Source of the DNA: Corallium rubrum
Lineage: Eukaryota; Cnidaria; Anthozoa; Scleralcyonacea; Coralliidae
Reading direction: 5' to 3'
NCBI GenBank assembly: GCA_964035015.1
Contig: CAXIUP010000261.1
Location: forward strand, 715,741-779,740
Length of the DNA stretch: 64,000 nucleotides
How positions within the stretch are numbered: position 1 is the stretch's first letter; each line of letters begins with the position of its first letter. The translations under genes and the position numbers were made by a program. The notes under the pieces were generated by a model. It was not told the DNA's origin, made no database searches, and was given only the letters and a program-made list of their open reading frames with translations. Positions 1-64,000 of this stretch are shown here, piece by piece.

Positions 1-170
1 GTTGTGTTGTGTTGTGTTGTGTTGTGTTGTGTTGTGTTGTGTTGTGTTGTGTTGTGTTGTGTTGTGTTGTGTTGTGTTGTGTTGTGTTGTGTTGCGGTGC
101 GGTGCGGTGCGGTGCGGTGCGGTGCGGTGCGGTGCGGTGCGTTGCGTTGCGTTGCGTTGCGTTGCGTTGT
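1..170. repeat. Pentanucleotide satellite (GTTGT)n then (GTGCG)n then (GTTGC)n
   Basis: The window opens inside a perfect GTTGT pentamer array. At about 94 it changes to GTGCG units and then to GTTGC units. The variants occupy separate blocks, as expected from local expansion of mutated units. The array continues beyond the window edge. Open frames read through it are repeat artefacts. Confidence 0.97.
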
Positions 171-196
171 AATTGGTTTACTGACATATTATTAAG

Positions 197-2777
197 GAGG
201 AAGAAGCCAAACAAGAAAGTGAACCAAAAAGGATGAAAAAATCACTGCCAAAAATATTCGACGACGACGATGATGACGACTTTGAATTACTCCCACCCAC
301 AGCGTATACAGAGGAGAAAATGTCCACCTCAGATCCCGTAAAGGATGGCACATCTACTGTACATCAGAATGATCCTGGTGCAAGCACGTCCAACAGTATG
401 GAAGACCCTGATATGTTTCTGCTAAGGTAATTTTTTTCAACTAGCTGTCACGTCTAAGAGAATAGAGATGTCTACAGAAGTTGTAAATTGTCCTAAGTCT
501 AAGGCATGGTAGATATAGCTTGCGTGCAAATGCTTCTGTTCGTTGGTATGCATGCAGGTTAGGGTGGTCGACAGAAAAAGAATAATTCTTTGTAGTTGCA
601 AACCATCGCACGTACATTTGCCGTTTGTTTTTAGAGAATACGCTGCGTTGTTTCATGCGGAAACCTGCACCGAAGATGGCGATCATAGTGAAGAAGGTGA
701 CCTTTCCGATGAAATTGAAGTTTTGGGAGATCACGCTGATGAAAGTGAAGTTGTGGGACCGCCAGCATCGTAAGTGCTGCTGATGATAACAAGTTGTGCT
801 GGCTAGTACGGGGACGATTTTTTACTTAAGCAAGAATACTAGGATAATTACAGTTGGCTTATAATCATGATGATCATCATCATCATTTCAATATCATAAT
901 CATCATGGTCCTCGTCATTGTCACCTAACCATTATTATTATTAATTATTATTATTATTATTATTGTAATAATAATTATTATTATTAATTATATCACCTTT
1001 CTTTTATAGAAGTGTCCTTTCATTGCACACGCTCCTAGAAGAAATGTCCAAAAGTGTTGATTGCGAGAATATCTCTAAATTTAATATATGCAGAACACGT
1101 GTTTGGGAAGGCGTGGTTCGCGCTCTGAAAAGAAAATCATTCTCTCCCAGAAACAAAATGTCTGTAAAATTCACAGATGATTTCGGACAATCAGTGGGAG
1201 CAGTGGACCTTGGTGGGCCAAGAAGAGAGTTGCTGACCCTTGTCTTACTAGAGCTGCAGCAAAGCCGACTCTTCACCAGCTCTCCCAATAACACTGGAAA
1301 ACTTCTTGAAAACTTCGGTCCAGGTAAGGAGGCTCAAGCTATTCTTATTTCACATGCTACGAGACCGAATGATACGCGATTACCCTTAACTACTGCACAT
1401 TTTGAGCCATGTTACGATCGACTCATGTTCCTCCCCATTTTTTTAACACCAATAAGCCATCACTGTGACTATGTAATAAAGAAACGTCCTCTTATTACTA
1501 ATTTTTTACGTCTTTCAGCACTTCACGATGATCATTACTTTTATGCGGGACAAATAATGGCAATGAGTCTTGTGCATGGAGGTCCTGCGCCTTGTTTTTG
1601 TCTCCAGTGCTATTCGACGCAGTAGTATTTGGTCCAGACAAAGTTGAAGTTTCTGCCCAAGATATTCCCGATTATGAAGTCAGGACGTCTTTGGAGAAGG
1701 TTTGTATGCATGCATTGCAGTTTCATATGCGGCGCAAACGCAAAATGCAGGTTTATAATCTGTTAGGATATATTTGCGCAGTTTTGCAATATGTAACCTG
1801 ATCATTTTCGCACGTTTCCAGCTAAGTGAAGCAACTCCATTGGAAAAAATAAATGACGCAGTTGGCGATATGTCCACACTCCTCAGTTTTGCGGGAAATA
1901 TGCTGCACGTTAAGCGAGACGGCGATCAACATGCGATGGTGAGACAGACCACACTGGTATGTGTTAGGGAGAACAAGAAGTGCATTTGACAGGTAACAGT
2001 GGCAACGCACATATACAGCGCACTTCGTATCCTCTGCTCTCTTCTACACCATGCCTTATTTAAAAGATTCTGCACATGATTTGCATTTATACTTTTGACT
2101 AATTAAAGTCGCTTATTTTCTTTTTTACGCATTCCTTGTCATTTTAGATTTCGGGAGGGGTTGTGCACGCTGGGCATTTTGGATGCAATGAGGAAACATC
2201 CGTCGTCATTTCGAGGCGTATTCTGTTTGACTAGCGTAGAGCTAACTGCAGATGCTGTCGCTTGCCTATTTCACGTTCAGAGGAACGCCGAAAGTGGGTC
2301 AAACAAATGGAAAAGAGAAAGCGAGGTCCTTGCCTTTTGGATGGACTACCTGCAAGACGCAGAAGGTGACATAAACTTTATCAAGAATACGTGCGCCTAG
2401 GAAACGAAATCTTTTTGTCCAAACTGAACTTTATAACAACTTGGTTAAAGTGTCAATGCAACCATGGAATTCCTATTGACTAAATGCGCATGATACAACA
2501 CTAACTCCGCCTTTTTTAATTTGCTTTTATAGAACGTGTTTCTGCTGCGGATCTTCCAAAAATCCTATCATTCATAACTGGATGTACATCGGTGCCTCCG
2601 CTGGGTTTCCACCCTAAACCGGAAATACATTACTTGCATGATTCACACGATCTATTTCCAAAGGCAAACACGTGCAGTTGTGTTCTTCATCTGCCAGTCA
2701 AGCATAATGACTATGAGAAATTTAAGGCTGATATTGACTTTGCCATTTTAAATTCTGGTGGTTTTGGTCTGGCGTGA
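197..2777 (+). CDS. HECT-domain E3 ubiquitin ligase-like gene, multi-exon, partial
   Basis: This gene probably encodes a HECT-type ubiquitin ligase, a family that takes ubiquitin onto a cysteine and transfers it to a substrate. Likely exons are an acidic exon around 197-426 (a run of seven Asp), 558-771 ending at a GTAAGT donor, 1011-1323, 1519-1699, 1822-about 1956, 2148-2365 and 2533-2777. The exon at 1011 has the HECT N-lobe feature VDLGGPRREL. The last exon is a C-lobe with ITGCTSVPPLGF and the candidate catalytic Cys in ANTCSCVLHLP (TGC near 2673). It ends at TGA 2775-2777. The frame changes near 1600 in a T run, and exons 1/2 and 5/6 do not join in phase, so this may be a pseudogene or contain sequence errors. 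Earlier exons may lie outside the window. The nearest relatives may be G2E3-like proteins with an isolated HECT domain, but that is inference. Confidence 0.75.
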
Positions 2778-2940
2778 TTCGATGAGAACTCCCTAGTAAA
2801 ATACTTTATATATAACATCATGCGATTGGTTTCGATTTTTACCATGCACATAACCGACATGGGTTCAAATTATGTCGTATATATGCCGTGTATATATTCG
2901 TAATCAGGGCGCTTATGTATACTTATAGTATATAAGCGCC

Positions 2941-3840
2941 TCAATCGTAATGTTTGCTCATGTTTGATGATAAGTATGTATGTCTTTGGGTTGGTGTTCC
3001 AAATAATAAGACTTTGGATTTTTTAAAATTAATGTTTAATTTCCATTTCTTGGTGTAAAATTCAAGTTTTGTGAGACAGTTTTGTAAACCAGACTTGGAT
3101 TCAGATAATAAAACTAAATCGTCTGCATAAAGTAAACAATTTAAATCTGTTTCACCAAGCTTTACTGGAGCACACGAGCTGTTAAATAAATCAGGTATAT
3201 CATTTATAAACATGTTGAATAAAGTAGGACTTAGATTACATCCTTGCTTTACTCCAATATAGGACTTAAAGAAAGGAGTACTTCCCTTATCCAACTCTAC
3301 CGAACAATTGACTGAAGAATACATACTTAACAATAGACGTATAAATTTCTTACTACAACCATAAAGGATGAGTTTGAAGAAAAGACCTTCTCTCCATACA
3401 CTATCATATGCTTTTTTAAAATCGATAAAACAGGCAAAAATTGGTTTACGTTTTGACTTATAAAAATCTATTAGAGTTTTTAGAACAAATAAATGATCTG
3501 CTGTTCTAGAATTTTTCCGAAAGCCGATTTGACATTTATTCATAATTTTGCAATCTTCCAGAAATGTATTCAGACGTGTATTCATAATCAATGTGAAAAG
3601 TTTTCCCAAACAGCTACTTATACACATTCCCCTATAGTTACTAGGGTCAATTTTACTTCCTGATTTATATATTGGAACAATAAAACTTTTAGACCAAAGT
3701 GATGGAAACCCACCGTGGGATAGAATAATATTAAACAATTTTACAAAATAGGATGGTAAAACTTCAACCGATAACTTAATGATCTCATTGGACAGTGAGT
3801 CACTAGCACTAGCTTTTTTGTCCTTTAATCTCTTATACAT
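2941..3840 (-). pseudogene. LINE reverse-transcriptase fragment
   Basis: A 299-codon open frame carries a non-LTR retrotransposon RT domain. The order is SNYRGMCISSCLGKLF, then IDFKKAYDSVWR (first catalytic Asp), GVKQGCNLSPTLFN and the catalytic LLYADDLVLL, then the thumb. The endonuclease and the C-terminal region are missing, so this is a dead fragment. It lies just downstream of the HECT gene in opposite orientation. Its clade (CR1/RTE-like) cannot be settled by eye. Confidence 0.9.
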
Positions 3841-4155
3841 GAATGTTCTGGACTCAGTTTTGCCTATTACATATAAACAACACGGCTGTATTATATTTAA
3901 CTCAAACGCTGATATTACCGTATTTTGATAATTACGTAACTGTTATACAAAAAAATACATCATCATATAACCGTGCATGAAAATTTGGGCCACCTTGCAA
4001 CGTTTTGGCGACGGAACAAATTTAGGTGTAGTTCGAGAGAAAAAATATATAAGCAAGAATCAAAATCGGTGCGTGTCATATTTCTAGATATAGCGAACTA
4101 CTGTACATTATAGCAATCATAATCGTAAATTATTTGTTATATATTACTCGGTGCC

Positions 4156-4261
4156 AAGATATGGATTTTATCTTCGAGTGGTGAAAAACAATATTTTACG
4201 AATGAGCGTAGCGAATGAGTAAAATATTGTTTTTACCACAAGAAGATAAAATTCATATCTT
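4156..4261. repeat. Fold-back inverted repeat (MITE-like)
   Basis: Two arms of about 45-50 bases are imperfect reverse complements around a centre near 4208. The outer ends pair AAGATATG with CATATCTT, and the inner parts pair CAATATTTTAC with GTAAAATATTG. It contains no ORF. The form suits a fold-back element or a non-autonomous transposon, but I saw no target duplication. The rest of 3841-4410 shows nothing codable. Confidence 0.7.
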
Positions 4262-4414
4262 CAAACCACGATCTAAAACTATCTCGCTGATATTTCCCAG
4301 TAAAACACTCGCATCTATACAACAAGTAATTAATATATAACATTCACATATACATTGTATTTTCGGGCAGACCTCTGTTTAGAATTTTTTAGAGATTTAG
4401 AGAAGCATATTACG

Positions 4415-7400
4415 TCACAACGCTTTTACAAAGCGAAGTGCTCTCTGGAAGAGCTCTATGCCATGATTACCATCGTCCTCCAGCGGATCAACTTGGCCAG
4501 AAAGAGCCGTGCTCTGTTCATCAGTTAGTATGAACAGACATTCAGGTACCCGGACATCATTGTCCGTTTGAAGCTCAGGAGGAGGTCCATGGTCGTCAAC
4601 ACCGTATGCACTTTCATCATTCAATAGAATATCCACGTTTGTATCAGATATGATGCCGGAGTTCCATAGTGCTCAAGGTGATCTGCCGTTCATCGTCCTG
4701 AGCCCGTGGTAGTTCCACTGCTGTACGAACTCTGCAATAGACCTTTCTATTCTCTTCGTGTAAACGTAGTGAAGAACAAAAATGTCGATCTCATCAGTAG
4801 AATCCAAAAGTCCCGTTCTCTCCATGAATTGCAAAAGCTCTCTGTAGTATGCGGACACAACTCGGTTTGTCTCACCCCATAGTCGTTCGATTCTCTGATT
4901 GTGTACGCTCCTGCCGGTTATAAAGTCGAGGCCTTTTACGCTTCTCCAGCATAAAACGGGCAACCGCAAAATTTTCTACCCCTTGATCGCTTCTAACTCT
5001 TCGCGGGAGCCCATAATTCCGTACACCTTCTTGAAAGAAGTCGAGCACAGTTGACGCAAGGTTGTTGTTGCAGACTTTGACATAGACAATTGTTCTGCTA
5101 TATCCATCGATGCACCCATGCAACACAAATCTCCATGAAATGAGTTTATGGTTTGAATCAATATGCCTATTGTATAAGAACAAAAAAAAATCACCGACAG
5201 TTACTCATGTCTAGAGGTTAAAACACAGACAAAATGAGGTGCTGCCGTGCTGGAAACATGTATAGCTGTTAACATGCATGCGGTTAAAAAAGGAAAACAA
5301 TGTTGTGTATACCCATGCCATACACGTATATCGAAGCTTACCACAGGTGGTTTGGACCTTTCACATTATAAACTCTTCGTTTGATAGGCTTTCGTCTCCT
5401 TAGTTCTCTTCCAATGGGGTCGATAACATTGAGCTGCTGTCTCAGTCTCCACCTAGGAATATTAATTCCTCGACTTCTGAGACTACCCTTGACATATGTC
5501 TCTCCGGCATTTGGGGTACTGGAAAGTATCTGGCGAATTGTGAGTTCCAATACACCATCAGTTATGGTCGTGAATTTACTCATGTCAATACCAAGTTCAA
5601 CACGTTTTCTGTATAATGTCCTTGTACTGATACCAATGCAAGAAGAAATAGCCTTCAGAGACATGCCAGTTTCTTGGAGATGTGTTATTTGTTCCGCGGT
5701 AACCACAAACCTTATAAAAGTATAAAAGAAGCCATGAATTCGATGTTTTATTTTCCTCCTACTTTAGTATTTTTGGATAAAAACTGTTTTACCCCGGCCA
5801 CTTTTAAATTCCAACTCTAAAGTGTCTAGGAGCTGCTATAATGTACTTTATATACGTCATGCGAAAAATTGAAATTATAAACCGTTTATGCTAATGATCA
5901 TCACCAATGATGGCATCTTTTTATAAAGTATATACAAAAGCAATAAAATAAATTCCTTACGTTGCACGTTTAGGGCAACGCCAATGATGAAAAATACCAA
6001 TGTGAATCGGTCGCGACATTTGTACAAGCTCAACTTTTACAGATACCCTCGCTGGTGAAGCAGCGAGAGTCTGTATGGACTCTAATTTACAACCAATATT
6101 ATTTACAAAATATTTACTCCAACTATGTAATGTAGAAGTTAATAATTTTAAAAATTTTGTAATACCACCCGAAGAACAGGGAAATTTTTGCCATTACATG
6201 AGGAATAAATTACATGAGTTTTATACTGAATACTGGAAAGAGCAGATTCAACAAGGTGGAAACAATGGCAAATTAAGAGTATAAACTGAAAATAAATTTT
6301 GGCTATGGGCTATGAAAAATATCTTTCTTCAATTCGCAAATTCAAACATCGTCAAGCGGTTAAAATTAAGAATTTCGGCTCAAAAATTACCTGTTGAAAC
6401 TGGTCGATATGGAAATGTTTCATACAGTGAAAGATTATGCAAACATTGTGATCTAAATGAGATTGGGAACGAACAACACCTTTTAATGTCATGTAGAAAC
6501 ACAAAGTTCGCCGATCTTAGAGTTAATTTTATGGAAAGTCTCTGTAAAGTAAATAACTCGTTTTCTAAATTTAGCTATCAAGACCTTTTCATGTATGTCA
6601 TTGCTAGGTATGCAAGACAAAACAATTATGACTTTGGTAGCTAAATACTGTTTTATGTTTTAACAAGTTTTGAAAGTTTATAGTTGAGCACGTAGTTTAC
6701 CAAATCTGGTATTTATGTTGTTTTAATAAATTTAATTTGTACAGTACTTATTAATAATCTCTGCTCATGACGTCAAAATTCTGCCTTTTGCAACTGTCTA
6801 ACAGCCATCTCAGATGGCGAGCCCATAATCATACGGTTTATTATGAAATTCTTTAAAAGTTATATTTGTTTCATCAAATAATATATCAATCTTCGACAAT
6901 TTTATAAAGTACTCGTACAGGCATTATTAGTAGTATCCGACAACATGCTCTAAACATCTGCTTGATTTATAGAATTAACATTACCTTGGTCGACCACTGG
7001 TCGCTTCCTTTGGACATCGTGATTCATTTCTCTGTTGCTGTGGCACTTGCGCTGCAGTTTCAACGAGACTGTTCATTACTTGATAGATAACGTCGTACAA
7101 CTCTTCTAGAGGACGAACAATTTCTGTTCCCTATGATATATAAAATATGTATTAATATAAAGACTTATACGACATTTTTCAGTTCAAAAATCACGGTAAC
7201 AAATATACCTCACGACATTCTCTGATGCACTGGCTTACCTGCGTAGATACCAATGAAATAAAAATGTTTAAAATCCTTAGGTACTCTTCAAGTAGCCGTT
7301 GACTCCTCTCAATCGCGTTGCTATCATGACGATCTGTTGCGTTTGGCACCTGCGCTAAACAGCTATCCAATGACACGAAAAACTCTCGAACGTCGTCGTC

Positions 7401-7427
7401 GTTATCGGCCATTCTTGATTCTTCCAT
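4415..7427 (-). pseudogene. Integrase-core (rve) domain gene, four exons, interrupted
   Basis: Four exons assemble on the minus strand: 7427-7209 (ATG at 7427), 7130-6985, 5710-5342 and 5166-4415, with GT donors and AG acceptors. The junction codons agree, for example AG|G and TG|G. Exon 3 begins with a helix-turn-helix (VTAEQITHLQETGMSLKAIS). Exon 4 carries an RNase H-fold integrase core: [28 protein letters not shown] and [13 protein letters not shown]. This architecture occurs in animal genes derived from transposases. Exon 4 has a frame change near 4915 beside an A run and an in-frame TGA near 4675, so the copy is probably dead or mis-sequenced. The last part (4636-4417) is acidic. A LINE fragment sits in the intron between exons 2 and 3. 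Confidence 0.75.
6075..6644 (+). pseudogene. LINE ORF2 C-terminal fragment
   Basis: Two consecutive frames (6075-6284 and 6312-6644) make up the C-terminal region of a non-LTR retrotransposon polymerase. The first has NKLHEFYTEYWKEQIQQ. The second has a cysteine/histidine cluster: ERLCKHCDLNEIGNEQHLLM (Cys-x2-Cys with a later His) followed by SCRN. The frame changes between 6284 and 6312. It lies inside an intron of the integrase-core gene, on the opposite strand. It is probably a separate copy from the RT fragment at 2941. Confidence 0.7.
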
Positions 7428-7804
7428 AAGACAAATTTAGTTTACCAACTGTTTTAGACACCTATATTTTGAATGCCACGGTACTTTAAAGTTTACAGTT
7501 TAGATATAGCAGTCTGATCAAGGTCATCCGCCCCATCAGGTTTATATCACTTCGACAGTGACAGTATATAATAATTATAACCAGTACAAAAAGGTCAACA
7601 CCTAGTCTAGGTTGTAAAAACTTAATTGTACTTTCTCAGTCAGGACGTTTGTTTAGTTAATTTCAACTTGCTTTTAAAACCCCTTAGTTTGTTGGAAAGC
7701 TATCATCAGCCACTCGTGCACAAAAAATATTTTTCTTTTCTGTTAAACAATCTTTTTTCATATGAAGGTGCTCTTTCATACGCGAGCCAGTAGAGCACCT
7801 TCGT
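7428..7804. other. Upstream region of the integrase-core gene, no gene seen
   Basis: This stretch lies 5' of the minus-strand ATG at 7427 and is where a promoter would be. I see no ORF, RNA gene or clear promoter motif. A short inverted pair, GAAGGTGCTCTTTCATACG and CGTATGAAAGAGC, occurs around 7764-7815. Confidence 0.4.
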
Positions 7805-7999
7805 ATGAAAGAGCAGACAGTGTATATACATTTAAAATCTCATAACATTGACCCACAAATTGGATCTCCAATCAGTTGGGAAATCATTCATAGTAATGTA
7901 AGAAATTATAGGGAACGCAAAGTAATTGAAGCCTTAGAGATTCGTAAACATTCACAAAACATTATGAACGGTTGTGTTGGCAGAATTCTTAGCATCTAA
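7805..7999 (+). pseudogene. Penelope-like element tail (GIY-YIG endonuclease C-terminus)
   Basis: This 64-codon fragment has the layout WEIIHSNVRNYRERKVIEAL-EIRKHS, which resembles the C-terminal end of the GIY-YIG endonuclease of Penelope-like retroelements. The catalytic N-terminal part is absent. The following 200 bases (to about 8260) contain two related segments, ACTGATAAAGCCTTAACCGG and GTCTGATAAAGC, followed by CCTGAAGAAGTCC. The family call comes from memory of the motif pattern and should be tested by a domain search. Confidence 0.5.
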
Positions 8000-8302
8000 T
8001 TTTACGTTTTACGTTTTATTCACAAGTAATTTAAGTTTATTATCAAGTTTTAAATTATATCTTCCATTAATTTGGTTGTTATATATTAATATTAGTATTC
8101 ATATATAACTGATAATTCATTCATGTATTTTAATTAATCAACCGTGTATATATAGAGGACGTATATTATTTTAGATTCATTCACTGATAAAGCCTTAACC
8201 GGTGAAACGTCTGATAAAGCATAAAATCTTTTAAATTTGCCTGAAGAAGTCCACATTTGTTTAACTCATATATATTCCAGGCATGGCAACCAACACTCTT
8301 CC

Positions 8303-8305
<3 letters not shown>

Positions 8306-8343
<38 letters not shown>
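8306..8343. repeat. (TA)n microsatellite
   Basis: About 18 TA units lie directly before the unit at 8342-8379 that recurs next to another TA array at 59.8 kb. Confidence 0.95.
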
Positions 8344-8345
<2 letters not shown>

Positions 8346-8379
8346 CAGAGAGCCAAAACAAACCAGACTAGGATCATTG
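8342..8379. repeat. 38-bp unit shared in inverse orientation with 59767-59804
   Basis: The unit (start ATAACAGAGAGCCAAAACAA) is present as its exact reverse complement at 59767-59804. In both places it abuts a TA array on the same side. This suggests the end of a dispersed repeat family next to a TA tract rather than chance. Confidence 0.85.
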
Positions 8380-8567
8380 TAGCAGATGGTTAAGGGAGCG
8401 GTGGTTAAAGGAGCAGAAGCTTTCGTGTTAACCACCGCCACAGGAAAATTACGCTTAAGACAATATACATGTAATAGATAGTAATAGATCTTGCATAAAG
8501 TTATTAAAATTTTAAGTTATAGAGAAGTAATTTGAGTTTATGACAGGTTTGACTATTCAACAGAATA

Positions 8568-9708
8568 TTATTGTTGAGATTTGAAAAGATGTAATTTATA
8601 TTGCTTTTTAAATTGTAAGGGACTCACAGTCTTAAGTTCAATAGGAACTGTTTCCCAAATTTTCGAACAAGAAAATTTGAATGTACTTATGCCATAATTT
8701 GATTTGATTTTAGGCTGGTAAAAGTTTTTTTGCTTTGCATACCTGGTGTTGTAAGCATGTATCTCAGATACAGCATGTATCTCAGATACAGATATAAGAT
8801 ATTGAGAAACAATATTTGGTATACTTGATTTATTATTGATAATTTTATGACCAAACACTGCAGTCTTTAGTTTATAGATGTTGTCAAAAGTCAATACCTC
8901 CAACAAATTATAGTAAGGCATTGCATTTTCTCTGTTGTGTGCAAAGAAGATGCCACGCACACATTTGTTTTGCTTGGTTTTGATTTTTGTTAGTTTACTT
9001 TTATAGGTGTTACCCCAACTCATTATACCATAATGTAAATAAGGATATATTAATGCATAGTAGAGTTGTTTTAGCATTTGAAATTTCAGGTAATACCTAA
9101 GTTTTTTAATTATTCCAAGGTTTTTTGAAATTTTGTTGTTTATATGATGAATTTGTGGCTCCCAATTAAGATTTTTGTCAATATAGATACCAAGATATTT
9201 AATGTAATTTTTCTGTTCAATGTTGGGTAGCGTAATTTGGAATCTTTTTTTATGCGATGATGAAATAAGCATGTAATGTGTTTTTTTAAAGTTAACAGAC
9301 AATTTATTAGCAGCACAATAATTCAACAAATGCCCAAATTCCTCATTCATAACTTTCTCAAGCTCTCTTGGATTGTTGCAAGAGTAAAAAATATTGGTGT
9401 CATCAGCAAAAATTCTGAAAGAGACCTTGCTAGAACAATTCGGAAGATCATTGATATATAAAAGAAATAGCAAGGGGCCGAGTGTGGAACCTTGGGGAAC
9501 TCCACATTTTATGTTAAGCATTTCAGACTTTACATCTTCAATCTGAACATATTGCATTCTGTCATGAAGATAATTGCAAAACCAATTAAATGGGAGTCCA
9601 CGTATTCCATATTTATACAATTTACTAAGTAGAATATCATGATTAACAGTATCAAAAGCTTTTGATAGATCAAGAAATATTCCACATGTTATCTTTTTGT
9701 CATCTATA
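8568..9708 (-). pseudogene. LINE ORF2, 3' half (RT domain and C-terminus), cut by the Polinton
   Basis: This is the downstream half of the LINE polymerase whose upstream half lies at 41167-43148. The open frame starts at the insertion point and encodes GIFLDLSKAFDTVNHDILL (catalytic Asp), GVPQGSTLGPLLFLLYIND, FRIFADDTNIFY (catalytic FADD), a thumb and a C-terminal region with FSCSKIWETVPIELK. The first Met is created by the Polinton terminal sequence. A short tandem duplication near 8760-8795 repeats VSEIHA. The frame is continuous with the right-hand half once one target-site copy is removed. Bases 8380-8567 would be the 3' UTR. A CR1/Jockey-like clade is likely. Confidence 0.92.
9703..9708. 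repeat. Left target-site duplication TCTAT(A)
   Basis: TCTATA here is repeated at 41167-41172 just outside the right terminus. The last A is ambiguous: it may belong to the element (5-bp duplication with 5'-AG...CT-3' termini) or to the target (6-bp duplication, the usual Polinton length). Removing one copy restores the LINE reading frame. Confidence 0.88.
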
Positions 9709-9767
9709 GTAGTCATTGTATAAAACATATTTTATTTTATGTGTTGGGGCCTGGCACTAGTTTTTAA

Positions 9768-9823
9768 CCAATCAGATTGCAGTATTTTTTTCATTAGCCA
9801 ATCAGCATCGAGCATGTATAAAA
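9768..9823 (+). promoter_or_regulatory. Inward-facing promoter-like module in the TIR
   Basis: Two CCAATCA boxes (9768-9774 and 9798-9804) precede TATAAAA at 9817-9823 and point into the element. The same module is in the right TIR facing the other way. Eukaryotic CCAAT plus TATA spacing makes a promoter plausible, driving transcription into each arm. This is motif evidence only. Confidence 0.5.
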
Positions 9824-9904
9824 TTAGCATAATTTTGGCCGGGGGGTGTTCGAGAGTGGGTGTTGGCTCTCTTCATTAGCATATTGTTTTAGTTTAGGAG
9901 GGGT

Positions 9905-10126
9905 ATGGGGTGTTTTTTTGGGTGGGTGGGGTTGTGCATTGGGAGAGGAGGGGTTTGTGTTGTATGTATTTTATTGTGGTTTATTGTTCTGCGTGCGCCG
10001 AAGTGTGTGGTGTGTTGTTGTCTGATTTTGGTGTGCGTGTATCTTGTCATAATATATATGCGGGGAGAGAGGAGTTCGTTACGGGAGCAGCTGCACCGGA
10101 TGTACCGCTCTCGAGAGCCGAGTTGA
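9905..10126 (+). CDS. Possible small Cys-rich hydrophobic ORF in the TIR
   Basis: An ATG 82 bases after the TATA-like box opens a 73-codon frame, beginning MGCFFGWVGLCIGRGG and continuing with a hydrophobic stretch, VCVVCILLWFIVL. The mirror copy in the right TIR keeps the first 31 codons with one change (I to V) and then diverges. The frame may simply come from the conserved TIR sequence. No known family is recognised. Confidence 0.25.
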   Translation: MGCFFGWVGLCIGRGGVCVVCILLWFIVLRAPKCVVCCCLILVCVYLVIIYMRGERSSLREQLHRMYRSREPS

Positions 10127-10172
10127 AGTGATTGTGAAATCTTATACGTAATGATTATTTGTAATATTTTTT

Positions 10173-10690
10173 AAAAAATTAGAATAAAAAAAAACACAGA
10201 AATTGTAAAGAATGTTTATTAGTGAAAAAATACAATTTTTAATTTTTTTTATCACCAGTCAAAATGCCACCAGGGTGCGCCACCTTTTTGATATTTTTTT
10301 ATTCTGTCTTGTTTTTTTCTACCTTTTAAAACAAAGAAAAAAAAACAAAAACGTGTGATTAGGAATTCTTGTGTTAATTGTATTTAAGTATTTTTTTAAA
10401 AGAATTTGGCTTTTTTTAAAATTTTTTACTAAAAATCAAATTTACATTGAATCGTTTTTATACCAGCACAACATTTTCTTTGATATATTTTCTTCTTTTT
10501 GTTAATTTTTTGTTTTATAACTTTTTTTTTATAACGCATTGTGACTTGGGTTAAACAAGACGTGAAAAAATGCCTTATCGATTCGTACCCGTATACAGGT
10601 ATTATGGTTGCCTAGTGATGATGCTCGACGAAGTAATACCCTTATTAATATGCGGTAGTGAGCAACTACGTGTTAAAGGAATAAGGGTGA
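10173..10690. other. AT-rich region inside the left TIR, no gene supported
   Basis: Long T and A runs dominate. An ATG at 10570 opens a 74-codon frame beginning MPYRFVPVYRYYG, but it is not preserved further and may be the decayed start of the downstream pseudogene. I find no RNA gene or repeat. Confidence 0.4.
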
Positions 10691-10691
10691 G

Positions 10692-11162
10692 TGAACCGCT
10701 TTTAAATATAGCGAGGTGTCACGTAAAGTTCTTCTACCTATATATTCAGATGAGGAATGTACTACTCCTTATAAGAGACATTATTGGGGTGTAGGTGTTA
10801 AACAATTTGAAGAAATTAGAGACACACAATTTATTGCGAAGTGGAATACGCAAATATTTTCTTATATGAAATCTTTTGAGGAGCAGCAGCAGCAGCAGTA
10901 GCATGGGAAATGTTTCTTCACAGTGTTATTGGTAGAGAATGAAAATTGTTCGAAGTTACTCACCACACCACATGGTCGTCGAGAGAAAACTATTATAAAT
11001 GGTGTATACGCTGTCCTCTTCATTGTTGTATTATAAGAAAACACTCCATGTGCTTACGATCTCTACCGAGAATTAATAATAAACCTTTGACAGTTTATTG
11101 CAGAAAACTATTTAACGAGAACATATATTCATCGTATGACAAAAAATGAATTTTCAACCTGA
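10692..11162 (+). pseudogene. Decayed Polinton accessory gene
   Basis: A coding-looking frame with KVLLPIYSDEECTTPYKRHY and a five-Gln run (CAG)5 meets an in-frame TAG at 10899-10901. The same frame then stays open for over 40 codons, after which a frame change near 11035 and an in-frame TGA near 11090 break it again. It overlaps the start of the next gene at 11146. I do not recognise the family. The pattern is of one gene with several disabling changes. Confidence 0.5.
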
Positions 11163-11649
11163 ACGGGTTAAGCAAGTGGAGTTGGAGAAGAAGTTGAATG
11201 AATTGTTGAGTAGTCTTTCTACACGAATTTGCATAACAGAAGATCGTATGGCAAAGTGTGATGTTAATTCTAACACCAATTTATATGCTAATTCTAACAC
11301 TCTAATGGAATATTTAATTAGTTTTCAATCTGACATAATCCGGATGTTGAGCATTCTTCCACAAATGTACACGTTTCTACCCACGAACGAAGAAAGAGAT
11401 CTTCGAGAAATAGCAACGGTAATGATGAAAGCGGCTCAGTGGATAGATGATCCACCACCAACACGTTGGAAACATCGCTATTCATTGATTCGGAAATGTT
11501 TATCGGTAGTGAAGACATGTAGTGTTAAATTTAGCCAACAACAATTATTCGATCGTTGCGATTATACTAGCTATGTGCATAACGTGATTTATATGTCGAA
11601 TTGGAACGATCTTAAGCTATTTAATTTCTATCCGTGTAATTATAATTGA
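11146..11649 (+). CDS. Hypothetical protein, 167 aa
   Basis: The ATG at 11146 follows an A run, the usual start context in this element. The protein is mostly helical with a leading amphipathic segment (VELEKKLNELLSSLSTRI) and ends in a Tyr/Phe/Asn-rich tail. No known domain, signal peptide or membrane helix is visible. It lies in the left accessory arm, with 280 bases of AT-rich DNA before the next gene. The length and clean frame support a real gene. Confidence 0.6.
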   Translation: MNFQPERVKQVELEKKLNELLSSLSTRICITEDRMAKCDVNSNTNLYANSNTLMEYLISFQSDIIRMLSILPQMYTFLPTNEERDLREIATVMMKAAQWIDDPPPTRWKHRYSLIRKCLSVVKTCSVKFSQQQLFDRCDYTSYVHNVIYMSNWNDLKLFNFYPCNYN

Positions 11650-11930
11650 TTGCATTAATTAAACAAAAAAATATTTTGAAATTTATAATGAAGCAATGTC
11701 GTGTGTGTGTTGTCTGTGTGTTCTTGAAACCGCTCGTGTATGAATAATTTGATTACTGACGGATTTTAAAATATTATTCAGAAAAATAAGGTTTTGGTTT
11801 TTTTTTCACCGGTGTATGTTGAGAATATATATAAAGAGGGTACACAATGCATATCCACCAACTAATCAAACACCAATTAACCAAACACCAACATTTATTA
11901 TATTTGTTTTTGTTTTTTTTGGGAGGTAAG

Positions 11931-12326
11931 ATGACAACAATATCACATCAGAGTGTACTTAAACACGTTATTGAGAAGATTGTGGGTGACGAAACGGCAA
12001 TTATTAACAATGAATTAACATTATCCGTTCATAAAAGGTTGTCAGAAATTGGAGAACCTCCCGAGAAGTGGCACTTCATTTCTCTGTATGAAAGAAAAGG
12101 AGAAGAATGACGCATTAACGAAATCCTAGAAAAATCAACAGAAGAAGACGTAAATCCAACACCAACACCTCCTGAAGTTTTAAACATTGTTAAAGAAGAG
12201 ACGGAATTAGCGAACGCTACCTTAAAAGCCCGTGTGGATAAAAGGTGCGAGGAAAACGGCTTCGATATCCAGAAGTTGAACTTTCAAGTCGAACACTTAG
12301 GGGTAACGAGTGTCGCTAAAGAATGA
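11931..12326 (+). pseudogene. Hypothetical protein with in-frame TGA
   Basis: From the ATG at 11931 the frame encodes MTTISHQSVLKHVIEKIVG and continues to a TGA at 12108-12110. The same frame stays open for a further 71 codons to TGA 12324-12326 with similar composition (PTPTPPEVLNIVKEE). The simplest reading is one protein of about 130 residues with a nonsense codon; UGA read-through is an alternative. A TATA-like TATATATAAAG lies near 11828. No family is recognised. The end overlaps the next ATG by ATGA. Confidence 0.55.
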
Positions 12327-12532
12327 ACAGGGTCGCGAGGGATTTTAATGAACTTGCTGTATATATGCTTATAAAAGAACGAATAACGAATATGTTTGTA
12401 TTCTTTGTTTGTGAGAAACTATTTTTTCTATGTTTTTATTATTTTTTTCTTTGCGATTATCCTGATAGAAATGTGTTATTAGTTGGTTTTGCGGAGATTT
12501 TTTATTTGTTAACGTTATTGGGATCACTGTAA
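12323..12532 (+). CDS. Possible small membrane protein, 69 aa
   Basis: The ATG at 12323 overlaps the preceding stop as ATGA, a spacing repeated at many junctions in this element. The protein has two hydrophobic stretches: FVFFVCEKLFFLCFYYFFLC at about residues 25-45, and one after DYPDRN at about 51-69. This could be a two-pass or tail-anchored membrane protein. Low-complexity T-rich DNA can mimic this, so confidence is limited. Confidence 0.35.
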   Translation: MNRVARDFNELAVYMLIKERITNMFVFFVCEKLFFLCFYYFFLCDYPDRNVLLVGFAEIFYLLTLLGSL

Positions 12533-12576
12533 TAAAAGAAAGAAAAATTCCATTTTTTGCTTTATTGCTTGGAGAG

Positions 12577-12825
12577 ATGTCAGAGGGTATGGAAGGCGCG
12601 AAGTTGCTTCTTGACAAACTGATTTGTGAAACGACGGAGTTTTTTATTCAGAAATTACGGGAGAATAATTTCGAACGTGACCCTTATTTACATACAAGCG
12701 TGTGGTTGCATATTGAATCTGTATTGCGAGAAAGAGAAAAAGCGCGTGAAAAAGTTGCTAAAGAATATTTGAGGGACTTACGAAGAAATATATTGCTAAA
12801 GCAAATTTGTGATGATAAAGAATGA
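12577..12825 (+). CDS. Hypothetical charged helical protein, 82 aa
   Basis: I chose the ATG at 12577; upstream in-frame TTG codons are not credible starts. The product is helical and charged, with a likely coiled coil over the last 40 residues (VLREREKAREKVAKEYLRDL). The stop overlaps the ATG of the next gene as ATGA (12822-12825), supporting co-expression. No family is recognised. Confidence 0.55.
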   Translation: MSEGMEGAKLLLDKLICETTEFFIQKLRENNFERDPYLHTSVWLHIESVLREREKAREKVAKEYLRDLRRNILLKQICDDKE

Positions 12826-13214
12826 CGACCTCAAGAGGACTTAGTAATTGAAAGTTTATTGAATTTGATGATATATACCCTATGTTAAAAGAATGTTGCG
12901 CGACTTATCTTAAAGTAGCTTATGTGGAAGAAGATTATTTTCACTATATGGAAGACGTTATTTTTTTTGACGCTGTTAATTTATCTTATAATTCAGAAAT
13001 ACCACGAATGGAATTTATATATTATTGGACACTTGTTGATAAAATGAGAAATACTTGTGATTATATGAAATATGTAAACACACAACACATGGCACCACGG
13101 AAGATATGGAAAAAAAAAAAAGGGTATATTACAAAAATGCGTTGTGCTGTGATCAAAGAATTAAATAAAAACGTTGTATTACAGAAAATGTTAATTGGTT
13201 CTGTGAAAAAGTAA
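12822..13214 (+). pseudogene. YATYLKV-family paralogue A, with in-frame TGA
   Basis: The ATG at 12822 overlaps the previous stop. Codon 10 is TGA (12849-12851). The frame then continues to 13214 with KFIEFDDIY, ATYLKVAYVEEDYFHYMED, FFDAVNLS and YYWTLVD. These blocks align with the intact paralogue at 14122 and more distantly with 16966. The TGA aligns with an Arg in the paralogue, so a nonsense mutation is likely. A shorter product from the Met at 12882 is possible. Function unknown. Confidence 0.7.
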
Positions 13215-13216
13215 TA

Positions 13217-13762
13217 TTTAATTGATTCTGGGAAAACGGTGAAATTTTGTATTCTTGTTGACATATTTGTAGTGATTATCGATTTCTGGGTAAAGGGCAA
13301 AATTTCGTATTCCTGTTTGAAATATGATGATAAATTTTCCAACCATTTTCCGGTTTCGATTGTCAATCATAAAAATTTTTTCCGCTCTCGTTTCGGATGT
13401 CAATTATATTTTTTATTCCGCTTTTGATTGTCACTCATATTTTTTTATGAATAAATTTTCCAACCATTATCCGGTTTCGGTTGTCAGGATTTAATTGATT
13501 CTGGGAAAACGGTGAAATTTTGTATTCTTGTTGACATATTTGTAGTGATTATCGATTTCTGGGTAAAGGGCAAAATTTCGTATTCCTGTTTGAAATATGA
13601 TGATAAATTTTCCAACCATTTTCCGGTTTCGATTGTCAATCATAAAAATTTTTTCCGCTTTCGTTCGGATGTCAATTATAATTTTTTATTCCGCTTTTGA
13701 TTGTCACTCATATTTTTTTATGAATAAATTTTCCAACCATTATCCGGTTTCGGTTGTCAATC
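13217..13762. repeat. Tandem duplication (2 x 273 bp), also present inverted at 38.8-39.2 kb
   Basis: AATTGATTCTGGGAAAACGG occurs at 13220 and again at 13493. The 273-base units are almost identical. Inside each unit the motif CCGGTTTCGATTGTCA and related forms recur several times. Reverse-complement copies of the same material lie near the right end (38820-39245). Open frames here in either direction are produced by the repeat. Confidence 0.92.
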
Positions 13763-13893
13763 ATTACCGACCATAATTTTTTCATTTATTTTTGTTTTTT
13801 TTGTTTTTTTTGACCAAAACCATAAATTATTCCGCTTTCGGTTGAGAATAACTTATATCGCCAGTACCCATTTTGGGTTATTGTCGTCAATAA

Positions 13894-14100
13894 ATGGGTG
13901 AGGAGCATACAGGTAATGAGAAATCTATTCTTAATAATTATTCAGATACAGACGACGATGAATTTATTCCCAATGATTATTCCCTTGAGCAGTTGTCTGC
14001 AGATATAACGCGTATGGAAGAGAGTGAGGAATTTAAAAGGAATTTTTCTTGGTTAGTGAAAAGACTAAATAAAAGAAAAGATAATATAAGAGCAGCTTGA
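13894..14100 (+). CDS. Hypothetical acidic protein, 68 aa
   Basis: The ATG at 13894 opens a clean short frame: an acidic first half (YSDTDDDEFIPNDYSLEQLS) and a basic C-terminus (WLVKRLNKRKDNIRAA). It sits just after the tandem repeat and 21 bases before the next gene. No family is recognised. Composition and position support a real small gene. Confidence 0.5.
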   Translation: MGEEHTGNEKSILNNYSDTDDDEFIPNDYSLEQLSADITRMEESEEFKRNFSWLVKRLNKRKDNIRAA

Positions 14101-14121
14101 AACAAAAAACAAAATAAAAAA

Positions 14122-14451
14122 ATGGGTAATGATGATGTCCCGCACATTATAAGAAGAAAATATATACCGTACGATCAAATATATTCAGAGTTGAAGCAGT
14201 GTTATGCTACATATCTGAAAGTTATCGCTGTAAAAGAAGATTTTTTTCACTTGGGTGAAGCTGTGGTTTATTTTAACATTGTTAATTTATCCCACTTGGT
14301 TGAGAAAAGAATGAAATATATTCATTATTGGACGACGTTGGATAATCCAGAATTGATTTCTAATTTTAAGCTACATATAAACATGTACACAGCGCAGGAA
14401 ATGTGGAAAAACCCAGAACAAAAACAAACATGCACTTGTATTCTATTGTAA
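14122..14451 (+). CDS. YATYLKV-family paralogue B, 109 aa
   Basis: The ATG at 14122 follows an A run. The core KYIPYDQIYSELKQCYATYL, then KEDFFHLGEAVVYFNIVNLS and YIHYWTTLDN, matches paralogue A block by block. Paralogue C shares the E-x-DYF and YYW positions. The last 8-9 codons fall inside a 65-base direct repeat and may not be original coding sequence. No known domain; this is a Polinton-specific family. Confidence 0.65.
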   Translation: MGNDDVPHIIRRKYIPYDQIYSELKQCYATYLKVIAVKEDFFHLGEAVVYFNIVNLSHLVEKRMKYIHYWTTLDNPELISNFKLHINMYTAQEMWKNPEQKQTCTCILL

Positions 14452-14604
14452 GATCAAACATTTGTTTGTTTTGTTGCGTAGTAACGATTAGTGTCGGGTT
14501 ATAATGGGGAAAAATCTAGCACCAGAAAAAACAAACATTGCACTTGTATTCTATTGTAAGATCAAACATTTGTTTGTTTTGTTGCGTAGTAACGTGGGGT
14601 AAAA
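14424..14604. repeat. 65-bp direct repeat, two copies
   Basis: The segment from AAACAAACAT(T)GCACTTGTAT to TTGTTGCGTAGTAACG occurs at about 14424-14490 and 14529-14594, each followed by a related GGGGTAAAAATCTAG/GGGGAAAAATCTAG. The first copy forms the 3' end of paralogue B. Repeat-mediated duplication of a gene end is the simplest explanation. Confidence 0.88.
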
Positions 14605-14652
14605 ATCTAGAACATAAACTTGTAAGACGACTTAACATCGTTAGTTAATGCT

Positions 14653-14904
14653 ATGATTCGAACGAAGATGGAGGAGGAAGATTATTATTATAACGCACTG
14701 CAACTAAAAAATGATGTGGTCTGTGAAGACTGGGTTGTAAATCGCAATTGGTGGATACGTAAGACGACGTGGACAAGAAAAGACGGCAGCAAAAGATATC
14801 TCGTAAAGCAAAGTCGGGAGGCGAAAAATTTCAAAGAAATTTACTTTATACGGTCTGAAGTATACGAGGAGGAAAAGCCAACGACGAAAAGCCAACGACA
14901 ATGA
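14653..14904 (+). CDS. Hypothetical protein, 83 aa
   Basis: The ATG at 14653 opens an aromatic and charged product: MIRTKMEEEDYYYNALQLK, then a Trp-rich centre (EDWVVNRNWWIRKTTWTRKD), then a basic tail. It could be a small single-domain protein. No family is recognised. It lies between the 65-bp repeat and the convergent gene at 15046. Confidence 0.5.
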   Translation: MIRTKMEEEDYYYNALQLKNDVVCEDWVVNRNWWIRKTTWTRKDGSKRYLVKQSREAKNFKEIYFIRSEVYEEEKPTTKSQRQ

Positions 14905-15045
14905 TATTAAAGAGAGACGGTAGAAGAAAGAAAGAAACATTTCAACAAAACTTTTTATAAACTATAAACATTAGAAAGAAAACTCTCGTGAAACATTTTT
15001 ATAGCTGGTGGTTACATGTATCAATAAAATATTTCGTTCGTTCTT

Positions 15046-15546
15046 TTAAATGTTAGTTGTTACTTCACTTAGATCTTGAATATTACAATAAACTTTTTCA
15101 CTACTATGCTCTATTGTTTCTAGTTTAAAGTACTGTTGAGTTTCGGGATGTACATGGTACACGGTGTTTCCAAATTCGATTTCACTGACTGCGTCGTCCC
15201 ACACATCACACCATAGTAACGTTGCCTGGAAAGCAGTGATATATTTGTCAACCAGATGCGCTAAACTAAACTTGTTTTGACGTTGTTTTCTACTATCCTG
15301 TGTTTCCCCCACCATACCAATACCGTAAGAATCGATATAAAAATCCACAGCAGGCTGATATCGCAATTTGTCTAACAGCATTCTATAGAACCCCAGTTGA
15401 GCATTTTTGAACACACTCAACGTTGCATTTTGCTTGTTTAAAAAAGACCACCACGCGTTACCTACTATTTTACGATACGCAACAGACACATGTTTGTCAT
15501 CCTCATCAATAGTAGTAGTAGTAGTAGTAGTAGTAGCGCACGCCAT
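15046..15546 (-). CDS. Hypothetical protein, 166 aa
   Basis: The frame extends upstream to a Met at 15618, but I prefer the ATG at 15546, which follows the A-run context of other genes here; the extra 24 codons look like 5' leader. After MACA comes a run of eight Thr from an ACT microsatellite, then a well-mixed globular sequence with WWSFLNKQNATLSVFKNAQL and LLWCDVWDDAVSEIEFG. No known domain is recognised. It is the only minus-strand gene in the left arm. Confidence 0.55.
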   Translation of the reverse strand: MACATTTTTTTTIDEDDKHVSVAYRKIVGNAWWSFLNKQNATLSVFKNAQLGFYRMLLDKLRYQPAVDFYIDSYGIGMVGETQDSRKQRQNKFSLAHLVDKYITAFQATLLWCDVWDDAVSEIEFGNTVYHVHPETQQYFKLETIEHSSEKVYCNIQDLSEVTTNI

Positions 15547-15701
15547 TTTTTTGTTTTGGGCTTTTGTTTGTGAAAAATCCGATTGTTTTAAAAACAACCA
15601 TAATAAAAAAATTTGCATTATTATGATGAGGTTTGTTTTTTTGTTTTCGAATAGGATATATGTAAGAAAGAAAGAAAAATTCTATTTTTTTATTCAAAAC
15701 A

Positions 15702-16688
15702 ATGTCGAAACGTGATCATACAGGTCGTGTGATAACGAAGAGCGTTGAAGCTGATGCAACCTTATCTTTAAAAATGCTGCTTTGCATAATACCTGAAATG
15801 AGACGTTTTTCGTCACGTTATATGGGGATGTTGTATTGGATAGCCGGTGTGTTAGATTATTACGAGGGGAGTTATATATTGGGTATTAAGAGAAGACCAT
15901 TGTGTGAAAAAGAAGAAGAAACGGTCAGCATAGATTATTCATTCCGCAGTACAACATTCCTGTACAAGACCATAGCAACGGAGGGCAACCGTGATATGAA
16001 TTATGTTATTTTAGAGAACGGATGGGAATATTTACTTCCGTATGTGAAAAAGAAGAAGAATACCGGCTGGTGTGTGTATCGAACATTGAGAGGCAGTGTG
16101 ATGTTGAAGCGAACACGTAATTGCAACGTTGATTTTTATTCTAAATATTCTTATTTTATGCAAATTTCCTACGATGATGAAAAAGAACACGCGTGTGCGT
16201 ATCAGCATAAATTATACTGTGTAAATAGTGTGACGGGTGAAGTACTCTACCCGTTAAATAACTCACTACGACAATTATTAATCGCTATTAATTTAAAACA
16301 TGGTGAAAGAGTTTTCATGACAGCGTATTACTTGTTTACTATCGCACCCGAGATTTTTGTGAGTGTGTTTTCATACATTGCTTGTTTTGATGTCGATTTG
16401 TTATATTCGCTTGTGTTAATTTTTCTATTTTATTGCGAAAACCATAATCCTTTGGGCGTGTTATTGGCTAAAAAAAACCCAGAGTATTCAATTGAGGCAA
16501 TAGCAACGTTTATTGAGAAAGAATTAGAATGGGAACTGGATAGAATTGAAGGTGATGCGGATAATTATTTTTATTGTAATTATATGTATAGAACACGTGT
16601 AATTTGCATGTATAAAAATTGTAAGAAAATGTGTGCGAATCATTTAGATAAATTAAAAGATTCTAAATACGTTTTTAAAAAAAAATGA
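15702..16688 (+). CDS. LLYW-family protein 1, 328 aa
   Basis: This large intact gene is a paralogue of the one at 34132-35355. Shared blocks are FSSRYMGMLYWIAGVLDYYE against FPNREIGLLYWLMGLADIYE near the N-terminus, CENHNPLG against CEKHNPRG, and MYKNCKKMCANHLD against CFKNCEEKNSAHVD near the C-terminus. The last block (C-x3-N-C...H) may bind zinc. A hydrophobic stretch before the CENHNP block (FDVDLLYSLVLIFLFY) could be buried or membrane-associated. It overlaps the next gene by ATGA. No outside family is recognised. Confidence 0.75.
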   Translation: MSKRDHTGRVITKSVEADATLSLKMLLCIIPEMRRFSSRYMGMLYWIAGVLDYYEGSYILGIKRRPLCEKEEETVSIDYSFRSTTFLYKTIATEGNRDMNYVILENGWEYLLPYVKKKKNTGWCVYRTLRGSVMLKRTRNCNVDFYSKYSYFMQISYDDEKEHACAYQHKLYCVNSVTGEVLYPLNNSLRQLLIAINLKHGERVFMTAYYLFTIAPEIFVSVFSYIACFDVDLLYSLVLIFLFYCENHNPLGVLLAKKNPEYSIEAIATFIEKELEWELDRIEGDADNYFYCNYMYRTRVICMYKNCKKMCANHLDKLKDSKYVFKKK

Positions 16689-16888
16689 GAAATTATAGAA
16701 AATATTCTCGCGACTATGTACACTCAGTATTCACCGATTGGCGTGGTTATGGATATTTTGAATTAAGAACAAAAAATTTACACTCTTTTATTCATGTACG
16801 CTCTCGGGATCTAAGTATGTGTAAACAACGGTATATAAACTTTATTTTACCTAATGATCAAAACATTATCGCTCAGCTTAGTAAATGA
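16685..16888 (+). CDS. Hypothetical protein, 67 aa
   Basis: The ATG at 16685 overlaps the stop of the preceding gene as ATGA. The basic, aromatic product begins MRNYRKYSRDYVHSVFTDWR and ends FILPNDQNIIAQLSK. The overlap supports translation coupled with its neighbour. No family is recognised. Confidence 0.55.
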   Translation: MRNYRKYSRDYVHSVFTDWRGYGYFELRTKNLHSFIHVRSRDLSMCKQRYINFILPNDQNIIAQLSK

Positions 16889-16965
16889 ACACTAGTTTTT
16901 TTTTTGTTCAATAGAATAATTAAATTATCTGTAAAAAAAAAATAATAAAGAATTCTATTAAAAAA

Positions 16966-17244
16966 ATGCATATTAACACCGATATTCTTCGTAGAATTAA
17001 CACAGGTGAAATTTATGCAAAACCAATTCAGTCTGATCAATTATACTTGTTAATTAATTCGTTATATGAATTTAAAATAATTGGTTTGGAAAAAGATTAT
17101 TTTAGAAAAGGCTGTGATAAAGTTATTTTTGAAGCCGTGGGTGTGCCAACTCTTCCGCATAAGTATTATTGGGGTTTGAGTAGAATGCATGATTTTACAA
17201 ATGAAGTAGATGAATGTATAAAAAATCATTATTTTATACGCTAA
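16966..17244 (+). CDS. YATYLKV-family paralogue C, 92 aa
   Basis: The ATG at 16966 follows an A run. The centre, LYEFKIIGLEKDYFRKGCDK, then VIFEAVGVP and KYYWGLSRM, keeps the same order as paralogues A and B: a K-x-I/V start, E-x-DYF, V-x-F-x-A-V and YYW. The N-terminus (MHINTDILRRINTGEIYAKP) differs. This is the third and most diverged member. Function unknown. Confidence 0.6.
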   Translation: MHINTDILRRINTGEIYAKPIQSDQLYLLINSLYEFKIIGLEKDYFRKGCDKVIFEAVGVPTLPHKYYWGLSRMHDFTNEVDECIKNHYFIR

Positions 17245-17398
17245 TTAAAATATCGTTATAAAAACAGCTCACGATTAAGATTTTTTTGTCATTACCGATT
17301 CAACTATCAGACGGTCGTGAACCAAAGCAACAGTTGGAAAGTGTTTTTTCAAACACTTTTTTTCAGTCGCCAGAATTTTTTTTGTTATCACGAACGGT

Positions 17399-18271
17399 AT
17401 GGAATTATATTTAAAACAATATTTGACGAACGAACGCGTGCTTCAAAAGTACGCGGATCTATCGCAAAAAGTGGTTGCTCTTCAAAAGAAGAATAGCAAG
17501 CCGATTTTGGCGAAAGTATATCCGACGAGTAAAGCATGCGTAAAGTTTACCATGCAATCGATGATGGAACTGGAGATGGATTCGATTCCCGAGTTGGTTA
17601 ATGTTATTCAACAAGCTAATGGTCACTTTAACTGGAGTGAACATGTCCATATTGTGGTTTCGAGTTACCGAAATTACAAAAACGAAGAGGTTCGTTTGGT
17701 GCTACGTGGCAGCGGGTTTGGAACCGGCGAATTAGTCACGCAGAAAAAAGTTCTGGTCATACCCGAGGAGGATTTATCATTTGATGATGAACCGGGAGCG
17801 GCTACTGAGGAAACTGTCGAAGAGGAAGACGCGACGTGGAATGATGAGTGGGGCAGTTTCTCTTTTAAGAAAACCGACGTGCTACAAGACATCGCTACGC
17901 AGTTGAGTCGTTTTTATCACGACGTGTGTGGGAGTGCTGTTGGGAAAAAAAGAAAGGTTGCTAAATCAACAAGCACAACGACAACGACACCATCGTCGTC
18001 GAAGAAAAATAAAAATATCGTCATCGAGGAGCAAATAGTAGCGTGTGAGTTGAATGAAGAGTGTACTGTGAACAAATTAAACCCGTTTGCTTTAGCTGAA
18101 TTAATTTATTTTTATTCGCTGTCGGAAAAACTAAGCTTAGAAGATTGTATTTGTAGGTATAATGATGAGATGAACGAGGGGTTAAAAGCATCTGATAAAG
18201 TAGATTTTGTCAGTCTTATAAACGCAGATGGTTTTGAACAGATCAAACAACTTGTTAAAGAAATATTGTAA
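17399..18271 (+). CDS. Hypothetical protein, 290 aa, upstream of integrase
   Basis: A clean frame starts at the ATG at 17399. The order is an N-terminal helical part, a globular domain (NWSEHVHIVVSSYRNYKNEE...VRLVLRGSGFGTGEL), an acidic linker at about residues 120-150, a Lys/Ser/Thr-rich segment with KKRKVAK resembling a nuclear localisation signal at about 183-190, and a helical C-terminus. It precedes integrase by 31 bases, so the two are probably expressed together. It could be a DNA-binding or core protein, but that is inference. Confidence 0.65.
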   Translation: MELYLKQYLTNERVLQKYADLSQKVVALQKKNSKPILAKVYPTSKACVKFTMQSMMELEMDSIPELVNVIQQANGHFNWSEHVHIVVSSYRNYKNEEVRLVLRGSGFGTGELVTQKKVLVIPEEDLSFDDEPGAATEETVEEEDATWNDEWGSFSFKKTDVLQDIATQLSRFYHDVCGSAVGKKRKVAKSTSTTTTTPSSSKKNKNIVIEEQIVACELNEECTVNKLNPFALAELIYFYSLSEKLSLEDCICRYNDEMNEGLKASDKVDFVSLINADGFEQIKQLVKEIL

Positions 18272-18302
18272 TTTTCTTTTCTTATAGAAAGAAGAGAAAA
18301 GA

Positions 18303-19208
18303 ATGGTGAAAAAAAAGAAGACTGGTGGAACTGTATTTAGCGAGGATTTTATTAAAAAAGCATCGCGACTTCTAAAAGGAGAAACGTTAGAATCGGGACA
18401 ATTAGAAAAATATAAACAACATAAACTGGCTAGAAAAAAATATAGACGATTAAATATACATGTGGGTGAAAAGAATGATCAGTGGGAAATTGATTTAGCA
18501 GAAAATAAAGATTTGGCGAGATTTAATCGTCAATTTCGTTATTGGCTTGTGTGTATTGATGTATATTCGCGTTACGTGTGGGTGGAATTTTTAAAGAAAA
18601 AAACGGCGAAAAATACAGCGGTAAAAATGGAAAAAATTTTAAAAAAAGATGGTGTTCCTAAAAAAATTCAGTGCGACGAAGGATCAGAATTTCAAATAAT
18701 TCGTAAAACTTTGAATAAAAAATACAATTTTGAAGTTTTTCATACGTTCAATCGAGAAATTAAAGCCTCTCACGTCGAAAGAGTAATTCAAACTTTAAAA
18801 ACAATGGTTCGTCGTGTTTTAACGTTGACGGGCGGTTTTGATTATTACTCTTATTTTCGCATAATTCTCGAAAGATACAATAATTCACCGCATAAAAGTT
18901 TGGGTGGTGCCACGCCCCACGAGCTTTATCGTGAGGATAAAAAACAAAAAAAATTTTTAAATATATTATTACGTAAGATGATATCACCCGTCACTTTTAC
19001 TAAAAACGTGTTGAAAGAAGGAACGCTTGTGCGAATAGCGCGTGGAAAAACGAATATTTTTGAGAAAAGCAGTCTACGGCGTTGGACGAACGAGAAATTT
19101 AAAATCAGAAAAGTATTTGTAACGGACCCCGTGACGTATGAATTGGTGGATTTAAACGACGAAAAAATTACGGGGATATTTTATCGCGAAGAATTACAAC
19201 AATTATGA
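18303..19208 (+). CDS. int: Polinton integrase (retroviral DDE type)
   Basis: The enzyme inserts element DNA into the host genome and makes the short target duplication. The 301-residue frame is intact. The RNase H fold carries WEIDLAE (Asp64), IQCDEGSEF (Asp125) and ASHVERVIQTLK (Glu159), giving D-D-33-E spacing. A lysine-rich N-terminus precedes it. The C-terminal VTYELVDLNDEKITGIFYRE segment is the SH3/chromo-like tail typical of Polinton integrases. The stop overlaps the penton ATG by ATGA (19205-19208). Its integrity fits the well-preserved insertion footprint. Confidence 0.95.
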   Translation: MVKKKKTGGTVFSEDFIKKASRLLKGETLESGQLEKYKQHKLARKKYRRLNIHVGEKNDQWEIDLAENKDLARFNRQFRYWLVCIDVYSRYVWVEFLKKKTAKNTAVKMEKILKKDGVPKKIQCDEGSEFQIIRKTLNKKYNFEVFHTFNREIKASHVERVIQTLKTMVRRVLTLTGGFDYYSYFRIILERYNNSPHKSLGGATPHELYREDKKQKKFLNILLRKMISPVTFTKNVLKEGTLVRIARGKTNIFEKSSLRRWTNEKFKIRKVFVTDPVTYELVDLNDEKITGIFYREELQQL

Positions 19209-20164
19209 ATTTGCAAATTTTAAGCAATACTGTTCTAGATGATGGAGGGGTAAATTACACGAATGAATTTGAAATGAAATTAGCCGAACCGATTGACACA
19301 ATAAATCATGATGCGTTTTTTGAATTAACAGAAATTTCTTACCCGGGAACGACGAAAAATATCAGCGATGACTCTTGCTGGTTTTCTTTTAAATTATATG
19401 TTAGTAATTTTAGGCAGCGCCCGAGTGGTACGTTTACAGCCTCCGACCTATCCGTGACTAGTGATAAATTCATTATTCCAGAGGGCTGCTATACTTTAGA
19501 AAATTTATTGCGGTATTTAAATAACGCTTTAAACGAATATGATATAGCATTTCTATTAACAGCGGGGGGAAAAGTAAAAATAACGGAGAAGGTATACATC
19601 GAATATTGGGCGAATCAAGGAGTTCCGACAAGAACCGTCAATGGGGTGAGAGTAGGAGATGACGCAAAAGATACCGATTTTTATCATAGGGTAGCACCAT
19701 CAATGGTTGGAATCGACGCAAAATTTTGTGTTGCGAATATGTTGACATTTTCTAAAAAATTAGCTTTTATGTTAGGGCTTGTGAATGAGGTTGTATGGTT
19801 TAAACAATGGAACATCCCTTGCGATGGTATAAAAGTTTATGATACAACACAAGCGATTGTAGCACACCATTTACCCGACATATCTGACGGGTTAGATAAA
19901 ATATTTATTTATTGTAGTGAACTTGAAAGAAGTTCTATTGGCGACACATCTAGCGAACTTATTAGTACAATTCCAATTCGTTGGAGTGAGCAAGGAAAAG
20001 GTAACGGTGAATTAATTATTTATACCCCATCTGTACCGGTTAAAAGAAAATTTAAAAAAGCGTGTATTTCTTCGTTACATATTGCATTAAAAGACGCTGT
20101 AGGTGTTAAAGTACCCTTTGATTCGGGAACTGTTAGCATCGAAGGTGTAGTTCATTATGCTTAA
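19205..20164 (+). CDS. Minor capsid protein (penton-like, single jelly roll)
   Basis: This 319-residue protein lies between integrase and the capsid block, where Polintons encode the penton. Beta-rich segments fit a jelly roll: EMKLAEPIDTINHDAFFELT, then ISYPGTTKNIS, TFSKKLAFMLGL near residue 180, and LIIYTPSVPVKRKFKKAC. The FSKKLAFMLG block is characteristic of this family as I remember it. It starts inside the integrase stop and overlaps the next gene by 8 bases. It is intact. A structure prediction should decide between penton and another jelly-roll protein. Confidence 0.8.
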   Translation: MNLQILSNTVLDDGGVNYTNEFEMKLAEPIDTINHDAFFELTEISYPGTTKNISDDSCWFSFKLYVSNFRQRPSGTFTASDLSVTSDKFIIPEGCYTLENLLRYLNNALNEYDIAFLLTAGGKVKITEKVYIEYWANQGVPTRTVNGVRVGDDAKDTDFYHRVAPSMVGIDAKFCVANMLTFSKKLAFMLGLVNEVVWFKQWNIPCDGIKVYDTTQAIVAHHLPDISDGLDKIFIYCSELERSSIGDTSSELISTIPIRWSEQGKGNGELIIYTPSVPVKRKFKKACISSLHIALKDAVGVKVPFDSGTVSIEGVVHYA

Positions 20165-20639
20165 ATTACATTTTAAAGCGATTGAAAATAGGTTGGAAAT
20201 GGTTGACCATGAAATTTCATTTCCTTTTTCGTCTTTTTCATATGGTGATAAGAACGTATTATGGAATTTAAATTCTATAGAATGTAAAAACACTCGAGGA
20301 AATTTTCGTTTATTATATTGTAGAAAACTTGATTTTTCTGCGGTTTGGAAAAACAACTCGAGTAATAAATTTGAAAATTTAACATACCTCAATAGCAGAG
20401 ATTGTGGCTTAGGACAGCTCGAAGAGCAACACATGTTATTATCTAAGCGTTTATTATTATTTTATGATGAAAAAAACCCTAAAAATTCGGTGTTTAAAAA
20501 AAAACTACCGTTAATGTTATTATCAAACACTATGGAAAAAAAAGTCCAATTTTTTATTGCATATGAAAAAGATAGTGATAAAAGAATGCGTGATGAAGAA
20601 ATTACGGTCATTTTGAATTTGTTTGAAGAGGGTGAATAA
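20157..20639 (+). CDS. Hypothetical protein, 160 aa
   Basis: The ATG at 20157 overlaps the penton stop. The protein has a beta-like N-terminal half (LHFKAIENRLEMVDHEISFP) and a lysine-rich C-terminal half with RLLLFYDEKNPKNS. No known domain is recognised. Its place between penton and the small basic proteins suggests a virion or assembly role, by position only. Confidence 0.6.
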   Translation: MLKLHFKAIENRLEMVDHEISFPFSSFSYGDKNVLWNLNSIECKNTRGNFRLLYCRKLDFSAVWKNNSSNKFENLTYLNSRDCGLGQLEEQHMLLSKRLLLFYDEKNPKNSVFKKKLPLMLLSNTMEKKVQFFIAYEKDSDKRMRDEEITVILNLFEEGE

Positions 20640-20654
20640 GAGAAAAAAAAAAAG

Positions 20655-20918
20655 ATGAACAAGAAGAAAACATCACAATTAGATGAAAAAGACTATTTGG
20701 ATTTATTAAATGGAAGAAGAAATGGTGGCGGCTATAATCGGAATTATTTTGTAATCAAACAAGAAACAAAACAGACTAAAGGAGAAATTTTACTCAATGG
20801 TCGTGTGGGGCTACCCCCAAATATGGATGAAAAGCACGAACAAAATTATGTAAAACCTGCAAAAAGAAAAAAAAAAGATACTTTACATCCTGAACTTTTA
20901 CGTCTTTTAAATAGATAA
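20655..20918 (+). CDS. Small basic protein, 87 aa
   Basis: The ATG at 20655 follows an A run 15 bases after the previous stop. The product starts MNKKKTSQLDEKDYLDLLNG, has a Gly/Arg/Asn patch (GRRNGGGYNRNYFVI), and carries PAKRKKKD near the C-terminus. It is basic and probably disordered, as expected for a capsid-internal or DNA-binding peptide. Function is inferred from composition and position. Confidence 0.5.
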   Translation: MNKKKTSQLDEKDYLDLLNGRRNGGGYNRNYFVIKQETKQTKGEILLNGRVGLPPNMDEKHEQNYVKPAKRKKKDTLHPELLRLLNR

Positions 20919-21069
20919 TTTTTTAACTTTATTATAAAAAATGTAAAAAATTTCAAAAAGAAAAAAAAGGAAATTTTTTATTTATTTATTTTTTTATTAT
21001 TTTAATTTGATATTTAATAAAATGTTTGTCAAAAAAAAATCATTTTTCGTTTTGTTTACTGCTGGTGAC

Positions 21070-21216
21070 ATGGCACGCAATAGAAAAGTAAAAAAAAGAA
21101 GAAAAACAAAAAGAAAACAACAAAAAGGCGGTGGGTTTGGTGCGGGTATGGCACTTGGTATGTTTTTGCCTAAGCTATTGGACACGACAAAGGGAATTCT
21201 TAAAGTTAATATTTAA
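21070..21216 (+). CDS. Small basic core-like peptide, 48 aa
   Basis: The first in-frame ATG is at 21022, but the ATG at 21070 gives a compact peptide: a strongly basic start (MARNRKVKKRRKTKRKQQKG), then GGFGAGMALGMFLPKLL. A basic head followed by Gly-Gly and a hydrophobic tail resembles adenovirus-type core and membrane-lytic precursors that the viral protease cuts. It sits just before the major capsid gene. Similarity is by layout, not alignment. Confidence 0.5.
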   Translation: MARNRKVKKRRKTKRKQQKGGGFGAGMALGMFLPKLLDTTKGILKVNI

Positions 21217-21236
21217 TTTGTTTTTTTTTAAAAAAA

Positions 21237-22546
21237 ATGGATCCCCATGATCAAGAGGTCGATCAACACGAGACATTATTTTCAAAACCTTTACAGTTGT
21301 TTAAACCAACACCGTTTAACGATCTTTTTACGGAAAATCGTGTCGATGTGGTCCACCCTATCCCAATACACCTTATTCAGACGCGTACACATTTAAACGA
21401 CAGGGGAATAATGTCGGATTAATAAAAACAAGCGAAGCGAGAATGTACGGGAAAATATCACTTCGAGATGGAGCTGGTGCTCTTCAGGCAAACGCTAACT
21501 TTGTACCGCCACCCTTTCCTTTTCGTACTATGTGGTCCTCTGCACAATTGAAGATTAATGAGTGTTTAATTACGCCTGCTAGTAATTTTAATTTTTTTGC
21601 AGCGTATATAAAAATTCTCACACGTGAAACGCCAAAAATGTATAAAGATTCACCGCAAGTAAATTGCGGTTATTTTGATACCGCTGGTCGCATGGATACC
21701 GTTCAAGGGCTTAACGTGGGTGCGGCAGGTAGATATCTTCTTACAAACGAAATAGATGCGGTACAACTTATTGATAAAATTGATCTACCGTGTTTTAGCG
21801 AATCGGGTGGCGAAGTTTTCTTACCGTCAGCTTTCAAACTGGAACTAAAATATGTAAGAGCACCCTACCCGCTCCTTTTCACAGGTGCGAATCACGGGGA
21901 TGCAGACTTTGCTGCTATGAGAATGTCGTTAGAAGATCTACATCTAAGAATACCTGTTTATAAACCAAAAGATCAGTTGAGCAACGCTTTAAACACAGCG
22001 TTTGTTACTGATTCGCAAGAAGCGCGATATTATTCGACAACGTTCCGCACGGTAATGTCGGCAGTAGCTGGTGCTCGAAGATCGCATATAGAAAACGATG
22101 TGTTTAATGGTTCATGTCCTGTTCGTTTATTTATCGTGTACGTGAGACGTACCAATTTTGCCGGCACTATGGGTACGAACGTATTTCGTTTCAGATGGGA
22201 GAACTATTCAAATGTAAACGTCACAGTAAATAGCGTGTCTATTGGGACAATAAAAAATTCAATTGAAGCATACGAGCAATTACGTACTGTTCTTAATAGA
22301 AATCATTCCGAAATGCCTATGACTTATGCTGCTTTTATAACGGGATATGCGGTTTTAGCTTTCGATTTAACTACAAATTCCGACACACATTTGAAAGTGT
22401 TACCTAATCGACCCAGCGGTGTTGTCAACGTGCACATGGATTTCTCAGCCGATACTAATGCGGGAAACATTTTCTTTATTGGTGAATTTCGTAATGAAAT
22501 AAAAGTTGGTATGAAAACGCCTGCACGTATGTTATACGACGTATAA
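21237..22546 (+). pseudogene. Major capsid protein (double jelly roll), frame broken
   Basis: This gene encodes the Polinton hexon-like capsid subunit. The first frame (ATG 21237, 61 codons) has the N-terminal part and stops at 21420. The rest is in another frame from before 21443 to 22546: ISLRDGAGALQANANFVPPP, then a long beta-rich domain with LPSAFKLELKYVRAPYPLLF, and ending VNVHMDFSADTNAGNIFFIG. Content and order match one capsid gene of about 430 codons. The frame change lies between about 21400 and 21440, next to a G run, so it may be a mutation or a sequencing error. An internal start at 21443 would lack the beginning of the first jelly roll. Confidence 0.82.
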
Positions 22547-22591
22547 ATTTTTGAGAAAACAAAAACATTACTCACAACTTTAATTCTCACC

Positions 22592-22725
22592 ATGGGAAAA
22601 GCTAACGGGAATTCACAAAAAAAAAAATAATTAAAACTATACGTGCTGGAAATATAATTGATAAAGAAACACATTTAAATAAAGGACATATTATAGTTCA
22701 ACCAGCAGCGTCGAAATTTGCTTAA
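22592..22725 (+). pseudogene. Tiny gene broken at an A11 run
   Basis: The ATG at 22592 opens 12 codons (MGKANGNSQKKK) and then stops at 22628, just after eleven A's (22617-22627). An alternative frame immediately after the run is open to 22725 and ends in VQPAASKFA. A small gene of about 45 codons with a homopolymer length change explains this best. It sits directly behind the capsid gene. Function unknown. Confidence 0.4.
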
Positions 22726-22729
22726 AAAA

Positions 22730-22969
22730 ATGGATGAAAAAGAAAGAAAAAAAAAAAAGAAGAAGAAGAAGAAAAAAAAAGAAAAAAAAAGAAGAAAATG
22801 AAGAAGAAGAAGAAGAAGAAGAAGAAGAAGAAGAAGAAGAAGAAGAAGAAGAAGAAGAAGAAGAAGAAGAAGAAGAAGAAGAAGAAGAAAAATATAATGA
22901 AAAAAAAATAAAATAGAAAAAGACGAATCATCTGATTTTTCAGAAAATGAGTTTATGTCTGAAAGTGAA

Positions 22970-23017
<48 letters not shown>

Positions 23018-23377
23018 AATGAGGCTGGTGTGTTAAAATCATTAATATTATACCACCAGCTTATGAAAAAAAAAATAAAAAAAAAAAAAAAAAAATTCAT
23101 CCCTTCGGTTAAAGAATTTTTTAAAGTAAATATGGTTAAAAAACACCAGCTATACGATGAAAATTTAAAAAAAAAAATATTACTTTTAGCCAAAAATATC
23201 GTGGAAAAAAGAATTCCGATAAAATGCAGCGACGACTATTTATATATACTTAAAAAAATGACGTGTAAAAAAATTAATTCACACGATCTTAAGATCATGA
23301 TATGCGAGGATCATTGTCTCAGCATTGTATTTGAAAGAGCGCTTAAATTTTTAAGTAAGATTGAAAAAGAAAAATGA
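22730..23377 (+). pseudogene. Lys/Glu/Asp-run protein, frame changes in low-complexity DNA
   Basis: An ATG at 22730 or 22734 leads into a Lys/Arg-rich start and a poly-Glu tract encoded by (GAA)n up to about 22890. The frame changes at an A run near 22900. The other frame then runs through an acidic segment, MSESE plus a (GAT)n poly-Asp tract at 22970-23015, and a globular basic C-terminus with FIPSVKEFFKVNMVKKHQLY and CEDHCLSIVFERALKFLSKI. The intact part from the Met at 22955 is 140 residues. It overlaps the next ATG by ATGA. The order basic-acidic-globular is unusual. Function unknown. Confidence 0.5.
22738..23017. repeat. (GAA)n and (GAT)n microsatellites inside a coding region
   Basis: A-rich GAA/AAG tracts occupy 22738-22890, and an uninterrupted GAT tract occupies about 22972-23016. 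They encode Lys/Glu and Asp runs in the overlapping gene and are likely hot spots for length change. Confidence 0.95.
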
Positions 23378-23895
23378 ATAAATTACAATTAGTTGATGCC
23401 GTTAAATTGAACGAGATGTTTGAATATTTAAAAAACGATCATGAAAATAAGAAACTTCTTCAAGGAATAAAAAACCAAGATGAATTTCAGTTGGAAGAAA
23501 CAAAAGAAGCGATGGAAAACGCTGTTAAACAAAACAAACATGTCGGTGAAAGCGTGGTAGGTTTTTTAAAACAAAAAAACGCTCTTAAGCGTAAAGCCGA
23601 CAATTTAACGGTTGCTGATGGTAATGGGGATGAAAAAGAAAAGAAAATGCCCGAAGAAGGAGAGAAAAGAACACCTGCTGAAAAAAAAATAATAGAATTT
23701 TTAAATAAAAAAGGTCTGAAAAGCAACACTCTTCAAATGGGAAATAAAAGCATTAATCGCGAGGATTTAGTATACGATTTATCACACAACGCGAGCAAAC
23801 AGTTTATGTTAAACCTTAATGAACGAAGAGCTGCTTTAAAATACTTAAAAAAAATAAAAATATGCCTGCTAGCATCATTAAGAACACTGTATTGA
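23374..23895 (+). CDS. Hypothetical charged protein, 173 aa
   Basis: The ATG overlaps the previous stop by ATGA. The product is highly charged and helical: MNKLQLVDAVKLNEMFEYLK, then an acidic/basic linker (GDEKEKKMPEEGEKRTPAEK) and INREDLVYDLSHNASKQFML. Its last dozen codons overlap the next ORF in another frame, right after an A8 run near 23850. The two ORFs may be one gene with a frame change there. The role is unknown, though its place before the protease suggests a virion precursor. Confidence 0.5.
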   Translation: MNKLQLVDAVKLNEMFEYLKNDHENKKLLQGIKNQDEFQLEETKEAMENAVKQNKHVGESVVGFLKQKNALKRKADNLTVADGNGDEKEKKMPEEGEKRTPAEKKIIEFLNKKGLKSNTLQMGNKSINREDLVYDLSHNASKQFMLNLNERRAALKYLKKIKICLLASLRTLY

Positions 23896-24119
23896 GAAAA
23901 CACTACACTACAAAACATTACGAGAGCGGCGATACAGCGGGCATTGCAGCAAGTTCAGGAACAACAAGTTCAACAGACGACGATCCTCTCAATTACGATT
24001 TCTATGTACCAGGAGAAAAAAGAAAAAAAAAACGTATAGCGACGCCGATGATAAACCACAGAGTTTTAGTTACTCACGTCAAAAAGCTCGTGGTAGAAAA
24101 TATTCTTTTTAAAAAATGA
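23862..24119 (+). CDS. Hypothetical protein, 85 aa (possibly the C-terminus of the preceding gene)
   Basis: From the ATG at 23862 the frame encodes NTVLRKHYTTKHYESGDTAG, a Ser/Thr-rich stretch, YDFYVPGEKRKKKRI and a helical end. The stop overlaps the protease ATG by ATGA (24116-24119). It may be a separate coupled ORF or the end of the 23374 gene after an A-run frame change. No domain is recognised. Confidence 0.45.
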   Translation: MPASIIKNTVLRKHYTTKHYESGDTAGIAASSGTTSSTDDDPLNYDFYVPGEKRKKKRIATPMINHRVLVTHVKKLVVENILFKK

Positions 24120-24711
24120 CGGGTAAAAAAACAAATAAATTCATATGTTTTTTAAAACGTTTTCTGTACACTAACGAAATTGAAAAGCTAGCGTCTGAAA
24201 ATGTTATATTAAAAAAATTTTTTGGGGGGGCTTTTCCGGCGGACGTGTTTCCTAAAAATATAACAGAAAATTGTTGCTGGATATGGAATACGGACGAAAG
24301 TGATTCTGGCAGGCGCCATTGGATAGCTATTTGGTTGAGTGGTGATAAAATGTATTTTTTCGATAGTTTTGCAAAGTCAGTCGATTTTTACCGTCGCGAT
24401 TATTGGTTGAAATATGCGAAAAAACAACAAAAGAAATTTATTTATGTGCAGAAACAACCATTACAATAAAAAATAACGTATACTTGTGGTTATTGGTCCT
24501 TATTATATTTATATGAAAAAAGCAAAAACATAGAAAATGCAGGTAAATGGTGGAAATGGAAAAACAGTAAAATCAAAATAAAAAACGAAATGAATTTAAA
24601 AAAAAAATAGATTTTAGATTTGGTAATATTATCGATAAATTAATATTTAAAAAATGTAAAAGTAAAGAAGAAAATCAACAATGTTGTCGTAATTTTAATG
24701 TCTTTTATTAA
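24116..24711 (+). pseudogene. Adenovirus-type cysteine protease (Ulp1-like), broken
   Basis: This family matures virion precursors in Polintons and adenoviruses. The intact 117 codons contain the catalytic His68 in RRHWIAIW and the acidic partner Asp83 in FFDSFAKSVD. An in-frame TAA at 24467-24469 interrupts the gene six codons before the expected catalytic Cys (TYTCGYWSLLYLYE, same frame). A second break follows at the A run before 24608, after which another frame is open to TAA 24709-24711. A product ending at the first stop would lack the nucleophile and be inactive. Confidence 0.85.
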
Positions 24712-24737
24712 ATAATTTTTTTCTCAATCACATTAAC

Positions 24738-25095
24738 CCAGCAATCATAGCTGCTAATTGTAAAAAACCTCCTTTTTGGTTTGTTTTTTTTCCTCTTTGT
24801 CTTTTTTTCATTCCATCTCCTCTTTGTCTTTTTTTTAACCATTTCCTCTTTGTCTTTTTTTCAGTCTATCTCCTCTTTGTCTTTTTTTCAATCCATCTCC
24901 TCTTTGTCTTTTTTTCAAATCTCTCTGTTTTTTACCACCCAATTGACCTTTTTTGTTTGCTTCCATACCCGCCTCTATAAGACCCTTAAAGGGAAACCAC
25001 CCTCCGGCGATACCCGCGCCATATTGAGGAATTCCTAAGAAATTCTTACGCATTCCGGGCGCGTAAACAGTTGTCCCGCCGGTTTGTTTAGACAT
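24738..25095 (-). pseudogene. Basic repeat peptide (core-peptide-like), frameshifted
   Basis: The ATG at 25095 opens MSKQTGGTTVYAPGMRKNFL and a Gly-rich hydrophobic stretch (GAGIAGGWFPFKGLIEAGME). Repeats of KKRQRGDG/KKRQRGDR/KKRQRGNG follow. The frame ends near 24835 where one repeat unit is one base shorter than its sisters. The next frame goes on with one more repeat, a KGGF site and a hydrophobic end near 24738. The Lys/Arg repeat and Gly-Gly motifs suggest a DNA-condensing virion peptide cut by the viral protease. It is convergent with the protease gene. Confidence 0.6.
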
Positions 25096-25260
25096 TTTTT
25101 TTTTTAATTTTTTTTTTCGAATGTTCGCTAACGTTTACGATACAGCTCCCTAGGAGTGAGTGATTTTGGCATAAATATACTCAAAATACCCCCTTTTTGT
25201 CCTTTTTTTTTGTTTTTTTTAACTTTTTAATAAATCTCGTTCTTCTTCCTTTTTTTTTTT

Positions 25261-25437
25261 CTACCCATTACCAGTTTGGGTTATACAGAATTTTACCAAC
25301 CGTTCGTTTCCGCGGTTTGACACGACCACCCCTTTGTTTTTTTTCGTACGGTATAAATATTCCGGTTGATTCGTTTGTTTCGCGCGAAAAGGGTCGTAAA
25401 AACCCCCTAATTGACGGCGTTGTTTTCGCCTCCGCAT
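25261..25437 (-). CDS. Small basic protein with a QLGG motif, 58 aa
   Basis: I start at the ATG at 25437 because the upstream residues look like leader. The product begins MRRRKQRRQLGGFYDPFRAK and ends KFCITQTGNG. The basic head plus Gln-Leu-Gly-Gly resembles the neighbouring core-like peptides, so protease processing after the basic segment is plausible. It lies between the repeat peptide and the packaging ATPase on the same strand. Confidence 0.5.
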   Translation of the reverse strand: MRRRKQRRQLGGFYDPFRAKQTNQPEYLYRTKKNKGVVVSNRGNERLVKFCITQTGNG

Positions 25438-25513
25438 CTTGTTTATAAGTGAACGTGAAAATAAATAACAAAACAATATATTTTTTATTAATTTTTTTAT
25501 TAAGAAAAAAAAA

Positions 25514-26152
25514 TCACACATTATAAATTAATGTATTTTCACCGGGAAATATATTAGTGCGTACGCGTGTATTTTCATAGCTATTTGCCGCGTTATCAAA
25601 TAATAAATAACCATACGGGTCTTTATTTACATCATCTAAAATAGCTGTGAATACTTCACGATTAATTTGTTTATTGTCGGCAATAGTATACATATTTCTA
25701 ACATCGGCTAAATTTTTAAACATTAAATGATATTGACTATTGACACGTGAGTTCCGTAATTTACCATCACCGTACATCAAATTTTGACACACAAAAATAA
25801 CACTAATATTTTTATGGTGTGCGTCACGACATGCAAAGTTATTCAAATTAATTAAATTTTTTTTCGAAGAAGCAGCAACAGTCATAAGATCGTCTAAAAC
25901 TACTAAAGTATTATCGTTTAAACTAGTTTGCAAATCAGTTGCTTTTGGTATCCCTTTAGTACACTCGATAAATTCAATTTCCAGATTTTTTTCTTTCCCC
26001 ACGCGTTCGATCTCACTGTACAGCGGTTGATAAGATGTGTATAGAAACAAAACCTTATCGATTAAAGGTGTGATCATGACCTCGATGGATTGTAATAATT
26101 TGTAAAGCCAAAATGTTTTGCCACACTGCGACGGTCCGCATAATGTTAACAT
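25514..26152 (-). CDS. DNA-packaging ATPase (FtsK/HerA type)
   Basis: This enzyme pumps the genome into capsids in Polintons and related viruses. Walker A is CGPSQCGKT (residues 5-13), Walker B is TLVVLDDLM (Asp87-Asp88), and a sensor-like motif ISVIFVCQNL follows. The first Met leaves only five residues before Walker A. The frame is open about 15 codons further upstream without an ATG, to a stop near 26198, so the true start may be lost or non-AUG. At 212 residues it is otherwise full-looking and intact. It lies behind the polymerase gene, whose coding region ends about 38 bases upstream of this Met. Confidence 0.9.
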   Translation of the reverse strand: MLTLCGPSQCGKTFWLYKLLQSIEVMITPLIDKVLFLYTSYQPLYSEIERVGKEKNLEIEFIECTKGIPKATDLQTSLNDNTLVVLDDLMTVAASSKKNLINLNNFACRDAHHKNISVIFVCQNLMYGDGKLRNSRVNSQYHLMFKNLADVRNMYTIADNKQINREVFTAILDDVNKDPYGYLLFDNAANSYENTRVRTNIFPGENTLIYNV

Positions 26153-26189
26153 AAACGGGTGTTGAAATGGTATTACAGCATCGTTTAAT

Positions 26190-29100
26190 TTAACTCTCTA
26201 AAAAACCATAAGGAACGGTGTAAAAATTATTTTTAGCTACACGTTTGTTAAAAGTGAAAGTAAATATTTTCTCTTCATCTGCGGTAAAAATATGGTTGAT
26301 TTTATCGCGTGTTATTTTATCTGTATATTTAATTTTAATCAGTTGCGATTTATCTTCAACACAATTTTTTAATGATTCAAAATTTAACTGTTTTTTTATT
26401 TTCTCATTGGTTAAACTAAAACCTTTTATGTGCACAATTTCGTTATCTAAATTTGTTCGGTACGAATACGATTTCGGTCCTGTCGCGCAAAATTGAGTGA
26501 TCCATTCGTTTTTTTTAACTCATTTGTTAATTCGCCCAGATAATTCCCCCTCTTAACTGCTACATCGCTAGTTTTACTCGTGTAAATTACGGAGTCGGTG
26601 TCAAAATACAAAACTCGCGCGCCTAAGCTATCGATCAACTCGTACAATTTCAAGCGCGCATAGGCTGTGACAAAACTTGCGATAACTACGTTCCCCGTTT
26701 TTAACGGTGTAGTAACAACATCGGTTTTTTGATAAGTAACGCGTAAGGTGTTTTCGTTAACAAAATCAGTTGAGGTTAAGTCTACATTCGGATCGTTCGC
26801 TAACCTTAGTAACTCGTGGTAATCGGATAAAAAATCGACTTTTGTATTATTATAGTTTTGCGCAAATTTACCCCAAAGCGAATTTAATATATTTTTTGCT
26901 GTGGCTCGTAAGCCGGGGTTATATTCTATCTTGTCTTTATCTAATAAAATACCCTCGTTTTTATAATAATCAGCGATATATTTATCAACTTCGGAATCGA
27001 TTAAATTTTTATCGTCGTCATAACACTCGTCTGGAAAACCGCTCGCCTCCTGTTTTATTTTTAAAAAACAATTTACAAACTCTTGAAAAATTCTTTCTTG
27101 ACGCGGGTAATGGTAAATTTCATAAGTTTTAATAATGCGGTAGCCCTTTTCAATAGCTTTATTTACTTCTACGCTAGACCATGTACCCGAAATACAGCGC
27201 TCATCTTCGTTATGTGTGCACGCCGTTAATTGAACCGTACTAGCGCACGCGTGACACAAAGGAAATATTAATCTATCGTTAAGACGTACGGGTAAAACGG
27301 GGAAATACAAGTTTTGCGGTGGCAGAATACGGCATTTTACTAAGCCGAATACTTCAGATATTTTCACACCCTCACATTCTTCTTTAATGTATATCGTCGG
27401 ATGACCAACAGGGTATTTATTAGCTTTTTGAACGTAAGGGTATAAAGATGTGAAATCATCGTAATTAATTTTTTCATTCACGTTTGTGTTTTTAAACAAG
27501 CAAACAGGTGATGTTCGCCCACCGTAAAGCGCATCTCTTATTTCTAACGGGAGATAAGCGGTGTAAAAAATCCTTTTTTCAACTATGCTTTTTCTTGTAA
27601 GTTTACATTCTTCTCGAAAATCACACTCCCATTTTTCTACTACTTTATAGCCGGCTTTTTCCATACGGTGTGTAAATTTTTTTGTACCTGCGTAAAGATA
27701 TGTAAATTTTGTATTATTTAAACGATTCGTTTCGTAGGGGAAATAACATTTCGGACACCCGTGAAAATAGCACCCGTGAAATTGGTAGACGGTATTGGCA
27801 TAAAAACCGTCAACATAACGCCCCAAAATTTGCTTTTCACCATTTCGCGAACATTTGTACTCTAACATACCGTTTGCTTCTTCTGCGTTTATTTTATCTA
27901 GCCATATTAGCGCCACAACACTTTGATTAGTGTACCCTCTATACCCTGAAGCAGGTATGATTCCAACACATTTGTCTCTTAAAAAATTCATTCGAAATAC
28001 TTTTCACGTCAAACTCGCTATGGTGATACATTCCGTGTCGTAAAAAGGGGTGACGCCCGAAGTTTCCCGCATAAACATAGCAAATTTAATGCACCCTTTT
28101 CGTAAAATATCGACGTCCGAGCTACAGTAATAATACATTTCTTCTTCAAATACATATTGTTTTTCTTTTTTTTTCAAATACCATTCTTCAAATTCAACTT
28201 TTGTTTTCTTTTCCATATTTTCAAGATCGAAATAATCACGCGCAACAACACACCCTACATAGGATAAATCTGTAAATTTATACGGATGAAAACCCTTCGT
28301 TAATTCTTCAAGACCCATTGTTTTTGGAATTTTTGATAATTTCATATGTAAAAATGAATAGCTATCGAAAAAAGTTATTTTTTTATCAGGGATTTTCAAC
28401 ATCATTATTTTACAACCATTCATTATGGTGTCGGGATAAATTTTTTTTTCATTAATGAGATATTGAAAAATAAAAATTGTGTCAAATCGTCCGCCATTAT
28501 GCGCTAGCCAAACAGAATTTTCTTGTGCTAATAGAAACTCGCATAATTCCTCTACAGTATTATCTCCTTGAAAAACAAATTCCCGTTTTCCACAGCAAGG
28601 TTGAATATTATCGCTCGCAATGTAATTTTTACTTTTTTTAAACTCGATATTTTCACATTTACGGCACACTTTTTGCACGACGCAATAATACGGTACCATT
28701 AATTTATTCTTATCGACGCGCGTTTCAAAATAAAAAAAAAATAAAGTAGGTTGTACAACTTCTTTGTTTTTTTTCACGGTCTTCATATAACAATAATGCG
28801 ATTTATCCTTATAGTCGTTACAGTGTTAACAAAACTGTTTGTTACAGTCATGCTTTTTCACATTCTTCGCAGAAAAAAAACGAAATCGGGGAACAATCTT
28901 ACCGCAAGTTTGGCAATAAAATAAGTAACTACACGGTGTTAATTTCCCGTAATTACCCTGTTGAGGGGGAAAAACACGATTTGTTAAATGAGCTAAAAAA
29001 CATTTATTATTATAAAATAAAATATTACAATTAGAACACTCAATTTTGCAATCAATGATAAGACGACATTTAGATTGTTTATAGCAACGTTGGCATGTTA

Positions 29101-30220
29101 AGTGGCTATAACATATATGCGTATCTTTACGTTCGTGATTTAAGTAATAATTCATGCATTTAACGCAAAATTTGCTTGGTGGTAACTTCGAAAACTTAAC
29201 CATACTTAAAACGACATCGTAATGTTTATTATTTAACCACAAACAAACAATATCGTTGGTTAACTTAATTAAATTACCTTCTTTATCGCACCGCGAATTA
29301 TACACTATGTCGTTATCAAATTGATCCGAATATACTACTAAGTCAACACCCTGCTGTTTAAGAAAATTCTGATAAACACTATCGTAATGTTTTGATCCCA
29401 CACAACATCCTTCAACTATACCGCATTTTTCATAAATCCTACGAACCTCATCAATAGTGTACAGTGTATCGACAGCTGTGTGTGGGGATCTTTCCATCTG
29501 CACATACCGCGTGTCTTTTTTTAACCACGATAACCCCACTAATAAACTAACTACGAAACAACAATTTTTAATGATTTTGTTTAACCCATCGCACACAGTG
29601 TAAAAAACACCCATACGTTGATCGCGACCGTATTTTTCCACATTTTTACCTCCGCCACCCTCATCATCATCGCCACCCCCAGCACCTAATTGCCGATATA
29701 TTTTTTTTTTACCCAATTGTTTATTTTTTTTTTTATTTTTACTATACGTGTGTGGAAAAGTTTGAATTACAACACTTGTTTCCCACCCATCAGCGATCAA
29801 CGTGCGGTTGCTTTGCATCATTTTTTCAAAAATATTTAGTAAGAAGTTGACGTCAAAATCTTTAAGTCGGAGAACAGCGGTTGAAAAATAAGATTTTGGT
29901 GCGTGTGAAAAAATAAAACGCACATAATCATTCTCTGAACTTGTAGAGGCTCGAGCTACATTCAGTAAGTACGTAAACACTACACGTAACGATTGAATAA
30001 AGGCGATAAAATTCATGCCCGATTTTCGCGCAATCGATACGTGTAATGTTTTTTGAGAAAATTTAAATTTTTCATTATGGGATGACTCGATAATATTAGT
30101 TTTAAAGTCTTCTTCAACCCTTTTTCCATCATCTTTTCCTTTTTTTTTGCGTTTTTCTAATAACTCCCTTATTTCACTCACATCTTCATTTGTAAACACA
30201 TAGGGGTTTTTTTCAGCCAT
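26190..30220 (-). pseudogene. polB: Protein-primed DNA polymerase B, three breaks
   Basis: One long gene of about 1,340 codons replicates the element. The N-terminal 464 codons (30220-28826) have a Gly/Asp-rich insert and Cys/His clusters (KFCVKCMNYYLNHERKDTHI, CQTCGKIVPRF). A TAA at 28826-28828 interrupts the frame. The next part (to 28004) has the 3'-5' exonuclease: HNGGRFDTIF (Exo II) and YYYCSSDVDIL (Exo III). An in-frame TGA at 28004-28006 follows. The polymerase part has YDDFTSLYP (motif A), KNILNSLWGKF (motif B) and YFDTDSV (motif C). The frame changes near 26515 at an A8 run, and the C-terminus ends at 26190. Exo I reads FYFE where an Asp is expected before x-Glu. It cannot be functional as written. 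Confidence 0.93.
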
Positions 30221-30383
30221 TTCTTCTTCTTCTAAAAAAAGAAAGAAATTTTCTTTTCTCTTTTTCTTCTTCTTTTACTTCACTACCACCATCAACACGA
30301 TCGATTACAACGTTTTCTGAATCACGTATATTTATACAATTAAATGTAAAAAAGGGTTTATCTTTAGAACACATTTCCCCCAT
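30213..30383 (-). CDS. Small acidic-basic ORF upstream of polymerase, 56 aa
   Basis: The ATG at 30383 opens MGEMCSKDKPFFTFNCINIR, then DSENVVIDRVDGGSEVKEEE and a basic end (FLSFFRRRRNG). The end overlaps the polymerase ATG by 8 bases in another frame. It could be a short coupled ORF or a lost N-terminal extension of the polymerase. Confidence 0.35.
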   Translation of the reverse strand: MGEMCSKDKPFFTFNCINIRDSENVVIDRVDGGSEVKEEEKEKRKFLSFFRRRRNG

Positions 30384-30462
30384 TTTTTTAAAAAACTAAA
30401 AAAAAAAAAAAATAAAATAAAAAAGCAACGGTTTTTAGTTTTTAGTTTAAACCCAAGCTCCA

Positions 30463-30801
30463 ATGGATTACGATCAAATTCACATCGAGGTTTATTTAAA
30501 AAATAAAGAAAACGGACATACTCACATCGGGTACGAAATCGTCAATAATGATGCGGAAATATTATTTTCTCCTTTTATCTTACAAGACTGCCTTAAAGAA
30601 TTTCAGAATAACGAGGGAAAACAATTAATATTTATTTCAAGTTTTGAATTAACGCAACGTCTTAATTATATGCGTCAAATAATAATAAACATACCTTCAG
30701 ATATATTGTATAAAATAGAATGTTTAATAAAATTTATCACACAGAGAGAAAAAATAGAAAATAACCAGGAGCTTTACATGGGGATAAGAACAATATTCTA
30801 A
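30463..30801 (+). CDS. Hypothetical protein, 112 aa
   Basis: The ATG at 30463 opens an intact frame with MDYDQIHIEVYLKNKENGHT, FSPFILQDCLKEFQNNEGK and a helical C-terminus. It is divergent from the polymerase block, so the A/T-rich gap at 30384-30462 could hold promoters for both directions. No family is recognised. Confidence 0.55.
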   Translation: MDYDQIHIEVYLKNKENGHTHIGYEIVNNDAEILFSPFILQDCLKEFQNNEGKQLIFISSFELTQRLNYMRQIIINIPSDILYKIECLIKFITQREKIENNQELYMGIRTIF

Positions 30802-30818
30802 AAAAAAATAAATAAAAA

Positions 30819-31385
30819 ATGGTTAAACAAGGGGTAAATAGAGGAGGTCGAACAATGAGTTTAATTTCACAAAATGTACGAGCTGTTTTACAATGTCGAA
30901 GCTTCACGTTAAAAAGAAAACGATGTCGAAAAAGAACAGCACACACGCATAAATGTTGGATACATCTAGCAAAAGAAGATAACTTACGTGTTAAAAAATC
31001 ACGGATTCCAAACGCTGGCAAAGGGTTGTACGCTTGGAAAAAACCTTTTAGACGCAGCACTAACGTAGCCGCGTACACAGGCCAAAGAACCACAGTAAAA
31101 CAAATGGATCGAAAATATGGCCGTAAAACAATTGCACAATATAGCTTATGTGATGGTCCCCGCCACTGCGTCGATGCTTATAAATCGACCGATGGGGCGG
31201 CCCGATTTTGTAACGATGCAAAAGGATCGCGGTATAAAAATAACGCTTGTTTTACAGGAACAACAAAATACAATAATCATTTTAAATTACATGCAACCGC
31301 AGCTATAAAACCCCATCAGGAAATTTTTGCCGACTACGACGATGAGTACTGGCCACGTGGATACTTTAAAAAAACACGAAAATGA
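30819..31385 (+). CDS. SET-domain protein (putative lysine methyltransferase)
   Basis: This 188-residue protein has a Cys-rich lead (RCRKRTAHTHKCWIHLAKED) followed by a compact SET domain. RIPNAGKGLYAWKKPF fits the first SAM-binding segment. Then come VAAYTGQ, ARFCNDAKGSRYKNNACF (the knot-forming region) and EIFADYDDEYW with the C-terminal Tyr. The family methylates lysines, often on histones. Large DNA viruses carry short SET proteins thought to act on host chromatin; such a role here is inference. It is intact, follows the 30463 gene by 17 bases and overlaps the next ATG by ATGA. Confidence 0.82.
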   Translation: MVKQGVNRGGRTMSLISQNVRAVLQCRSFTLKRKRCRKRTAHTHKCWIHLAKEDNLRVKKSRIPNAGKGLYAWKKPFRRSTNVAAYTGQRTTVKQMDRKYGRKTIAQYSLCDGPRHCVDAYKSTDGAARFCNDAKGSRYKNNACFTGTTKYNNHFKLHATAAIKPHQEIFADYDDEYWPRGYFKKTRK

Positions 31386-31637
31386 GTAGAAACCGGAGAA
31401 ACACGGGATTTCGAGGGAAAAAAGGACAAAGAGGTGGTAAAAAAATTCAAAAAGTAATAAAAATTATGAAAGATTTTGAATCCGCCAAAAAAAAAATTAT
31501 AAGAAAAATAAAAAACGGTACGGTTAAAGTGAAAAATTTAAAAACCCCAACAATTTGGTGGTTTGGTACAACCGGATGTAGACACATATCAGCAATTTGG
31601 TGGAAGAATGTCGCCTAAAAAATATTATTTACAATAA
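31382..31637 (+). pseudogene. Small basic protein with QFGG repeats, frame change
   Basis: The ATG overlaps the SET stop by ATGA. The basic first half (MSRNRRNTGFRGKKGQRGGK) is followed by KIKNGTVKVKNLKTP. After an AAAAACCCC run near 31545, the frame that looks coding is the next one, ending at 31637 with two QQFGG motifs; the frame as written reads into unlikely Trp-rich sequence ending at 31618. The basic head and Q-x-Gly-Gly motifs link it to the core-like peptides at 21070, 25095 and 25437. Confidence 0.5.
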
Positions 31638-31733
31638 TTTTTTAAAAAATATATAAATAAAAAAATCAAATAAATAAATAAATAAAAAAAACAAAAAAAT
31701 GCGTAGTCTTATTTATTATATATTTTTTTTATT

Positions 31734-32375
31734 TTAAAAAAAATTATCGGAATAAATTACATGTGTTTCATACATTACGTAGGGTAAATTTCCTATACCG
31801 TATTTTACACCTTTTTTTGTTTTAATGTCTTGTGTAAATTCAATATGTTGAAGTAAAATTAAATCGTCGTCTCGGGATAAATCATATTTTAAATTGTCAA
31901 TTTTAACTGAACTTGAAAACATAGGTAAACTAAAATACGCGTTTTTTGAATTTCGAGGAATTATTTGATTCGATGATATAAAGTTCTCAACATAAGGAGT
32001 AGTTACTTTCAACAAATCTTTATTTACTTGAAGTATCGTGAAGAAAATATTCCCATTTTCTTGATCCACCACATTTTTAGAAATTTTTATTTCGATAGAA
32101 TCAATAATTTTTCTTTTTTCCCACTCATCTACATCGGGGGTTTGCGTTAAAGAAAATGGATAGCCATTTTGATGACGCGCTCCTGAATTTATAGATGTGA
32201 AAGTAATGGCTCTCGTTTTCTCATTAACATAAGGATCGATAATAGCACCTTGACGCGCACTTTGTTCTCGAAAATGATATTTGCCATCGGCACGTTTCAC
32301 GGGTATTTTCCCACCATCGTCTGCTGAATGAAACCAAAAACGCGGATTTTTTATAATAATTTTTTTATCAGCCAT
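31734..32375 (-). CDS. Hypothetical protein, 213 aa
   Basis: This intact frame starts at 32375 with MADKKIIIKNPRFWFHSADD. It looks beta-rich, with SINSGARHQNGYPFSLTQTP and DNLKYDLSRDDDLILLQHIE. No domain is recognised. The composition would suit a capsid-associated or jelly-roll-like protein, to be tested by structure prediction. Its ATG overlaps the end of the exonuclease-like gene by 8 bases, so the two are probably coupled. Confidence 0.6.
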   Translation of the reverse strand: MADKKIIIKNPRFWFHSADDGGKIPVKRADGKYHFREQSARQGAIIDPYVNEKTRAITFTSINSGARHQNGYPFSLTQTPDVDEWEKRKIIDSIEIKISKNVVDQENGNIFFTILQVNKDLLKVTTPYVENFISSNQIIPRNSKNAYFSLPMFSSSVKIDNLKYDLSRDDDLILLQHIEFTQDIKTKKGVKYGIGNLPYVMYETHVIYSDNFF

Positions 32376-33000
32376 AAGAATACAAAATTTTATCTCTTTT
32401 TTTTGTATTGTGTGTTAACTCGGCAACCTGTGCTGCGAAAAGCCTAACCTCGTATAAAGAACAATGAACATTATGTCTCACATGTTCCCTGCAAATCTTT
32501 ATATCTTTAAGAAAATATTTAGGTATTTTTTCATATTTTTCCACACCGAAATGTTCTAAATTTACACATTCCACACACATTAACGCGCATAAATCAGATT
32601 CAATTTTACCCCCTTTATAGCCAAATAAAATCTCAGGTTTACCGCTAAATTTTTTTTTAAATTCCTCTAAAAATTCCGCCTGATTGTAATATCGCGGATT
32701 TTTTCGATAATTATATAACTTTAGACCGTGAATCTGAAATTGATGATGAATGGTGCGTTTATCTTGTTTACTCATTTTCCCGTAATCTTGAGCATCTTCG
32801 ATAAAACAATGGAACATTTTATATCTCCCACTATCCATATAAATCAGCGAAACCTCGCGAAAATAAACCAGCGAATTAATGCGATAACATTCACAATCCA
32901 TAATATGCGTAACATTTTTTAATATTTCTTCTCCTTTTACACCAAATAAATCCACATGATTTACAACTTTGTTAAACTCGCTATCGTAACGCGAATACAT
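32368..33000 (-). CDS. DEDD exonuclease-like protein, 210 aa
   Basis: The frame is intact from the ATG at 33000. THIMDCECYRINSLVYFREV fits the Asp-x-Glu motif I of DEDD nucleases followed by a beta strand. LFGYKGGKIESDLCALM has a candidate third acidic residue, and NVHCSLYEVRLFAAQV lies where motif III should be. The family removes nucleotides from DNA or RNA 3' ends. The final Asp is not clear, so activity is uncertain. It could serve repair, replication or RNA decay. Confidence 0.55.
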   Translation of the reverse strand: MYSRYDSEFNKVVNHVDLFGVKGEEILKNVTHIMDCECYRINSLVYFREVSLIYMDSGRYKMFHCFIEDAQDYGKMSKQDKRTIHHQFQIHGLKLYNYRKNPRYYNQAEFLEEFKKKFSGKPEILFGYKGGKIESDLCALMCVECVNLEHFGVEKYEKIPKYFLKDIKICREHVRHNVHCSLYEVRLFAAQVAELTHNTKKRDKILYSYG

Positions 33001-33024
33001 CTTACAACAGAATGAGTAAAAAAA

Positions 33025-33501
33025 TTAAAAATTCGTCAATTTATCTTTAAAGTAATCATAATTATCTTCACGTAGTTTACGCATGTGCCTGTCGCATTTT
33101 ATCATTTTTAATATGTTACTGACAAGCGTTATATCATACGAGGGCATGCTCTGTTTAACATCAGTAAGAAAACTATCACGCAGTTCAGTACGGTTCAATT
33201 CTTTCAAGGCATCTTCGAGAAACAGTTCAACTTTTTCTTCCTGTGTGATGATACATCCACACCGATCAAAGTAAATCTTGTTGATATTCTTGCTTATCAT
33301 CTCCAAAATACACCGTTCAAACGTCGCGATCTCATGACTCTGTGGCTCTGCTGCTGCTACTGCTGCTGGTGATGATGATGGCGATAATGTCGATGATGAA
33401 GGAGCATATTCTTCTTCTTCTAATTTCCTTTCCTTTTTTTTATTCTCCTGCTCAATTACCGCTTTATCAAAATCTGCTGTACATATGAACACACGTTTCA
33501 T
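33025..33501 (-). CDS. Hypothetical protein, 158 aa
   Basis: I choose the ATG at 33501 because it overlaps the stop of the upstream zinc-ribbon gene as ATGA; the frame extends further upstream only inside that gene. The order is MKRVFICTADFDKAV, a Glu/Lys and Ser/Pro/Ala-rich linker, then a helical domain (ATFERCILEMISKNINKIYF) ending KDKLTNF. No domain is recognised. Confidence 0.55.
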   Translation of the reverse strand: MKRVFICTADFDKAVIEQENKKKERKLEEEEYAPSSSTLSPSSSPAAVAAAEPQSHEIATFERCILEMISKNINKIYFDRCGCIITQEEKVELFLEDALKELNRTELRDSFLTDVKQSMPSYDITLVSNILKMIKCDRHMRKLREDNYDYFKDKLTNF

Positions 33502-33701
33502 GGTTGTTTGAATCGCAAACCCCAACGCTGTTTCCTCTTTATACAAACGCATCGAGAACACATGACACGTCTTCCAATTACTATCGGAGAAATTCTTCTG
33601 CATAAATCACAATACATTATATTCACATCACATTTTCTACACGTAAAATAACACCGTTCAAACCACACTATTTGTTGACAACATATTTTACAATTTTCCA
33701 T
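33498..33701 (-). CDS. Zinc-binding Cys-rich protein 1, 67 aa
   Basis: Four Cys pairs occur in MENCKICCQQI, CYFTCRKCDV, YCDLCRR and MCSRCVC. It is a paralogue of the 66-residue protein at 40322. The two share the QQI, Y-x-TCR-x-CDV and CD-x-CRR positions. This spacing suits a RING- or ribbon-like zinc fold with two metal sites. The role is unknown; viral proteins of this kind often act in protein binding or ubiquitin transfer, which is only a possibility. Both ends overlap neighbours, so it sits in a tight operon-like run. Confidence 0.7.
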   Translation of the reverse strand: MENCKICCQQIVWFERCYFTCRKCDVNIMYCDLCRRISPIVIGRRVMCSRCVCIKRKQRWGLRFKQP

Positions 33702-33920
33702 TTGAGAGTTCCTGAAGTATCACCTGATAATTTTTCCAATTCAGCAATTCACCGTCTTTTTCCCCTTTTAAAGCGTACTCTGTAATAGCTTGCTGCACGC
33801 TCTTGTAACTAATTATATATTTTTGTGTTTGCTCTTTTAAATCACGCATTTTTTCAAAATTTCAGCACGTTCTTCCTCATCGCTTTTCAAAAATTCACCA
33901 CGTTTCTCGTCGCTACTCAT
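33688..33920 (-). pseudogene. Small charged protein with a frame change at an A run
   Basis: The ATG at 33920 opens MSSDEKRGEFLKSDEEERAE and ends at 33837 after 27 codons. A second frame starting at the ATG at 33849 runs 53 codons (MRDLKEQTQKYIISYKSVQQ) to 33688, ending inside the next gene's start. The switch is at an A run, so one gene with a frame change is likely, though two overlapping ORFs are possible. No family is recognised. Confidence 0.4.
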
Positions 33921-34131
33921 ATTGCGCACTTACACGACAGCTGAAGGACGTTGTTTTAAATTAATTAATTAAAAAACGGGTTTTTTATATTAAAACCGCC
34001 TCATTATATTTTCTAATTTTTTTTTAACTAAAAAAAATTCGAAATTTAGGTTTGCTAAAAAAAAGAACGTATAAAAAATGCGTACATCACAATTTTTCTC
34101 AAAAAAGTCTGACTGTCTTAGAAAATTCACG

Positions 34132-35355
34132 ATGAATAAACGTTCAGCAGGAGAAATAAATGAATGCAAAAAAAGTAAACGTGTACGTTGAGAAGATAAA
34201 AAAATAGCAGAGGGAGAAGAAACACCCGTTGTTGGTTTATTAAAAATGGTACTGATGTACACAAGTCATTTTCGCTTTTTCCCAAACCGAGAAATCGGGT
34301 TGCTGTACTGGTTGATGGGTTTGGCGGATATATACGAAGGGGGTTTCATAAGACTGATTCCGCTACATAAAAAGCGCGAGACGGCTACACTCTGGAATAT
34401 TCCGCATCAATATTGGTTATACTGTGGTGGGAATGTACTTCCCGGCGATGGAAAACTACGTCACGTCATTGCCAGAAATGAAGATCTTTATATGACAATC
34501 CCATATATGTATAAAAGAGTTGAAAACTGGAGTATCAAGAATCAGGAACGTCATTTAATATTAGCAAAAGACAAACGATTTTTTTATTCATTATTTCCTA
34601 AAAGAGGGTGTCTAATATATAATTCTTATTATTTCCCTATAATACCCGGTGACTTTGAACCATGGCATGCTGAAATTTACCATCGTGTAGGTCTTCTAAA
34701 TGACAATCGTATGCATGTACCTTACTCTTTCTGGATATATCGAAATTGTTGGAACAAGAAAACGTGCACCTCATTACACAAAGTATTCGCATATATATAT
34801 AAAAAGTACGGTGATGAAGGTGTGAGTATAGCAGTCTATATGTATTGCAAATCACCAAATTTTTTCCACCAAGCGCTCAAATGCAAAGACGGTGAGATAA
34901 GTGTGACTTTTTTGTTAAATATAGCCTGTTGCTTTATTTCTTTTTGCGAAAAACACAATCCACGTGGTATGATTCAGAAACAAACACATACTTACAACAT
35001 TCATGAAATTATTTCAGAGAACAAAAATCTTGAAATATGTTGTTTTAAAAATTGTGAGGAAAAAAATTCAGCACATGTAGACACGCGTGAATTTGAAATG
35101 TTTGACTATGACAGTGTGTCAAAAACATCAATAAAAAAAATAAAACAAAACTTAACACTTCTTTCAGAACCAATTATTACGTTAACTAATCTTGAACCAG
35201 GAGAATATATTTTCACCCAGCAAACAAACATTCACGCAATAATTGTCGAATACGTTAACAACCACAACGGCGAGTTAACAAGTTTTATTCGTAGTTTCTT
35301 TACATGTGTATATGCTACCGATAATTTTATTGCTTATTTAAAAAAATTACTCTAA
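34132..35355 (+). pseudogene. LLYW-family protein 2, with an in-frame TGA near the start
   Basis: This is a paralogue of the 15702 gene. The ATG at 34132 opens MNKRSAGEINECKKSKRVR and meets TGA at 34189-34191. The same frame then stays open for 387 codons to 35355. The conserved FPNREIGLLYWLMGLADIYE block, CEKHNPRG and a Cys/His cluster (CFKNCEEKNSAHVD) are present. A C-terminal extension with LEPGEYIFTQQTNIHAIIVE is not in the first paralogue. Translation from Met 34246 or 34255 could still give a long protein. Function unknown. Confidence 0.65.
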
Positions 35356-35940
35356 TATATCTTTCAAATTAAACAACATGTGCAAATGTGATTTTCTATC
35401 TTCGAAAACACGTTGACCTTTTTTACATTGCAATATTTCTAGTTGCTCACATAACATTTTATGTTGTTCAAAAGACTTTACCATACACGATAAATTATTT
35501 CTCAATATAGCGTGTAAAGCTTTTCCCACACGACCATTGCCATCACCAAACGGGTGTATATATTCAAATATATAATATATTCGTGTGGGTATCAAATTCA
35601 ACACGTCATCCTCAACTCTAATTCTACGATAATGTTCATCTAATAATCCCATGTATAATTCTATATAGTCAGGCGCTGGTGGAATGTGATTACCGCAATA
35701 TCTGTAATTTATTGAATATTCACCCTCATTATAATTTTTCATGCTACGTTTATGTAAATAAACGCATATTTCACTTATTTGCATTTGTTCTCGATCTGAT
35801 TTTTTTATCCGGTAAAAATCAGTTAAACCCCGTGCATATTTTGCGCACTTGTAAAAAAACAAGTTATCCTCTTCTTCTTCTTCCATGAGTACAACATAGT
35901 AGGAAAATATTTTGATTCTTAAATGATGTTCCAAATTCAT
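35347..35940 (-). CDS. Fic-domain protein (putative AMP transferase)
   Basis: Fic enzymes attach AMP or other phosphate-containing groups to Ser, Thr or Tyr of target proteins. The catalytic loop EYIHPFGDGNGRVGKALHAI is complete for the HxFx(D/E)GNGRxx(K/R) motif, with His129 counted from the chosen start. A flap-like NEGEYSINYR segment precedes it. I start at the ATG at 35940 because it overlaps the upstream stop as ATGA. The protein has 197 residues and is intact. No inhibitory helix motif is obvious. Fic proteins are common in bacterial toxins and rare in animals; in a Polinton a role against host signalling or in toxin-like control is conceivable but unproven. Confidence 0.9.
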   Translation of the reverse strand: MNLEHHLRIKIFSYYVVLMEEEEEDNLFFYKCAKYARGLTDFYRIKKSDREQMQISEICVYLHKRSMKNYNEGEYSINYRYCGNHIPPAPDYIELYMGLLDEHYRRIRVEDDVLNLIPTRIYYIFEYIHPFGDGNGRVGKALHAILRNNLSCMVKSFEQHKMLCEQLEILQCKKGQRVFEDRKSHLHMLFNLKDILE

Positions 35941-36278
35941 TTCTTCGTTATCCCCCAATAATCGGTGTCAAATTTCACGTCGATGCAATGTTTGAGATGT
36001 GAACACGTGAATCTTGTAATATCTCTAATCAAAAATTCTTGGTTTTTTTCTTCACCTTCAAAAAATACGATTAGCAGCGAGTAATACGCGATAATATCCC
36101 CGATAGTATAACGTTCAATTTTGTTATATATATCCCGAAGTTGGTCCTTCAGAATATTAGCGGATATATTTTTCAAAAGATTTCTTTGTCGCGAAATGTT
36201 TTCTTTAATTTTTTTCTCAAATACGTCGTCCCGCGTAATAACACCGCTTTTATTCACCTCCTCTATTATAAATTCCAT
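35937..36278 (-). CDS. Hypothetical protein, 113 aa, coupled to Fic
   Basis: The ATG at 36278 gives MEFIIEEVNKSGVITRDDVF, a helical middle (ERYTIGDIIAYYSLLIVFFE) and a C-terminal FDTDYWGITKK. The stop overlaps the Fic ATG by ATGA, so the pair is probably co-translated. Bacterial Fic toxins often have a small inhibitor encoded upstream; whether this is an equivalent partner is a hypothesis without motif support. Confidence 0.55.
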   Translation of the reverse strand: MEFIIEEVNKSGVITRDDVFEKKIKENISRQRNLLKNISANILKDQLRDIYNKIERYTIGDIIAYYSLLIVFFEGEEKNQEFLIRDITRFTCSHLKHCIDVKFDTDYWGITKK

Positions 36279-36339
36279 TTTAAAATAACACAATGAAAAA
36301 ACAAAACAGCGTTTTATACCTCATTTTTTTTAAAAAATC

Positions 36340-36480
36340 CAATTTTACATCAAATTTAAATCCCCATTACAAACTAAATTAAAAACCCAATTTACATCAA
36401 ATTTAAATCTCATTACAAACTATACACTATTTCTCTTAAACCCAACTACATCTACATATCAAATTTAAATACTAAAAAAA
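36340..36480. repeat. Short tandem repeats in the spacer
   Basis: TTTACATCAAATTTAAATC plus CATTACAAACT occurs twice (near 36342 and 36390), and ATATCAAATTTAAAT occurs once more near 36455. It lies between two minus-strand genes. It may be part of the promoter of the Fic operon or simple slippage. Confidence 0.75.
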
Positions 36481-36500
36481 TACATCAAATATTTTTTTCT

Positions 36501-37352
36501 TTAAATTTTACTTTTCTTGGTGGTTTTATCCGGTAATACATATCTCGCCGCTATCATTTCTAATGTCGCTAGCTTATCTTTTATCTTAACTAATTTTTTT
36601 ATTTTTTTTTGTTTTTCATTATAAACGTATTTTAGTTCTTTAAATTTATTCTCTGCTGTTACAACTACATCTCTATCGTACCTATTTAATATAGCATACG
36701 TGTCAATGAGTATATCTTTTTTTTTAAAACAAAGCGTTCGTCGATAGTTTCTTTTATCTACGTGTTCTTCTAATCTATTAAATTCCAGTTCATTGTATGC
36801 TTGTTTTAAAATATCTATGCTTTTACCCTGTGGTCGAACCGCCGCGGTTTGAGTCGGTCGAGATTCAAGAATTGGTGTTGGGAAGATATAATCTCCTAGA
36901 TTGAGAATATCGTTGCAATCGCCAGCATCAGCAATACAAGCGGTGGCGCTGTTACCAACAACTTCTACTTTTTCTTCTCCCCCTACATTCTGCGTAAACA
37001 CATTTATTTCGCTCTCGCCATCGCCACCAGCATCACCAGAGTCGTCGTCGGAAAGAGGTGATAAATTCGGAAAGCTGGGTTCGGTCAACTGCGAATAAAA
37101 ACCCCCCATCACCATACTAGGACGAGCGTCGTTACACTTTTGTCGTTCATTCTCTATTGCGACACTCCGCTCTTTCTCTAACCTCGCAACCTGTTGTTTT
37201 CGTTTTGCATCTGCTGCTGCTGCTGCTGCTGTTACTCGCTCTTGCTCTTCCCGCTGTTCTCTCCCCAACCGTTCATTATTCAGCCTCATCACTTCATTAA
37301 TGTCGATCTTATTCTCGCTGATAAATTTATATAAAACAGATAGTTGATCCAT
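36501..37352 (-). CDS. Hypothetical coiled-coil protein, 283 aa
   Basis: The ATG at 37352 opens MDQLSVLYKFISENKIDINE. A charged coiled coil follows (ERLGREQREEQERV, an Ala run, then VARLEKERSVAIENERQKC). A disordered acidic middle has NLSPLSDDDSGDAGGDGESE. A basic helical C-terminus ends TTKKSKI. The layout resembles a scaffold or nucleic-acid-binding protein. No family is recognised. It heads the minus-strand run towards Fic. Confidence 0.6.
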   Translation of the reverse strand: MDQLSVLYKFISENKIDINEVMRLNNERLGREQREEQERVTAAAAAADAKRKQQVARLEKERSVAIENERQKCNDARPSMVMGGFYSQLTEPSFPNLSPLSDDDSGDAGGDGESEINVFTQNVGGEEKVEVVGNSATACIADAGDCNDILNLGDYIFPTPILESRPTQTAAVRPQGKSIDILKQAYNELEFNRLEEHVDKRNYRRTLCFKKKDILIDTYAILNRYDRDVVVTAENKFKELKYVYNEKQKKIKKLVKIKDKLATLEMIAARYVLPDKTTKKSKI

Positions 37353-37688
37353 GCTTATCAACTCTCTCTCTCAAAATATGGCAATTCTATTTTTTTTCAC
37401 GGTTATATATATGCATATTTTTTAAGGTAATTAAGTTTCTCACCCAATAAGATGTGTGATTTTTTCTAAAACTGAAATTGTGAGAAAAATGTGGAATTCA
37501 TTACGGTTTGTCCGAATATTTAATTCCCGATTTTTTCTAGAAGGTAAACAGGATGTTAAAAAAAGCCCTTGAAAAATTAACATTTGACTTTATAATTGTT
37601 ATGTCAATGTTGACTTAATAAAAGTGCTGTGTTAAAGTACTGTTTATCAAAGGTAGTGTAAGGGAAAAATTAACTGTAGGGAAAAAAA
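37353..37688. other. Divergent intergenic region, possible bidirectional promoter
   Basis: The stretch separates divergent genes at 37352 (minus) and 37689 (plus). A TATATATATGCATA sequence lies near 37404. No ORF or repeat is visible. Confidence 0.35.
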
Positions 37689-38153
37689 ATGGCTGAGAAA
37701 GAAGAAAAAGAAACTGGTTCAAATACATTGTTATACTTAGTCCAACAACTGGTGAAAAAAGGTTATAACGTTGGATATAGGGAGGAAGATATCTTAAAGA
37801 TTATTCAACCTGTTGCTAAGCAGCTATGGTGTATATCAACATTAGCTGAGGATGTAGAAGAATGCTCTGTAAAAAAGTGTCGGCGAATTCCAGAGGTATT
37901 TGGTGTGAGCGTAGATAATTGCGCACCCGGCGTATGCTGCATCTTCCCATGCTGTCTACAACACGCTGTATCAAAGGAAACAATTACTTTAAATGAATGT
38001 GCTTTATTAACACGTGTGCCTAAACATTTTTTACATAGAGATCTAGAAAGTCTACCGTCAATGGAATATGCACGTCTAAAATCACTTGAAACAAATTTTA
38101 ACAAAATAACAACATTAGACAATATTAATCAACCTTGTTCAAAAGTTAAATAA
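37689..38153 (+). CDS. Hypothetical Cys-rich protein, 154 aa
   Basis: The ATG at 37689 opens a charged lead, then LLYLVQQLVKKGYNVGYREE. A Cys-rich centre follows (CSVKKCRRIPEVFG, CAPGVCCIFPCC), and then ETITLNECALLTRVPKHFLH. Nine or so Cys in 154 residues suggests metal binding or disulfides. No signal peptide is visible. The frame is intact and no family is recognised. Confidence 0.6.
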   Translation: MAEKEEKETGSNTLLYLVQQLVKKGYNVGYREEDILKIIQPVAKQLWCISTLAEDVEECSVKKCRRIPEVFGVSVDNCAPGVCCIFPCCLQHAVSKETITLNECALLTRVPKHFLHRDLESLPSMEYARLKSLETNFNKITTLDNINQPCSKVK

Positions 38154-38221
38154 AAAAACGAGTTTTAATGCACAGTGTTTGTCTTTCTTTCTTCGTCGTC
38201 CTCCTTCTTCTTCTCCAGCTT

Positions 38222-38470
38222 TTAATGCGGTGTGTTTGTTGTATTTCTTTCTTTGTGCTCCTCCTCCTCCTCCTTCTTCTCCAGCTCCTTTACACCAACA
38301 ACATTCTTCTGCTTCTTCTCTTCACCATCTGTATTTACCGTGGTCGGATACATATGATAAACGCGCTTGGATGGATAGTCGCAATAACAACAGTCAGCAT
38401 CAGCATCGCCAACAGCATCACTAACTAATGAAGATACAAGAAAAAACAATATAACAAAGAAAAAATTCAT
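38222..38470 (-). CDS. Putative secreted or membrane protein, 82 aa
   Basis: From the ATG at 38470 the product starts with a clear signal-peptide-like segment (MNFFFVILFFLVSSLVSDAV). A Cys cluster (ADCCYCDYPSKRVYHMYP) and a Glu/Lys-rich tail follow. The opposite strand also has an open frame rich in Leu, produced by (CTT/CTC)n low complexity, so caution is needed. If real, it would be one of few secreted products of the element. Confidence 0.4.
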   Translation of the reverse strand: MNFFFVILFFLVSSLVSDAVGDADADCCYCDYPSKRVYHMYPTTVNTDGEEKKQKNVVGVKELEKKEEEEEHKERNTTNTPH

Positions 38471-38648
38471 CTTCAAAGACTTAGTATGAAATCACTCGAG
38501 TCGCGTGTCAAATTTATACAGGTTATTTTAAATTTATTCATACGATATTTTAAAAATACAATAAAAAAACATAAAAATCAATTACATATACACACACATT
38601 CACACACATTTGCGCATATATACTGAAAAAAGCACGTTTTTGCTTAAA

Positions 38649-38849
38649 TCACTCACAATTCGTGTGAGGTAACAATTTTTTTTTCTCTCTCGCAAACAAC
38701 CATTCCTGTGTAACTAAGGGGTGCATAAATCGAGCTGCACGTTCAGCATTCATCTCATCTTTCATTCTCATTAATTCCAATGATGTTGAACACTCCGACT
38801 CCATCCCGACTATGTCATTTATTTTTTTCCGGTTTCGATTGTCACTCAT
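38649..38849 (-). CDS. Hypothetical protein, 66 aa
   Basis: The ATG at 38849 lies inside the repeat motif whose reverse complement is ACTCATNNNNNCCGGTTTCGATT-like, so the first residues (MSDNRNRKK) come from repeat DNA. The rest (MESECSTSLELMRMKDEMNA, then HPLVTQEWLFAREKKK) looks coding. This suggests the repeats end near true gene starts. No family is recognised. Confidence 0.4.
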   Translation of the reverse strand: MSDNRNRKKINDIVGMESECSTSLELMRMKDEMNAERAARFMHPLVTQEWLFAREKKKLLPHTNCE

Positions 38850-39245
38850 AGTTTCGCTTGTCAATCATAAAAAATTTTTTTTCCGGTTTCGATTCCCAAG
38901 CATACCCAATTAACAATTCATATTTTAAAACAGGAATACAAAATTCAACCATTTATCCAGAATCGATAATCACTACAAATATGTCACAAAGAATACAAAA
39001 TTTTACCGTTTTCCCAGAATCAATTAAATATTACTTTTCCCAGAACCAATTAACAATTCATATTTCAAACAGGAATACGAAATTTTACCGTTTTACCCAG
39101 AATCGATAATAACTACAAATATGTCAACAAGAATACAAAATTTCACCGTTTTCCCAGAATCAATTAAATATTACTTTTTCCCAGTACCCAATTAACAATT
39201 CATACGAAATTTTAAAATATGGCGACAAGAATACGAAATTTACCC
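38820..39245. repeat. Subterminal repeat block, inverted relative to 13217-13762
   Basis: TTACCGTTTTCCCAGAATCA, ATAACTACAAATATGTC and AACAGGAATAC recur two or three times here. They are reverse complements of motifs in the left block at 13.2-13.8 kb. With the left block this gives a second pair of inverted repeats, about 3.5 kb and 1.9 kb in from the two element ends. Confidence 0.9.
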
Positions 39246-40321
39246 GTCCTTTTAAAATCCTCATAAGAAATATATATAAGAAACACATGTAAAAAATCTC
39301 ACAGTCATAGGTGTTCGACCAGCAAAGAAATCACTTCCGGCGGATGGTGAGTACTGTTTAAATTGTATTTCCTTGCTGTAAATCTTCAAATATACAATTT
39401 TTGCGTTATTCACAGTTTTTTTTATTGTGGTTGGTGGTTGGTCTGCATCGAGAAAAGAAGACGAAAGAAATCTGGTGTTGATTGATTAAGCTATCTCAGT
39501 GAATACCGCACAACAAGTTTGCATAACTTGTTGTGCGGTATACATTGCGAGTACTTAAAACATTCTTCGGGGTTTAAGACAGGATGGTGATGAAATTTTT
39601 AAATTTATTTCATCATCATTTTGTCTGTTAACCCTCTAGATTCATTTTACAGGAAAAAAACAAAATCTTGAAACGCGGTGGTAAAAGAAAGTCTCGTAAA
39701 AAAACTAGCTAGTCTTTCTTCTATCATCGCATTGAAAGACAACAAAGAAAGACAAGAACAAACGAAGACAAAGCTTTCCTTATGGCGACCCAGCGCGCAC
39801 AAATCACAATTATTTCTGTACTCTGGGTCTCTTTCAAGAAAACTTTAAAAACTGGTGTACACCGCGAAGACAGAAAAGAAGAAGAAAACAAAAGAAAAGA
39901 TGGATAGACTTCCCCAGATGTGAATAAAATCCTAAACGTTTTTATCCACCTCTGGGTTAGCCTCTCTCTCTCAGTTATTTCTCTCCAAGAACAAGAAGAA
40001 GGATCAGAAGAAACAAGATGTCGCTTAGCAAAACAACAGCAATAATAGCACGCGACATTATCAATAAATGTCACGGGGTATTGTTGTGTTTGTATTGTTA
40101 TGGGTATAAGAAGAAAAAAGAAGAAACGGTGTGAATGTTTTCTTTCATCTTGGTGAACTCAGTCGATTTCACCGAGATCAACAAGATGAAAAAAACAAGA
40201 TTTTTTGCCAAAACGAGTGAAACAATGAAGATAACAGAATTTATTTATTATCTCATTACAAGTATAAATGGATATACTTTTGTCATATTCATTCATTCTT
40301 GTAAATGAGATAGTCGTCGCC
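39246..40321. other. Right-arm noncoding region with hairpins
   Basis: I see no convincing ORF. The region has a 17-bp perfect hairpin (39503-39541), a second at about 39585-39632 (GGTGATGAAAT paired with ATTTCATCATC), and an imperfect one near 40146-40190 (CATCTTGGTG with CAACAAGATG). It could hold an RNA gene, an origin or packaging signals, but none can be identified. Confidence 0.4.
39503..39541. repeat. Perfect 17-bp hairpin with 5-nt loop
   Basis: ATACCGCACAACAAGTT (39503-39519) pairs fully with 39525-39541 around the loop TGCAT. No T-run follows. It may be a structural RNA element, a protein-binding palindrome or a replication signal. Confidence 0.9.
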
Positions 40322-40522
40322 ATGAATTGCTGTTACAGATGTTATCAACAAATTCAAAATGTAAATCACATGTGTTACTATACATGTCGCGAATGTGATG
40401 TTTATGAAGTATTTTGTGATTTTTGTCGAAGAAATTATCCTAAAGATGTCATATGTAAAATCTACCACAGATGCGATTGTAAAAATAGACAAGAACGTTG
40501 GTGTAAAAAATATTTTAATTGA
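40322..40522 (+). CDS. Zinc-binding Cys-rich protein 2, 66 aa
   Basis: I start at ATG 40322. MNCCYRCYQQIQ, CYYTCRECDVYEVFCDFCRR and HRCDCKNRQERW follow the pattern of the paralogue at 33498, with matching Cys pairs and a shared C-terminal basic tail. It is the last gene before the right TIR, on the opposite strand from its paralogue. The fold is probably a small zinc ribbon or RING variant. Function unknown. Confidence 0.65.
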   Translation: MNCCYRCYQQIQNVNHMCYYTCRECDVYEVFCDFCRRNYPKDVICKIYHRCDCKNRQERWCKKYFN

Positions 40523-40744
40523 ATAAAAAAAATATTAAAATTTAATCACACGCATACGTCTTTTCTCACCACAAGAACAAGAAAAAGATGATCAGAAGAG
40601 ACCTTTAGCAGACAAAGTATTTTTACAAGTATAAATGGAAGATTACAATAATGATAAAAGAAGATATTTTAGATAAAGCTTTAGAAAAAAATGGCTGTCA
40701 TTTACTGATTGCCATCTTTTTGTAGAGCTTCATTTACATATCGG

Positions 40745-41166
40745 AAAAAAATATTACAAATAATCATACGTATAAGATTTCACAATCACTTCAACTCGGC
40801 TATCGAGAGCGGTACATCCGGTGCAGCTGCTCCCGTAACAAACTCTTCTCGAAGAAACATACAAGCAGACAACATTCGCACGCAGAACAATAAACCACAA
40901 TAAAATACATACAACACAAACCCCTCCTCTCCCAACGCACAACCCCACCCACCCAAAAAAACACCCCATACCCCTCCTAAACTAAAACAATATGCTAATG
41001 AAGAGAGCCAACACCCACTCTCGAACACCCCCCGGCCAAAATTATGCTAATTTTATACATGCTCGATGCTGATTGGCTAATGAAAAAAATACTGCAATCT
41101 GATTGGTTAAAAACTAGTGCCAGGCCCCAACACATAAAGTAAAATATGTTTTATACAATGACTACT
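40745..41166 (-). repeat. Polinton right terminal inverted repeat
   Basis: This is the reverse complement of the left TIR. The tip 40877-41166 is nearly identical; the inner block 40745-40842 matches with a few changes. The centre is about 38 bases shorter than on the left. It carries the same CCAAT/TATA-like module facing inward and the same short Cys-rich ORF start near 40969. Confidence 0.96.
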
Positions 41167-41172
41167 TCTATA
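41167..41172. repeat. Right target-site duplication TCTAT(A)
   Basis: This matches 9703-9708. It marks the LINE sequence duplicated on Polinton insertion. Confidence 0.88.
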
Positions 41173-43148
41173 TTCATTTTAAGTTGGTCAGTTAGCTCAA
41201 GAATTGCTAGTTCAGTTGAATAATTTTTTCAAAATCCAAATTGATAATCTGATAATATATTATGTTTTTCAAGAAATCCAATTAATTGATCATAAACCAG
41301 CCTTTCCAGAACTTTTGCGAATGGTGATAATGTTGCTATTGGTCTATAATTCCCAGGGTCAGTTATTTTGTCATTTTTGTATATTGGAGTAACTCTAGAT
41401 ACTTGAATATGTCAGGTATTATGCCTGTAGTAATAGACTGATTGTAAACGTGAGTGAGGGGTATTGAAAGGGGAAACCTCGCCAATTTAATTAACTTATT
41501 AGGGATATCAATCGAGGCTTTACTTTCATTTAAACCAGATAAGAGAGTGCAAACTTGACTACTTGTAATTGTTGACAAAAAGAAGCTAGAGCTTGGACAT
41601 TTGTTGATAAATTGTGTTGGACTTGTAGTACTTTGGTTAATTGTTTTGGACAAATTAGGGCCTATATTGACAAAATAATGATTAAATTGATCTGCTATAG
41701 TTTGCTTGTCAGTATAAGTTTTGTTATTATATATAAGTTTTGTGGGATGTGTCTGACTTTTTGTCTTCCTCTTAATTAAGGTGCCAATCAGTCCCCATGT
41801 AGATTTTAAATTGTCTTTGTTTACTTCAAATTTTTTTTTGTAATATTTTGACTTACATTGCTTCTTTAATTGATTAAGAGTATTGCAATGTTTTTTATAC
41901 TGCTGTATTTTCAGGATATTACCACTATGAAAATGCTTACGGTACATCTTTTGTTTAATTTTAATTGATCTTAAAATCCCATCAGTTATCCATGGTTTAT
42001 GAACTACTTGCTTTATTTTGCTGTTTGATACTTGTTTTAAAGGGGCATGTCTATTGACAACAGCTTTAAGCTTATGAATAAATTTGTGGTTTTTTTTATG
42101 TATATCATCATCACATTCATTGAACATATCTGTCCAATTGATTGAATAAATATCATTCAAGTACTGAAGTTTATTAAAATGACTATAATCTCTATAATAT
42201 CTTTTTACCTTTTGTTTCTTAACTGGTATATCAACAACACAAAAAATAGGTAAATGATCTGAGATGTCCATGTTTGCAATTCCAGGTATAATTCGCTGTG
42301 TAGAAATGTTTGTATATATATGGTCAATCAAAGTGGAACTATGATCAGTTAGCCTTGTTGGTTTAGTAATAAGTGGAATGAAATTGTTTGCATATAACAT
42401 ATCTAAATAATTTTCTGTTTTAGAATGTGTGTTGTATTTTAAAAAATCAATATTAATATCTCCTAATATTAAAACTTGGTATTTTGATTGGTTTAATCTC
42501 TGAATGAACTGCTGAAGTTCATCAGTAAATTCATCGAGATTTGCTGTAGGGTGTCTATACACACATCCAACCATTATATTATTTTTCTTATAACCTGGGT
42601 CAATTTCCACCCAACATGTTTCTACCAGATCAATATTTAACTTAAGATCAGGACGAGGAATTATATTCATTTGGTTGGATACATATATAGCTGCACCCCC
42701 AGCCATTGTTTTTGAGTCAGAATGATAAAGTGTATAATTAGGTAGGTCAATATTGACAATAGTATTTTCATTAATTCTAGTCTCTGTTAGTGCAATTATA
42801 CTAGGCTTACTGTCAAAAACAGTATAATAAATCTTGTAGTAGTTCAATGTTTTTTGGTAAACTTCGGATGTTACAGTGAAATAATGAAAGAGAATTACTT
42901 GAACACTGATTAAATACATTATTCATTTTTGAAATTGAAAAATATTAGGAGTTAGGGACGTTAAGCATCAAGTCAGAGTCACACTCGTCAAATTTATCAG
43001 GGTTAGGTAGAATATGAAATAAGTCTAAATCAGATAAGGCATCACAGGATGGATTTCCAGTTACCAGGTTAAATTCTCTATTGTCTAATGAAGAATACGG
43101 GAATGTAAAACTTACTTCATGGACATTGGTATCACTGCAACTCATCAT
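41167..43148 (-). pseudogene. LINE ORF2, 5' half (endonuclease and start of RT), cut by the Polinton
   Basis: The main frame (42919-41363) holds an apurinic-type endonuclease: IIALTETRINENTIVNIDLP, VGCVYRHPTANL, VLILGDINIDFLKY and MDISDHLPIFCVVD. A linker leads to the RT N-terminus. The frame changes near 42845 in a T run and near 41395, and a TGA replaces an expected residue near 41252. Beyond the TCTAT(A) site the frame continues exactly into the RT half at 9708. A further frame at 43148-42945 is probably the ORF2 N-terminal leader. The copy was already or is now defective. Confidence 0.9.
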
Positions 43149-43180
43149 AATGATAGAAATTGTTATTTAGATTGTTGATG

Positions 43181-43996
43181 TCAGTGGGAGCGTTGATCCA
43201 AAAAATCCTCGAAGGCTTCAGAAGTTGTGAATCCATGGGATTGTGCCGTTTCATTCTCTCTGAGATATATCTTCCCGTTGGAGGTCCAAATAAATTTAAA
43301 GTTATTCTCCTTCTTAAATGAGTGTATTCTACCAAATAATTTCTTCCTGTATGGTGTAAGTGATTCGTTAATAAATATCTTCGTTGGGTTTCCAAGACTT
43401 TTACCGAGTTCACTGTTAATAGAGGGTAGATTTCTTGTGGTTTTCCCTGTTAGTTGTTTCCGACGTTTGTAAATTTCATCTCGCTTATCCCTTTGAGTAA
43501 ATTTAACAATAATTCGACCTTTCATACTTCTGTCAGGTAGCCTGTGTGCAATTGATATGCTCTCATCTTCAAGAGAAACACCAATAGCTGTCGCCACTTC
43601 TTGAACTAGTTTCTTAGGCTGGTCGTTTGGTATTATTGGTATTCCAGTTAACTCCAAACAATCTCTTCGTGAATATTGTCGAGTCTCGTCCAGCGCAACA
43701 GCATGCTCGTATAGTGCATCTTGAAGTCTTCGAATGGTTTCGTCTTGTCGTCTTATTGTTGCTTCCTGCTCTGACATTTGCTTTTTGGTCGACTGTAAAG
43801 CCTCCACAAAATGATCATACTTGGTACTCAAGAAAGTTTGAGAATTTTCAATTTGTGCACATCGTTCGGTAAGCTCTTGAACCGCCTCAGTCAAACGAGT
43901 CGATTCAGCTTTAATTTCTTCTCGAATATTTGGCAAGAACTCTTCTTTCCAAAATTTCTTTAGTTCACCAATAGTTAATTTACTTGATTCTGGCAT
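43181..43996 (-). CDS. LINE ORF1 protein, 271 aa
   Basis: The ATG at 43996 opens an intact RNA-binding ORF1 product. It has an N-terminal basic/acidic segment and a long coiled coil at about residues 35-105 (EAVQELTERCAQIENSQTFL, then ATIRRQDETIRRLQDALYEH). An RRM-like core follows (CLELTGIPIIPND and RIIVKFTQRDKRDEIYKRRK), then a C-terminal domain. ORF1 proteins trimerise and coat LINE RNA. ORF2 starts just downstream. Bases 43997-44160 are probably the 5' UTR. Confidence 0.85.
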   Translation of the reverse strand: MPESSKLTIGELKKFWKEEFLPNIREEIKAESTRLTEAVQELTERCAQIENSQTFLSTKYDHFVEALQSTKKQMSEQEATIRRQDETIRRLQDALYEHAVALDETRQYSRRDCLELTGIPIIPNDQPKKLVQEVATAIGVSLEDESISIAHRLPDRSMKGRIIVKFTQRDKRDEIYKRRKQLTGKTTRNLPSINSELGKSLGNPTKIFINESLTPYRKKLFGRIHSFKKENNFKFIWTSNGKIYLRENETAQSHGFTTSEAFEDFLDQRSH

Positions 43997-44308
43997 AATG
44001 ATGGTCAGAAGATAATTTAAGAAGTTATAATTTGAGTTCTGTCTTAAGCGATACTATGTGTGACCACCATCTTGTAGTCCAACCCGAACCCGTGTTGAAT
44101 AGATTTGAGTCATCCCAAAATTACTATTAGGTTCGGCACATGAAGAGCACACCGTCTAAAACAGGCCTAACTTTTAGAATATGCGCAAGGCTTGGGTAAT
44201 TCATGATCTTATTTTTTTTAAATGTAAACAATATAAAACAACTATCCCATGACTAAACAATTTTGTCTTTTTATTGCAATTAAAGTTACCTTTTCCTTTA
44301 TATATTTT

Positions 44309-46206
44309 AAAACAGTAATTAGGATAGCATCGGCGGGCCATTTCAGAAGGTCAATAAAACAAAACTTTAAGTCTTGGCCATGAGCTAAAACTCCTGTCAC
44401 ATGTGTAGGTAAGAAGCCGCAACTACCTTTCTCGACCTTAAAATATAAAATATAGTTTAATATATGAATAAGTCAAAATAAAGAGTTTACTCCTTTTGGT
44501 CATAAGATTGGGCGTGACTTTATATGACATTGTGGACATTGTAAACCTCTAATGCTATGTATTTAAAAAATAGAAAACCTTTGCCGTGTTTCCATAGAGT
44601 AATAGAAACATGAGGAAAAGTTTAGGAAAACAAGAAACTGTAGTGGAAACACAATATTTCGAGTTCTTCCGAACTTCAGTACGAACTGTATGGGAACACG
44701 GATAAATGTTATCTATTTCTTACATAAATTAAATAACTCGTCAAAAATAATTTAAATGTAAAAAGGTATTTCCTGTCCAAGCATGGCGTATTGGATAGCG
44801 TGTAAAAGCGTTTTATGCAGTGTATCTATACAATTATAATAAATTATTAGTGTATTGAATAGAATATTATAGAATCACAGCTTTCAACCAATCAACGCGC
44901 GTGGGTTTCTAAAATGTTATCATGTATAAAAGTATTTAATAATGTTGAAATTCTAACCTTCGATTTTTGCGCAAAATGAGGAAGGTGTGTTTTTCCTTGA
45001 TTCATACCATCGATGATGAGACTGAGATACTCGTTGGGCTGTTGCAAACTCTTTTTAATATGTTTGTAATATTTTTTTCTTTCTTCCCTGCACGTTAAAA
45101 TGAATAAAGCAGATATTTATATAATATTTTATAAATGCGGGATAAAAGCAGGAACTCAGCGGGTTTTTTATTTCGCAGACCAACCTGAATCAATAATTTG
45201 ACTGTCAATCGACTAGCTAACTACAAGCGGTCTACTAATTGGGGATACAATTTAACCTAGCATTGACAGAAAATATCTTGAACACTAAATCAGTTACTAA
45301 AGAAAATAATTTTTATACGTACGTGTTAGAAAAATTCTCAAACGAATATATATATATATATATATATATGTATATGTATATATGTATATATATATATACA
45401 CCCAACCCAACCCAACCCAACCCAACCCAACCCAACCCAACCCAACCCAACCCAACCCAACCCAACCCAACCCAACCCAACACAACATGACATGCGACAA
45501 TATTTAAGACCATATATAAATCATGAGTGCCGAGTGTAATACTCAATGTATAATTCTTACCACTGTTGCTCGATATGCAGCTGCTTCTTTTCCAACCACG
45601 TTGCTCGTTCGCATTTTTTTGAAGTGCTCTGTAGATGCTCTTTTAGCAGCACACAAACCCCACATTTGGAAAATCTGCTTCTCTGTGAAATTTAGAAGTA
45701 TTAAGACTATATATTAGAATAATACTGCACATGACCATGCTGTGCAGAGAAAATATGTAGGTTATAACCTTGAACCACGCAGTTGTATGTAAACCAATAT
45801 ACCGAATATTGTTATTAAGAAATAGTTTTAAAAATCTGATGTATTTTACCTTTGGAATAACCACTTTCCTAAACGTTTCTCTCCACATTCTCCGGAAATG
45901 GCTAAGTGATATTGGCTTCATTTCCCCCTTCTTCGTTTCCTCCTTGTAGGCACAGTAGACGCTTTTCTTAGTTTGGCACGATGGCAGGTGGTAATATCCA
46001 GTGTCGGGCATGCGGTCTGCCAAGGTTTCGAAATAGTTGGTGAACCAAAGTTCTGCGTCGATGCTGCGGGGTTTTTTCATTTGCTTTACGCCCCTGTTGC
46101 TTTCTGGCGATGTTCGACCATGATCAAAATCTCTTTTTAAGTTAAAAAACCTAAAGATGCAAAACGTCAGTCTGTCACTGCGAAATTCTATATATACCTT
46201 TTGCCA

Positions 46207-46269
<63 letters not shown>

Positions 46270-46270
46270 G

Positions 46271-46302
<32 letters not shown>

Positions 46303-46326
46303 TAGGATTAGGATTAGGATTATGAA

Positions 46327-46371
<45 letters not shown>

Positions 46372-46636
46372 GGTCAACATGCGCGCCAGTACCTCCACCT
46401 GCTCATTCCATGACATTCAATCCAAGCTGTATTACAGACTTCTTTCCCTTCTACTAAATAAATAAACGCTTTCTGGCCTATGGATTTAACGGCATTAGTA
46501 AAAAAAAAGTTGAGAATATAACTTCTTTGACCATTTTCGTCTAGCTTCCAAAACTTTTCCCTGCTTGCCAAGATGTCGAGTTTTGTAACATGACCACTTT
46601 GAAGACACCGTCTAGTGCAACATTTGAGTTTTTGTG
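44309..46636 (-). CDS. Spliced host gene of an uncharacterised FSKC/IIDGM family, partial
   Basis: Five exons join in phase: 46636-46393, 46132-45850, 45682-45561, 45087-44958 and 44436-about 44309. Junction codons fit, for example AG|A and TG|G. Diagnostic stretches are SIGQKAFIYLVEGKEVCNTA, ELWFTNYFETLADRMPDTGY with HLPSC, RFSKCGVCVLLKE, EYLSLIIDGMNQGKTHLPHF and HVTGVLAHGQDLKFCFIDLL. I remember this set from multi-copy proteins in invertebrate and fish genomes, probably transposon-derived, perhaps with a DDE-like core, but I cannot name it. A long ATT microsatellite fills the first intron. The last donor is weak and downstream exons are not found; the LINE begins within 200 bases. Confidence 0.7.
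45346..45482. repeat. (TA)n/(TATG)n microsatellite followed by (CCCAA)16
   Basis: A TA/TATG tract (45346-45398) is followed directly by about 16 perfect CCCAA pentamers (45401-45480). It lies in an intergenic or intronic stretch. Frames encoding Pro-Asn-Thr-Gln or Gly-Trp-Val repeats here are artefacts. Confidence 0.97.
46207..46371. repeat. (ATT)n microsatellite with a GATTAG/GATTAT core, intronic
   Basis: Two uninterrupted ATT tracts (46207-46269 and 46328-46371) flank GATGAT, GATTAT and GATTAG hexamers. They fill most of the intron between the first two exons of the FSKC-family gene. Confidence 0.96.
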
Positions 46637-47933
46637 CTTTTGCAATGGAAAAAGAAGTACCTTTTTCTGACCTCTTCTCGGTATTCCAACGCGTGTCTTG
46701 TTTCTTTTCTGGAAGAAAAACCCCGTATTTTAGTTGCTATAGTACAATCTGAAGCAGATAATTACAATAGTGACACCGTCAATATACAATTACATATTGC
46801 GGTTCTTAATTTAAGCTAGGTAACGCAAAAATATTGATTGGTACTTCACGTTACATAACAGCGATAACCTTCACACCACAATATTAAGAATGTTAGGCAT
46901 GATCAATTTTCTTATTCATGTACGCGCGTATTCACGATAGTTGATACGAACTTTACAACTTAGCCATTCTTAGTATCACTTACGTTGCAATAAGAATTTA
47001 GTAGATTAAATAGTAGGATTGAAATGCAATGGATTCATTGAAGTGTATAATGCGCAAAAGGGGCACTCGATTTACACGGATAACCTTAGATTTTTCCTGT
47101 TAGGGAGTAAACCAGACGAATTTGATACCTTTGCGCGCGTACCTCGGGGCAATGTAATCCTAACTCTACCCATAATTAATTTATTATTCGTTGTTGGCGT
47201 AGTTAGTTTATCGTTTGCAAATAAAGCATGAGATATATCTTTAATTTGACGAGGTGTATTTATACTATTTAATACCATATATACATAACATACACACATC
47301 AATACGTACTCGGTGCAACACACGCACAGTTCGGCAGTGACATATACTGATCACATATACAGTCCTAGTTAAAGCAGTATTTAATAACAATATAAAATCA
47401 AATTACGTACCTTTGATGTCTCAGAAGCTTTGCTAAATCCACATGTATTCTAAAACGATTATGAAACATAAGAAATTTGCAGATAAATTGAAATAGTAGC
47501 GATGAAATGAATTTCAATCAAATAATAGGACTTACTTCTGGTTCGATCCCGCCATTAATCTTTGTTGTTCGAGACCGTGGGGCCGGGTGGAAGTTCTATT
47601 TTTCAAGTCAGAATTGAATACAAGTTTTGTCTTTTCAAAATGCTGAGAGGACATCTCTCACGAGTAAATTTTTTCACTGTTCCCAAGATCAGCAAATGTT
47701 GCAATGTGAATGTTCAAATGTTGGCGCGCGATTGCGCTAAACTCACGACATTGCTCATTGGTCAGTAACCGAAACTGTTTCACGAGCTTTAATTATGATT
47801 GGCTCTGGTGTGAAATGGTTTCATCAGAGTTTGTGAAACTGTTTTTCCTTGCAGCCAATTAGCTTTCTTGGATCGACACATCGGTAATATGACGCTTAGC
47901 CTTAGGATATAAAAAATTTTCTCACCGGTAGAC
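46637..47933. other. Noncoding region; CCAAT/GTGAAA motifs near 47755-47870
   Basis: No ORF here is convincing. Near 47755-47865 ATTGG, GATTGGCTC, GTGAAATGGTTTCA and CCAATTAGC occur close together, followed by GGATATAAAAAA near 47906. The same TGATTGGCTC plus GTGAAACCATTTCA style recurs in the 58-59 kb duplication, so this is either a promoter module or a shared repeat. Confidence 0.4.
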
Positions 47934-47937
47934 GTCA

Positions 47938-47941
<4 letters not shown>

Positions 47942-48033
<92 letters not shown>

Positions 48034-48106
48034 TAATTTGTATATTGTATATTGTATAGTATATATTATATTATTTAGCTCTACAACAAGTTTGTATAGA
48101 GCACTC

Positions 48107-48190
<84 letters not shown>
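47942..48190. repeat. (CA)n and (TA)n microsatellites
   Basis: A CA tract runs 47942-48013, followed by TA (48014-48033). A longer TA tract occupies 48111-48184. Frames read here are artefacts. Confidence 0.97.
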
Positions 48191-48191
<1 letters not shown>

Positions 48192-48198
48192 TATATAA

Positions 48199-48333
48199 TC
48201 GAAATATAGTAAGGTTAGATATACTGCCGAAACAGAGAACGTATGAGTCTAACGTTTCTCTCTGGCGAAGGGCCTCCGCTCGAAACGTGAGACTCCTACG
48301 TTCTCTGTTTCGGCAATATGATATTTCGATTGT
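48199..48333. repeat. Imperfect palindrome, 135 bp, fold-back element
   Basis: The left arm (ATCGAAATAT... TGCCGAAACAGAGAACGTA) is the near reverse complement of the right arm ending ATATGATATTTCGAT at 48333. The centre is CTCTGGCGAAGGGCCTCCGC. TA-rich DNA flanks it. The shape suits a MITE or a hairpin transcript. No coding potential. Confidence 0.85.
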
Positions 48334-48377
48334 TGTTTCTACAGTACACTGCCTACGCAGCACGCTACTTTTATTAC

Positions 48378-48408
<31 letters not shown>

Positions 48409-48788
48409 CAATATCAATAGTGTAAAATAATACGACTCGAGCGCGAATGATTTTATCACTGATTGTATGTATAGAGAAATGTTCTTGAATTTGAAATTTT
48501 GAATTTGATGTTAAGATTCTACATAGGTTTCACTCGTCTTCGAAGATATTGTAAAGCATTGATGTTTTAAAAGTTGGAATCAAACCGTTCGCCTTTTCTG
48601 CATGTTTAGGTTCCCGATGGATGAAAGAATCTTAACTCTCACCTATATATAGTATATGCAGTTGTTATGATGTTTTGGCCAATTATTTGTTCATCTGAAA
48701 AAGAAATATGCATAAAACCCGGCAAAGTGGTAAATTAAGATATACTTAAAATGTTATATTTTTGTGCTCGTTGTTGCAGGGTAATCGT

Positions 48789-48853
48789 AATAGGCCTACA
48801 GCAATGCCAAGCGGATGAAGTCTTCATCCGATTGGCATTGCTGTAGGCTTATT
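48789..48853. repeat. Near-perfect palindrome, 32-bp arms, 1-nt centre
   Basis: The arms 48789-48820 and 48822-48853 are reverse complements except for two mismatches. The centre reads GAAGTCTTC. Such palindromes are unstable in replication unless short-lived, so this may be a recent fold-back or a very compact hairpin. Confidence 0.9.
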
Positions 48854-50254
48854 CAAGTGATTATAATCATTATTCATACCGACGACCACAACAAATTTCT
48901 AAAGCGATGATGTTTATTATCGATTGTGTTATAAAATCATACTACCAGCAGAAGTACTCTGCCTTTTATGTTTAGCCTAGATAAGGCGCGCTACACAATG
49001 AGGATGAAAGTAACATGATGCTGGGTTTTTTTTACATAAAACCTATTTACGCAACAACATTTCCGCTTATCAAGCCTTGCATATAGGATTAAAATATATG
49101 GTTGACAGACGTTAACTAGAGACTACAGTTTTGTTGAAAGATTCGCCGATTCCCGTCGCAGAAAAAAAGAGCGCGATCTAAATTAAATTTTGTAAAAGAG
49201 GCAATTATTGGTCAGCTATTCGAAAAAGTTGAGAGTCTGTATATAGTCTGTACATACACATTTGCAATATTGCGCATAGTAATTAGTACGTACAATGACA
49301 GTGGCTTAATTAATTTAGATGATATATCGCGCTGTAAAATCTGTAAGCCTGAGGTTCTTCTGGTGTAGTTGATAAGATTACCATCAAATTGTCAAAAATT
49401 GTTTTGTCATCATTTCCAACCTACTTCTTTTCGATAAAATATGACATTGAGCTGAGAATGTTTATAAAGAACAAATTTTAAAGCAGAAATTAAACGTATT
49501 AGCGACCTATAAAAGAAACTTTGCAGCACGGCACTGGGCTACGCTAGCTTATAGAATCATTATATCTCTGTTTTGTTGGTAAATATATCTTCCGTTACAA
49601 TTTTTTTAATTACGTCACGAATGACGAACTAAATCATACAGTTCGTCTGAATCATTGAACGCACATAATGCGTCTGATGATCGTCTCTATATGAAACGGA
49701 ATTAGAGACCGATCAAAAATATTTGCCTGCGGTAAACGTTCAGACACAATACCCCTGTAATGTGAAAACTTCTAATCGTTACTTAAAACGTCTGAATCAA
49801 TGGTTCTAGGCTGTACCATAAATTGGGCGTTTGTATTTGCCAAGTAAAATGAACCATCTAGAAAATGCATGGTGAATATTAACATGACACGATGACACCC
49901 ACGCCGTTTGTCATGCGTAATGATAAGATTAATTTCTTAATGTGCAAATATGCTCTAGTTTCGAAACATGAAATGTATAGAATATAAAGTTTTAGATTTT
50001 TCTGCTGTTAAAATATACCATTTTGACCACAATGAACTAAATTTAGAATTGTTTAAGAAATGAACTAAAGTTGTATGGCCAAATGCAAAAGAAATCAAGG
50101 CAAAAAAACAGGAAGTGTCCAAAATGCTTAGTCAAGATACAGTGTAGTATCCGCCCATATACCTTCATTACATCATGCTATACTTGAAAAGCCGTAAATA
50201 AGCGATTTTCCAGTGTGGTCATACCATTTTATATAACAATATTGTTACTACAAG
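48854..50254. other. Intergenic region, nothing recognised
   Basis: No ORF, RNA gene or repeat stands out. It contains scattered AT-rich sequence upstream of the coiled-coil gene. Its promoter may lie here. Confidence 0.4.
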
Positions 50255-50417
50255 ACGAAGCCATGGAAAATTTAAAATCACATGCAAGCATGGATCTGTT
50301 TCACATATCAGAACCAGTTCCGCTTTATTCTGCAATTTTGCCAGAAACTGCACTGCCGCCTCCGTTTATGTCCCTGTTCGAGAAATGCGAAAAAGGTTAA
50401 TTTTGCATACGCAGCAG

Positions 50418-53400
50418 AACTCAGAAAATAGTCGGGAGTGTACTTTATCTCACGAAAAACTGCCGTTAAGAAAATGGAGAGACGAAAACAAAAGTATATA
50501 TGGCAATAAAGTGGTAAGTGAAGCTTTGAATAATTTTTATACTTTCTATTTTAAAAATTGATCAATATTTTGCTAATGTATTTATTATTTATTTTATATT
50601 AATTTAAGGCTTTGCGAAACTATGAAATGGTGGCGAAATTATCATCCAACAGTTACGGGTTGGTCCTTGATATTGAACGACTGTTTCTCAGTGAACAACT
50701 ACCAAAAACGACTAATGCCAAAACTATCACACAGCATTTCTTTAAATTTCTGATTGGAAAAACAAGTGAAGAGTCATATCGCTTGCTAAAATTGATTCGG
50801 GATGGAGAAAAGACTACGACGGAACTTAACTATGTTCCTAGTGGAAAGGTAAACACAATATATCGTAATATCATACCCAGAAGTCTATATATCTTTGTAT
50901 TCATGGAGCGAGAAGCGATAAGACGGCAATTCTCAATTTCCATGCCTATGGAATATGGAATGTTAGTAGACTCGAAATCCCACTTTCTTGCGTGTGTGAC
51001 TAGATAATTGAACCACGTGAGGACAGTTCTACTCAATATTTATTGACAAATAGATAGCCAGTATAGCAGACTGTCAATCAGATTACGCGACAAATATGTA
51101 TATATGCTGCAATCTGATTGACTCGTATACCCAATATCTATTCGTCCATATATATATATAGACACCGAATACCTCAGTCGTTGCGTTTTATCAAGACATC
51201 ATTTATATGCCATTCATTTAAAAAATAATTCCGAATAAATAAAGAACGCAAGTTTATATAGTATCAAGTAATTGCAAGTGTCGTCACTGTCGTGCGCGCG
51301 CTAATTGGATAAGTTTCATTTTCTGACACGTTTGACGTCGTTTTTATTTTGTATTAAAGTTGTGTCGGATTGTTTCTGAGAGTACAGGAATAAAGCGAAA
51401 ATGCCCTCCCCGGGAAGTGTAAGAAGGCATTAGGTTTTATTTTTGGGTGGAAAATCTCGGCGTTGATTTGAATGAAAGATTTAAATACATCGAACAACAC
51501 TTGATCTGGAAAATTAGTGTTTCTTTTTAGAAAAACTGTTTATCTAAATTTCGGCAAGTGAATAAAAAACAAAGTAACTTCACATACATTCAAAACAACC
51601 TGAGACATCTCAGAGTATTGTAAACGGCAACATCTTAAAAAAGTGACTTACCAGATGGCGCAATCAATACCGCCAAACACTGCTGTATAATAATAATGAA
51701 AAATTATTGGATGTGTCTGAATTAATGCAGAGTTATGCAGATGGAGATGAGTGATAATATTCACCAGGGTTTGCAAAATAGTAAAGTTAAAGAAATCTGA
51801 GAGAAACTAGATTACCACATTTATACAAGGACAAGTCAGTTGTTCAACTCAGCTCCCAGCTTATGACATTGACGTCATCCCAAGTCAAGTCTAATATTCT
51901 CTTTTTCATTATTGGTATGTTTGTGATGCAAAATTAACTGGTATCTTCGGCAAATCAGAAACAGGAATAAATTTTCAATTAATAAGATTGTTTTTTATAT
52001 TCTTGTTTAGAAAAACAGTACTGGTGAAACAAGTGATTTACACACAGAAACAGAACAGGTAGGATATGTAATTTAATATATACTAACATCAATGTTAATG
52101 TTAATTTAATGTTGATCTAACTGTTAATATTCATATTAATAGCAATAGTAATGTTATAGTAATAATTGTAATAAGTTAATTGTTAATAGTTAAATGTTAA
52201 TAGTTAATATTTAAAGTTAATAGTGAATAATCAGTAGTGAATAGCTAATAAATAGCTAATAATATATTTAATATAGTTAATATAGTTAATGTAATTAATG
52301 TAGTTAATATAGTTAATATGGTTAATATAGTTAATATAGTTAATATAGTTAACATAGTTAATATAGTTAATATAGTTAATATAGTTAATATAGTTAATAT
52401 AGTTAATATAGTCAATGTAGTCAATGTAGTTAATGTAGTTAATGTAGTTAATGCAGTTAATGTAGTTAATACAGTTAATACAGATAATACAGATAATACA
52501 GATAATACAGTTAATACGGTTAATACGGTTAATACGGTTAATACGGTTAATACGGTTAATACAGTTAATATAGTTAATATGGTTAATATAGTTAATATAG
52601 TTAACATAGTTAACATAATTAATATAGTTAATATAGTTAATGCAGTTAATGCAGTTAATATAGTTAATGTAGTTAAAATATATACAGCATCAGCAAGAAC
52701 AATAGTATACGAAATTGTTTACATAAAAAGCAAACAATACATTTAGTCTGTCTTCTCATTAGTTGATGGCCGAAGTTTATGCATACTTGCCCATATAGGC
52801 TGATACGGCACGTGATTGTTTATCTGTTTTAGGCACTTAATATTGCAAATGAAGAACTTCGGCAACAAAAGGAAGCTTATGAGGCTTTAAATAACAAATA
52901 CTGTCAGGTATATACGAGGTGTTTTGACTTAAAAACAAAGATCCTCAGTTAATTACTCCAGTGTATATATTCTCAATATGTATCCTCTATAGTAATTGTT
53001 TTGGTTTCACAAAATAGCTAAAAACAAAATACGAAGAATTGAATGGAACAGTTAAAATTATGAAAAAAAGTACTTCGAAGTTGGAGACGACGATAGCATT
53101 ACAGAAAAAGAAAATGGAAGAGGTTTGTATAGATATTTTTGAGTGGTTATTTTCAGTTGACAAATGTCATATTGACTTTGCATTTATGTACCTTGCTGGT
53201 ATTATGCTACACTTGACTGTCATTTAATATAAATCTATTTCAGGTTGCGGAAGAGAGAAAAGACAAATATTCGTTCATCAAAAACGTTTTAGCTGATGAA
53301 AATCGATTTCAACGAGAAGCCAACATCGTATGTATTAGCCTTTCAATATACCGTATAACAAATACGAAACACTATTCCAATGGACATTTTTATGCATCTG

Positions 53401-55735
53401 TACTGGGCAACGAGAAATGAAATACGAGTCCTGGAGCCTTTCGCAAAAACGTCAACGTCTTCCTTGGTAACTTCTGACGTTGAGAAAATAAATTAGATTG
53501 GACAGATTTAGCGTCGGTCGGTAGGAATTAGGCTGGCTGTTAATATTTATTAAATATTTTATCATTTTATTAGGAACTGGAACAATTAAGGACTGAAAAT
53601 TCCCAGTTGCGAAAGCAGATAGGAAAGTATAAGAAAGAAAAAATAACTAATGATATAATTATAGTTCACGAGGTATAGCAATCTTAACTCTTAAACTAAT
53701 CAAAGTATTTTACTTTTATTTTCAAATTAACTTTGCTATAGATCAAATTCGAGTAAAATTCGTATACATCTAATTATGTAGGAAAAAATTACTGAGAAAA
53801 AACAAGGGTTGAAAAGTCCTTCTAAGAAGCAGGCGTTAGAACAACAGCGAGAAACAGATGCTTTATGTTCCAACATAGATTTTAATGATTCAGATTTTCA
53901 GGTACGATCAATCATTGCTGTAGATATCGCCTTTGATGTTGTCACATATATCTTACTTGAACGAATTAAGAATTGTTCATGCTTGATAATTTTCATTTTA
54001 GTTAATATATTACTATATCTTTTTCAGGATCAAGAGAAGACAGGATTGTTGCGGCAGGAAAATGACAAAGAAAGCATTTACTTTTTCCCACTCACGACAA
54101 TATACGACAAAGGAATGACAAAGAGCAATGTATGTATATAGTCTTGTTTTTGCAAACAACTTCTTGGCAGCATTTCTGTTAAAAACCATAAAAAAGATCA
54201 TGTCAATAAGAAAATAACAACAAAAATTCTAACAAGAAGTCGTTAACTTTAGACAACAAAATGACGTTGGTATTCTCTTACGCTGTTTTCTAGTCAACTA
54301 CCAAATCAAGTTGCGAGAAACCGATCAGCCAACCAGTAAAGAAAGAAAAAGGCGAAAAAGTAGGTCAAAGTGAATTGCGATGAAAATTTACAAACTGTCC
54401 ATATTTGATGAAACATACTAGACAAGTGAAGAAAATTAAACTTACTGTCCCATATCCATTACTCTAACAACAAAACACAAAGAGTTGACTAAAATCACTC
54501 GATATTGAAGAAACTTAACTTTAGTTTCATAACATCCAACATAAGTGCTATTATTACACGACCCGCTCCAACTTGACCTTGTATGTCAGTCACTCATGAG
54601 TCAATATAGGCTCAGATACTTCGAATGCTAGTGGCACTCTCACGTAGAGTTTTTCCTATTTTCTTGAAATTGTTCGTCACCGGGAGTAGCACCTAATATC
54701 ATTAAATTGAAATTGTTCTTGCTTTATAGATTGACAATACTGATAAAGAAATTCAACAAACTAACAAAAGAAAAATCAAGGACGAAAATGTAGGTCAAGT
54801 AATTTTGTTTTATATAATATATAATGTAATATGACCCAGACTTACTTAAATTTGTTTTTCTAACTAGCAACTAACTATCAAAGAACTTTCTTGGGTGGCC
54901 GTGGCTTACGAGAAGCATTTCTTTATTGGCCAGGTGCGGAAGATACTAACTTCACAAAAACTAAATGTTAACTTTTTGGAAAGGGTGGTCGGCATATACC
55001 GCTGGCCACGAACAGAAGATTCAGGTGATGTTGAAGAGAAATTTGTGTTTGCCGTTGTAAAAATGGAGCCAGAAGGAAAGCACTTCACTTTAAAAACGTC
55101 TTTTGAAGATTTGAACAAGAAATACAGCGCGTACCAAAACGAATATTTTAAGAAAAAGAAAAGAAACGCAGCAGAAGACATGGTGGTAATAACAGAAGCA
55201 CCACAAAAGAAAATTGGACCGTTCTGGCCTGTCGACAAAGATTGGCAAAGCAGAAAGTGTTTGGAGCTTGGTCTGGAGTTTATTAAGCCTATTCCTCCGA
55301 TTAAAAAAAGGAAAATGGAAAGAACCAGCTATCTGTCCACCCAACTCAACGTTATGGCGGATGGAAACTGCTTTTTTAGAACAATTTCTATTTGGATAAC
55401 TGGTTGTTCCGAGCAGCATGAGAAAATCCGCTCAATTATTGTTTCATTCATGAAAATAAATGGCAGGAAAACGGTAGGAAAATTGTGGGTGAAGATGTGA
55501 CGGAATATTTGGAAAAAGCAAAGATGGATGAACCATGTGTTTGGGCAACGGAAGCCGAATTATTTGCTGCCGCAGAGCTCCTGCAGACATCAATTCTCGT
55601 CTTCCTGAAGGTTGGAAACGAAGATCGGTGGGTGTCTCATAATCCAAGGTCAGCTTGGTCAGGTGGAACATCCCGCAACTATACTTAATTAATTTGCATC
55701 ATCATTTTCAACCCGTAATTGAAATAGTTGCGGAG
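50418..55735 (+). pseudogene. Coiled-coil plus OTU-like protease gene, at least 12 exons, frame breaks at the 3' end
   Basis: Phase-0 exons with GT/AG borders are 50418-50513, 50609-50848, 52011-52058, 52833-52907, 53018-53122, 53244-53327, 53574-53672, 53782-53901, 54028-54129, 54294-54359, 54730-54789 and 54868 onward. Every internal exon is a multiple of three. The middle exons encode Lys/Glu-rich coiled coil (AYEALNNKYCQ, ELEQLRTENSQLRKQIGKYK). The last exon has an OTU-like domain: VMADGNCFFRTISIWITG with the Asp-x-x-Cys nucleophile motif. OTU enzymes usually remove ubiquitin. After about 55440 the frame changes, WATEAELFAAAELLQTSILV follows, and a second change near 55670 precedes a likely HHHFQPV active-site His. 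A possible first exon at 50255-50395 (ATG 50270) does not join in phase. Confidence 0.7.
52262..52680. repeat. Minisatellite of 9-bp units (ATAGTTAAT)n, intronic
   Basis: More than 40 nonamer units occur with point variants, in blocks such as GTTAATACG and GATAATACA. The block structure shows successive local expansions. It lies in the intron between the exons ending at 52058 and starting at 52833. The frames coding Val-Asn-Ile repeats are artefacts. Confidence 0.97.
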
Positions 55736-55762
55736 TAGGTTTGTGTATATTAAGGCTGATTT

Positions 55763-55893
55763 CCACTAGGCGGAATTTTCCGTGCGGAGCGGAAATTTTG
55801 TTTGTCGTGTGATTTTTTCGGGTGGAACAAATTAGAAAAGACAAAGAAAAATTCCGCTCCGCGCGCAAAATTCCGCCTAGTGGAAAACCGGTT
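55763..55893. repeat. Inverted-repeat element (MITE-like), 130 bp
   Basis: TTTCCACTAGGCGGAATTTT near 55770 is matched in reverse near 55865-55888 (AAAATTCCGCCTAGTGGAAA). GCGGAGCGGAA pairs with TTCCGCTCCGC further in. The centre is a 40-base loop with TTTTTTCGGGTGGAAC. The form is typical of a non-autonomous fold-back transposon. I saw no ORF. Confidence 0.85.
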
Positions 55894-55899
55894 TAACGT

Positions 55900-57789
55900 T
55901 ATAATATAGGTGGACACCTTGTAGCAAACACAATCCTAATTGATGTAAGAATTGACAGAAGAATAAATTTATGATAAAATAACATATTTTGTCAGTAACA
56001 TCTTTAACGTTTTTCTCTGTATATTTCTTGCCGCTTTTTACATTACGCTTTTTAACTCTTTTCAGCTGCGGTTCTTCACAGACAGAAACTAGTAATGATT
56101 TTAAAGACTTGCGTAATAGTTATTGTTAGTTTCTTTTCTTAAATCACAGGACGAACTTCCGTTGGCTGAAATCACACTGACATTTTGCAATTAAATTAAA
56201 AGAAAATATTTAAAGATCATTTTTTAGTTAAAAAATTGCGCCCATAGCTGACACCCATCCCACGGAACAATCACGCTTGGTTATGATGCCAGCCTCCTAC
56301 CCCCACCATAGGACTCCAATATTAGTCGATGGACGACTTTGACTGGTTGCATGGGAGGACGTGCACCGAGACCCAAACTCATAACGCGCACCTACGCGTA
56401 TTGATGCCACCTTTAACTTTTGCCAGCCACAGGATATATCTAAGTAGCCATCTATATATATCCATATCAAAACACTACTGATGCAATTGTGGTATAAGAA
56501 GATTTGCAATGCGCATGACATAAAGTAGCATCTTAATTTGCTAGTTCGAGAAGCGGTTCTAAAACGTTTAGCAATCTGACTATAATGAGCGAAAGGGCAA
56601 AACAGTGACTGTGGATAAGAGAGCACGAGCCCTTATTCGTCTGTTACCTCTCGCACATGAACCTTGTTCAACTGCTAACACTGAAGTATTTTAATCTTGG
56701 GATCATGCTAAAAAGATACAACACGTCACAATACCTACATGTTATCACATAAGTTAGTATTCGGATGCGAAAGTGCGTTAATTTAGTGGGGAAAATAGTT
56801 CCGTTTGCGCAATATGTTTTCATGTTTTGTCGTCATATAATGGAGTATAAACAAAATATAATTGAGTATAAACTGTGCCTACCGTCGCTATTTGATATTC
56901 CATGCATCCACACTGTAAAGTAAATCAAAGCTGACATACATGCTAAGATCACTACACTACGGGAGAGGCAGAAATATTTAATAGCATTGTGGAATAGTAT
57001 CTCGCGCTAGCCACTTCTCTCCTTCAGTATTTGCCGCGCCAAAAGCACCAACCAATAAATTCACGTGAAATAATTAAGAAACGTTGCTTGTAGGTCTGTA
57101 GCAAAAATACACTATCTTGTTATATTAATTGATTGTACAGGTAGATTAGGAAACGTACGCTGAATATATAGGAGAAATAAATTTGTGACCAATCTACTGA
57201 AATTTGATATCATAATTTAACAACCCAATTATTACTTAGCCAAGTTTATAGACGCTCGCAAGATTAGGTTCGACACTTCGTAATTGTATCTATTTAAGTG
57301 GCAATAATTAACCCAGTCTACTTAAATTTTATATTATAATTTAACAACCCAATTATTACTGGTTTAAAAACGAAACAGTTTCTAATACGTCGAGATGTGA
57401 TTGGTTAGAAATGGAATGTTAATGAGCAAAATTAAAACGATTATTTTTTTATCAATCGATTTATTTCTCTCTAACAAAATCTGTTAAGTATATCCATGCC
57501 CGCGTGCACAGTTCGTGATCCATAAGAACTTGTAATGTCTCATTTGGGTTCATCTTGTCTTCAACAGCAGTATACATGATTAATTGAATGGATCCCTCAA
57601 GGTAATGTCTTAATACTTTTCTTAATGTTCGTATAACTTTGTTTAACCAAACGAAGTCAGTTTTGTTGAATACTATTTCGCGCCACTGTAGAAATTAGCG
57701 CGCCAAAAGCATCAAGAAAGAAATTTGTGTACGATATTTTGACGTACTATAAGTATCATAAGCAACAAGTATTACATATTATCAGCCTA
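55900..57789. other. Intergenic region, nothing recognised
   Basis: No gene is supported. A repeated pair, TTTAACAACCCAATTATTACT, occurs near 57217 and 57341 with similar surroundings (AGTCTACTGAAATTTGATA-like). It is probably a small local duplication. Confidence 0.4.
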
Positions 57790-59765
57790 ACAGTTATCTT
57801 ATTAGAGCGATTGCATTGCTTACGATAAATAAATATTCTCCCGAACTGAGCACGAATACACGGCGTGAAATATCATATGATAGTAAACACAGCCCGAGGG
57901 CAAGGCGCTAAAGCATTTTTTGTAAAGATATAGATCAACAGATCAACTGGAAATCGTAAGAAAGCACGGGTTGGTACTGAACCAAGAAACCTTAGTTTTC
58001 GGGTCAAACGATCAACAATAATACTATATGGTGGTTATGATTTGAGAAGCATCAAGTATCTATCCTTTAAATGATTTCATGAGCTGTGCTTCTAGATATG
58101 AGTACCTTGATATCATCTGTCATCACAACTCAACAAACTTAGTGATGGCGTGGTTTAAAAGTCGGAAAAGTGAGATATTTTTATGCTAGTAAATATTGAA
58201 GTTACTATATCGATGGTCAAGCCCTTTCCCACTGGACTATTATATTCATGTATTTTATATTAAATTCATTCAGTTGTGGCAAATGATAGTCCATGAGTAC
58301 CATGTCAAGTGTGGAATTAAGTTTTTCAACAACGGGAAATGTTCATTGATAACACATGGAATATTCTGTGACAGTGCATTTTGTGACCATTTTCGACCAC
58401 CACGAATAAACCTAAGCAGTAATATTGTTAACCGAAGTCAGACTATGATAAAATTTTGTAACATCACAAAAGGAAGTTGCTATTGCAATTTAATATCACG
58501 ATGATTGGCTCAGACTAGAAACCATTTCCAATGTACTTAAATATCGAGAATATGATTGGCTTGTGACGGAAACCATTTCACAATATCTGACGCTTATTGG
58601 CCAGCCTGTGAAACCATTTCAGAAATGGAATTATGATCTCTTTTAGTGCAATCTGATCGGCTCCCAAGTGAAACCCTTTCACAACCCAAAGGTCAAACTT
58701 GAAATGTCTAGTTTTCAAGGTATTCGATGGTTATATAGTCCAAGCGATTGCATTCTTATCCGGTAATTGCATACTTTCCCGAACTGACTTACACTTTTGG
58801 TCGGTAAGACGAACAGATGAGCGTGACTGAGTCATAAGCATATCATAAGATATTAAACACAGCCTGAGGGCATTGTGCTACTAGAACATCAGTATCGCAA
58901 CTTCAGCATTATTTGTGAAGCTCATGCAACTGGAAATCTTAAGAAAGCTTGACTTTGTACGAGACGAAGAGACTTTCGTTTTGGGGTCGAACGATCACCA
59001 ATATTAGGGGTTATGATCTAAGAAGCATCAAGTATAGGTCTCCTTTAATGATTTCATGTGATTATGTATAAGCTGTGCCCGTAGATATAAATACTATGTA
59101 TACCTTGATATCATCTGTCATCACAACTTAACAAACACAGCGATGGTGTGGTTTTATAAAAGTCAGAAAAAGCGAGATATATTTTGATAATGCTAGTAAA
59201 TATTAAACTTACTATCGCGATGATCGAGCCCTTTCCCACTGGTCTATTAAATTCATGTATTTTATATCGTGTAAGTTACTATGAGTACCATATGTCAAGT
59301 ATGGAATTAAGTTTTTCAACAACAGGAAATGTTCATTGATAACACGCCAGATAAATTTGTCTACTGATACACGGATCGCATAGAATATTCTGCGACAGTG
59401 CATTTTGTGACCATTTTCAACCACCACAAATAAAGCTAAGCAGTAATATTGTTAACCCAAGTCAGACTGATAAAATTTTGTAACATCACAAAGTAAGTTG
59501 CTAATTGTTACTAATTGATGAAATATGATATTGCAATTTAATATCACAATAATGATTGGCTCAGACTAGAAACCATTTCCAATGTACTTAAATATCGGGA
59601 ATATAATTGGCTTGTGATGGAAACCATTTCACAGTATTTGACGCTTATTGGCAAGCCTGTGAAACCATTTCAGAAATGGAATTATGATCTCTTTCAGCGC
59701 AATCTGATTGGCTCCCAAGTGAAACCTTTTCACAACCCAAAGGTCAAACTTGAAATGTCTGGTTT
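57790..59765. repeat. Tandem duplication of a ~950-bp noncoding unit, with CCAAT/GTGAAA motifs
   Basis: Unit 1 (about 57830-58745) and unit 2 (about 58770-59765) share long blocks: GATATCATCTGTCATCACAA, GCCCTTTCCCACTGG, AACATCACAAA and the ending GGTCAAACTTGAAATGTCT. Each unit ends with four modules of (G)ATTGGCT followed by GAAACCATTTCA. They have diverged by small indels. Short ORFs are not conserved between the two units, so this is noncoding or regulatory. Confidence 0.85.
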
Positions 59766-59766
59766 T

Positions 59767-59800
59767 CAATGATCCTAGTCTGGTTTGTTTTGGCTCTCTG

Positions 59801-59804
<4 letters not shown>
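59767..59804. repeat. 38-bp unit, reverse complement of 8342-8379
   Basis: This exact inverse match abuts the TA tract that begins at 59803, as the other copy does at 8.3 kb. Confidence 0.85.
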
Positions 59805-59855
<51 letters not shown>

Positions 59856-60166
59856 TACACAATGTATATATACAATGTATATATATATATATATATATGT
59901 ATATACACACACACAAACGAGCACGTATGATTTTGTTCATGGGATGTCAGAAAGAGCTCAATACCGTAAAGGTAGAGTGAATATAGTATAGTTTAAGTGG
60001 ACTTACCTCAAAATATTGAGTGTTGCAACTGTCAGTTTCACGCGGGGTGATCTTCAGGTGACCTAATATAATACTAATCTTCAGGCAAATAGTATTATAT
60101 CAGTTTGTCTTATTAATCAAACCAGTCAACTTTGTAAAATATCCAGATGTGTGATTTTAGCATATC

Positions 60167-60238
<72 letters not shown>

Positions 60239-60310
60239 ACATGATATATATATGATATATACATATATGATATATGTATGATATATATATTATATATATA
60301 TGTATATGTG
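59803..60310. repeat. (TA)n microsatellites and TATG variants
   Basis: Pure TA tracts lie at about 59803-59850 and 60171-60224, with TATATG/GATATA variants around each. A short inverted pair (AATATAATACT with AGTATTATAT) lies at about 60065-60101 between them. Confidence 0.95.
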
Positions 60311-60545
60311 TATGTATATGTATGTAGAATAGTAAAGTATATATAGCATTATAGTTAAAGTACACGAAAGCATACTGAGTTGAACATACGCTGACGTGGT
60401 ACGTTGACGTGAGCTGTTTTGACAGTTGACGATTACGAGTTCAGTTTTTGAACTGTTGGTTTTGACCGATGTTAGTTAAACGTTGTATTATAAATATTGT
60501 CTCTTATCTTTAAATAAACCTTATTTTATACTGGTGGCAGCGGTC

Positions 60546-61462
60546 ATGGCTACTGAACAAGACTTGAGAGACGAAATTGATAAACTTACCACTCGTATAC
60601 GAGAATTGGAAATCCAAAATGGTAGAGAAATTGCCGAAGTAGAATCATCACCGTCGCCGTCGGGAAGTTTAATCACACAAGCAAAGCCAAGAGCAAAACC
60701 AGACATCTTCTCAGGCACAGAGATACCATTCAATGACTGGCTGAGTCACTTTGAGCTATGTACTACCATAAATGGTTGGTCAAAGGAGCAGTCCTGTCAA
60801 CAATTAGCAGTTTAAGAGGACGGGCACAGCGAGTATACACGACGCTACCACAAGAGGAACGGGAATCGTACGAGAAGCTCGTCCAAGCACTTCGAGTGAA
60901 CCTGGAACTACCACAGCAACGTGCAGTCCACAAGCTAACTATCCGAAACAGGAAGAGAAACAAAGGAGAAAGTCTTGTTGATCTGGCAACTGACTTGCGA
61001 CGTTTGGTTTCCAAAGCATTCCCGGGCGAAAAAGGTAAATACATCGAGGAAGAACTGCTGGAACAATTTGTCAACGCGTTAGACTCTCGGAAATTACGAT
61101 TAGGAGTCAATCAATCCAGTCCTTCAAGCCTCGACGAAGCCCTCCAAAGTGCTTTGAAGCTGGAAACGCTTTTTATGTTGGAAAACAACAAACGAGCAAA
61201 CAACGAAATCAACATGGCTTCGCACGAAGACGAACCACTGACACAAGTGAAAGTTAACACTGCAGGCGTAGAGGGAGGAGAAATTCCAAATTGGGCCCTA
61301 AATTGGGTGCTTATGGAAAAATTAGTGGAAAAAGACACCAGGGTTGAACGACCGAAGAAAAGCGAATGCTACTTGTGTGGAAAGCTCGGATACTTCAAAA
61401 GAGACTGTCCTCAACGTTTTGAGCAGGGAAACGGGAACAGGGCGGGTCCATACCGGAAGTGA
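60546..61462 (+). pseudogene. gag: Gypsy Gag, frame change and altered zinc knuckle
   Basis: The ATG at 60546 opens MATEQDLRDEIDKLTTRIRE and a capsid start (FNDWLSHFELCTTINGWSKE). It stops at 60815, and the coding sequence continues in the next frame with LRGRAQRVYTTLPQEERESY to 61462. The single zinc knuckle reads CYLCGKLGYFKRDC, with Tyr where the CCHC His belongs. Gag packages the RNA; this copy should bind zinc poorly. The frame passes to Pol by -1 in a short overlap near 61421-61460. Confidence 0.85.
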
Positions 61463-64000
61463 ATCCGCCCGTGCCTTTAAAAATTGAAACTTCACCTTGG
61501 AAAGTATCAAGCGCGATGACGAGCGACGCTGTTTTCACCGTTTGTGAAGTCAACGGAAAACAAGTGACGGCTCTGGTCGACACAGGAGCGGCAGTTACGC
61601 TGATACACCGAGATATTTTCAACAGTTCGAAACGCACAAATACCAAGACACGAGCGGCGACGCGTGCGATCGTCAGAGCAATTAACAGTCCCTTGTCCGT
61701 CCACTTGATAGCAGAAATCGACATTAAATTAGCGGGGATAATTGTCAACCACGAGGTGCAGGTTTGCGACGACCTTGCACAAGATATGCTGGTGGGCACA
61801 GACATCCTTAAGCCGAACAAGGTAATCATCGATTTCGCCACAGGAACACTAACAGCGAAGGGTAAAAAGGACAATTTGATATTTAAACCAAGCAGGGAAG
61901 TGTGCTGAGTAATCGTAGCCGAGTCAATTACAATACCTCCACACTCGATGACGAACATCGTTGGTAAAGTCGACGGAAAGACTTCCGTAGATCACACAAC
62001 CGGCGTTTTGGAACCAGAAACTCGATTTGAAGAACGGTACTCTACCGGAATCCTTAAAGTCGCAGCTACTGTCAAAGATGGAACCATTCCCATCAGAGTT
62101 TTCAATCCACAAACGAAACCTCAACGAATATATCGGGGTAGTACAATCGGACAGTTACACCCACTCTTGGAAGACGAAGAAGAAGATACCCCTTCATCCT
62201 ACAAAGTAATTCACAACAACTTACTATCAGAAACCGTAAATACTTGCTACATGACTACCGCGAAAAACGAGAACCTAAAAGAAGAAATGGCGTCGCTATT
62301 TAAGATAGAAAATCCGAGGATTCCTGAAATCGAGAAAAATCGCGTGTATGACATCCTAGCTCGACACAGCCCCGCAATATCTAGAGGACCGAATGACTTA
62401 GGACGACTCTCAACCGTGAAGCACACCATTGTCACTGGAGATACACCCCCAGTTCGAGTACCACCACAAAGACTTCCATTTCATAAACGCGAAGAAGTTC
62501 GTCAAGAAGTAGAAGTAATGCTAAAGAGTGATATTATTGAACCTTCGTGCTCTCCTTGGTGCTCCCCAGTTGTACTAGTCGCGAAGAAAGATGGCAGTCG
62601 GAGATTTTGTGTGGACTACAGGAAATTGAACGAGGTAACGAAAAAAGATGTCTATCCACTTCCAAGATGTGAGGACACTTTGCATACCTTATCCGGAGCG
62701 GCTTACTTCACACATTTAGACCTAGTTAGGGGGTACTGGCAACTGGATGTGGAAGAAAACGACAACGAAAAGACAGCTTTCTCGACATTAGACGGACACT
62801 ATCAATTTAAGAAGATGCCGTTCGGACTAACTAACGCCCCCGCGACATTTCAACGCGCGATGAACAACGTCTTTCACGGCCTAAATTGGTTAGACTGTCT
62901 GGTCTATCTTGATGACATTGTCGTCTTTGCCCCGACGTTAGAGGAACACCATCGGAAGTTAGAACTAGTACTTCAACGCCTCGAAGAAAGTGGATTGAAA
63001 CTAAATGCGAAGAAATGTCACTTCCTGAAGAAAAAAACGGCATTACTAGGCCACGTGGTGGGTCGAAACGGTGTGTCCACCGATCCAGAAAAGGTCAAAG
63101 TGATAGCATCCTGGCCAGCCCCACACGATGTTTCGAGCCTACGTTCTTTCCTCGGCTGCGTTGGGTATTATCGGCAGTTCATCCCGTATTACGCCGACAT
63201 TGCGGCACCATTATACAAGCTGGAACAGAAAGGTACTGCGTACACCTGGGGTCTCGAATGCCAAACCGCTTTCCAAACTCTAAAACGGAAACTAACAACA
63301 GCCCCAGCATTGGCTTATCCACAATTCGACATACCTTTTATTGTGGATGCGGACGCTAGTAACGTTGGCTTAGGAGCTGTGTTATCCCAAGTTCAAAATG
63401 GGCAAGAAAGGGTTATCGCGTATGCGGCCAAGTCACTTTCCAAAGCAGAAAGAAATTACAGCACAACTAGGAAAGAACTGCTGGCGATGGTGTGGGGTCT
63501 AGAACACTTTGAACCGTACCTCTTGGGAAGGCAATTCGTCACACGCACGGATCATAACGCGCTGAAATGGCTTCGGAACTTCAAGAATCCAAAGGGGCAA
63601 GTAGCACGGTGGTTAGAACGACTGTCAGAGTTTGATTTTACGGTACAACACCGGGCTGGGCGACAACATGGCAACGCGGATGGCTTGTCGAGAATTCTAA
63701 TTACTGAGGACCCGAAGAACAACCCAAATCAACCCCAAGAAGTATCAGCAGTAAAAGCTAAATCGATACCCAGCCAAGATTCTGAATGTGTACTTTCTAA
63801 CGTTGCACAGAGACAAAAAGAAGACCCGGCACTTCGACAAACAATCTCGTGGCTCCACGCTGGAAATCGCCCACCAAGAGAAGAGATTGCTCACGCAGGC
63901 CCCGTTCTTGGTTCTCTGTGGAGTCAATTTTCAAGATTGAAAGTTCTCAATGAGCTTTCTGTATCGCGAGTTTGAGAGCGAAGACGGAAAATCCAAGATT
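61463..64000 (+). pseudogene. pol: Gypsy Pol: protease, RT and RNase H, with an in-frame TGA
   Basis: The aspartic protease has ALVDTGAAVTLIH. A TGA at 61906-61908 splits protease from the rest in the same frame. RT follows: KSDIIEPSCSPWCSPVVLVA, FCVDYRKLNEV, THLDLVRGYWQLDV, MPFGLTNAPATFQ and the catalytic VYLDDIVVF (near 62905). RNase H has FIVDADASNVGLGAVLS and TRTDHNALKWLR. Near 63950 the frame changes once more, and the coding-looking frame runs to the window end before integrase. The TGA could be read through, but nonsense decay is simpler. Confidence 0.92.

What the first reader, a model, noticed from the sequence alone, without database searches (positions are those of the whole stretch)
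35347..36278. Fic-domain enzyme with a coupled partner in a Polinton
A complete Fic loop (HPFGDGNGRVGK) lies in an intact ORF whose start overlaps the stop of a 113-residue gene. Fic AMP transferases are unexpected in Polintons to my knowledge. The pair recalls bacterial toxin-plus-regulator units and could alter host signalling or act as an addiction module.
Basis: partly seen in the sequence, partly recalled or inferred. Interest (0 to 1): 0.85.

Follow-up and report, generated by a model that had tools for sequence, protein, structure and literature searches.

The report
Fic enzyme gene pair in Polintons
A family of virus-like mobile elements in an animal genome carries, in about a hundred places, a conserved protein-modifying (Fic) enzyme gene or its remains, mostly beside a small partner gene, and the DNA layout suggests that both proteins are made from one message.

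Summary
A 197-aa Fic ORF (35347-35940, -) starts inside the stop of a 113-aa ORF (ATGA overlap), in a 31-kb Polinton. It is no stray capture: the host genome holds about 101 loci of this Fic, fragments included, 59 with a complete frame. At least 87 of 101 have the partner just upstream; 67 of 83 polymerase loci have a Fic within 16 kb. Both genes show purifying selection. The Fic groups with about 40 unnamed database proteins, far from host FICD and bacterial Fic. AlphaFold gives a Fic fold; catalytic His and Asp are kept, but the second motif Arg is Lys. A conserved Glu lies near the self-inhibition position; the partner lacks the Fic-antitoxin motif. New here: the partner gene has no ATG in any frame (6 expected; the only such ORF of 27) and a TATA box 40 nt before its start. 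In 30 ATGA-type copies there are 42 ATGs against 195 expected. This fits one mRNA with a very short leader, the Fic being reached by leaky scanning; the partner's strong start context argues against. Activity, target and partner function are untested. I found no report of Fic in Polintons.

The parts
35347..35940 (-). Fic-domain protein, 197 aa
35521..35556 (-). catalytic loop HPFGDGNGRVGK; Lys140 stands where EfFIC has its second motif Arg
   Evidence: H129 in 16 of 16 own and 39 of 40 database rows with a residue there; K140 in 15 of 16 and 39 of 39
35881..35883 (-). codon of Glu20, candidate for the self-inhibition glutamate
   Evidence: E in 15 of 15 own and 31 of 31 database rows with a residue there; offset to FICD 234 and SoFic 73 inferred from the first aligned residues; the CdFic offset disagrees by three
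35937..36278 (-). partner, 113 aa, no known family
   Evidence: 98 matches in own genome; no Pfam, NCBIfam or PADLOC family over a cut-off; no internal ATG in any frame; all-alpha by a weak single-sequence model
35937..35940 (-). ATGA overlap of partner stop and Fic start
   Evidence: sequence; same arrangement in 30 of 44 copies examined
36313..36318 (-). TATAAA box 40 nt before the partner ATG
   Evidence: TATAWA at -33 to -45 in 33 of 44 copies
9708..9997 (+). left terminal inverted repeat, begins AGTAGT
40877..41166 (-). right terminal inverted repeat, ends ACTACT
9703..9707 (.). direct repeat TCTAT outside the left end (other copy 41167-41171)
18303..19208 (+). retrovirus-type integrase (rve)
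   Evidence: PF00665 E 2.1e-9
24116..24469 (+). possible adenovirus-type protease
   Evidence: PF00770 E 0.03, below cut-off
25514..26152 (-). A32-type packaging ATPase
   Evidence: PF04665 E 1.2e-8
26447..28786 (-). type-B DNA polymerase, in this copy split over frames 28004-28786 and 26447-27991 (28826-30220 may be its N-terminal part, inferred)
   Evidence: PF03175 E 4.8e-34 and 4.2e-18; open frames up to 1368 aa around the match in other copies
31734..33603 (-). three genes that keep their place beside the Fic pair in related copies
34246..35355 (+). convergent neighbour gene, 369 aa, overlaps the Fic 3' end by 9 nt
36501..37352 (-). syntenic upstream neighbour gene

Best explanation
This is a native accessory module of one Polinton lineage: a self-regulated Fic transferase, most likely an AMP transferase or an AMPylation/deAMPylation enzyme acting on host proteins, with a small accessory protein. 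SHOWN: Fic domain and predicted fold, conserved His/Asp/Asn loop, purifying selection on both genes, fixed place beside the partner and polymerase, a distinct Fic clade, the ATG-free partner gene and its TATA box. INFERRED: one TATA-driven mRNA starts about 10 nt before the partner ATG; many ribosomes miss that cap-near AUG and, as no other AUG lies between, start next at the Fic AUG, giving both proteins in a set ratio. Glu20 facing Lys140 would hold the enzyme partly off. The partner would bind the Fic as adaptor, stabiliser or regulator, but not by donating an inhibitory glutamate. Substrate and benefit to the element are guesses.
For: Fic family and fold. Copies, pairing and synteny. Selection. 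Own clade, 100/100 on the branch to bacterial and host Fic. Leaky scanning: 0 ATGs in the window copy against about 6 expected; 42 against 195 in 30 ATGA copies; the only ATG-free ORF of 27 tested and the only one with TATAWA near -40 (ORF 36501 has it at -59 and -57); no TATAWA within 150 nt upstream of the Fic in the 19 clade-A copies checked. Contrast: four clade-B copies, partner 29-35% identical and Fic set apart, have 45 ATGs against 31 expected. PMC3542737 (passages) says that start recognition falls with leaders under 30 nt, above all under 12 nt. PMC11291117 (abstract) reports start-codon depletion before ORF 2 and fits it to leaky scanning.
Against: No transcript, protein or assay data. 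The partner AUG has a strong context (AAAATGG), whereas leaky scanning usually goes with a weak one; the case rests on an unmapped short leader. In 5 of the 21 copies (L007, L008, L010, L014, L015) one more ATG lies between TATA box and partner start. ATG counts come from related copies and are not independent; with synonymous-codon shuffles the out-of-frame depletion in the window alone is weak (0 against 1.6, p 0.09), and several copies show none. Copies below about 61% partner identity, and L020, lack the TATA box; copies of both sorts have up to 3-4 ATGs. Lys for the second motif Arg could change the chemistry. The Glu20 equivalence is not settled: the CdFic offset is three off, the window row has a gap in the motif-Glu column of A3, and S/T is absent. 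14 of 101 Fic loci show no partner, mostly fragments or clade B.
Confidence: 0.55

Rival explanations
1. Bacterial-style toxin-antitoxin or addiction module: the partner neutralises a toxic Fic, and loss of the element harms the cell.
For: Small gene directly upstream and overlapping, as in class I Fic systems (arrangement recalled); partner changes faster than the Fic, as antitoxins often do (recalled); PADLOC SoFic and PDC-S04 models match the Fic (E 2.2e-13 and 1.3e-8).
Against: Partner lacks a conserved [S/T]xxxE[G/N] motif and matches no antitoxin family; the Fic carries its own candidate Glu.
Confidence: 0.15
2. The two ORFs are one gene: a frameshift, splice or programmed -1 shift makes a partner-Fic fusion.
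For: Two copies, L021 and L023, have one open frame across most of both; in 43 of the 47 loci where the aligned parts lie under 10 nt apart, the Fic is in the same relative frame.
Against: 30 of 44 copies keep separate frames with exact ATGA, also where the partner C-terminus differs in length; a fusion does not explain the absence of ATGs; the open frame of both fused copies does not reach the partner N-terminus.
Confidence: 0.12
3. Termination-reinitiation at the ATGA, as part of an element-wide operon-like layout.
For: 5 of 17 close same-strand ORF junctions of the element overlap by exactly 4 nt and 3 by 8 nt.
Against: Reinitiation does not need an ATG-free upstream ORF (reasoning), and the upstream ORFs of the four other 4-nt junctions have 0.51 (integrase), 1.04, 1.41 and 1.48 of the expected ATGs. 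Reinitiation after 113 codons is unusual without special elements (recalled).
Confidence: 0.15
4. Recent capture of a host or bacterial Fic exon with no role in the element.
For: Fic domains exist in the host: FICD (L035) and two others at C13.
Against: About 101 loci, fixed synteny in 17 of 20 loci, dN/dS near 0.2, own clade on a long branch apart from host FICD and bacteria.
Confidence: 0.03

Closest known systems
Class II Fic proteins with an N-terminal inhibitory helix: human FICD/HYPE, Shewanella SoFic
   Different: Shorter; no S/T four places before the Glu, and after it E or D, N in 2 rows, never G; Lys instead of the second Arg, the residue that pairs with the Glu in EfFIC as Arg122 (passage of PMC6408439); no room for TPR or winged-helix parts in 197 aa.
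Class I Fic toxin-antitoxin pairs (VbhT/VbhA, EcFicT/EcFicA)
   Different: The partner lacks the inhibitory motif and matches no antitoxin family; the Fic brings its own first helix.
Fic or Fic-fold proteins of other DNA viruses: Oryctes rhinoceros nudivirus B7SV90, Fusobacterium phage Fnu1, WSSV Wsv406 (the last by fold only)
   Same: Predicted Fic folds in viruses, two of them viruses of arthropods (Foldseek probability 1.00, E 2e-3 to 9e-3).
   Different: Matches are weak (14-16% identity, none at E 0.001 or below); I did not compare their sequences or neighbours.
Polintons / Mavericks / adintoviruses
   Same: Integrase, type-B polymerase, A32 ATPase, terminal repeats with AGTAGT...ACTACT ends.
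   Different: 31 kb, and a Fic pair as a stable resident, which my paper searches did not find reported.

Membership tests
Polinton / Maverick | retrovirus-type integrase | tested here: met
   PF00665 E 2.1e-9
Polinton / Maverick | type-B DNA polymerase | tested here: met
   PF03175; frame interrupted in this copy, long open frames elsewhere
Polinton / Maverick | A32-type ATPase | tested here: met
   PF04665 E 1.2e-8
Polinton / Maverick | adenovirus-type protease | tested here: inconclusive
   PF00770 E 0.03, under cut-off
Polinton / Maverick | terminal inverted repeats with AGTAGT/ACTACT ends (commonest motif of vertebrate Mavericks, PMC8097293, passage) | tested here: met
Polinton / Maverick | 6-bp target-site duplication (length recalled) | tested here: inconclusive
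   5-bp TCTAT repeat only
Polinton / Maverick | double jelly-roll capsid and penton proteins | not tested
Fic/DOC (PF02661) | domain over curated cut-off | tested here: met
   44.2 bits against 24
Fic/DOC (PF02661) | core motif HPFx[D/E]GN[G/K]R (PMC2686095, passage) | tested here: met
   HPFGDGNGR
Fic/DOC (PF02661) | second Arg, three residues after the motif Arg, usual in AMPylators (recalled; Arg122 in EfFIC) | tested here: not met
   Lys in 15 of 16 own and 39 of 39 database rows
Fic/DOC (PF02661) | AMP transfer activity | not testable with these tools
   needs protein
Class II Fic | Glu of the N-terminal inhibitory helix | tested here: inconclusive
   E20 conserved and in place by the FICD and SoFic offsets, not by the CdFic offset; A3 pairs M19 with the Ile before the motif Glu but leaves a gap in the window row at the Glu column
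Class II Fic | full [S/T]xxxE[G/N] motif | tested here: not met
   V, I or A in place of S/T in all rows with a residue there
Class I Fic toxin-antitoxin | antitoxin gene directly upstream | tested here: met
   position only
Class I Fic toxin-antitoxin | [S/T]xxxE[G/N] in the small partner | tested here: not met
   Glu in 8 of 16 copies, S/T in none
Addiction module (Phd-Doc type) | loss of the pair harms the cell | not testable with these tools
   -
Viral Fic of nimaviruses or nudiviruses | shared origin | tested here: inconclusive
   weak fold matches only

The most novel reading that the evidence does not exclude
Polintons carry their own lineage of self-inhibited AMP-transferring (or de-AMPylating) enzymes with a Lys in place of the second motif Arg. 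An animal mobile element sets the dose of enzyme and accessory protein by a cap-near start codon followed by an AUG desert, and uses the pair to steer host signalling or stress responses, or to exclude rival elements.
Probability: 0.35. Interest if true: 0.8.

Novelty: new variant of a known kind. Interest (0 to 1): 0.62.

Why it matters
Fic enzymes are best known from bacteria and from animal FICD (recalled). A conserved, selected Fic lineage inside a large family of animal Polintons would add a post-translational weapon or switch to virus-like elements whose biology is mostly unknown. The ATG-free partner gene turns 'are these genes co-translated?' into a simple reporter test.

Tried and rejected
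Host exon capture: rejected by copy number, synteny and the tree. Class I antitoxin motif in the partner: seen by eye at FFEG, then dropped because the Glu is not conserved. Homology of the partner to the Fic N-terminal helices: suspected by eye; profile comparison gives 0.1% probability. Tandem copies of the partner core before the Fic in L013 and L016: first read as a fusion, but the added stretch has no ATG in frame, so I read it as a duplication remnant. Fic-free sister elements: of the 16 PolB loci without a Fic within 16 kb I opened the expected Fic place of three (L085-L087). In one a Helitron-type ORF interrupts the neighbour gene 34246, in one the Polinton genes stop within ORF 32368, and in one no Polinton gene was found. 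For a fourth (C204) the contig ends before the expected place. Twelve were not examined, so a true Fic-free variant is not excluded.

Searches that gave nothing: Fic, polymerase and integrase as single queries in IMG/VR; partner profile in IMG/VR; partner in the protein database; partner profile against PDB, best E 0.33 to a papillomavirus E6, taken as chance. The Fic profile in IMG/VR gave 46 loci, no match beginning before residue 38. I did not study these loci and saw no sign that any belongs to this clade. The partner model from its single sequence is poor (pLDDT 54) and carries no fold claim. Papers: 'Polinton' with 'Fic domain', 'AMPylation' or 'Fic', 'adintovirus' with 'Fic', 'nudivirus' with 'Fic', and white spot syndrome virus with 'Fic domain' all gave 0. 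Only open-licence papers are held; the adintovirus paper I asked for is not among them.

Full report
Observation. Pfam gives Fic at E 3.6e-11. The setting is a Polinton of 31.5 kb between repeats at 9708-9997 and 40877-41166, with integrase, polymerase and ATPase. Its ends read AGTAGT and ACTACT, the commonest end motif of vertebrate Mavericks (passage of PMC8097293). The capsid genes were not tested. The polymerase of this copy is interrupted; other copies show open frames up to 1368 aa around the match. A LINE-type endonuclease ORF lies outside one end and a reverse-transcriptase ORF outside the other, on the same strand, so the element may sit inside a LINE.

Copies. The window comes from a 474-Mb genome that I take for an animal's because it holds an FICD-like gene with TPR and Fic domains (L035). 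The Fic protein finds 122 matches there, 101 loci after leaving host FICD out and merging. By my count of the rows 59 have a complete frame. The partner finds 98 matches (150 of 251 candidates scored), 91 loci. It lies 5' on the same strand within 3 kb in 87 of 101 Fic loci. That is a lower bound: at least one of the other 14 (L036) has a weaker copy. Of 83 PolB loci (only the 84 best of 899 candidates were scored), 67 have a Fic within 16 kb, 64 of them on the same strand and upstream. In 17 of the 20 loci of about 10 kb (L009-L028), the genes 31734 or 32368, 34246 and 36501 flank the pair as in the window. A Pfam Fic search of the own genome gives 91 matches: host FICD, two of another Fic type at C13, and 88 that lie at places of the Polinton Fic.

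Selection. Over pairs of 26 Fic copies the median dN/dS is 0.28, 0.17, 0.19, 0.26 and 0.27 in rising dS bins; over 21 partner copies 0.67, 0.62, 0.44, 0.29 and 0.25. Only stop-free copies entered, which biases towards constraint, and the pairs share ancestry.

Relatives. A single-sequence search found two bacterial Fic proteins. A profile of 16 copies found 687 proteins at E 0.001 (7997 candidates scored, a capped set; 120 listed). P0003-P0043 read by eye as one family with this Fic (36-45% identical, E 5e-42 to 4e-9; 40 from ENA, 1 from Logan; no names; some are fragments), followed by ordinary bacterial Fic. In a tree of 56 rows (9 own copies, 22 of those 41, 24 bacterial, host FICD) the own and database rows stand apart from the rest on a 100/100 branch. 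Long branches are flagged, and the origin of the clade is not resolved. Where these relatives live, and whether they have the partner, is unknown.

Partner and expression. The partner has no known family. Its most conserved core is GDIIAFYSL-like; the Glu of FFEG is not conserved. The gene has no ATG in any frame before the Fic start, against 6.1 expected from dinucleotide shuffles (none of 300 as low). Among 27 ORFs of the element it is the only one with none; the next lowest is the integrase at 0.51 of expected. I gave 53 loci to the test, of which 44 had both starts located: 30 with ATGA have 42 ATGs against 195 expected, and 14 without have 64 against 108. The four clade-B copies among the latter have 45 against 31. 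TATAWA lies 33-45 nt before the partner start in 33 of 44, and in 28 of the 30 ATGA copies. A transcript start some 30 nt after the TATA box (recalled rule) leaves a leader of about 10 nt, a length at which start codons are poorly used (passage of PMC3542737). Start-codon depletion before ORF 2 was found in bicistronic genes of green algae read by leaky scanning (abstract of PMC11291117). In the two clade-B copies checked, TATAWA matches lie 98-136 nt before the first aligned Fic residue (in L034 within a TA repeat), which would allow a start of their own; that is thin evidence. Against the model: the partner AUG context is strong, five of 21 copies have one more ATG between TATA box and start, the copies are related, and synonymous shuffles give a weaker result.

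Verdict. A real, selected Fic lineage resident in Polintons, with a conserved partner and a layout that predicts leaky scanning. Function of enzyme and partner is open. Fic proteins named as such already exist in other viruses (nudivirus and phage entries), so this is a new variant of a known kind.

Noticed in passing
18303-19208/19205, 22955-23377/23374, 23862-24119/24116, 30819-31385/31382 and 8-nt overlaps at 20157, 25514, 32368: Several ORF junctions of the element overlap by exactly 4 nt (ATGA) or 8 nt, as in bacterial operons. How the downstream genes are translated is unexplained; their upstream ORFs are not ATG-free.
   Followed up: partly
15702-16688 and 34246-35355: Two distantly related genes of about 330-370 aa, one in each half of the element (the first finds copies of the second at 22-30% identity in most loci); no known family.
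   Followed up: no
30819-31385: SET-domain gene (PF00856 E 4.6e-5), found in 16 of the 20 larger loci: a possible methyltransferase of the Polinton.
   Followed up: partly
own genome C13:2269700-2271300 and 2274500-2276100 (L188, L189): Two neighbouring Fic genes of another type (motif LHPF[SA]DGNGRLCRLL), open frames of 341 and 334 aa, distinct from FICD and from the Polinton Fic.
   Followed up: partly
8568-9728 and 41363-42919: Reverse-transcriptase and endonuclease ORFs of LINE type outside the two ends, on the same strand, as if the Polinton had inserted into a LINE.
   Followed up: partly
L013 4443-4614, L016 4345-4525, L017 4468-4554: A tandem remnant of the partner core lies between partner and Fic in one subfamily.
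   Followed up: partly
18303-19208: The integrase ORF is also poor in ATGs (8 against 15.6, p 0.004) and precedes an ATGA start.
   Followed up: no
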